A DNA stretch of 36,163 bases from NCBI GenBank assembly GCA_003223215.1, contig QHYH01000141.1, positions 1-36,163 on the forward strand, written 5' to 3'. This stretch comes from Acidobacteriota bacterium (GTDB lineage Bacteria; Acidobacteriota; Terriglobia; Acidiferrales; UBA7541). The notes under the pieces are model-generated. The model was not told the origin of the DNA. It did not search any database and saw only the letters and a list, made by a program, of their open reading frames with translations. Both the position numbers and the translations under genes were made by a program. Below are positions 1 to 36,163 of the stretch, piece by piece. Position 1 is the first letter of the stretch. Each line of letters starts with the position of its first letter.

Positions 1-146
1 GCACGACGGTGGAAACCGCTTCGTTGAGCACGATAGATAAACGGTTCGTTCGCCGCCAGATCTTCGAGGACTACATTCTTGACGCCGCAAAGTGCGCTTG
101 ACCGGAAAACAGCGAAACTTCACTTCATCCAACCGATTTTTGACGC

Positions 147-440
147 TTAGGCGTGGTTTTGTTCGCGAAAGGCACGGGTTTCGTCCGGCAAGAAAAAATC
201 GCGCCCTTTCCATCCACCAACATTTGCGAGATTTTGGACTCGAAATACGACAGAACGCTCGAAATTCTTGTAGGGAAGCCCATCGATAACAACACCATAA
301 ATAACACTGAACATGACCGTCGTCGCGCCGATGCCCAGAGCCAGGGCGAAGATGGCGACTAGGGAGAAACGACGATTCTTGCGGAGGTTGCGCAGGGCGT
401 AGAGGAAGTCGCGGGCAAGACCATCCACGTGGCTTTCCAT
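147..440 (-). pseudogene. N-terminal remnant of an ADOP-type FtsX/MacB permease
   Basis: The reading frame gives MESHVDGLARDFLYALRNL, then a hydrophobic stretch around [17 protein letters not shown] and the start of an extracytoplasmic domain, and stops at REQNHA. This matches the first membrane helix of acidobacterial ADOP permeases (compare the KSPGF...LALGIGA segment of the large permeases at 26-36 kb). A family member continues for about 700 more residues. Here the frame is closed, and the sequence down to base 1 shows no recognisable continuation in any frame. The reading frame is open upstream to 545, but the Met at 440 best fits family members that lack the prefix domain. I read it as a decayed gene, not a functional short protein. 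Confidence 0.7.
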
Positions 441-565
441 AGGAGCAAACTCTACACCGAAGCGACTGTGAATTGTAGGGTCCCCACCTGTAATGAGAAG
501 GGTAGCTAGTTTCCGTGGCGAAACGGCAATTGTTTTGCCTTTCAAGACAGAAACTAGCAGCTAAG

Positions 566-776
566 CTAGTGCTGGAGGAAGATAGACACTGAGCCGTCGT
601 TGAGATTGGCCGTGGCAAAGCCGAGCCGGCCGCTGCCGTTGAAGTCTGCGACCGTGTTGGAATACGGCCCTTTGCCGACGGCCACAGGTGAGCCGGCCAG
701 TTGCGTGAACGTCCCCGCCGGGAAACCATCTTTCCCGGCGGCCAGGTTCTTGTAAGACCCGAGCTTAGCCCAGCAT
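566..776 (-). pseudogene. C-terminal remnant of an FG-GAP/VCBS-repeat protein
   Basis: The minus-strand frame ending with TAG at 566-568 reads through segments such as VADFNGSGRLGFATANL and NDGSVSIFLQH. The first is the D-x-N-x-D/S-G-x-x-D/G repeat type found in FG-GAP/VCBS beta-propellers, which are often secreted in acidobacteria. The frame is closed by TGA just upstream, close to the 3' end of the receptor gene, and has no start codon. It is therefore only the last one or two repeats of a lost gene. Family assignment is from motif appearance only. Confidence 0.5.
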
Positions 777-789
777 CATGTTGTTAGCT

Positions 790-3700
790 TTAGAACTCGT
801 AGCGCAACGCGAACTGCATCACGCGCGGGTTGGTAAGCAACCCACCGTAGTTCCCGAACGAACCGGAAATATCCAGTTCCGGCGCGATGGACTGCGAATC
901 AAATTTTGTGGCGTTGGTCACGTTAAAAACTTCCCATCGGAACTGCACACTATGGCCTTCCGACCATGGCATCTTCCACCGTTTGCTGAGTCCGAGATCT
1001 ACTCCGAAGAAGCCATCTCCCCGGACTTGGTTACGGGCTCCAGCTTCGCCGGGGAACGGCGAACGGAACTGAGTGATAGCGCCGCTGGGCCCCGCCCCCT
1101 CCTGAAAGACGTTTACACTGCCGTCCGGCTGTTTGAACACACCTGTATGCACGCTGCCCGTCCGAATGGCTTGCCCGCCAAGCTGCCAGTTCGTTGGCCA
1201 TTGGAAACCATTTGACACGTTGAACGGGAAGGCCGACGTCCAGCGGTAGAGACCCGAAAGCTGCCAGCCACCGATGATTGCGTCCAGTCCCCTACCGGAG
1301 TTTCTTCCCAGCAGCCTGCCTTTGCCGAAAGGAAGCTCAACAATCCAGTTGGCGTTGAACTGGTGTGTTGCGTCATAGTCAGACACTGCTCGGAGTTGCT
1401 TCGGCGACCATGAGTTGATGATCTGGCCTCCCAGCCCACCCCACGCTCCGATGCGTTCCGCGTCCGACGCTAGATCAATTGACTTCGAAAATGTGTAGTT
1501 GAAATCAAACTGAACGCCGTGTTCCATTCGATGCCGCAAGTTCACCTGCATAGCGTGATAGTTCCCGTTGGACGCTGAACGCCACGCGTACAGTGATGAG
1601 TACTGCGGGTTAAAGAAGGAGTTCGGGCCGTCCTTCGGGAAATACTGAGTTCCCGAAGCGCTTCGCATGCCGAGCAGATCCAGGACAAAAAGCGCGGTTG
1701 TCTCGTTTTGGTTGAATCCGCAGAAAAGGTCATAAGCGGCTACAACCGGATCGGAAGTAAAGTTCACAGCGTTGCCGGGAGTGCACCTGCGGATGCGGTA
1801 CTGATCACCCGAAGCAAGCGGTTGAATCATGTCCTGCCAGTACTGAGCCACATTCGCCGGCACCATTGACGAGTTGAAGCTTAGTGTATCCAGTCCCGTT
1901 CGGTAGATCTTGGCCAGTTCGGTGGTTGCAGTGAAGTAGTCGATTTTGGAAGCGGGATCCACAAGGTCCGAAGGCATCGCCACGTCTTCCTGGATTAGCA
2001 GCCGGTGCGAGAGTCTCCCGACATAGGAAACCTCCATCGAAAAGCCTTTGCCCAAGTCACGGCCGATTGAGAAGTCAATCGCGTAGGAGTATGGCGTCTT
2101 AATGGTGTCGTCAAGACCCCAGGCGATCGCAAACCCGCCTGTGTCAAGGGTGCTTGGAAATGTTTGAGGGAACGTGCCTGGGGGTGCGGGAAGGAAGAGT
2201 TGATGCCCGTCGCAACCACTTGCTGCATCATTGATAGCATTTGTTGGAATTACATGTACATCCGTTAAACGTGGTGCGCACTCTAAGCTTTCGACGCCTG
2301 CTGGATTTGTTAACCCGGTAGATAGCCCAAACGAGCCGTTCTGGTCGAAGGTGTTCAGCAGTCCTGCTCCAATCCGGTCGTAGATCATGGAAAAGCCTCC
2401 CCGGATCGTCGTCTTGTCTCCTTCGCCAAAGAGCGACTTGAAGAGACCCGAATGCACCCGTGGCGAATACGCAATCGCGAGCCGCGGGCCGAAATTGTGA
2501 TAATCCCAATCGTAGTAGCCCTTCTTGCCGCCATTTGCCGGACCAGCCAAGTCGAACTGGACAAGTTTATCCTGGTTCGCCGGGATACCCTGGGCCATGT
2601 TTCTCCCGCGCTGCAGGAGCCATTGGCCCAGGCTGAAATTCGGAGCGACCTGCAGACCCTTGGTTTCCCACGGCGGCGAGAACAGGGAATACCGGAGGCC
2701 ATAGGTGAACGTGAGGTTCGGCTTGATCTTCCACGAATCCTGCACGTACATCTCGTAGCTGTCGGCTCCGAAGTGTCGTTGTACAGGCGCCCCCTGCGGG
2801 AGGACGCTACCGTCTTTTAAATAGTTGTAAGAGGCATCCACTTCCGTGACGATCCCCATCAAGGCGATGAGCGGGAAGTCATAGGAATTTCCGAAATCCG
2901 CGCTTACGTTACCGGGATCGAGGGCGGATCCCGTGCCTGCAATTGCTGCGTTATCCAGCCAGGATGCGTTCGTTACGCCATCGCTGAAAGATGTGGTCGT
3001 AAAGTTGCGTGGATTGCGGATAAAAGCCAGCCCTCCGCCAAACTGAAATGTGTGGTTACCTCTCACCCAGGACAGATCGTCCGAAAAGTTGTGCAACGGG
3101 CGTTGGAAGGAACGTGTGCGTGTAATGCGCTGGCTTAATCCCCGGAAGAAAATCCACTGTTCATTGGAGTCGCCAACATCGCCAATGCTTTCACGAGTGA
3201 AGCCCCAGCGGAAATTGTTGACCAAGCTAGGACGTAGAATCGCCGAGTATCCCAGCGCAAAACCCTTATTGAAGTTTATGATCGTGTGCTCCGGTGTTTT
3301 TCCAGGATAGGAAGGCACTCCCAGACTCGAAAAATTGGAGAGCGCACCCCGCCAAAAAATCGAGTGATTTCCGTTGGAAGTAAGTTTGTAATCAGCTCGC
3401 GCGATGTAATACCTGTAGTTCTTCTGGATCGGCCCCTTAAAACGGAAGCCGGAATAGTCGTAACCAAGCCCATCGCCCTGAGTGTTGTCATTTGGCAGCG
3501 GAAAACTATTGAAGTAGGCGATCATCGCCGGATTTGGCCCCTGATGGACGGGGTCCATGTTCGCTAGATCGGTGGGGGAAAGCCCGGCAGAACCTGCCGG
3601 AACGGTGTAGCTGGCGCCGCTTAGCCCTTGTACGCTGCCTCCCGGGCAAGCGCTGGAAGCGTCGCACGGATAGAGAATGACACCGTCACGCAAGGAGGCT

Positions 3701-4695
3701 GTTGGAACGATGCGTAGCGCGGCGTTTTCCTCGCGCTGGCGTGCCTCCTCATAATTCAGGAAGAAGAAAAACCGATTCTTCACGAACGGTCCACCCACCG
3801 AGCCACCGAAGATGTTACGAATCAGCTTGGGAGGTTTGTTCGGCTCGCCGCCCTGCAGCTGCGACTGCTTAATGAAATAATCGTTCGCGCTCGTATAAGT
3901 ATTGCGATTGTATTCGTACGCTGAGCCATGAAACTGATTCGAACCGCTCTTGGTGACGAGCGATACCTGCCCGCCCGACGACGCCCCTTGATCGGCGTTG
4001 TAGTTCGTTGTCGTGACGCGAAATTCTTGTACCGAGTCCAGTGTGACTGGCAGCGCCGCAGTGAAGGCATAACCACCGGATGTATTCACGTCCACGCCAT
4101 CCAACGTGATATTGCTCTGGTCGCTGCGTGCCCCGTTCACCGAGCCGCTGCGCGTGTCTACGTCAGTGTTGATATCGGCGCGATTGCCCGTATACACGAC
4201 CCCGGCCTGCAATGATAGAAGGTCGGGAACGTTGCGCCCGTCCATCGGCAGCTCCTTCACCTGATGCTCGTTAAACGCGATACCAAGCGATGCGTCGGTT
4301 GTATTCAGGGTGACCGCCTGGGCAGAGACTTCCACGGTCTGATTAGTTGCACCGACCTCCAATGTGACATTAACCGTCGTTGGTGAATTGACGAGCAACT
4401 GAACATTCTTGTTTTCGAATTTGCGGAATCCCGTCATCTGCACAGTCAGTGTATAGCTGCCAGGAGGCAACGCTAGAAACTCGTATTCACCTGTGCTGCT
4501 CGTGCTCGTCTCTCGAGTTAGGGCCTGGCCGACATTGTTCAGGCTCACTTTGGCAGCGGCGATAACCGCCCCGGTCTTGTCTGTGACAACCCCCCGTATG
4601 GACGTTGTGCCAACCTGCGACCATGCAGGTGTAGTGGCTAGAAGGAGAGCAACCAAGAAAATAAGGAAATTGTGTTTCAGGGAGAACCGCTTCAT
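790..4695 (-). CDS. Oar-like TonB-dependent receptor (1301 aa)
   Basis: Predicted outer-membrane beta-barrel receptor of the acidobacterial Oar/carboxypeptidase-regulatory-domain class. Transport would be energised by TonB; the ligand is unknown. The start at 4695 is preceded by AAAGGAG at good spacing. A start 24 codons upstream would bury the signal peptide. Residues 1-26 are a signal peptide (KRFSLKH, hydrophobic core, PAWSQ). Residues about 30-120 are a carboxypeptidase-regulatory-like beta-sandwich (IRGVVTDKTGAVIAAAKV; GEYEFLALPPGSYTLTV). A plug-like segment follows (ELPMDGRNVPDLLSLQAGV; VNGARSDQSNITLDGVDVN), then GGQVSLVTKSGSNQFHGSAYE and a long barrel. The C-terminus QFALRYEF ends in aromatic Phe, as expected for BAM recognition. 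It stands alone with remnants on both sides, and is more distant from the receptors at 11.4 and 16.2 kb than those are from each other. Confidence 0.9.
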   Translation of the reverse strand: MKRFSLKHNFLIFLVALLLATTPAWSQVGTTSIRGVVTDKTGAVIAAAKVSLNNVGQALTRETSTSSTGEYEFLALPPGSYTLTVQMTGFRKFENKNVQLLVNSPTTVNVTLEVGATNQTVEVSAQAVTLNTTDASLGIAFNEHQVKELPMDGRNVPDLLSLQAGVVYTGNRADINTDVDTRSGSVNGARSDQSNITLDGVDVNTSGGYAFTAALPVTLDSVQEFRVTTTNYNADQGASSGGQVSLVTKSGSNQFHGSAYEYNRNTYTSANDYFIKQSQLQGGEPNKPPKLIRNIFGGSVGGPFVKNRFFFFLNYEEARQREENAALRIVPTASLRDGVILYPCDASSACPGGSVQGLSGASYTVPAGSAGLSPTDLANMDPVHQGPNPAMIAYFNSFPLPNDNTQGDGLGYDYSGFRFKGPIQKNYRYYIARADYKLTSNGNHSIFWRGALSNFSSLGVPSYPGKTPEHTIINFNKGFALGYSAILRPSLVNNFRWGFTRESIGDVGDSNEQWIFFRGLSQRITRTRSFQRPLHNFSDDLSWVRGNHTFQFGGGLAFIRNPRNFTTTSFSDGVTNASWLDNAAIAGTGSALDPGNVSADFGNSYDFPLIALMGIVTEVDASYNYLKDGSVLPQGAPVQRHFGADSYEMYVQDSWKIKPNLTFTYGLRYSLFSPPWETKGLQVAPNFSLGQWLLQRGRNMAQGIPANQDKLVQFDLAGPANGGKKGYYDWDYHNFGPRLAIAYSPRVHSGLFKSLFGEGDKTTIRGGFSMIYDRIGAGLLNTFDQNGSFGLSTGLTNPAGVESLECAPRLTDVHVIPTNAINDAASGCDGHQLFLPAPPGTFPQTFPSTLDTGGFAIAWGLDDTIKTPYSYAIDFSIGRDLGKGFSMEVSYVGRLSHRLLIQEDVAMPSDLVDPASKIDYFTATTELAKIYRTGLDTLSFNSSMVPANVAQYWQDMIQPLASGDQYRIRRCTPGNAVNFTSDPVVAAYDLFCGFNQNETTALFVLDLLGMRSASGTQYFPKDGPNSFFNPQYSSLYAWRSASNGNYHAMQVNLRHRMEHGVQFDFNYTFSKSIDLASDAERIGAWGGLGGQIINSWSPKQLRAVSDYDATHQFNANWIVELPFGKGRLLGRNSGRGLDAIIGGWQLSGLYRWTSAFPFNVSNGFQWPTNWQLGGQAIRTGSVHTGVFKQPDGSVNVFQEGAGPSGAITQFRSPFPGEAGARNQVRGDGFFGVDLGLSKRWKMPWSEGHSVQFRWEVFNVTNATKFDSQSIAPELDISGSFGNYGGLLTNPRVMQFALRYEF

Positions 4696-5076
4696 GAACT
4701 GCTCCTTTCGCGCACCGTGACTGAAGATGCAGATAAAGAGCAGGCGGAAGGCGCCGGTAAGATACAAGTAAACTGAACCGGCCTACTGCCCGGAAAGCTA
4801 AACCGAGCATAACTGGAACTTCGGCAACCTTCGCCCGCCACCCGACTTTAGCAACCGTTGCCGTTGCTTTTAGGACAGATTGAGGCTTTCTGTCAAGGAA
4901 AGTTCTTCTAAATTTTGCAGTTCAGACATAAGAAGGGGCAAGAGCGAGCGGATGGGACTCGGCAGGCCGAGCGAGAGGTTTCATAAGGGCGGCGGACTAT
5001 TAACCAGCCCCGCCCTCGTTGCCAAACCGGTTAGCGACACTTTCGTTGATGTACCTTACATTTATGTGGATCTTCA
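4696..5076. other. Intergenic region upstream of the first receptor gene
   Basis: About 380 bases with no supported gene. It should hold the promoter of the receptor gene on the minus strand, but I could not pick convincing -35/-10 boxes. Reading frames here are short and resemble no family. Confidence 0.5.
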
Positions 5077-5208
5077 TTGTCGAATTGGATTCGTGCAGCG
5101 ATAGCGGCCGCGACACTTATTCTGCTAGGGATCATCCTACTAATTGCGACGCTGATCCACTTTGGAGTCGCAAGGTTCATTCAGCAACTGAGAGCATATC
5201 CTCAGGGA
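5077..5208 (+). pseudogene. N-terminal fragment of a small membrane protein cut by an IS21-type end
   Basis: From a TTG codon the frame reads LSNWIRAAIAAATLILLG and continues as one strongly hydrophobic helix (IILLIATLIHF), followed by a basic, amphipathic stretch (GVARFIQQLRAYPQG). It runs directly into the first IS21-type terminal repeat, after which coding character is lost. The composition is that of a real single-pass membrane protein N-terminus. The start codon is uncertain and no family is recognised. An ATG at 5064 is in a different frame. Confidence 0.35.
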
Positions 5209-5250
5209 TCACTCAAAACCGGCCAGTCAGGGTCACTTCAAAACCGGCCA
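5209..5250 (+). repeat. IS21-family left-end repeats (two direct copies)
   Basis: Two near-identical direct repeats, TCACTCAAAACCGGCCA at 5209-5225 and TCACTTCAAAACCGGCCA at 5233-5250, lie just upstream of a transposase start. Multiple short terminal repeats with the core CAAAACCGGCC are characteristic of IS21-family ends, where IstA binds. No matching right end (GGCCGGTTTTG) is seen downstream, so only the left end remains. Confidence 0.8.
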
Positions 5251-5305
5251 AGGGTGAAGGCTCGGGACATTGACTCCGACGGGAGCCCTTATAGGCTCTC
5301 TCGGC

Positions 5306-5936
5306 ATGAGCAATGCCTTGAGCGAAGAACAGAAACAACAAGGCATCGCACTGGGAAAGCTCGGATGGTCTTTACGAAAGATCGAGCGAGAAACCGGTGT
5401 ACGGCGTGAAACCGCAGGCGCGTACCTAGTAGGGCGGTCGGGATTGCGGTACGGACCCGGGTGCCTGGCGCAGGCAGGCGCCGGCAAAACGGGCCAACGA
5501 AGTGACCCCCGACTTTGTAGGCCTTTTATCGCAACCGCCAAGCTCCCCCGCGGGCAGGGTCAGTGCCTGCGAACCCTACCGTGACCTCATCGAGGAGAAA
5601 CTGAGCCGTGGACGGAATGCCAAGGCCGTCTGGCAGGATCTGGTCACCGATCATGGTTATCCGGGTAACTACCAGACCGTAAAGCGTTTCGTACGCAAGC
5701 TTCAGGGATCCAGGCTGCCCCAGGCGCTGGGATCATCCTCACCGCGCCAGGGGAAGAAGCCCAAGTCGCGCCCTCTGGTACGCGACCCGCAAACGGGCAA
5801 GTACCGGAGGACCAGGCTGTTCGTGCTGACCCTGGGGTACGGCCGCACATGCATCCGTTTGTTGACGTGGCGGTCCAGTGCCCGCATCTGGGCCGAACTC
5901 CATGAGAAAGCGTTTCGCGAACGTGCAGTGGGATGA
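5306..5936 (+). pseudogene. istA: IS21-family transposase IstA, frameshifted and truncated
   Basis: The first frame starts at ATG 5306 and gives an IstA N-terminal helix-turn-helix (SEEQKQQGIALGKLGWSLRK; IERETGVRRETAGAYL). It loses homology after about 50 residues. The match resumes from about 5502 in another frame with [60 protein letters not shown] and [15 protein letters not shown], all typical of the region before and into the DDE core. Homology ends near 5920 and a stop follows at 5936. Most of the catalytic core, the C-terminus and the helper ATPase IstB are absent. The element is dead: a frameshift, a 3' deletion and only one terminus. Confidence 0.85.
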
Positions 5937-5995
5937 GCTGCACGTGCGCATCCTGAAATAGTTGCTACATGTGCTTTGAGATCAATGTCTTCCGC

Positions 5996-6421
5996 AGTTG
6001 CCCAGTTCGCAGACAGAACCTCAGCTTGCTCCAGAACCGTTAAAGTCGCCTTCTCTTGCTTGTCGGGTGGGTAGCCGTACTTCCGCAGGATACGCTTTAC
6101 GAGCACCCGCAAATGCGCTCGGATGTTTTCTCGAACTGTCCAATCGATCGTTGTGTTTTTCCGCACTGTTTCCACTAATTCTCGCGCAATGGTCCGAAGT
6201 GTTTCGTCGCCCAGCACTTTGACAGCGCTGTCGTTCACCTCCAGGGCGCCATAAAATGCTACTTCGTCATCGGTGAGATGTAGCTTTTCTCCGCGCTCAG
6301 CAGATTCGCGCATCTGTTTCGCTAGCCCGATAAGCTCCTCAATCACTTGAGCAGCTTCGATTGCCCGGCTTTGGTGCTTGCGAATGGTCTCCGCGAGCAT
6401 TTCTGAAAAACGGCGAGACTG
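5996..6421 (-). pseudogene. hsdR: Type I restriction endonuclease R subunit, C-terminal remnant
   Basis: About 140 residues match the C-terminal helical domain (DUF3387-like) of Hsd[88 protein letters not shown] and [16 protein letters not shown] full HsdR is about 1000 residues, with an N-terminal nuclease and two RecA-like motor domains; all of that is missing. The frame is open on both sides (5702-6625), but those flanks are unrelated, and the 3' flank is antisense istA. No hsdM or hsdS is nearby. It cannot restrict DNA and is a relic of a lost defence locus. Confidence 0.85.
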
Positions 6422-6768
6422 AACAACGTCGGCCTCACGCTCGTGGCTCCTGGCAATTCTGTACAGGACATGCGAATCCACGCGGGACGAGTTAAATCCC
6501 GCTATCGGTATCCTTGGGTATCCTGACGCTGAAAAATGCACCGAGATCGGAAAATGCGGTCGTTGCTGTAGAATCTTGCTTCCTTGATATTCGATCGGCG
6601 GAGGTAAGATTGCAGCAAAAAACAACGGCGTTTAGAACGTGAAACGCCTGCTACTTTGGTAGGAGCCAGACGCGGGCTGTTGCTCATTTCACTGCCGAGA
6701 CCGGAAAGGTGTTGCTCCTCTGACCACCGTCCTAATCGTGTTCTAGTGAGTTCGCTCTAAGGTCGCTA
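6422..6768. other. Gene-free stretch between hsdR and DUF2779 remnants
   Basis: About 350 bases in which I see no recognisable protein, RNA or repeat. The minus-strand frame joined to hsdR is open across part of it but has no family resemblance. It probably represents decayed sequence at a deletion junction. Confidence 0.4.
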
Positions 6769-7030
6769 ATGCTCATCTCAAAATCCAAATTCGTTGCCGG
6801 AGTGCAATGTCTCAAGCGCCTGTACTTAATCGTGCATGAGCCCGAACTGGCGGCGCGGCCAGACGAGTCGGGGCAGGCAATCATTGACCAAGGGCAGGAG
6901 GTCGGCCTGCTGGCGCAGCAGATGTTTCCATGCCGCGTAGCCGTCGAATCCAGAGACCGGGAACAGGCAATCCGTGCAACTCGGGAATTGATCGAGAACC
7001 CCGAAATCCCGGCGATATTTGAGGGTTGTG
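6769..7030 (+). pseudogene. N-terminal remnant of a DUF2779-type protein
   Basis: The frame opens with MLISKSKFVAGVQCLKRLYL and continues IVHEPELAARPDE, DQGQEVGLLAQQMFP and AIRATRELIENPEIPAIFEG. This is the characteristic start of the DUF2779 family (Cys-containing KSKF.xGxQCxKRL motif, related to Cas4/RecB-type nucleases). Family proteins are usually about 500 residues. Similarity stops after FEG near 7030, and the same frame then runs into unrelated sequence beside a transposase fragment. The catalytic part would lie downstream and is absent. Family function is poorly known, so no role is assigned beyond a possible nuclease or defence relic. Confidence 0.65.
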
Positions 7031-7114
7031 CCGCCAAAACGTCGTACACCTGCAGAATGAATGACTTGGCGAAAAGCTGCATTCGGATTTTTCCGCTAAA
7101 TTCTTGCCACGATC

Positions 7115-7486
7115 GTGTCGCTCCGACATTTCCTCGGCTGGTTGGTCAGCGCTTTCCATTCCCGGGAGGACCTCGTCCTCGAGAACCTCGCTCTCCGTCG
7201 GCAATTGCTGGCTCTGCACGCACAACAACCTCGCCGTCGATTGACTGCCCCGCACAAACTGTTCTGGGTTGCGTTGAGAACGTTCTGGTCCGGGTGGACC
7301 AAGCCTCTCATCTTGGTCACTCCTAGAACCGTCGTGAACTGGCATCGCGCGGGGTTTCGTTTGTATTGGACGTGGGTCTCCAGAGTCAGCCAGGTAGGAG
7401 GACGGAAGCGTGTCAGCAAAGAGGTTCGCGCCTTGATCTTTCGTATGGTTGCCGAGAATCCGACCTGGGGAGCGCCGCAGGAGTAG
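7115..7486 (+). pseudogene. rve-type transposase/integrase, N-terminal fragment
   Basis: The 123-residue frame reads MSLRHFLGWLVSAFHSREDL, LENLALRRQLLALHAQQPRR, LFWVALRTFWSGW, TPRTVVNWHRAGFRLYWTW, VSKEVRALIFRMVAENPTWG and APQE. This is the conserved N-terminus of a common integrase-core transposase family (helix-turn-helix followed by ENPTWGAPRIHGEL). The stop falls exactly inside the WGAPRIHGEL motif, and the DDE catalytic domain is not seen after it. No terminal inverted repeats were found. Non-functional insertion-sequence remnant. Confidence 0.8.
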
Positions 7487-8107
7487 GACGTGTTGTATGA
7501 AACTTCGCCGTGGTTCTGCGCGTATGTGAGCAGAATGCTGCGCATTTGTGCACTCACGTGGAGTGCCAACCGGAATTGAGTATTCCTATTCTCGGTTCTC
7601 AACTGTTTGCTCCTCGATGCAGGAACACTCTTTCATTTCGATGGTGTTTCCAATTCCCTGCAGACTTTAGTGAAAACGGCCTCGTCCATTTTCTCGTACC
7701 ACCCCGTTTCCTTGAGCCGCATAAATAGGTCTTTCACGCTGCTGGACAATGAAGTTCTTCCTGAATGAGGTTACCCGCAGTCAGAATCTGGTCAATCATC
7801 TCCTTTGAGGTAAACAGAAATTAATCTTGTTTTAAGTCTGAGTCGTGATGAATCCACTATGCTCTCTTGGGTTGTCCTCTTGCGGAGCCTGTGTCGTCCA
7901 GGAGCTCTCTCTCTTTTGCAATGATTGGGAGAGCGGAATCTTGGCCCACGCAGGATTCTTAGATAAAGCTTGCTGCCCGTGGCAGGAAATGACCGTCTGG
8001 GCACAGCCTGCGGCGAGGTAGTCCATCGCAGGGACCAGGCAGGATGAATCAAGCCATCGCTGGCAAAATCAGATTGACATGAGAAGCATTTCATCTAGGG
8101 AGAGCAA
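7487..8107. other. 620-base gap with possible short minus-strand coding relics
   Basis: No convincing gene. On the minus strand, 7734-7799 encodes 21 residues beginning MIDQILTAGNLIQEELHC. It overlaps by four bases (GTGA) a 34-residue frame at 7633-7737 containing MRLKETGWYEKMDEAVF and ending ETPSK. The amino-acid make-up looks protein-like, so these may be the tail of a decayed gene; no family is recognised. The part next to 8108 should contain the promoter of the propeller gene. TTGACA occurs at 8074-8079, but no matching -10 box follows. Confidence 0.3.
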
Positions 8108-9118
8108 ATGAAGAAACGGTATTTAGTCCTAGTCGCGATCCTCGGGGTATTCGTGGAGCAAGCGCAATGCCAAGTTACTGCGCCTATCAAGCTGCTCCAG
8201 ACTTACGAGCTGCCGGCAGAAGTGAAAGGGAACTTCGACCATTTCGGAATTGACCTCAAAGGCGGGCGCCTATTTGCTACTCCGGAGGGCTACCACGCTG
8301 TTGTTGTCTTTGATCTTAATACCGGCACTCTGCTCCATAAGATAGGCGGAATCGGCAAACCGCACGCGGTGCTCTATCGCGAAGATCTGAACCGCATTTA
8401 CGTAACGGATGGGGATGCGGGCGACTTGAAGATCTTCGACGGCACAACGTACAAGCTTGTATCGAGCGTGAAACTCTTAGAGGATGCCGATTCCATTGGC
8501 TACGATCCGGCAACAAAGTTTCTGTACATTGACAATGGCGGTGGTGACGTTCATCAAACATACTCTATGCTAAGCGTCGTGGATACGACTGGAGGAAAGA
8601 AACTGGCCGACCTCAAGATTGACGGGGAAACTCTGGAAGCCATGACTCTGGAGAAATCAACCTCAAGAATGTATGTAAATAACAGAGCCAGGAACCAGGT
8701 GTCCGTCGTGGATCGGGAGAAACGGGAACTCGTAGCAAGCTGGCCTGTGACACTCTGCAAGAACAACGTCGCCATGGCCCTCGACGAAGCAAGCGATCGC
8801 TTGTTCGTTGCCTGCCGCACCTCGCAGATTTCGGTACTGGACACTCTAACGGGCAAGGAAGTTACGTCTTTCCCGATCACTAAAGGGGTCGACGATATCA
8901 CCTACGATGCCGCCACTAAGCGCGTCTATGCCGCTTGCGACGGCGCGGTCGATATTTATGAGCAGTCCGGCCCTGATAGTTACAAGCTGCTCGCGAACGT
9001 CCCCACAGGCCCTATGGGAAGGACAGCGCGGCTAGTGCCGGAACTGAAGCGTTATTTTGTGGCCGTGCCGCAGCACGGCGCCGAAAATGCTAAGGTACTC
9101 GTATTCGAAGTCCTGTGA
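8108..9118 (+). CDS. Secreted YncE/YVTN-type beta-propeller protein (336 aa)
   Basis: AGGGAGAG precedes the ATG at 8108. Residues 1-22 form a signal peptide (MKKRYLVLVAILGVFVEQAQ), so the protein is exported, probably to the periplasm or outer surface. The rest is a run of about 40-residue blades with YVTN/YncE-like turns: FDHFGIDLKGGRLFATPEG, NRIYVTDGDAGDLKIFDG, SRMYVNNRARNQVSVVDR, DRLFVACRTSQISVLDT and KRVYAACDGAVDIYEQ. No catalytic motif is visible. Such propellers usually bind ligands or proteins. It resembles the proteins at 14.9 and 19.5 kb in length and in the shared opening FDHFG(I/L)DLKG. It lies 90 bases before a two-component system and may be a periplasmic partner of that system or of the nearby receptor; this is inference. 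Confidence 0.85.
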   Translation: MKKRYLVLVAILGVFVEQAQCQVTAPIKLLQTYELPAEVKGNFDHFGIDLKGGRLFATPEGYHAVVVFDLNTGTLLHKIGGIGKPHAVLYREDLNRIYVTDGDAGDLKIFDGTTYKLVSSVKLLEDADSIGYDPATKFLYIDNGGGDVHQTYSMLSVVDTTGGKKLADLKIDGETLEAMTLEKSTSRMYVNNRARNQVSVVDREKRELVASWPVTLCKNNVAMALDEASDRLFVACRTSQISVLDTLTGKEVTSFPITKGVDDITYDAATKRVYAACDGAVDIYEQSGPDSYKLLANVPTGPMGRTARLVPELKRYFVAVPQHGAENAKVLVFEVL

Positions 9119-9208
9119 AGAGGCACGGATTCGGAATCGACGAAGTTCAATTCCGACATGACTCGAATCGGCCCCGTGCCATCGTTGTGAGAGAATATAG
9201 GGCGGGCT

Positions 9209-9886
9209 ATGCGAATCCTCCTAGTTGAAGATGAACGGAAGGTAGCCAGCTTCATCGCCCGCGCCTTGAGAGAAAACACTTACGCTGTGGATGTAGCGGA
9301 ATCCGGTCAGAAGGCCCTCGAACTAGGGGCGGACGTTCCCTACGACGCGATTCTTCTCGATGTGCGTTTGCCCGACCTCAGCGGAATCGAAGTGTGCCGC
9401 GAGTTGCGTCAACGAGGGATAGAGGCTCCCGTGATGATGCTTACAGCGCGCGGTTTGGTCGAGCAGCGCGTCGAAGGCCTTGATGCAGGCGCTGATGACT
9501 ATCTCACCAAGCCATTTGTTTTGGCGGAGCTCCTGGCTCGAGTCCGGGCACTGATTCGTCGGGGGTTTCATAGCAGCAACGCAAAGCTTCGCTACGCAGA
9601 CCTCACACTCGACCGCCACCGCCGGCGCGCCACGCGCGACAAGGAGACCATCCCGCTGACTTCCAGGGAATTCGCTCTGCTTGAATTGCTTCTCCTTCGG
9701 GCGCCTGAACTTATTACCCGAAGTGAAATCGTGGAGCATGTCTGGGACTGCCACTTCGACAGCGAAACCAACCTGGTCGAGGTTTATATCAACCGTCTTC
9801 GCCAGAAAATTGATCAAGACCGCCCGGTCAAACTCATCCATACGATCCGCGGCGTGGGCTACCGCCTGGGGACACCGGGGTCATGA
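9209..9886 (+). CDS. OmpR-family response regulator (225 aa)
   Basis: Two-domain transcription regulator. The receiver domain (residues 1-115) has the acidic pair Glu7/Asp8, phospho-acceptor Asp51 (YDAILLDVRLPDLSG), switch Thr79 (MMLTARG) and Lys101 (YLTKPF). The C-terminal winged helix (about 128-222) shows the typical TSREFALLELLLLRAPELIT, EVYINRLRQKID and TIRGVGYRLG. All residues needed for phosphorylation are present. The stop overlaps the kinase start by four bases (ATGA, 9883-9886), so the pair is translationally coupled. It probably controls the adjacent receptor and propeller genes; no binding site could be identified. Confidence 0.95.
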   Translation: MRILLVEDERKVASFIARALRENTYAVDVAESGQKALELGADVPYDAILLDVRLPDLSGIEVCRELRQRGIEAPVMMLTARGLVEQRVEGLDAGADDYLTKPFVLAELLARVRALIRRGFHSSNAKLRYADLTLDRHRRRATRDKETIPLTSREFALLELLLLRAPELITRSEIVEHVWDCHFDSETNLVEVYINRLRQKIDQDRPVKLIHTIRGVGYRLGTPGS

Positions 9887-11310
9887 AAATTAGAACGCTG
9901 CGTCTCCGGATGATGTTGCTTTTCTGCACCGTCGTTGGTGTAATTCTAGCGGCGTCCTACCTGGCGTTTTGGGGCTTGTTGGCCCACGCGGTCCATACGC
10001 AGCTCAATCGTCAACTCCTTGAGACGGCGCGCCCCATCATTTCGGATCTGGTCTCCGAACCCAATGCGAAAAACATAAGCCGTCTGGACCTCCCGGGTGA
10101 GTTCTTTGAGCTTCTGGATCAAGAGAGGCGCGTCCTCCAGCGGTCCAAGAATCTCGCGGCGCCGATGAAACTAGATGGGACGAACCGTGGCGATTCTAGC
10201 CCTGCTTTCGGAAGGGCGGCTCTGGATAGTGGTGAAACGGTGCGCGTGGCCCTCATCCCTTTTCAGCAGGCAGGCCAGAATCGGGTCTTTGCGGTAGCGA
10301 TCCCCACCTTTGGCACCAACCGCGTGCTCGACAAATTTGGAGGAGTTGCATTGCTGCTTTTTCCGCTCAGTCTCCTGGTAACCGCGGGAATCTCCGCATT
10401 GTATGTTGGGAAAAGCCTCGGGCCCATCAAAGAGCTAACCAGGCATGCGGCGGTGATGGCCAAACGCGTGACGAACCGTCAAGGATTTTGGAAGCCCTTG
10501 CCGGTGTCTTCTCCTCACGATGAGCTTGGGCGATTGGCGGAGACGATTAATCATCTACTGAAGAGCGTTGATGCAGCAGTGGTTCAGTTACGTCAGTTTG
10601 TGACGGATGCTTCGCACGAGCTGCGCACTCCGCTCGCCGTTCTTCATGGCGAGACAGAGCTGCTGCTCTCCAAACCGCGAAGCGCGGAGGAATATCGCCA
10701 GACGCTCTGTGTATTCGACGATGAGTTCAAGAAACTGACTCGCATCGTGGAGGGTTTGTTCACCCTCTCGATGGCTGACGCCGGGCAACTGCATTTGGCT
10801 CGAGAGCCCCTTTATATAAACGAGGTTCTTGAAGAAGCGTGCGCCCTAGCCTCGTCTCGCGCACGCGCGAAGAATATCTCCATCATGCGCGATTTGAATC
10901 AGGAACTTGCTTGTACTGGAGATGAAGCTTTCCTGCACGAACTGTTTCTAATTTTTCTCGACAATGCGATCAAGTATTCTCCCAGTGCTACTTGTATCCA
11001 CGTCACGCTGGAGACTCAAGATGGGTCGATTCAAGTGCGCTTCCAAGATCAAGGCATCGGCATCCCACCCGAGCATATGCCATTCATATTTAATCGGTTC
11101 TACCGGGCTGCACCGTTGAATAGCGGCGAGGCCCAGAGCGGAGGGCTTGGTCTGGCCATTGCCGAGGCCATCGCCACTGCCCAGGGCGGCACCATCGAGT
11201 GTGAGAGCACGGTAGGGGTTGGTTCAACCTTCACGGCAAAATTACCCATTGCCCCGCCCCAGAAAGCGGTCCTCGAAGCCGTACCTAAACAGAAATTAAT
11301 CCTCCGTTAA
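9883..11310 (+). CDS. Membrane sensor histidine kinase (475 aa)
   Basis: Cognate kinase of the preceding regulator. There is a first membrane helix at about 10-35, a periplasmic sensor region of about 115 residues (40-152) and a second helix at about 153-175. A HAMP linker at about 176-232 is followed by HisKA with His245 in FVTDASHELRTPLAVLHGE. The ATPase domain has the N box (LIFLDNAIKYSPSA, Asn361), G1 (FQDQGIGIPPEH) and G2 (SGGLGLAIAEAIA). Complete and apparently active. The periplasmic region has no recognised domain, so the signal is unknown. Its position between a secreted propeller and an outer-membrane receptor suggests it senses the substrate or state of that uptake system. Confidence 0.95.
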   Translation: MKIRTLRLRMMLLFCTVVGVILAASYLAFWGLLAHAVHTQLNRQLLETARPIISDLVSEPNAKNISRLDLPGEFFELLDQERRVLQRSKNLAAPMKLDGTNRGDSSPAFGRAALDSGETVRVALIPFQQAGQNRVFAVAIPTFGTNRVLDKFGGVALLLFPLSLLVTAGISALYVGKSLGPIKELTRHAAVMAKRVTNRQGFWKPLPVSSPHDELGRLAETINHLLKSVDAAVVQLRQFVTDASHELRTPLAVLHGETELLLSKPRSAEEYRQTLCVFDDEFKKLTRIVEGLFTLSMADAGQLHLAREPLYINEVLEEACALASSRARAKNISIMRDLNQELACTGDEAFLHELFLIFLDNAIKYSPSATCIHVTLETQDGSIQVRFQDQGIGIPPEHMPFIFNRFYRAAPLNSGEAQSGGLGLAIAEAIATAQGGTIECESTVGVGSTFTAKLPIAPPQKAVLEAVPKQKLILR

Positions 11311-11362
11311 GGCATCCGCTTCCCTTCTGCACTAGGCTCAACCGCAACTTGGAGGTGATTTA

Positions 11363-14300
11363 GTGTCCTCTCGAAAGTTCTCTACACTGCACTTGTATCT
11401 TTCCGCGGCAGCGATTGTATTGATGCTTGCGATTTGTTTTTCAGCGCCAGCCAGGGCGCAGGTGGCGGGCGGAACTCTCTCCGGCACGATCTCCGATCCC
11501 TCGGGTCGATTGGTCCCGCAGGCATTGATTTCGATCCAGAATATCGCGACCGGGATCACCACAACAGTCACAACGAACTCGGACGGCTATTATACGGCCG
11601 CAAACTTGCTCCCTGGAGAGTATCAAGTCACTGTTTCTGCAAAGGGATTCGCGACTGAGGTAAGAAAAGGCATCTCCCTTACCGTTGGAGCCCAGCAGGT
11701 CATTGCTCTGACACTACAAGTAGGGTCGGCGGCGAAAACGGTCGTAGAGGTGACCGCGGAAGCTCCTGCGGTGCAACTCGCGAGTTCGGACATCAGTGCG
11801 GTCGTGACCGCCAACACGGTCCGTGAGTTGCCGCTCAACGGTCGGAGTTGGACGGACCTGGCAGCCTTGCAGCCGGGAGTCAATACAATCCAAACACAAC
11901 CGACGTTCGCAGTAGGTGCGGACCGCGGCAACCGCGGATTCGGGCAGCAGTTGACCATCTCGGGGGCGCGGCCACAACAGAACAACTACCGCCTAGACGG
12001 CGTCAGCCTAAACGACTACGCGAATGGCGCGCCAGGTAGCGTGCTAGGTGGAAATCTGGGTGTGGACGCCATTCAGGAATTCTCGGTTCTGACCAGCAAC
12101 TACTCGGCGGAGTATGGCAAGACCTCTGGCGGCGTAGTCAACGCCGTCACGCGTTCAGGAACGAATAGGTTCCACGGGAGCGCCTACGAGTTCCTGCGCA
12201 ACAGCGCACTGGACGCGCGGAATTTCTTCGAGGATCCCACCGCTCCCAAGGCGCCATTCAAACGGAATCAGTTTGGCGGCGCCGTTGGCGGACCGATCAT
12301 CCAGAACCGCACGTTCTTCTTCGCTGACTTCGAAGCTATTCGCCAGTCTAAGGGCATTGCCGTGGTTGACACTGTGCCTTCCAATGCTGCAAGGGCAGGC
12401 CTGCTTTGCTCGAATCCCGCAGGGGCGGACCCTTCGAACCCGTGTACTACAAATCAGCTCCCGGCGGGCGCGAATACTGATGCGAACGGCGTGGACCTAA
12501 AGGCAAAGGCGTATCTCCCCCTCTATCCTGTCCCCAACGGAGCCATCCTAGGGAACGGCGATACCGCTCTATTCACATTCTCTGGTCAGCAGGTTGTGAA
12601 CGAAAACTTTGTTACCACTCGGCTCGATCATAAGTTCTCGCAAAAAGACAGCCTGTACGGAACTTACATGTTTGATAGAACTCCTTATTCGGCCCCTGAC
12701 GGCATGAATAACGTCAAACTTGGCAGCCTCAGCTCCCGGCAGCTCCTGGCGGCCGAAGAAACCCACAGCTTTTCCCCTACCCTTGTCAATGCCGTCCGAT
12801 TCGGGTTCAACCACGAAGCCGTGAATAACAACCAGAGCATAGCAGCAATTAACCCGGTGGCGGCGGATAGTAGTCTGGGTTCCTTCGCAGGTCGAAATGC
12901 CGCCCAGGTCCAGATTGCCGGCAACTCTCTTATGCCTGGCGGTGTCGGGGGACTGCCAACTTACTTGTACCGCTGGAATTCTTTCCAGGTGTATGACGAT
13001 GCTTTCCTCAACCGAGGCAGGCACGCCATCAAGTTTGGGATGGCAGTCGAGCGTATGCTCATGCAAGCCACGGCGCTTACCGATCCGAGCGGCATTTGGC
13101 AATTCGCTGATGTAGGCAGCTTTCTGACGAATAACCCATCCAGATTCCAGGGAGGAATTGTCAGCACGCTCTCACCCCGTAATGTTCGACAGACCATCTT
13201 TGGCGGGTATCTGCAGGACGACTGGCGCTGGCTCCCGAATCTCACATTGAATCTGGGGCTGCGCTACGAGATGGCCACCATACCGACGGAAATTGATGGC
13301 AAGCTCGCCAACTTGAGAAACCTCACTGACGCCAACCCTCATCTCGGCGACCCGTTTTTCGTCAGCAACCCTACAAGGAAAAATTTCGAGCCACGCATAG
13401 GTTTTGCCTGGGATCCGCTCCGCAATGGAAAGATGGCCGTCCGGGGCGGCGCTGGCCTGTTTGATGTTCTTCCGCTGCCGTATCAATTCATTCTTCTCGT
13501 GACCCAGGCAGCTCCCTTTTTTGAATATACCTCGATCAAGAATCCAGGACCTGCGACATGCAACTGCGTAACAACACATGCGTTTTTTGACGGCGTTTTG
13601 CCTCCTTTCCCGGCCAACAAATTGCGTCAGACCTACACGGACCCCAGCCCCAAGCGCAACTATGTGACGCAGTGGAACCTGAACGTCCAATACCAGCTCA
13701 CCCCGAGCTTGGCTGCCATGGTTGCTTACGTTGGGTCGCGTGGCGTCCATCAGCCCTTCCGCGTGGACGATGCCGATATGGCTCTTCCAACCATTACTTC
13801 AGCAGGCTATTTGTGGGATCCCAACGCGAGCCGGCTCAACGACAACTACGGCTCTATTCGAGGAATGTTCTACCAGGGACGGTCTTACTTCAACGCGCTC
13901 GAGCTACAGTTGGCGAAGCGAATGAGCCACGGCTTTCAGCTGCAGGGGACTTTCACTTGGGGCAAGAGCATGGATACTAGTTCCGCCACGGTGGCAGGCG
14001 ACGCATTTGGTAACTCCATTTCGAGCCTCAATTGGTTCGATATGAGATTGGATCGTGGGCTCTCCGATTTCAATGTTGGACGCACTCTCGTTGTGAACGG
14101 CACATGGGATATTCCCACAGCCAAGTCATTCTCCGGACCGGAGAAGTGGATCGCTGATGGTTGGGAGCTCGGTCTGATCCTCACAGTTAGTGACGGAGTG
14201 CCTTTTACTCCCACATGGGGTACCGGCGACGACCCGGCTCTTACGCAGAACAATGATGATTGGGCGTTCCCGAACAGACTTGGTGGCCCCGGGTGCAAAA

Positions 14301-14722
14301 CCCTTACGAATCCTGGAAACCCGAACAACTATATCAAGACTCAGTGCTTCGCCATCCCCACCGCACCCGACGCTGCATTTTTTACAGCAAATAATTGTCA
14401 AGGCGGCGACCTGACCAACCTGCAGTGCTTCAACCTCCGAGGCAATGCCGGCCGGAACATCCTAAGCGGTCCGGGCATCACGAATTTGGACTTCTCCGTC
14501 TTCAAGAACAATCGCATCAAGCGTATCTCGGAAAATTTTAACGTGCAATTTCGTGCCGAGATCTTCAACATCTTGAATCATCCCAACTTCGCGCCTCCCA
14601 CGGTCCCCGACAGCAGTGACATCTTTTTGTCCGATGGGACGCTGAGTGGGGGGGCAGGTTTGCTGACCAGGACGACGATCCCGGAGCGGCAGATCCAGTT
14701 CGCCATCAAGTTTATTTTCTGA
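11363..14722 (+). CDS. Oar-like TonB-dependent receptor (1119 aa)
   Basis: The GTG start at 11363 is preceded by GGAGGTG with five bases of spacing. A signal peptide covers residues 1-33 (core IVLMLAICFSAPARAQ). Residues about 36-115 form a carboxypeptidase-regulatory-like domain (GTLSGTISDPSGRLVPQAL; YYTAANLLPGEYQVTV). The plug-like part contains ELPLNGRSWTDLAALQPGV, TISGARPQQNNYRLDGVSLN and GGVVNAVTRSGTNRFHGSAY. A large barrel follows and ends RQIQFAIKFIF. It sits 52 bases after the kinase gene, probably in the same transcript, and 127 bases before a propeller gene. It is clearly paralogous to the receptor at 16.2-19.4 kb (shared NSALDARNFF, SLNDYANG/SVNDYANG and similar barrel strands). 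Substrate unknown. Confidence 0.92.
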   Translation: MSSRKFSTLHLYLSAAAIVLMLAICFSAPARAQVAGGTLSGTISDPSGRLVPQALISIQNIATGITTTVTTNSDGYYTAANLLPGEYQVTVSAKGFATEVRKGISLTVGAQQVIALTLQVGSAAKTVVEVTAEAPAVQLASSDISAVVTANTVRELPLNGRSWTDLAALQPGVNTIQTQPTFAVGADRGNRGFGQQLTISGARPQQNNYRLDGVSLNDYANGAPGSVLGGNLGVDAIQEFSVLTSNYSAEYGKTSGGVVNAVTRSGTNRFHGSAYEFLRNSALDARNFFEDPTAPKAPFKRNQFGGAVGGPIIQNRTFFFADFEAIRQSKGIAVVDTVPSNAARAGLLCSNPAGADPSNPCTTNQLPAGANTDANGVDLKAKAYLPLYPVPNGAILGNGDTALFTFSGQQVVNENFVTTRLDHKFSQKDSLYGTYMFDRTPYSAPDGMNNVKLGSLSSRQLLAAEETHSFSPTLVNAVRFGFNHEAVNNNQSIAAINPVAADSSLGSFAGRNAAQVQIAGNSLMPGGVGGLPTYLYRWNSFQVYDDAFLNRGRHAIKFGMAVERMLMQATALTDPSGIWQFADVGSFLTNNPSRFQGGIVSTLSPRNVRQTIFGGYLQDDWRWLPNLTLNLGLRYEMATIPTEIDGKLANLRNLTDANPHLGDPFFVSNPTRKNFEPRIGFAWDPLRNGKMAVRGGAGLFDVLPLPYQFILLVTQAAPFFEYTSIKNPGPATCNCVTTHAFFDGVLPPFPANKLRQTYTDPSPKRNYVTQWNLNVQYQLTPSLAAMVAYVGSRGVHQPFRVDDADMALPTITSAGYLWDPNASRLNDNYGSIRGMFYQGRSYFNALELQLAKRMSHGFQLQGTFTWGKSMDTSSATVAGDAFGNSISSLNWFDMRLDRGLSDFNVGRTLVVNGTWDIPTAKSFSGPEKWIADGWELGLILTVSDGVPFTPTWGTGDDPALTQNNDDWAFPNRLGGPGCKTLTNPGNPNNYIKTQCFAIPTAPDAAFFTANNCQGGDLTNLQCFNLRGNAGRNILSGPGITNLDFSVFKNNRIKRISENFNVQFRAEIFNILNHPNFAPPTVPDSSDIFLSDGTLSGGAGLLTRTTIPERQIQFAIKFIF

Positions 14723-14743
14723 TCGTCGAGGAGGCAGCAACGG

Positions 14744-14799
14744 GGCGCGTTCCAGAGCAGTTTGGCTGTGAACGCGCCGGGCTGACTGCCCGGCAGCCC
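14744..14799 (+). other. Two consecutive hairpins between receptor and propeller genes
   Basis: GGCGCGTTC (14744-14752) pairs with GAACGCGCC (14770-14778) across a 17-base loop. Immediately after it, GGGCTG (14779-14784) pairs with CAGCCC (14794-14799). There is no T-run after either stem, so a classical intrinsic terminator is not supported. The structures could stabilise the receptor mRNA or adjust expression of the downstream gene. Confidence 0.45.
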
Positions 14800-14849
14800 A
14801 GGCTGCCAGCGAACGAACTCAGGGACTTTCATTTCAAGGAGGAGAGGAC

Positions 14850-15878
14850 GTGAAAAAGGTGCTCAGAGAGATCTTGTGGCTGATGCCTGCGATTGGTCTT
14901 ATTGGACTGTCAACGAGCGCACAAGTGAAGCAGCCGCTACAGTTGGTGGCAACGACCCCGTTGCCTGGGTTCTCGGGCGATTTCGACCATTTCGGGTTGG
15001 ATCTCAAGGGCAAGCGTCTGTTTCTTACGGCTGAGGACCACAAGTCCGTTGAAGTTTTCGATCTCGATGGCAAACACCTTCATAGCATCACCGGATTCGG
15101 TCAGCCACACGCCCTGGTTTTCCTTCCCGACCAGAACAAAATGATCGTTACCGACGGGGATGACTTCGGGATGGTTGAGCTTGTGAGTGGAGAGAATTAT
15201 AAGATTCTCGACACCATTAAGCTTCCCCCAGGCGTTGACGGTGCCGTCTTCAACCCGGTAAACCAGTATTACTATGTGGAAAGCGGCGGTGACGAGCCCG
15301 GAGCGAAGACCCACGACCTCAGTATTATCGACACCAGGACCTTCAAACACATCGGAGACATTACCCTTCCCGGCAATCAGTCCGAAGCTATGGCCATCGA
15401 TAGAGCCGGCAAAGTGATGTACGTCAATCTAAAAGGCACGAATGAGGTGGGTGTCGTTGACCTCGAGGCGCGCAAGGTTATCGCGAGATGGCCGATACCC
15501 GACGCCGGAACCGCGAACGCGCTGGCTCTCGATGAGCCGAATCATCGAGTGTTTATCGCCACGCGAAAGCCGCCGACATTCTTTGTGTTTGACACCGATA
15601 CGGGCAAGGTCGTCACGAAGCTCCCTTGCACGGCGCAGAACGACGACATGTGGCGCGATCTTCAGCGCAAGCGTATCTACGTAACGGGAACAGAAACAAC
15701 AACCGTTTTTGAGCAGAAGGACGCTGATCATTACACCCATATTGGGGATGTGCCAACCGGATTTCGCGCCAGGACCTCTATTCTGGTCCCCGAGTTGAAC
15801 CGCCTTTACATCGCCGTCTCCGGCAAGGGCAAGCCAGATGCAAGACTTTCGCTGCAGGTTTACGAAATACAGCCCTGA
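14850..15878 (+). CDS. Secreted YncE/YVTN-type beta-propeller protein (342 aa)
   Basis: GTG start at 14850 after AAGGAGG. The signal peptide is at residues 1-28 (VLREILWLMPAIGLIGLSTS, then AQ). Repeated blades include FDHFGLDLKGKRLFLTAED, NKMIVTDGDDFGMVELVSG, GKVMYVNLKGTNEVGVVDLE and KRIYVTGTETTTVFEQKD. Its start (FSGDFDHFGLDLKG) and end (RTSILVPELNRLYIAV) match the propeller at 8.1 kb, so the two are paralogs flanking one kinase/regulator/receptor set. No enzymatic motif. The probable role is an exported binding or accessory protein for the receptor, inferred from repeated neighbourhood. Confidence 0.87.
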   Translation: MKKVLREILWLMPAIGLIGLSTSAQVKQPLQLVATTPLPGFSGDFDHFGLDLKGKRLFLTAEDHKSVEVFDLDGKHLHSITGFGQPHALVFLPDQNKMIVTDGDDFGMVELVSGENYKILDTIKLPPGVDGAVFNPVNQYYYVESGGDEPGAKTHDLSIIDTRTFKHIGDITLPGNQSEAMAIDRAGKVMYVNLKGTNEVGVVDLEARKVIARWPIPDAGTANALALDEPNHRVFIATRKPPTFFVFDTDTGKVVTKLPCTAQNDDMWRDLQRKRIYVTGTETTTVFEQKDADHYTHIGDVPTGFRARTSILVPELNRLYIAVSGKGKPDARLSLQVYEIQP

Positions 15879-15913
15879 TTCAGCCCAACAATCGAAACCA
15901 GAAATTCCTGCGT

Positions 15914-16114
15914 GTGCTCGTTCATCCGCTGGGGGGTGCACCGACTGGCTCCGTTCCCGAGTGGGTCACTTTCACTCCGGACGGCAAGCATGTCTATATC
16001 TCTAACTCCGGCGGTCGCTCGGTGTCCGCCATTGACACAAAAACTTTGAAGCTTGTGGGTGTCATACCGATGGGAGAAGTGCGCAAGCGGATCAATACCT
16101 TGGTCGTTCGCTAA
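15914..16114 (+). pseudogene. C-terminal remnant of another YVTN beta-propeller
   Basis: The 66-residue frame contains EWVTFTPDGKHVYISNSGGR and SVSAIDTKTLKLVGVIPMGE, a single textbook YVTN blade, and ends KRINTLVVR, a common C-terminus of these proteins. There is no signal peptide, and only about one blade of the usual six or seven remains. It begins with a GTG but has no ribosome-binding site. It lies 35 bases after an intact propeller and is best read as the tail of a deleted tandem copy. Confidence 0.65.
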
Positions 16115-16153
16115 ATTCAGCAGTCGCCAGATTCTTCTCAACTCCGCCGGACT

Positions 16154-19100
16154 TCACCAAATGACTTTCAGCGCCAGCTGAATCTGCCTCGACGGCGTCT
16201 GCGTGGACGTAATCAGCCCGGCGTTGGCGATCGCGACCCCCGCCGCGTCGAAGATGTTTCTGTTGTCCAGGGGCGGGGCAAAATTCGCCCGGTTAAATAC
16301 GTTGAAAAACTCTGTCCGGAACTGCACATTAAAGGCGTCCGAGACTTTCTTGATGTAATTGTTCTTGACCACGGAAAAATCAAAGTTCAACAGTCCTGGG
16401 CCAGTCAGTGTGTTGCGGCCCAGATTGCCGCGAAGCGTAATCGGATTAGGCACCTCGAAACACTGCGTCCTAATGTAGTGGTTGGGATTGCCCGCGTTGA
16501 CGTAGGAACCGCAGCCGGGACCTCTCTTCACATTTGGTATGTCGACGTTGGGGTCCGTACTTCCCACGCCGAGAGAATCTCCCGCAAACCCTGGAGTAAA
16601 GGGAACGCCCGTAGTCGCCTCGAACACTCCGCCCAGTTGCCAGCCTCTCAGTGCCCACACGCCGAACCCCATTTTCCACTTGGGGGCCCCGAGCACCCAG
16701 GTGTAATTCACATTCAAGTTGTGGCTTACATTGAAATCCGCAAGACCCCGATTCAATTTAAGATCAAAGAACAGCGGACTGGAGATGGAATTCGTGTACT
16801 CATCGCCCACCATGCTTCCTGAGCCTGTGTCGATGGTCTTGCCCCAGGTGTAGGAACCGGCGAACTGAGAAGAGTTACCGATCTTCTTTTTGATCTGCAC
16901 TTGAAGCGCGTCGTAGTACGAGCGGCCGTCCCAAAACCCCGCCGTGATCCGGCCTGCATCTGGATTCAGGCGCGTTCCGCTGCCCACCGGGGAAGGCCAC
17001 AGATAACCCTGTGGAGTCAAAGTTGGAAGAACGATGTCGGCATCTTCCGTGCGGAAAGGCTGATGCACAGCACGGGAGCCTACATAGCCAACCCGCAGGC
17101 TTAGACCTTCGAGAAGCTCATGTTGCATCGTGAGATTCCACTGCATCACGTAATTCCGGCCAGGTTTCGGCGCGAAGTACGCTTGCCGAAGCGTGTTAGT
17201 TGAGGCGGTCAGCGCCGCGTATGCCGCCACCGGGTAAGTTCCTGCAGCCAAGTTTCTTGCGCTCGCGGACTCAAAGAATGGCGCCGAAAACAGCTCGTTC
17301 ATTTGAAACAAATAGGGTAGTGGCAAAACGTCGAAAATCCCGAAGCCTCCACTCACCGCCGTCTTGCCATCGCCCATCGGGTCCCAGGAGAAGCCCACGC
17401 GCGGCTCAAAGTTCCCCAGGGTGGGATTCGAAATCAGCGGATCACTAAGGTGTGGTAGGGAGTCGGTGATCTGGCGGAGAACCGTCAGCTTTCCGTGCGC
17501 CTCTGTCATTACCGTGCTCATTTCATAGCGCAATCCCAGGTTCATTGTCAGGTTCGGTAGCCAACGCCAATCGTCTTGAAGGTAAGCCCCTGCGATGGTT
17601 TGCCGGAATGCCCTCGGGCTGACAGCACTCGGGATCGCCGCCGCAAGCGAGAATGGTTTGTTGGTGAGAAAATCAGAAATGGAATTGAAAAGAAACTCGC
17701 CCCCGGGCGTGGAAACGCCCAGGATATTGTCCCGAATTCGTTCGATCCCAAGGCCGAGTCTGAGCGAATGCTTCCCTTTCACTAGGGAAACATCGTCATA
17801 CGCCTGAATCGAGGTCCAATGAAAATGATAATTCGTTGTGCTGCCCAGGCCGCCCGTGAACGCCGTGATCCCCGGCACGGTCACCTCTGCGGCATTGTGT
17901 CCGGGCACAGTTCCGAAGGTTGGATCGCCGGCAGACTGATTGCCACTTGCGAAGGTCAGTCCGGTGGTCGCCACCACGCGGTATATCCCGAACCGGAAAG
18001 AATTGAGAATCCGCGAACCAAACGTATGCGCTTGGCGCACCGTGAAGAATTGCCTTCGCGAATCGTATCCCGTCAGTTTGTTGTTCAGCTCATCGGGCTG
18101 TCGCACGGTTCCGCTGTCAAACATATAGGTTCCCGAGACTTCGTCTCTTGTCGAGAATTTATGATCCATCCTCGTCGTGAAGTAATTCTCCGGTGTCACC
18201 TGCTGGCCGGAGAAGGTATAGATCCCGGTGTCGCCCGAACCTAGAAGACTCCCATTGGGCAGTGGGAAGAATGCATTCACAAAACGCAGCACGCTTGGAT
18301 CAACTGCAACCGGTCCAGTGGATAGGTTCCCGGCCCTCGCTGCTGCCGATGGCACAGTGTCAACCTGCGTGATGCCGGTGCTCGCTCGCAGGCCTTCATA
18401 ATCCCCGAAAAAAAAAGTGTGGTCCTTCCAAAGGGGCCCGCCCGCCGACGCTCCAAATTGATTACGCCGGAAAGGCGGCTTTGCGGAATCGAAGAAATTC
18501 CGCGCATCCAGCGCACTGTTTCGCAGGAACTCAAATACATCCCCATGGAAACTGTTCGTTCCCGACCGCGTGGAAGCGCCGACCACTCCGCCAGAAGACC
18601 GGCCTACTTGTGCCGGATAGTTGCTCGTCAAGACCGTGAACTGCTCAACCGCGTCGACTCCAAGGTTTACTCCCAGCGCGCTTCCGGGCGAGCCGTTCGC
18701 ATAGTCATTTACGCTGATGCCGTCGAGCCGCGCGTCATTTTGCCGTGGCCTTCCACCAGAGATCGTCATTTGCGTTCCGAAGCCATATCTTCCCTGCCCT
18801 GAAGATTGCGTGCGCGCCGTCGCGACGCCGGGCTCGAGGGCCGCCAAATCGGAGGCCGAGCGTCCGTTCAACGGCAACTCCGTCACATTTTGTGTATTGA
18901 CCACCCCGCTTACGGTTGACGAGCCCGCTTGCCCTTTTCCCGCGTGCAACACGAAGTTCGCCACGGCATCAGCATCAGCTCGAATCATTACCCGCACCCT
19001 GGCTGAATCGAAACCCGGAGCACTGGCCGTGAGCTCGTAACTTCCTGGCGCGAGGTTGGATATCTTGTAGGAGCCGTCTTCTCTTCCTATCGCTGAAAGG

Positions 19101-19387
19101 CTACTGCCATTGTCTGTATTGAGTACGGAAAGATGCGTGTTCGGAATTCCCGACCCTGATTCGCTTGTTACTTTCCCGGAGAGCGTTCTCGCGGCCACCT
19201 GTGAGAAAACCAGAGACGGTGCCACAAAAATCAGCAAGAAGGCGATGGGCGCTAGAGCATGAACTAGTTTTGGTTTAGACAATTCAAGATGGTACAGCCG
19301 TGCCCTGCGGATGTATTCTTCCTTCCAGATTTTCCCGGCGCCCCAGCCACGCTGACCCTCAACCGATTTTGGCGTTATACCGGACAT
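16154..19387 (-). CDS. Oar-like TonB-dependent receptor (up to 1077 aa)
   Basis: Paralog of the receptor at 11.4 kb, transcribed convergently with it. The signal segment is KLVHALAPIAFLLIFVAPSL then VFSQ. A carboxypeptidase-regulatory-like domain follows (RTLSGKVTSESGSGIPNTHL; GSYKISNLAPGSYELTASAP). The plug-like part has ELPLNGRSASDLAALEPGV, TISGGRPRQNDARLDGISVN and GGVVGASTRSGTNSFHGDVF. The barrel ends RQIQLALKVIW, a terminal Trp instead of Phe. The start is uncertain: ATG at 19387 has no clear ribosome-binding site and adds about 36 residues before the signal core. TTG at the LSKPKL segment (about 19280) is an alternative. It lies 87 bases downstream of a propeller gene and is probably the last gene of that operon. 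Confidence 0.88.
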   Translation of the reverse strand: MSGITPKSVEGQRGWGAGKIWKEEYIRRARLYHLELSKPKLVHALAPIAFLLIFVAPSLVFSQVAARTLSGKVTSESGSGIPNTHLSVLNTDNGSSLSAIGREDGSYKISNLAPGSYELTASAPGFDSARVRVMIRADADAVANFVLHAGKGQAGSSTVSGVVNTQNVTELPLNGRSASDLAALEPGVATARTQSSGQGRYGFGTQMTISGGRPRQNDARLDGISVNDYANGSPGSALGVNLGVDAVEQFTVLTSNYPAQVGRSSGGVVGASTRSGTNSFHGDVFEFLRNSALDARNFFDSAKPPFRRNQFGASAGGPLWKDHTFFFGDYEGLRASTGITQVDTVPSAAARAGNLSTGPVAVDPSVLRFVNAFFPLPNGSLLGSGDTGIYTFSGQQVTPENYFTTRMDHKFSTRDEVSGTYMFDSGTVRQPDELNNKLTGYDSRRQFFTVRQAHTFGSRILNSFRFGIYRVVATTGLTFASGNQSAGDPTFGTVPGHNAAEVTVPGITAFTGGLGSTTNYHFHWTSIQAYDDVSLVKGKHSLRLGLGIERIRDNILGVSTPGGEFLFNSISDFLTNKPFSLAAAIPSAVSPRAFRQTIAGAYLQDDWRWLPNLTMNLGLRYEMSTVMTEAHGKLTVLRQITDSLPHLSDPLISNPTLGNFEPRVGFSWDPMGDGKTAVSGGFGIFDVLPLPYLFQMNELFSAPFFESASARNLAAGTYPVAAYAALTASTNTLRQAYFAPKPGRNYVMQWNLTMQHELLEGLSLRVGYVGSRAVHQPFRTEDADIVLPTLTPQGYLWPSPVGSGTRLNPDAGRITAGFWDGRSYYDALQVQIKKKIGNSSQFAGSYTWGKTIDTGSGSMVGDEYTNSISSPLFFDLKLNRGLADFNVSHNLNVNYTWVLGAPKWKMGFGVWALRGWQLGGVFEATTGVPFTPGFAGDSLGVGSTDPNVDIPNVKRGPGCGSYVNAGNPNHYIRTQCFEVPNPITLRGNLGRNTLTGPGLLNFDFSVVKNNYIKKVSDAFNVQFRTEFFNVFNRANFAPPLDNRNIFDAAGVAIANAGLITSTQTPSRQIQLALKVIW

Positions 19388-19474
19388 GACAATTTCAGTA
19401 AGCTCTAAGAGTCGCCCTACCCTGCGTTCCAGCCGTCGGCAGGCGACTCCGTTCCAAGTTCCCGGTCAACGGCT

Positions 19475-20620
19475 CTATGGAATTACATCGTAGACCAAAA
19501 TTTTGGCCTCTTCGATGGTTGCTTCCTTTGATTGGGGGATGGGGGGCACCAAGATAACCAGCTTCGGGACCGCCGCGTAAAACCGCTTGAGTTCCGGCAC
19601 CAGCAGCGTGGTCTTCGCAATCGGCCCGGTCGCCACTCTTCCCAGGCGATCGTAATGGTCGGCGTCAATTTGTTTGAAAACTTCCACAAAACCGGTTGTT
19701 CCCGTGTAGTAGATGCGTTTGCTTGGCGCGTCAAACACGAGCTCGTCCACACCGCCTTCTGTGTCTATCGCATCGATCACTTTCCCGCTGTCCGAGTCCA
19801 TCACCACCAATTTACCGGGCTTATAAATATGTGACCGTTTCACGCGGCTGCCGATAAACAGCCGGTGATGGGCTGCATCCATGTCCACGGCATGGGGCTC
19901 CGGCCCTCTCGTGATGGGCCACATGGCGATCACCTTGTGCTTTTCGCGATCAATAACCACCATCTGGCTTGTGTCGCCCATCACTACAAACATTCTTGGT
20001 GATTCTGGATCGAGCACCATCCCCGCGGGATTCAGCCCCTCGACCTCAATGCTTCCCGCCAGTTTGCCTTTCTTGACGTCGACGATTTCGATCGAACCTT
20101 TCACACCCTCCTTTTTGAGACCATCGGCTCTATCCCCCAGATAAAATAGGTGGGTCGCCGGATCGTAAACCCCGTTGTCTGGCACCCTTCTTGAATCCTT
20201 ATCCAGTTCATGTCCCGTCAACGGGATATTCTTGATGAGCTCGTAAGTGTCTCCGCTGAATGCTTTGCACGTTGCATCTCCATCGTCCACCCAGATTTCA
20301 TTGGTCTCAGGGAGATAGATGGTCTTGCGCGGATCTCCTCCGAAACCCGTGATCGTGTGGATCACCTTGCCCACGCGCAGGTCTACGACTTCAATCGTCC
20401 TCTGGTGCTCGCCGGGCACGAACAGGCGCTGGCCTCTTACGTCCACTGCCATGTGGTCGAAGTAGCCCTCAACATTCGGCAACGAGATACTCTCGATCAG
20501 TTTCATCGGTGGGCTGCTCTGGCTCTGCGCCCCCGGAACTAGAGCCACGCACAAGGCGAACAGAACCGCCAGATACGTTTTCATTTTTTCGTTCTTCAGC
20601 TTATATTTCTCGAACATCAT
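19475..20620 (-). CDS. Secreted YncE/YVTN-type beta-propeller protein (381 aa)
   Basis: The start at 20620 (or the adjacent ATG at 20617) follows AAGGAGAGAGA. The frame is open further upstream, but that part overlaps the preceding gene and looks non-coding. The signal core is MKTYLAVLFALCVALVPGAQ after a charged leader. Blades include YFDHMAVDVRGQRLFVPGEH, NEIWVDDGDATCKAF, PRMFVVMGDTSQMVVIDREK and KRIYYTGTTGFVEVFKQID. It shares the closing TTLLVPELKRFYAAVP with the other two propellers but has an insertion in the middle (GLKKEGVKGSIEIVDVKKG) and one near the C-terminus (LVILVPPIPQSKEATIEE). It is 50 bases after a MmgE/PrpD gene and 87 before a receptor, so it links the two. Confidence 0.88.
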   Translation of the reverse strand: MMFEKYKLKNEKMKTYLAVLFALCVALVPGAQSQSSPPMKLIESISLPNVEGYFDHMAVDVRGQRLFVPGEHQRTIEVVDLRVGKVIHTITGFGGDPRKTIYLPETNEIWVDDGDATCKAFSGDTYELIKNIPLTGHELDKDSRRVPDNGVYDPATHLFYLGDRADGLKKEGVKGSIEIVDVKKGKLAGSIEVEGLNPAGMVLDPESPRMFVVMGDTSQMVVIDREKHKVIAMWPITRGPEPHAVDMDAAHHRLFIGSRVKRSHIYKPGKLVVMDSDSGKVIDAIDTEGGVDELVFDAPSKRIYYTGTTGFVEVFKQIDADHYDRLGRVATGPIAKTTLLVPELKRFYAAVPKLVILVPPIPQSKEATIEEAKILVYDVIP

Positions 20621-20670
20621 TCTCTCTCCTTGTGAAGACCCAAGCCCGCTCTCCGGTGAAGATACGCCCT

Positions 20671-22212
20671 TCAAATCCGTTGCAGCGCCGGCCGGAGTTC
20701 GCGGATATCCTTCACGTCTTCGAGAGCCAACACTTTGTTGATCAGGGTCGCGCAACTTGCCGCTCCCAGGATCGGCGCGATGAGGTCGTGCGCTTTCGCA
20801 ACAACCTCCTCGCGCGGCAGGGGATTCTCCGCCGTGCCCCGCACGTCTCGGACCCACTCGCTCAGTTGTGTGCCGTCGCCGAGCGTCACCTCGACGATGG
20901 CCTCGCGCCTGGGGCGGCGAGCATCGATCCGCGGGTCGGCGACAACCTCTACCTTGGCCCGTTGCTTCAGCACGGCTGGATCTTTCATCCGCGCCTTGTC
21001 ATGCGCGGATCGGAACGTGACCGTCTTATCCAGCAACATCACCGCGACCATGTGCTGCACGCAGATGTCCGGCATGTCGCGATTGCTTACCGTGTTGGCT
21101 TCGTCACTCGCGATCCGCACCACCACTTTCTTCGCGTCGTCAGCTGTGAATGAGCGCTTTTGAAAAAAACCGGCTAGCGCATCCAGCGGAGCCTGGATGG
21201 GCGAGCCCACCGTCCACTTCTTGATGTTCGTCCGGGTTATCTCGTAGCGTTCTCCGAGCTTTTCGACGAGTTGCGTGGGATTGGCCTTGACAACGCCATT
21301 TTCCCTCGGCGCCAGAGCATCGAAAAAATTGTCGGGGCCCGAAAAAATATCGTCAACACCTGTCCAACCCGCGCGGATCAGCATTCCGGCAATGACGCCG
21401 CCCGCTGCAGGCCTCCCCCCAAAGAGGAAAGCCTTCTCCATATGCTCCGCATCGCGGCTCCACGCTCCAATTCCCGATGTTTGTTGAGCACTGTAATCCA
21501 GCAGCAGACGCATTTGCTGGGCCTCAAGGCCCGCAGCGCACCCGGCCGCCGCACCCGCAGCGAAGGCCGCAACAGTGCCGTGGGTGCTCCTGTGTGTCGC
21601 CACCTGATAACCGGGCCCACCCATGCTCATCGTCACCCGCGTCCCGATGTCATAGCCAAGCGTGACCGCGCGCAAGAAGTGTTTCCCGGAAATTCCAAAC
21701 TGCTCGCCAGCAGCCAGCGCCGCCGGAACCGCGGAGACACCGGGATGCGATCGGGACGGGCCGTGCGAATCGTCAGTCTCGTCAGCGTGAGCCAGGACTC
21801 CGTTGGCCAGCGCTGCTTCGATGGGGCCGCACACGATGTTCGAAGCGACCACCGTCGCAACCTCTTTACCCCCATAGGCGCGCACAAATTCTATCGCCGC
21901 CCGGCCAGGACGTATTTCAGAACCGGAAATCATCGCGGCCAGCGTATCCAGAACGTGATGTTTCGCTTTCTCCGCTACGTCCTCCGGCAGTACCCGCTCT
22001 CGCGCCTCACTCATATACCTGCTGAGCTTGTCCATAACCGGACTCACGGCTTGCGCCGACTCATCCTGATTGTGGACTGTCTCAGCGAACGCTGTCACAG
22101 GCGGGATGGCCCTCGTTGCAAACGCCAAACCCGCGAGTTCAAGCAGGCTTCGCCGCGTCAAAATCGCCGCGCCACTTCCTGTGCGCTCATCTTGGCGTCC
22201 GTCATGCCCCAT
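20671..22212 (-). CDS. MmgE/PrpD-family protein with twin-arginine-like leader (513 aa)
   Basis: The family includes 2-methylcitrate dehydratase (PrpD) and cis-aconitate decarboxylase; members act on small di- and tricarboxylates. Visible family features: DKLSRYMSEARERVLPEDVA (60-79), HVLDTLAAMISGSEIRPGRA (87-105), AHADETDDSH (141-150), SRSHPGVSAVPAALAAGEQF and LGYDIGTRVTMSMGG. The C-terminal domain has VGSPIQAPLDAL and a PRREAIVEVTLGDGT strand. Residues 1-44 look like a Tat leader (LTRRSLLELAGLAFATRAIP, then AFA|E). That is unusual for this normally cytoplasmic family. It is colinear without gaps over the first 160 residues with the paralog at 23.6 kb. It has its own upstream block at 22299-22338 and probably starts a unit with the propeller and receptor. 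Substrate not predictable. Confidence 0.88.
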   Translation of the reverse strand: MGHDGRQDERTGSGAAILTRRSLLELAGLAFATRAIPPVTAFAETVHNQDESAQAVSPVMDKLSRYMSEARERVLPEDVAEKAKHHVLDTLAAMISGSEIRPGRAAIEFVRAYGGKEVATVVASNIVCGPIEAALANGVLAHADETDDSHGPSRSHPGVSAVPAALAAGEQFGISGKHFLRAVTLGYDIGTRVTMSMGGPGYQVATHRSTHGTVAAFAAGAAAGCAAGLEAQQMRLLLDYSAQQTSGIGAWSRDAEHMEKAFLFGGRPAAGGVIAGMLIRAGWTGVDDIFSGPDNFFDALAPRENGVVKANPTQLVEKLGERYEITRTNIKKWTVGSPIQAPLDALAGFFQKRSFTADDAKKVVVRIASDEANTVSNRDMPDICVQHMVAVMLLDKTVTFRSAHDKARMKDPAVLKQRAKVEVVADPRIDARRPRREAIVEVTLGDGTQLSEWVRDVRGTAENPLPREEVVAKAHDLIAPILGAASCATLINKVLALEDVKDIRELRPALQRI

Positions 22213-22298
22213 TCGTCTTCTTTTCCCCCGGCACCTTGCGCTAAAGTGAATTTGCTAAGGAATGCGGGAGCACCACAGATCCGACCCGCAATTGAAGG

Positions 22299-22338
22299 TA
22301 TGTCATCAACCGAAGCAAATACCTGAAAACAGTATTAA
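22299..22338 (-). promoter_or_regulatory. Conserved upstream block of the second MmgE/PrpD gene
   Basis: 40 bases, 32 of which are identical and gap-free with 25191-25230 upstream of the paralogous gene. The distal 17 bases (minus strand TTAATACTGTTTTCAGG) are exact. The core is a loose palindrome, AATACTG-TTTT-CAGGTATT. It lies 86 bases before the start codon. Candidate operator or promoter for a shared regulator. Confidence 0.55.
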
Positions 22339-22368
22339 TTCTTTGTTAGCTCAGAGGGACATTCTGTT

Positions 22369-23556
22369 CTACGGCTGACCACTTGGTTTTCCGTCAGCGT
22401 TTTTCATAACACGGAACAATTCGCCCTTCGCCTCGAACCCCACACCCGGAATATCTGACAGCTTGACGTAGCTGTCCTTGACCGGTATGCCGTCAGCAAA
22501 TCCACCGAACGGCTGAAAGACTCCTGGATAGGATTCGTTGCCACCTAGCCCCAAACCCGCTGCGATGTTCAACGACATCTGGTGGCCTCCATGCGGAATA
22601 CAGCGGGCTGGCGACCATCCGTGGTCCTTCAGCATTCCCAAAATTCGGAGGTATTCGACCAATCCGTAGCTCAACGCGCAGCCGAACTGCAGGATGTCGC
22701 GATCCGGCCGCAGTTGCGCATAGCGAATGAGATTTCGCGCGTCTTGCAACAAGAATAGGTTTTTTCCCGTCGCCATTGGCCCCGCATAATGATTCGCCTG
22801 CCTGGCTTGCAGCTCAGAGTCCAGCGGATCACCCGGCTCCTCAAACCAACGAAGCCGGTACGGGACGAGCGCCTTCGCATAAGCGATAGCATGCTCCAAA
22901 TCAAAGCGCCCGTTCGCATCCACCGCCAATTGGTCAGAACTCTTCGCGACCTTGAGTACCGCTTCTATGCGTCGCAAGTCTTCCGAAAGCGGCGCTCCAC
23001 CGATCTTCATCTTCACCACGGAATAGCCAAGATCGAGATACCCTTGCATCACCTTCTGCAGTGCTGACAAATCCTTGGCCGGATAGTAGTAACCGCCTGC
23101 CGCATAGACGAAGACTTTGTCGTCGAAGACTCCTCCGCGAAAACGGTCTGCGAGTAACCGGAAAAGAGGCAGCCCGGCGATCTTCGCCACGGCGTACCAC
23201 ACCGCCATATCCAGCACCCCTACCGCAACCGATCTTTCGCCGCGTCCTCCTGGTTTCTCATTCCGCCTGACTACGTCCCAGACTCGCACCGGATCCAGGT
23301 TTTCGCCGCTTTCGTCGACCGGCGTTTCAGGCCCTGCAGCCTTAAGCCGCGGAATGAATCGCTCGCGCAGCAGTTCGCTTGGTGCGTATCTGCCGTTCGA
23401 ACTGAATCCGAAACCAACCACCGGCTTGCCCTGGCGAACCACATCCGTAACCAGCGCGAGGACACTCACGGTCATTTGGCTGAAATCAATGTAAGCGTTT
23501 CGAATTTCCGATTTGATGGGCACTACGGTTTCGCGGACATCTATAATCCTCACCAC
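22369..23556 (-). CDS. D-tartrate-dehydratase-like enolase-superfamily protein, catalytic residues altered (395 aa)
   Basis: GTG start (23556, with a second GTG next) after GGGAAGG. The whole length resembles bacterial D-tartrate dehydratase (TarD): IRNAYIDFSQMTVSVLALVT, NEKPGGRGERSVAVG, VFVYAAGGYYYPAKD, GYSVVKMKIGGAPL, QLAVDANGRFDLE, WFEEPGDPLDSELQA and CIPHGGHQMSLNIAAGLGLG. Expected active-site residues present: Lys184 (in KMK), Asp213, Glu239 and His322. The third metal ligand, expected as Glu in ATGENLF, is Lys265 (ATGKNLF, codon 22762-22764 AAA). The Asp paired with His322, expected in QFDCALSYGL, is Gly292 (QFGCALSYGL, codon 22681-22683 GGC). No signal peptide. It is 20 bases downstream of a MmgE/PrpD gene and probably cotranscribed. 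The fold is confident; tartrate dehydratase activity is doubtful. Confidence 0.88.
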   Translation of the reverse strand: MVRIIDVRETVVPIKSEIRNAYIDFSQMTVSVLALVTDVVRQGKPVVGFGFSSNGRYAPSELLRERFIPRLKAAGPETPVDESGENLDPVRVWDVVRRNEKPGGRGERSVAVGVLDMAVWYAVAKIAGLPLFRLLADRFRGGVFDDKVFVYAAGGYYYPAKDLSALQKVMQGYLDLGYSVVKMKIGGAPLSEDLRRIEAVLKVAKSSDQLAVDANGRFDLEHAIAYAKALVPYRLRWFEEPGDPLDSELQARQANHYAGPMATGKNLFLLQDARNLIRYAQLRPDRDILQFGCALSYGLVEYLRILGMLKDHGWSPARCIPHGGHQMSLNIAAGLGLGGNESYPGVFQPFGGFADGIPVKDSYVKLSDIPGVGFEAKGELFRVMKNADGKPSGQP

Positions 23557-23576
23557 TCCGCCTTCCCGACAAAAAC

Positions 23577-25109
23577 CTATCTTGCTCGGGCTCGCTGCAG
23601 TAAGGGTCGCAGTCCCCGGATATCCTTTACCCGTTCCAGGTCGAACACACTCTCAACGAGCTTCGCGCATTGTGTCGCTCCCAGGACCGGTGTTATCAAG
23701 TCGCGGGCCTTCGCAACAATTTCCTCACGCGTCATGGGGTTCTTGGGCGTACCCCGCACACTATCAACCCGTTGTGTGAGGTGCGTCCCATCCGTCAGTT
23801 GGATCTCCGCAATCGCCACGCGCAAAGGCATCACGCGCTCTAATTGCTCATCAGGAATCAGTTTCACCTTTTCGCGTTCCCGGAGCGTCGCCACATCCTT
23901 CATGCGTCCTTTGTCGTGCGCCGAATGGAACGTAACCGTCTTATCCATCAGCATCACTGCGGCCATGTGCTGCAGGCAGATGTCCGGAATCTCGCGGTTG
24001 TTCACGATCGCCGCCTCGTCCGTCGCCAGCTGCACCGATACCTGTTGCACTTCATTCGAATGGAAGTCGCGCTGCTCGCGCAGGATTTCGAGGGCGTCCA
24101 GAGCCGCCTGGATTGGCGAACCTACCGGCCATTTCTTGATGTTCGTTCGCAGGATTTCATAACGCTCGCCTAGTTGTTCGATCAGTGCTGCCGGATCAGC
24201 ATGCGGGTTGTATGCTTGAAAGAAATTATCCTTCCCCGACAAGATGTCCTCGACGCCCGTCCATCCCGCTTGGACAACCAACGCAGATGTGACTCCGCTG
24301 CGCGCCGTCATGCCGCCGAAGTGGAATGCTTTCTGGATGTGGTCGGTGTCGCGGTTCCATGCGCCAAGGCCGGAGGATTGATGGGCCGTATATCCCAGAA
24401 GAAATCGCATCTGCTCTGCGTTCAACCTCGCGGCGCTGCCGGCGGCCGCTGCCGCGCCGAAAAGTGGCGAGATGCTGTGAGTGCTCCAGTGGCTCTCCGC
24501 TTCAAACTGCTGCCCACCCAGAGTCATTGTGAAGCGCGGTCCAACGTCGTAGCCGAGGGTCACGGCGCGCAGGAAGTGTGCCCCGCTGATTCCGAACCGC
24601 TCCCCAGCCGCAAGCGCAGCGGGCACGACCGCACACCCCGGATGTGATTGTGATGGCGCGTGGGAGTCGTCGGTCTCGTCGGCATGGGCCAGCATCCCAT
24701 TCGTCAGTGCCGCCTCGATCGGGCCGCATACAATTTTCGAGGCAACTACCGTTGCGACCTCCTTGCCGCCATACGCGCCGGCGAACTGCAGCGCCGCGCG
24801 TCCGGGCGTCAGCTCCGAACCCGAAATCATCGCCGCCACGGTATCCAGGATGTGTTGCTTCGTTTTCTCGATCACTTCGTCCGGCAGCTCGCGGCCACTC
24901 GCTTCGCTCATATATAAGCTGAGTTTGTCCATGACCGCGCTCATGCCTTGCCCAGTCAAATCCGGGCTGGGAAATGGTTCGACTAACGCCATTCCGGGCG
25001 GAATGGCCGCACTTGCGACCGCTAGACCTGCGAGTTCGAATAGCTTGCGCCGGGAGAGAATTGCCCGGTGGTCCTCTGCTGGTAGGTATTTGCTTAGTTG
25101 ATCTCTCAT
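23577..25109 (-). CDS. MmgE/PrpD-family protein with twin-arginine-like leader (510 aa)
   Basis: The start at 25109 follows AGGAAGGGG. It makes the protein colinear from residue 1 with the paralog at 20.7 kb, with the Arg pair at 20-21 in both; an ATG seven codons upstream is less likely. The leader is ILSRRKLFELAGLAVASAA then IPPGMA. Family features: DKLSLYMSEASGRELPDEVI, HILDTVAAMISGSELTPGRA, AHADETDDSH (141-150), SQSHPGCAVVPAALAAGERF and VGSPIQAALDAL. It heads an operon with the TarD-like gene and has the conserved block 81 bases upstream. Catalytic role unknown; a hydratase/dehydratase, decarboxylase or epimerase on a hydroxy-dicarboxylate is the family-based guess. The apparent export signal should be tested, since characterised relatives are intracellular. 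Confidence 0.88.
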   Translation of the reverse strand: MRDQLSKYLPAEDHRAILSRRKLFELAGLAVASAAIPPGMALVEPFPSPDLTGQGMSAVMDKLSLYMSEASGRELPDEVIEKTKQHILDTVAAMISGSELTPGRAALQFAGAYGGKEVATVVASKIVCGPIEAALTNGMLAHADETDDSHAPSQSHPGCAVVPAALAAGERFGISGAHFLRAVTLGYDVGPRFTMTLGGQQFEAESHWSTHSISPLFGAAAAAGSAARLNAEQMRFLLGYTAHQSSGLGAWNRDTDHIQKAFHFGGMTARSGVTSALVVQAGWTGVEDILSGKDNFFQAYNPHADPAALIEQLGERYEILRTNIKKWPVGSPIQAALDALEILREQRDFHSNEVQQVSVQLATDEAAIVNNREIPDICLQHMAAVMLMDKTVTFHSAHDKGRMKDVATLREREKVKLIPDEQLERVMPLRVAIAEIQLTDGTHLTQRVDSVRGTPKNPMTREEIVAKARDLITPVLGATQCAKLVESVFDLERVKDIRGLRPLLQRARAR

Positions 25110-25190
25110 GCTTTCCCCTTCCTGGGGCACCCCGCTATGGCTTTAACCTGTTCAAAAGTGGTCGCGCGAAATCGGTCCTCGTGATGAGAC

Positions 25191-25230
25191 TATGTCACCA
25201 GCAAAGTCATATTCCTGAAAACAGTATTAA
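25191..25230 (-). promoter_or_regulatory. Conserved upstream block of the first MmgE/PrpD gene
   Basis: Gap-free 32/40 match to 22299-22338, including the exact 17-mer at 25214-25230. It lies 81 bases before the start codon, against 86 for the other copy, so position is also conserved. Probably the control region of the MmgE/PrpD - TarD-like operon. Confidence 0.55.
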
Positions 25231-25769
25231 ATCTCTTTAACTCGGCCAGACATTTGCTTATCCACACTGCCTCCCGAACCCCGATTCCCGGAGTGTGGTC
25301 CTAGTCACTGTAGGTAGCGATTTTCGGGGTGGCTCATGTGTCTCAACGTGCGAGGGCTAACCTCGACAGTTGTTCTTTTACAGGATCCTGTTCGGAATGC
25401 TCACTTATGCAGCTGGCGTCCGGTATCATCGCACACGTGTGGTCCGACCTCGTTGCCGGTTACTGCACGTTTAGAGATCGAGCAATAGGTGGGCTCCCGG
25501 CGGTGATTGATAGCTCCTTTCGGACTGATCTACTGGATTGTGCCCGAGTCGTTGGTAGCTTGGAAACAAACCAGAAACGGGGTTCTGGGAGGCTGGCAAG
25601 ACAGCGCACGTGGCGTCACTCGGCGGTGTACGCCATAACTAGACGAAGTAGGTGGCATTCACCCCAAAGCTTTCGGTCCAACTTCGGTCCAATTCAAGAG
25701 CAGGGTCAATGGCCTTAAAGTCCCGTAAGCGACACCAGATGCGGCACTTAGATGTTTTCTCCCGCCTTT
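25231..25769. other. Non-coding region left of the integration scar
   Basis: No gene is supported. The only clear structure is a pair of direct repeats, TTCGGTCCAA at 25672-25681 and 25683-25692 (11-base period), with a third copy at 25882-25891 on the other side of the tRNA fragment. Such short repeats around an attachment site could be recombinase arm sites, but this is speculative. Confidence 0.4.
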
Positions 25770-25814
25770 TTCGGGACCAGGAGGTCGATGGTTCAAATCC
25801 ATTCGCCCCGACCA
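25770..25814 (+). tRNA. tRNA-Pro(CGG) 3' fragment, probable attachment site
   Basis: The sequence reads as the 3' part of a tRNA from the anticodon loop onward: loop TTCGGGA (25770-25776, anticodon CGG 25772-25774), stem CCAGG, variable AGGTC, T-arm GATGG-TTCAAAT-CCATT, acceptor CGCCCCG, discriminator A and CCA at 25812-25814. The 5' half (D-arm, acceptor CGGGGCG, stem CCTGG) is missing: upstream bases do not pair. A CGCCCCG-A-CCA end with a CGG anticodon fits tRNA-Pro. Fragments running from the anticodon loop to CCA are typical attR/attL cores of tRNA-targeting integrases. It is not a functional tRNA. Confidence 0.8.
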
Positions 25815-25849
25815 CTTACCTTATTCCTTTCAAGCCATTGCAGCCATTT

Positions 25850-26116
25850 CTAAAACGGGCGCGGATTCGCGTTTCGCTCCATTCGGTCCAATTGAGCGCT
25901 TTTTTGACGAAGACTGCTTCCGGGCTTGGGTTTCCACCTTCCGTCCAAAAAGTGCGTTGAACCCACTGGCCGCGAAATGTACTCCCGTAGCATGGCCGCC
26001 ATCGAAGGATGAAGGTCCACTTCCCGTTCACCGTTTGCGGTTTTCAGGAAGTCGTGCACTTCCGAACCCCAAGCCTTCTCAACGATCTTGACGGTGGAGC
26101 AATCCGGGGACGAGTT
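25850..26116 (-). pseudogene. Tyrosine recombinase (phage-type integrase) remnant
   Basis: The minus-strand frame reads SPDCSTVKIVEKAWGSEVHD then FLKTANGEREVDLHPSMAAM and LREYISRPVGSTHFL. This is the beta-sheet region of the catalytic domain of phage-type integrases (compare KT..G.REVDLHP..A.ML.E.I). After that, similarity fades and the frame ends NPRPF. The C-terminal HxxR and catalytic Tyr are not recognisable, nor are the N-terminal domains. It points toward the tRNA-Pro fragment 36 bases away, the usual arrangement of an integrase gene and its attachment site. Confidence 0.7.
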
Positions 26117-26248
26117 GTGGGTTGAGAACCGAGACCGTGGGAGGTAGGGGTGTGGGGGCGTGCTTGCTACTGGAACCGGTCAGTGACCGTTCCGCTTGTC
26201 AGTCTGTTGTGTGTCGAAAGGGATTGTGGAATTAGAACGTTCGGTGAG

Positions 26249-28915
26249 CTATTCGTATCTCAAAGCGACCATCGGATCGACACGCATTGCACGCCACGCG
26301 GGAATATAACACGCTGCCATGGCCACTGCCGAAAATAAGATAGCGACTCCGAGGAATGTTGAGGTGTCGGTTGCCTTGATCCCAAAGAGAAGGTTTGTCA
26401 TCAAGCGGGTTAAAGCCCAGGAGCCTGCTAGGCCCACTGCAACACCAACAAGAGTAAGACCTGAGCCTTCCTTTATGATCAAACACAATACGCTGGCGCG
26501 CAGAGCTCCGAGGGCCATCCGGATTCCTATTTCAGCAGTTTTTTGACGGACAGAGTATGCGAGCAGTGCGTACAACCCTACCAGGGAGAAGACCAGAGCG
26601 ATACCAGAAAACGACGATAGGAGCGTCGTCTGAAAGCGCCGCTCTTCGGTTGCTTCGGAGACAAGCTGGTCCATGGTCCGAGTGTCGGCGACCGCCAAGG
26701 CGGGGTCGAGCACGCTTAATTCCCTGCGAACGGCGGCAGTAATCGTTTCCGGTTTCGTGGTTGTCCGAATAACAATCGATGCCGTTGGGAAGGTCGATTG
26801 CCAGAATGGCAGGTAAGCTTGTGGCCGCGGCTTCTCTTCCAGGCTTGCATTGCGGATGTCATCAACAACGCCAACGATGGTCCACCACGTCGGTTGAGCG
26901 GCGCCATCAATAAAGTGGAAGCGCTTCCCCAACGAACTTTGGCCCGGGAAATATCTCTCTGCGAATGTCCGGCTGACAATAGCCACATTCGGATGGCCTG
27001 CGGAATCGATATCTGTGAAATACCGCCCTTCAAGAAGGCGAATCCCCATTGCCGCAAAATAGTGGGGCGTAACGGACCTCGTTTGGAAAAAAACCTTCTC
27101 GTCAAAATTGTGCCCCTCTACCGCCAGCCAGCTGAGGCCTTCCGAGTGTCCGAGAGGCAAGTTCGTCACTGCCCCGGCTGCTTGTACGCCCGGCAAGACA
27201 CTGATCCTGTCGAGCAGGTCCCGGTAAAAGGCGATCTGGCGCTCGGGTTGGTATCTTGCGTCGAGGGAAAGGCTCACGGTAACCGTCGAATGTGGGTCGA
27301 AGCCTTTTTCGACGGACAGCACTTTGACGAGACTGCGGATGAGCAGCCCGGATCCCGTTAGCAACACAACTGTCAACGCTACCTGGGCAACGATTAGTCC
27401 CTGGCGAAACCGGCTTCGCGTGCCTTTGACGCTTCTATTTCCCGTTTGAGTCAGGACTTGGGCAGGATCGCAACGCGAAACGGCCAACGCAGGAAACAAA
27501 CCGAACAACAGGCTTGTCAAGATGGAAATGCTCAGCGCGAAGAGCAGAACTCGCACGTCAACGGATGTTTCCTCCAACCGCGGAATGTTCCCGGGATCGA
27601 GTCGCACGAGAACGCGAATCGAGGCGAATGCCAACAGGACTCCCAACGTCCCCCCAGAAATACCTAGAAAAAGAGATTCGGCGAGAAGCTGGCGAAGCAA
27701 GCGTGCCCGCCCCGCACCGAGGGCGGTCCTCACTCCCATTTCACGAATTCGAGCGCTACCACGCACCATCGCCAATCCTGCAACGTTGCTGCAAGCAATC
27801 AACAACAAAAGTCCTACAGCCCCCATCAGAAGCAGGAGCGCGTGTCGCGAACCACCGGTGACGGAATCGAACAAGGGCTGGACTTGCGCCCCGAACCCGC
27901 GATCCTTTGGCGGGCGCAGCAAATCAATGCTCGCCATGAGCGAACTCATCTCTGCCTGTGCCTGCTCCACGGAAACGCCCGGACGCAATCGGCCAATGGC
28001 GTCTCCAGCGCTGTCTTCGCGATTGGCCTTTTGCTCGGCTGGCATAGCCCAGGGGATCCAAATGTCGGTTACCTTGGGCGCATCGAGTACATCCGTGGCT
28101 CGCGGAAACGCAAAGCCAGCGGGCATAACGCCAATGATCCGATAAGGTCTCGCATCGAGGAGAAGTGTCTTGCCCAAAACGCCCCTCTCCGCTCCGAATC
28201 GTTCTCGCCACAAACTGTGGCTGATTACTGCGACTTGCTCGTGTCCGGGTCCGTCGTCCTCGGAATTAACCGTGCGTCCCAACTCTGGCGCCACTCCCAT
28301 CGTCTCGAAGAAGCTTCCTGTAACCCTTGCTCCACCCAAGGCGTCCGCGCGCCCATCCGCCGCAACATTGAATTTTGCAGTGCCAAATAAAGCGAGGCTC
28401 ACGAATGAGCGGTTCTGCTTTTGCAGGTCGAAGAAGTCTGCATTCATCGGTGTCAGATATTCGATAGGTAGTTGAAATCGCGGATTGGGCGACCATAGAT
28501 ATACAAGGCGATCGGGATGCGGGTAGGGCAGCGAACGTATCAGAACGGCATTGATTAAGCTAAAGACTGTCGTGCTGGCACCGATGCCGAGGACCAGTGT
28601 GAGAACGGCGACGGCGGTGAAGCCGGGAGACTTGCGCATAGTCCGCAACCCGTACCGCAAATCCTGAATCAGGTCTTGAATCCAGTTAACTCGGCGCGCG
28701 TCGCGACACTCTTCTTTTACCTTCTCCCCGCCGCCCAGGTCTAGCCGCGCACGGCGGTGCGCCTCTTCTTGCGTCATCCCCTGCACGACGTATTCCTCGG
28801 TTTTTCGTGCGAGGTGGTCGCGCAGCTCGTCGTCCAATTCCTGGTCCGCCTGCGCCCAGTGAAACAATGACCGGAGCCGCAGGGGAATCGTGAACAGCCA
28901 ATGTTCCGGTCGCAT
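26249..28915 (-). CDS. ADOP-type FtsX/MacB permease (888 aa)
   Basis: Start at 28915 after GGAGG. Residues 1-75 form the ADOP prefix ([35 protein letters not shown]). Next come a membrane helix (FTAVAVLTLVLGIGAST), a MacB-like extracytoplasmic domain (about 125-340), and a helix cluster (LLLLMGAVGLLLLIACSNVA; GARIREMGVRTALGAGRARL pattern). A second extracytoplasmic domain (about 490-730) and a last FtsX helix group follow (SGIALVFSLVGLYALLAYSV; EIGIRMALGALRASVL). The tail [11 protein letters not shown] is the family signature. Such permeases resemble MacB/LolC-type subunits, but no ATPase is encoded here and the substrate is unknown. Last gene of a four-permease array, 14 bases after the preceding stop. 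Confidence 0.92.
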   Translation of the reverse strand: MRPEHWLFTIPLRLRSLFHWAQADQELDDELRDHLARKTEEYVVQGMTQEEAHRRARLDLGGGEKVKEECRDARRVNWIQDLIQDLRYGLRTMRKSPGFTAVAVLTLVLGIGASTTVFSLINAVLIRSLPYPHPDRLVYLWSPNPRFQLPIEYLTPMNADFFDLQKQNRSFVSLALFGTAKFNVAADGRADALGGARVTGSFFETMGVAPELGRTVNSEDDGPGHEQVAVISHSLWRERFGAERGVLGKTLLLDARPYRIIGVMPAGFAFPRATDVLDAPKVTDIWIPWAMPAEQKANREDSAGDAIGRLRPGVSVEQAQAEMSSLMASIDLLRPPKDRGFGAQVQPLFDSVTGGSRHALLLLMGAVGLLLLIACSNVAGLAMVRGSARIREMGVRTALGAGRARLLRQLLAESLFLGISGGTLGVLLAFASIRVLVRLDPGNIPRLEETSVDVRVLLFALSISILTSLLFGLFPALAVSRCDPAQVLTQTGNRSVKGTRSRFRQGLIVAQVALTVVLLTGSGLLIRSLVKVLSVEKGFDPHSTVTVSLSLDARYQPERQIAFYRDLLDRISVLPGVQAAGAVTNLPLGHSEGLSWLAVEGHNFDEKVFFQTRSVTPHYFAAMGIRLLEGRYFTDIDSAGHPNVAIVSRTFAERYFPGQSSLGKRFHFIDGAAQPTWWTIVGVVDDIRNASLEEKPRPQAYLPFWQSTFPTASIVIRTTTKPETITAAVRRELSVLDPALAVADTRTMDQLVSEATEERRFQTTLLSSFSGIALVFSLVGLYALLAYSVRQKTAEIGIRMALGALRASVLCLIIKEGSGLTLVGVAVGLAGSWALTRLMTNLLFGIKATDTSTFLGVAILFSAVAMAACYIPAWRAMRVDPMVALRYE
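28786..28903 (-). repeat. 118-bp perfect repeat shared with 34180-34297
   Basis: The 5' coding region of the permease at 26.2-28.9 kb is identical over 118 bases to 34180-34297, the 5' end of the permease at 31.6-34.3 kb. Similarity continues with scattered mismatches over the ribosome-binding site. The rest of the two genes differs much more, so this is a recent duplication or gene-conversion tract. Confidence 0.9.
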
Positions 28916-28929
28916 ACTCCGACCCTCCT

Positions 28930-31362
28930 CTACTCATACCTCAAAGCGACCATCGGATCGACGCTCATTGCCCGCCGCGCTGGAATGTAGGTGCCAACGA
29001 GCGCGACTCCACCCAGCAGCAGCGACAAGGCAGCGAAGGTGAGGGGATCGTAAGGTCGAACGCCGTACAGCAGGCCGGCCAGCAACCGTGTGAGGCCCAA
29101 GGCCAGAATGATGCCCGCAACCAGGCCAATCAAGGTGGGACGCAGCCCCTCCCGGAGCACCAGCCCCAAAACGTCGCGCCGGGTGGCGCCGAGAGCCGAG
29201 CGGATGCCGAGCTCATGCGTGCGGCGACTGATCGAATAAGAAATCACCCCGTAGATGCCGATGCCGGCCAGAAGCAGAGCGATGGCGGCGAAGATGCCCA
29301 GCACGGAGGCGGAGACGTGCTGGCGCCAGATTGACTCGGAAATGACCTCCTGCATGGTTCGCAACTGTATCACTGGCTGATCGCTGTCGACCTGCTGCAC
29401 CGCCTGGCGCACGGCCATGGCCACGTCGAGCGGGTCCGACACCGTGCGGATGGCGAAGGTCACCAGGAAGGAAGCAAACGGGTGCTGAGCGTAGGGCTCG
29501 TACAACTCCGGCTGCGCCTGCGATTCAACCGAGTCCTGTTTAGAGTCCGCAACCACGCCCACGATCGTGGCGGACGCGCCTTTCGGGCAGACGCCGGGCA
29601 GTTGTTGGATGAGGGCGTCCTCTCCGGGCCAGTAGAGGCGCGCCATCGCCTGATTGACGATCCGAACGCAGGGAGCGTCAATCCGATTTTCGGCCTCGGT
29701 GAAATCGCGTCCCTCGACGAGGCGCGTGCCCATGGCCTGAAAGTACTCCGGACTGACGCCGCGTCCGGCTACCAGGACGGTGCTGCCAGGACCGCCAGGG
29801 GAGTTCGGCGGGGAGGGAAATGCGAGCGAGACATGGAATCCCGTGAACGGCAGGTTGTTCGCCATTCCCGCAGACTTTACGCCCGGAATGTCCCGGATAC
29901 GTGCCAACACGCCGCGGTAGAAGTCGGCAGACTGCGGGGGCGAATACTTGTAGTTCATCAGCGGCACGCGTACGGTCAGGAGGTGATCGGGATCGAATCC
30001 CGTTGGAGTGGCGGCCAGCTGCCGGAAGCTTTGAACCATCAAGCCCGCCCCGACGAGCAGCACCAGGGCGAGCGCGATTTCGCAGGTCAGCAGCGCGCTC
30101 TGCAGACGCGTTCCGCGAGCGCCGGCCGCAGCTCTTCCGTGCTCCTTCAGCCACTCGCTGATGTCGATGCGCGAAGCCCTCAAAGCCGGCAGCAATCCGA
30201 CGCCGATTCCGGTGAGCAGGGAGAGGGCCGCAGCAAAGCCAAAAACCGCCAGGTTCATCGAAATGTGGTGCAGCGCCTGGGTCTCAACCAGGTTGTACTG
30301 CGGAACCAGACTGACGATCACGGCGAGGCCCGAGCGCGCCAGCATCACGCCGCCGACGCCGGCTGCAGCCGCAAGCAGCACACTTTCCACCACCAGTTGC
30401 CGGACCAATCTCGGCCGACCAGCGCCCAGCGCGGCACGAACCGCTATTTCGCCCTGACGCGCCGTGCCCCGAGCGAGCAGCATGCTCGCCACATTCGCGC
30501 AGACGATCATCAGCATGAAAGCCACCGCGCCGAGGAGCGCGAAGATCGCCTCACGGAGCATTCCCCGAACCTCCGGACTCCTGAAGGGAACTACGGGAGC
30601 GCTCCACCCGGAGTTTGTCTTGGGGTACTGTACCGCGAGGCGCGCTGCGACGGTGTCCATGACGGCCTGAGCCTGCCGGAGCGTAACGCCTCGATTCAGG
30701 CGCGCGACCACGCTCAGCCTGCGATCCTCATGGTTCGCTCGGTCCGCCGCGCTGAATGTCAGCGGAGTCCACATCTGCGTGTTGGCTGCCGGAAACTCAA
30801 AGTCCGCTGGAGCGATTCCAATAACCCAGTACAACTTGCCGTCGAGCGCAAGCGCCTTCCCAAGGATCCGGGGATTAGACGCAAAGTGACTTCGCCAGTA
30901 CTGATGGCTCAGGATCACCGCCTGAGTCTCGTTCGGAGCGAACGTACGGCCGCGGAAGGCGTTGACGCCCAGCACTTGAAACAGGTTCGGTGTCACCGGC
31001 GACGCCCAGACTTCGTCCGGGTCGCCGCCGCCGGTCAGCGCGTGAAATTCCCACGACTGATACGCAGCGACTCCTGTGAACACCGGGGCCTGTGCTTGCC
31101 AGTCTGTGAAGTCTCCGGCGGACACTTCGTTGATCTCACCGGGCGCCGTCGTGGGGCCCTTTTCAGTGATCGCCACAAGTTCGGCGGACCTCGCATAAGG
31201 CGCCGAATGGAGCAGCACGGTGTCGACCACGCTGAAGATGGCGGTCGTGGCGCCGATGCCGAGGGCGAGGGTGATGATCGCAACCGAGGTGAATCCCGGG
31301 CTCTTGCGCAACATGCGGAGGCCGAAACGAAGATCTTGCGCGAGATCCTGCAGCCAATTCAT
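28930..31362 (-). CDS. ADOP-type permease, main part, separated from its prefix (810 aa)
   Basis: It begins [40 protein letters not shown], and contains two extracytoplasmic modules and two FtsX helix groups ([77 protein letters not shown]). It ends [14 protein letters not shown]. In siblings this is continuous with an N-terminal prefix. Here the prefix is in another frame (31359-31583), with a four-base ATGA overlap at 31359-31362. An alternative Met lies at 31371. The conserved CRD(A/M)R linker before the Met is still readable in this frame, which supports a small deletion as the cause. Possibly two coupled polypeptides, otherwise a recent frameshift or an assembly error. Confidence 0.85.
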
Positions 31363-31583
31363 TTTGCGCATATCCCGGCACCTTTTGTTTGTTCGACTCC
31401 GCCCATTTCAAGCAGCGCGATCCGCCGCGCCGCTTGCGCCGCCATTCCCTTGGCGACGTATTCCTCAGTTTTCTGTTCGATGTGATCCCAGAGTTCCTCC
31501 TCCAGTTCCTGGTCAACCTTTCTTTGGCGAAATAACGACCTCAACCGAAGAGGAAACATGTACAGCCAATGTTCAGGTCGCAC
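31359..31583 (-). CDS. Detached ADOP prefix domain (74 aa), frameshifted 5' part of the permease
   Basis: A GTG start at 31583, eight bases after GGAGG, gives [38 protein letters not shown] and [20 protein letters not shown]. It aligns with residues 1-70 of the sibling permeases (MRPEHW..., LDLGGIEQTKEKCRD). The frame slips around 31380: siblings read TK-E-x-CRD, whereas here it reads TKGAGICAK and then TGA. The ATG at 31601 is in frame but sits before the ribosome-binding site. On its own it would be a small cytoplasmic helical protein. Confidence 0.7.
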
Positions 31584-31597
31584 GACACGACCCTCCT

Positions 31598-34309
31598 TCA
31601 CTCATGTCTCAATGCAACCATGGGATCAACGCGCATGGCCCTCCGCGCGGGCAAGTAGCTCGCGGCGAGCGCGACCGCCGCCAACAACAGCGAAGCGGCG
31701 GAGTAGGTCAGCGGATCAAGGGGCGGCACGCCAATGAGCAAATTGCCGACGAGCCGGGCCATTGCGGCCGCGGCGAGAACTCCCGCAATAACGCCAACGC
31801 CTACGATGGCGAGTGCCTGAGCAAAAATCATTTTCAAGGTTTGAAATGGCTGAGCACCGAGCGCCATACGGATGCCGATCTCGTGAGTGCGCTGGCTCGC
31901 CGCGTAGGAGATCACGCCGTAGACGCCGACGACGGCGAGAAGCAGCCCGAGAGTTCCCAAGGCACCAGCCAGGGCCGCCACAAATCGGAACAGTAGGAAA
32001 CCATTCCAAGTGTCGAGCGCGTCGGTCATGGTTTGCACGTCGAAAACCGGCATGGCAGGCTCGAGAGAGTGGATCAGGCTGATCATTTCCCGCGCCAGCG
32101 CTTCGGGAGCGGCTGCGGTGCGGGCTTGAAGAGTCGCAATGGGATGAATGTGCTGGGCGAGTGGGACGTAGAAGAAGGGATGGATTTCCGTGAGGTCGTC
32201 AAGACCGCTGGAGGCCCCCCGGCTATTTTTGACTACGCCAATGATTTCCACGGAGTGGCTCGGATCATGGGTGGTGCTGAAGCGCCGGCCGATGGGATCC
32301 TGGCCGCGCCAGAAGCCATCGGCCATGGATTGGTTGACGATGGCTACAAATTGCGAGTCCCGAGTGTCGGAGTTGCGGAAATCTCGGCCACTAAGCAACG
32401 GGATGCGCATCGTCTGGAAATAATCCGGTGTGACAGCGTTGTAGCCCGCGAAAGGAATTCCCTCGTTTGGAGGGGCTTCATAGCCATCAACCTTCAGTCC
32501 GGCAGCGTAATCGTAATAACCCATGGGCACCGCGGCGGCGAGGCTGGCGGATTGAACGCCCGGGATGGCGTGGGCCCGGTCGAGAAGAGTCTGGAAGAAG
32601 CTGCGGGCATGAGTTTCGTCATAACCTGCTTCGTGCGGATCAATGGACAGATTCAGAACATGCGTGGGATCGAAGCCGAGGTCCGAGTGCTGAATGTTTT
32701 CGAGACTACGCGTGAAAAGGCCAGCCACAATCAGCAACATGAGCGAGCCGCCGACTTGCGCGGAGACGAGCGCGCTACGCAGACGATGGCCGCTAACACT
32801 GAAGGTGCGTCCCCCCTCATGAAGGACTTTGTTCACGTCGCCACGCGCAGTGCGAAGTGCCGGAACCGGTCCGACGAGCAAAGTAGTCAAAGCGGCGGCA
32901 GCCAAAGCGTAAACGAATACGCGCCAGTCAAAACGAAAATCGAGCACGATGGGGAGCGCCGTGTGGAACGAGATGGAGCTGAACGAGCGGCTGCCGCCGA
33001 CTCCGAGAATGATTCCGGCGGCGCAGCCCAGCGCGGCGAGCAGAAGGCTCTCGGTGAGCAACTGGCGGATGAGCCGGCCGCGCGTCGCTCCCAGGGCCGC
33101 TCGCATGGTGACTTCGCGCTGGCGCGCCGCCGCGCGGACCAGGCAAAGGCTGGCGATGTTCATACAGGCGAGGACAAGGATGGAAGCCGCGAGAATCAGA
33201 AACAACGCGCTCGCAAGAGCCAGTATGCGCGGACCAGCGGGGCCGAGCGACATGCTAACCGGGCCAAGTTGGATGGCGCGAAGCGTGAGCCAAGCATCCG
33301 CTTTCGCATTTTGCAGAGTCAGGCGCTGTGAGACCACTTGCATGGCTGAATCGGCTTGCTGCAGGTTGGCGTCTGGTTTTAACCGTGCAACCAGCGTGAA
33401 CCTTGGTTCACGCGCGGTGAGAAAGTCGTTCGACGCGTCTCCCAGCACCGCTGCCATTCCCACAGGCAGATAGCCTTGCGTGTCGAGCAAGGCATTAAGG
33501 CCATGGAAACTCTCCGGGGCGACGCCGATGATGGTTACCGGCTGGCCGTTGACGGAGGCTTTCTTGCCGACAATGCCAGGGTCGGCATTGAACCGCGATT
33601 TCCAGTAGGAGTAACTCAGAACAAGAACGGGACCGGCGCCGGCGACCTGTCCTTCCGAGGGAAGAATGAAACGCCCGAGGGCAGGCTTGATGTCTATGAG
33701 GTCGAAGAAATTACTAGCCACGTAGAACGCCCACATCGGCTGGCTCTTGCCGTCCACGCTCAGACCGTCCATCTGATACATCTGCAATGCGGAGACGTCC
33801 GAAAAAACATCCCGCGTCTCTTTGCGAATCTCGAGATAGTCCGGGTAGGAAAACGTCGTGCCAGTGCCGCCATCCTTCCCGGTAGACGCTAGAAAAACCA
33901 TCTGCTTCGGGTGGCTGAGGGGGAGAGGCCGAAGAACAAGACAATCCACCAGGCTGAAGATCGCGGTGTTTGCGCCGATTCCGAGCGCCAGTGTCAACAC
34001 GGCGACCGCTGTGAACCCGGGAGATTTCCGCAATACGCGCAGACCAAACTGCAAATCCTGTACGAAGTCCTGAATCAGATTTACACGCCGCGCGTCGCGG
34101 CATTTCTCTTTGGTCTGCTCGATACCACCTAGGTCCAGTCGCGCGCGACGGTGTGCCTCTTCTCGCGTCATCCCTTGTGCGACGTATTCCTCGGTTTTTC
34201 GTGCGAGGTGGTCGCGCAGCTCGTCGTCCAATTCCTGGTCCGCCTGCGCCCAGTGAAACAATGACCGGAGCCGCAGGGGAATCGTGAACAGCCAATGCTC
34301 CGGTCGCAT
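31598..34309 (-). CDS. ADOP-type FtsX/MacB permease (903 aa)
   Basis: The start at 34309 follows GGAGG; a Met 15 codons upstream lies within the intergenic inverted repeat and is less likely. Prefix [20 protein letters not shown] through ARRVNLIQDFVQDLQFGLRV, first helix [20 protein letters not shown], and an extracytoplasmic domain with SYSYWKSRFNADPGIVGKKA. The first helix group is around LALASALFLILAASILVLAC. A second extracytoplasmic domain has LNLSIDPHEAGYDE and GVVKNSRGASSG, then FtsX helices (GALGTLGLLLAVVGVYGVIS; THEIGIRMALGAQPFQTLKM). The tail is [11 protein letters not shown]. The stop at 31598 is followed after 14 bases by the next prefix start. Full length for the family; substrate unknown. 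Confidence 0.93.
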   Translation of the reverse strand: MRPEHWLFTIPLRLRSLFHWAQADQELDDELRDHLARKTEEYVAQGMTREEAHRRARLDLGGIEQTKEKCRDARRVNLIQDFVQDLQFGLRVLRKSPGFTAVAVLTLALGIGANTAIFSLVDCLVLRPLPLSHPKQMVFLASTGKDGGTGTTFSYPDYLEIRKETRDVFSDVSALQMYQMDGLSVDGKSQPMWAFYVASNFFDLIDIKPALGRFILPSEGQVAGAGPVLVLSYSYWKSRFNADPGIVGKKASVNGQPVTIIGVAPESFHGLNALLDTQGYLPVGMAAVLGDASNDFLTAREPRFTLVARLKPDANLQQADSAMQVVSQRLTLQNAKADAWLTLRAIQLGPVSMSLGPAGPRILALASALFLILAASILVLACMNIASLCLVRAAARQREVTMRAALGATRGRLIRQLLTESLLLAALGCAAGIILGVGGSRSFSSISFHTALPIVLDFRFDWRVFVYALAAAALTTLLVGPVPALRTARGDVNKVLHEGGRTFSVSGHRLRSALVSAQVGGSLMLLIVAGLFTRSLENIQHSDLGFDPTHVLNLSIDPHEAGYDETHARSFFQTLLDRAHAIPGVQSASLAAAVPMGYYDYAAGLKVDGYEAPPNEGIPFAGYNAVTPDYFQTMRIPLLSGRDFRNSDTRDSQFVAIVNQSMADGFWRGQDPIGRRFSTTHDPSHSVEIIGVVKNSRGASSGLDDLTEIHPFFYVPLAQHIHPIATLQARTAAAPEALAREMISLIHSLEPAMPVFDVQTMTDALDTWNGFLLFRFVAALAGALGTLGLLLAVVGVYGVISYAASQRTHEIGIRMALGAQPFQTLKMIFAQALAIVGVGVIAGVLAAAAMARLVGNLLIGVPPLDPLTYSAASLLLAAVALAASYLPARRAMRVDPMVALRHE
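34180..34297 (-). repeat. 118-bp perfect repeat shared with 28786-28903
   Basis: Partner of the tract at 28786-28903. It covers codons of the prefix domain from about residue 5 to residue 43. Exact nucleotide identity, including third positions, distinguishes it from ordinary paralog similarity. Confidence 0.9.
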
Positions 34310-34331
34310 TCTCCGGCCCTCCTCTACTCCT

Positions 34332-34391
34332 ATGAAAATAGCCGCGTATCTCATTGAAAAGATTGGCTCAACAGTGAGCGGCTATTTTCAT
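34332..34391. repeat. 14-bp perfect inverted repeat between two permease genes
   Basis: ATGAAAATAGCCGC (34332-34345) and its exact complement GCGGCTATTTTCAT (34378-34391) flank 32 bases. The structure fills most of the gap between the stop at 34422 and the start at 34309. No T-run follows the stem in the direction of transcription, so it is not a standard terminator. It may regulate read-through or translation of the next gene, or be a small mobile repeat. Confidence 0.75.
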
Positions 34392-34421
34392 CCTTCGTTG
34401 TGGCTCTCCGAGAGCCATGAG

Positions 34422-36163
34422 TTACTCGTACCTCAGCGCGACCATAGGATCGACTCGCGACGCCCGCCGCGCTGGCAGAAACGCAGCAAGCAGTGCGATT
34501 GCAACCAAGGAGATCGTTGCTCCCATGAGCAGCGAAATGTCCGTCGGCTTGATGCCGTAGAGCATTCCGTAGATCTCCGAAGACAGCAAACGGGCGGCCA
34601 CAAGAGCGCCGCCGACACCTATCGCAACGCCGCAGAGGATGACTACGAGCGTTTGGCGCAACACGAGTATTCGGACATCCCTTCGCTGAGCTCCCATAGC
34701 CATGCGAATGCCGAACTCATTCGTTCGGCGTGAGACGCCATAGGCAACAACCCCGTAGAGCCCAATCGCTGCGATTAGGCAAGCCAACACGCCGAATACT
34801 GACGACAACAATGCAGTCAGGCGCTCCTGGGAAATCATGCCATTGATGACCGTGTCAAAGGGTTGCATCTCCTGAATTTGCAAAATCTTGTCGCTTGCCC
34901 TTACTTCCGTCCTTACGATACCTGCCAATAATTGCGTATTGAGATTGGCGCGAACGAGAAAACTGTCGCCCTCCCGAGCCGGCAAATACACCATCGGCCA
35001 TACCCTCTCGCGAACTCCATAATGCTTGGCATCACGGACCAGACCGACAATTTCGCGAACGATTTCCGGTTCAAAGTCGAGTTTGATGCGCTGTCCGATA
35101 GCGGATTCTGAACCGAAATAGTGGCGGGCAAAGCTCTCGTTGACCACAGCTACCGGGGGCTTCTCGGCCTGATCTTGGAAGTTCAAATAGCGACCCTGTA
35201 AAAGGCCCAAGCCAATAGCCTCGAAGAATCCAGGTCCCGCCGATATCAACCCCACGTCATTATCTTTTCCAGGCGATGGGTTCCCAATTACATCAACACT
35301 ACCCGACCAGCCGCCGTCCCCGTACATGCTACCCGACGAATAGCTTGCAACGATCACACCGGGATGCGATTCCAAGCGCTGTTTAATTTCTGCACAAGCT
35401 TGACGAAGACGGTCCTGGGAAGTTCCCTTCGGGTGAGAGAGGTCGAACGTGACGACGTTTTCGGCGTGGAAGCCGAGGTCGCTGCTCTTGAGATTGTGCA
35501 AGGTTTTAACAAACAATCCAGCGCCAACCAACAAGGGCAAGGAGAGAGCGAGTTGACCAGCGACGAGAAGTCTTCCCCGCCAGCCTGACCCAATTACACG
35601 CTGGCCACCATGCAAGCTCATCTCGAGTTTTTCTCTGGAAGCGCGCAGTGCCGGGCCAAGCCCAAATAGTATGGCCGTCGCAACGGCAACCCCGCCTGTA
35701 AAGCCAAACACGGCAAAATCCGGCCGGAGATTAAACGCTACGGGCAGCGAAGATGGAGGAAGCAGAGAAACTAGTAGGCGTGTGCCCCAGGCCGACAAGA
35801 GTACGGCGACCAAGCAACCGGAGAGCGCCAGGGTCAAATTCTCTGTGAACAATTGCCAGGCAATCCGCGTACGGCTGGCACCGAGAGCTAGGCGGACCAC
35901 GATCTCACGGTGACGGGCGGCGTTGCGCGCCAATATTAGGTTGGCTATGTTCGCACAGGAAATCAGAAGTACGACGGCGGCAACGCCAAACAGAACTAGC
36001 AGCGGTTTCTCATATTTGCGTCCCGTGGTCGCAAGGCCTGAGGCGGCGGGACGAACAGTAATATGCTGGGCTGCGAGCATCTGTTTGAAGCGCGGCGAAG
36101 CAGTGGGTAGGAGCGCATCAGCAACATGCGCGCGGAATGCAGCCTCGAACATGGCCTGAGCCC
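34422..36163 (-). CDS. ADOP-type permease, 5' end beyond the window (partial)
   Basis: The frame is open to the window edge (AQAMFEAAFRAHVADALLPT), so the gene continues outside. What is seen begins near the end of the first extracytoplasmic domain. It then has the first helix group (LLVLFGVAAVVLLISCANIA; NAARHREIVVRLALGASRTR), the second extracytoplasmic domain (NVVTFDLSHPKGTSQDRL; FARHYFGSESAIGQRIKLDF) and the final FtsX helices (GVLACLIAAIGLYGVVAYGV; NEFGIRMAMGAQRRDVRILV). The tail is [12 protein letters not shown]. At least 576 residues. First gene of the array in this window; its 3' end is followed by the 14-bp inverted repeat. Confidence 0.9.
   Translation of the reverse strand, partial: AQAMFEAAFRAHVADALLPTASPRFKQMLAAQHITVRPAASGLATTGRKYEKPLLVLFGVAAVVLLISCANIANLILARNAARHREIVVRLALGASRTRIAWQLFTENLTLALSGCLVAVLLSAWGTRLLVSLLPPSSLPVAFNLRPDFAVFGFTGGVAVATAILFGLGPALRASREKLEMSLHGGQRVIGSGWRGRLLVAGQLALSLPLLVGAGLFVKTLHNLKSSDLGFHAENVVTFDLSHPKGTSQDRLRQACAEIKQRLESHPGVIVASYSSGSMYGDGGWSGSVDVIGNPSPGKDNDVGLISAGPGFFEAIGLGLLQGRYLNFQDQAEKPPVAVVNESFARHYFGSESAIGQRIKLDFEPEIVREIVGLVRDAKHYGVRERVWPMVYLPAREGDSFLVRANLNTQLLAGIVRTEVRASDKILQIQEMQPFDTVINGMISQERLTALLSSVFGVLACLIAAIGLYGVVAYGVSRRTNEFGIRMAMGAQRRDVRILVLRQTLVVILCGVAIGVGGALVAARLLSSEIYGMLYGIKPTDISLLMGATISLVAIALLAAFLPARRASRVDPMVALRYE

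Follow-up and report, generated by a model that had tools for sequence, protein, structure and literature searches.

A TarD-like gene of an Acidobacteriota bacterium with lost invariant residues: probable early decay of a redundant duplicate

Enzymes of the mandelate racemase subgroup of the enolase superfamily bind Mg through three carboxylate ligands, which sit where three consecutive strands end, and possess a KxK base and a His–Asp dyad. In D-tartrate dehydratase (TarD), the catalytic set consists of Lys184, Asp213, Glu239, Glu265, Asp292 and His322; Glu265 serves as third Mg ligand, and Asp292 is paired with the catalytic His322. Bacterial missense pseudogenes and dead duplicates are a different type of described system, in which the reading frame stays open, invariant residues are lost and an intact second copy is present.

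The window analyzed here is a stretch of 36,163 nucleotides from an Acidobacteriota bacterium (assembly GCA_003223215.1, contig QHYH01000141.1), and it encodes a TarD-like protein (window TarD). Compared to the TarD of Bradyrhizobium japonicum (Bll6730; PDB 2dw7 and 1tzz) and the Azospirillum enzyme (4kem), window TarD shares the fold as well as Lys184, Asp213, Glu239 and His322, but carries Lys265 in place of Glu, Gly292 in place of Asp, and the replacements N52S, H105R, D121Y, E169V and S269L. Compared to bacterial missense pseudogenes, it is no different in kind, and the loss has seemingly been caught before any stop codon or frameshift appeared. We consider it probable, at roughly three chances in four, that window TarD is a redundant TarD orthologue that has recently been without purifying selection and is now an early missense pseudogene with an open frame. 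A search of the literature on tartrate dehydratase, mandelate racemase metal ligands and dyads, enolase-superfamily pseudoenzymes and missense pseudogenes listed no title on this protein.

The TarD-like gene and its operon

Window TarD had been described, in a reading made from the DNA alone (the sequence-only reading), as a near full-length TarD-like protein without a frameshift, and the follow-up bears out both statements. The uninterrupted frame of 395 codons, whose coordinates and strand were rechecked, matches Bradyrhizobium TarD 2dw7 over residues 2–385 (561 bits, E = 1.4e-167), which places it in the TarD family by near full-length homology. It matches 4kem over residues 2–386 with 610 bits and 71% identity to that solved structure. 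Once a one-residue gap close to position 140 is passed, its numbering equals that of 2dw7, and its start region matches those of two sister genomes, G017 and G015. The capping domain and barrel of the mandelate racemase subgroup are both recognized, from the Pfam match to MR_MLE_C (96.9 bits) and from an AlphaFold2 model (pLDDT 88.2, pTM 0.89) that superimposes on 4kem with a TM-score of 0.93, indicating a full TarD fold. In this model, positions 184, 213, 292 and 322 lie at predicted strand ends and position 265 lies two residues past a predicted strand, in keeping with the barrel. Since the alignment used for the prediction contained 23 intact homologues, the same fold would be predicted for window TarD either way.

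The gene lies between two genes of the MmgE/PrpD family (Table 1). The operon order PrpD1, TarD, PrpD2 and propeller is syntenic in four sister genomes (G017, G015, G023 and G011), whose TarD orthologues are 84–89% identical to window TarD and, unlike it, retain all catalytic positions. A TonB-dependent receptor gene adjoins the operon in G017, G015 and G023 as well. Because the match of the propeller protein to G017 and G015 starts at its residue 84, its true start is probably near 20623.

Table 1. Coordinates of the features discussed (positions in the window)
Feature	Position	Strand	Description
TonB receptor	16154..19387	(-)	TonB-dependent outer-membrane receptor
Propeller	19475..20857	(-)	YncE-like beta-propeller protein (listed ORF)
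PrpD2	20671..22212	(-)	MmgE/PrpD family, twin-arginine-like N-terminus by eye
Window TarD	22369..23556	(-)	TarD-like protein, 395 aa, GTG start, catalytic set incomplete, enolase superfamily
Codon 292	22681..22683	(-)	GGC (Gly); Asp in 89/89 others
Codon 269	22750..22752	(-)	TTG (Leu); Ser in 89/89 others
Codon 265	22762..22764	(-)	AAA (Lys); Glu in 89/89 others
Codon 169	23050..23052	(-)	GTG (Val); Glu in 89/89 others
Codon 121	23194..23196	(-)	TAC (Tyr); Asp in 89/89 others and in 2pp0
Codon 105	23242..23244	(-)	CGC (Arg); His in 89/89 others
Codon 52	23401..23403	(-)	AGT (Ser); Asn in 89/89 others
PrpD1	23577..25130	(-)	MmgE/PrpD family, twin-arginine-like N-terminus by eye

Several other observations were made on the operon and its surroundings. 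PrpD1 and PrpD2 look exported, judging by eye from their twin-arginine-like N-termini, and flank a cytoplasmic-looking TarD with no visible leader. In genome G002 (loci L120 on C212 and L121 on C141), two PrpD genes are adjacent with no TarD between them, and TarD is on another contig. In G029, the contig ends inside PrpD2, so that this genome is uninformative about a parallel loss of TarD. Three metagenome-assembled genomes labelled Gammaproteobacteria (L024, L025 and L027) carry TarD genes of 72–79% identity, and a PrpD1-like gene lies immediately upstream; this may reflect transfer or wrong binning. Elsewhere in the window, a frame of 307 aa at 5702–6625 on the (-) strand matches a type I restriction endonuclease subunit over the C-terminal domain alone (PF11867, 205 bits) and is apparently a remnant. 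Four large MacB/FtsX-type permease genes stand in tandem at 26249–36152 (-), and the two of them that were scanned against NCBIfam belong to the ADOP family of duplicated permeases.

Altered catalytic and invariant positions

Window TarD was aligned to 2dw7 and to 89 other distinct homologues, which were drawn from the best 80 of 179 genome-contig loci, the genus (36 genomes) and 396 genomes of the phylum. The alignment agrees with the residues that had been read from the sequence: Lys184, Asp213, Glu239 and His322 are present, as is Lys182, and positions 265 and 292 hold Lys and Gly. Two residues are therefore altered out of the TarD catalytic set of six (K184, D213, E239, E265, D292 and H322). 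Asp213 and Glu239 are in place as Mg ligands but the third is replaced by Lys; Lys182, Lys184 and His322 are in place but the Asp of the dyad is replaced by Gly.

Glu265 and Asp292 had been claimed as the family residues, and both are found in 89 of the 89 other homologues, which disposes of the possibility that TarD relatives carry other residues at these columns. Asp121 is equally constant in these 89 sequences, from which duplicates had been removed and to which phylum loci had been added. In a first count of 91 other tblastn rows, in which several genomes occur twice, Asp121, Lys182, Lys184, Asp213, Glu239, Glu240, Glu265, Asp292 and His322 were present in every row; the later count without duplicates comprises 90 sequences including window TarD. 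Even the distant L-talarate/galactarate dehydratase 2pp0, when aligned to an intact paralogue of window TarD (described below), has Asp, Glu and Asp at positions 121, 265 and 292. The Lys265/Gly292 pair was found in none of the 89 other sequences, and none of them shares the altered residues of window TarD at 121, 265 and 292. Misalignment at 265 and 292 was considered and rejected, as both are ungapped columns between conserved motifs. Columns 265 and 292 are correctly placed, and no other sequence of this sample shows the loss.

Each of the two replacements had been ascribed to one transition. For E265K this agrees with the GAA codon found in G017, G015 and G011. Codon 292 is less simple: it is GAT in these same three genomes and GAC in G023 and in the paralogue, and the ancestral codon is reconstructed as GAT with a posterior of 0.57. 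Because the ancestral state is ambiguous, D292G took either one or two changes.

The surroundings of the two positions had also been thought intact. This is correct for the frame, but five more residues that are invariant in the family are altered. Across 379 columns, 104 are invariant in the 89 other distinct homologues, and window TarD breaks seven of them (N52S, H105R, D121Y, E169V, E265K, S269L and D292G). All such columns are intact in 74 of the 90 sequences, while one is broken in 12 of them, two in three and seven in window TarD; after removal of positions 265 and 292, which had been picked for their oddness, window TarD still breaks five, more than the two of the next worst sequences. 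A total of 29 amino-acid changes map to the window TarD branch, and seven of these fall in the columns (106 of 384) that are invariant in the set of 91 other rows, compared to 8.0 expected if the changes had been placed blindly. Thus, the changes in window TarD hit conserved columns at roughly the frequency expected by chance.

Selection on the branch and the timing of the loss

A GY94-type codon model with F3x4 frequencies was fitted to eleven TarD rows on an IQ-TREE topology, and the branch-test values are uncorrected for multiple testing. The codon sets excluded any column with a gap in any row, the TarD of G002, and the PrpD1 of G023, which is cut by a stop near its aligned start. The PrpD1 sequences of G017, G015 and G011 were trimmed at the terminal stop and the G023 propeller after upstream stops, and the TonB-receptor set consisted of the window, G017, G023, L019 and L021. 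The dN/dS calculation, which had been proposed as a check, gave an omega of 0.226 on the window TarD branch vs 0.064 elsewhere (2ΔlnL = 18.9). An omega of 1 over the whole branch was also rejected (2ΔlnL = 21.2), so the loss must be late or partial. The value of 0.226 is compatible with neutral evolution over the final fifth of the branch as well as with weaker constraint along its whole length.

The neighbors of window TarD provide an internal comparison. On the same branch, omega did not rise in PrpD1 (0.124 vs 0.092), in PrpD2 (0.085 vs 0.080) or in the TonB receptor (0.089 vs 0.091), and it rose more weakly in the propeller (0.157 vs 0.094, p = 0.07). Decay of the whole operon is excluded by the absence of a rise in PrpD1, PrpD2 and the TonB receptor; since the flanking PrpD genes are still selected, the proposed decay is that of window TarD. 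When other tips of TarD, PrpD1 and PrpD2 were taken as foreground, raised TarD values were found for the short tips G015 (0.33) and G017 (0.25), in both of which the catalytic residues are intact despite the rise, and for G011 (0.187, p = 6.6e-4), whose catalytic positions are also intact. For G017 and G015 the rise extends to PrpD1 and PrpD2, and part of it is therefore a general effect of recent branches.

The location of the changes gave a sharper contrast. In columns that do not vary elsewhere in the codon set, changes were counted for six of the eleven TarD tips, and the ratio of replacements to silent changes was 15/31 in window TarD vs 14/147 in the other five summed (Fisher p = 1.5e-4) and 9/101 in the two PrpD genes on the window branch (p = 3.6e-4). 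The contrast had a p of 9e-4 when the TonB receptor (17/105) was joined to the PrpD neighbors, and it weakened to p = 0.006 when the propeller (19/51) was joined as well. The window branch carries 44 silent changes in the 384 codons of TarD, 85 in the 478 of PrpD1 and 90 in the 419 of PrpD2; because TarD has fewer of them than its neighbors, its omega is somewhat inflated. As in missense pseudogenes, window TarD combines lost invariant residues with a relaxation of constraint that is specific to gene and lineage, part of the rise being common to other recent tips.

Timing was estimated from the 44 silent changes. Neutral rates were derived from base composition and the fitted kappa, and a consensus of four near orthologues stood in for the ancestor. 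The part of the branch spent without constraint is put at about 0.20 when all replacements are used and at 0.22 when deep-invariant columns are used, and these estimates agree. Over this time, substitutions, the one type of change modelled, should have produced about 0.9 stop codons, and the chance of seeing none is roughly 0.4. The open frame of window TarD is thus no argument for function.

A second TarD copy and the rival explanations

The same assembly, a draft of 279 contigs with 97.65% completeness and 1.96% contamination, contains a second operon of the PrpD-TarD-PrpD layout on contig C145 (PrpD2, TarD, PrpD1). Its TarD (C145:37729–38883) is 80% identical to window TarD and differs from it in retaining every catalytic position. 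It also differs in its surroundings, since the cluster adjoins a tartrate dehydrogenase (an Iso_dh protein, 554.8 bits against a cut-off of 470.4), a dicarboxylate transporter of the DctA type (623 bits, cut-off 513) and a symporter of the TcuC (tricarballylate) type (695 bits, cut-off 445), and includes a third PrpD. In a search of the assembly with this dehydrogenase at E 1e-100, the sole match was the C145 protein itself. TarD occurs in 11 of the 36 genomes of the genus, this one included, and two TarD genes are found in this genome alone. A tartrate dehydrogenase is present in 10 of the 11 TarD-bearing genomes, and the exception is 63% complete. In the tree, the C145 TarD clusters with TarD of other species (support 100). 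Together with the syntenic orthologues of window TarD, this grouping suggests that both copies are old and that the loss is recent.

These results argue for decay of a redundant duplicate. The C145 copy would have made window TarD dispensable, redundancy as the cause being suggested by one genome, and the lineage could afford the loss because an intact TarD lies in the fuller tartrate cluster of C145. Selection on window TarD would then have lapsed late on the lineage, and missense changes would have struck the protein at random, including the metal ligand and the dyad Asp. With Lys265 and Gly292, window TarD would probably neither stabilize an enediolate intermediate nor catalyze dehydration. 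A very recent loss of function was one of two readings proposed from the sequence alone, and it is favored by the conservation-blind changes, the branch-specific rise in dN/dS, the intact second copy and the four intact syntenic orthologues.

The other proposal, that the scaffold has been repurposed for new chemistry or for binding, has no positive evidence in its favor. A retained non-catalytic role is the main rival but is unlikely. In this view the barrel would still fold and would serve a structural or regulatory function, perhaps by forming mixed oligomers with the C145 TarD or with PrpD; the rejection of omega = 1 over the whole branch and the retained frame and start region leave room for it. 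The branch omega well below 1, the predicted full TarD fold and the continued constraint on the PrpD neighbors agree with such a role, but these features are also expected if constraint was lost in the last fifth of the branch, when about one stop codon was due, and the fold prediction drew on intact homologues. Furthermore, invariant columns were struck at the chance rate, and the residues at 121, 265 and 292 recur in no other homologue. A more specific form of this idea is more doubtful still: the broken TarD would persist as a subunit for regulation or assembly, combined with the C145 TarD, and the two would be a duplicated enolase-superfamily enzyme pair in which one member is a pseudoenzyme caught at its origin.

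A new active site, in which Lys265 and Gly292 act with Lys184 and His322 and metal binding is altered or absent, is the most improbable of the explanations. Lys182, Lys184, Asp213, Glu239 and His322 would be available to it, but it would lack a Mg ligand as well as the Asp of the dyad, omega gives no excess of replacement over the neutral expectation, and the type is represented by a single sequence. New chemistry is also disfavored by the loss of invariant residues away from the metal site and dyad, D121Y and E169V among them, and by the lack of the same changes in any of the relatives compared. A sequencing or assembly error, or a consensus of mixed strains, is scarcely more probable; a draft in 279 contigs with 1.96% contamination could harbor one, but seven invariant positions are altered along the gene by a mixture of transitions and transversions, and the branch has its 44 silent differences in an unbroken frame.

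Decay of a redundant duplicate, the preferred reading, is ordinary gene decay that is unusually easy to see, and no new system is indicated. It provides a clear natural case in which an enzyme decays through missense changes only, redundancy having apparently come first, and the intact orthologues, the intact paralogue and the PrpD neighbors under selection serve as built-in controls. Because window TarD is a TarD by homology with an incomplete catalytic set, its annotation as D-tartrate dehydratase is unwarranted. The case also serves as a warning that activity is not safely annotated from an open frame together with some 70% identity to an enzyme of solved structure.
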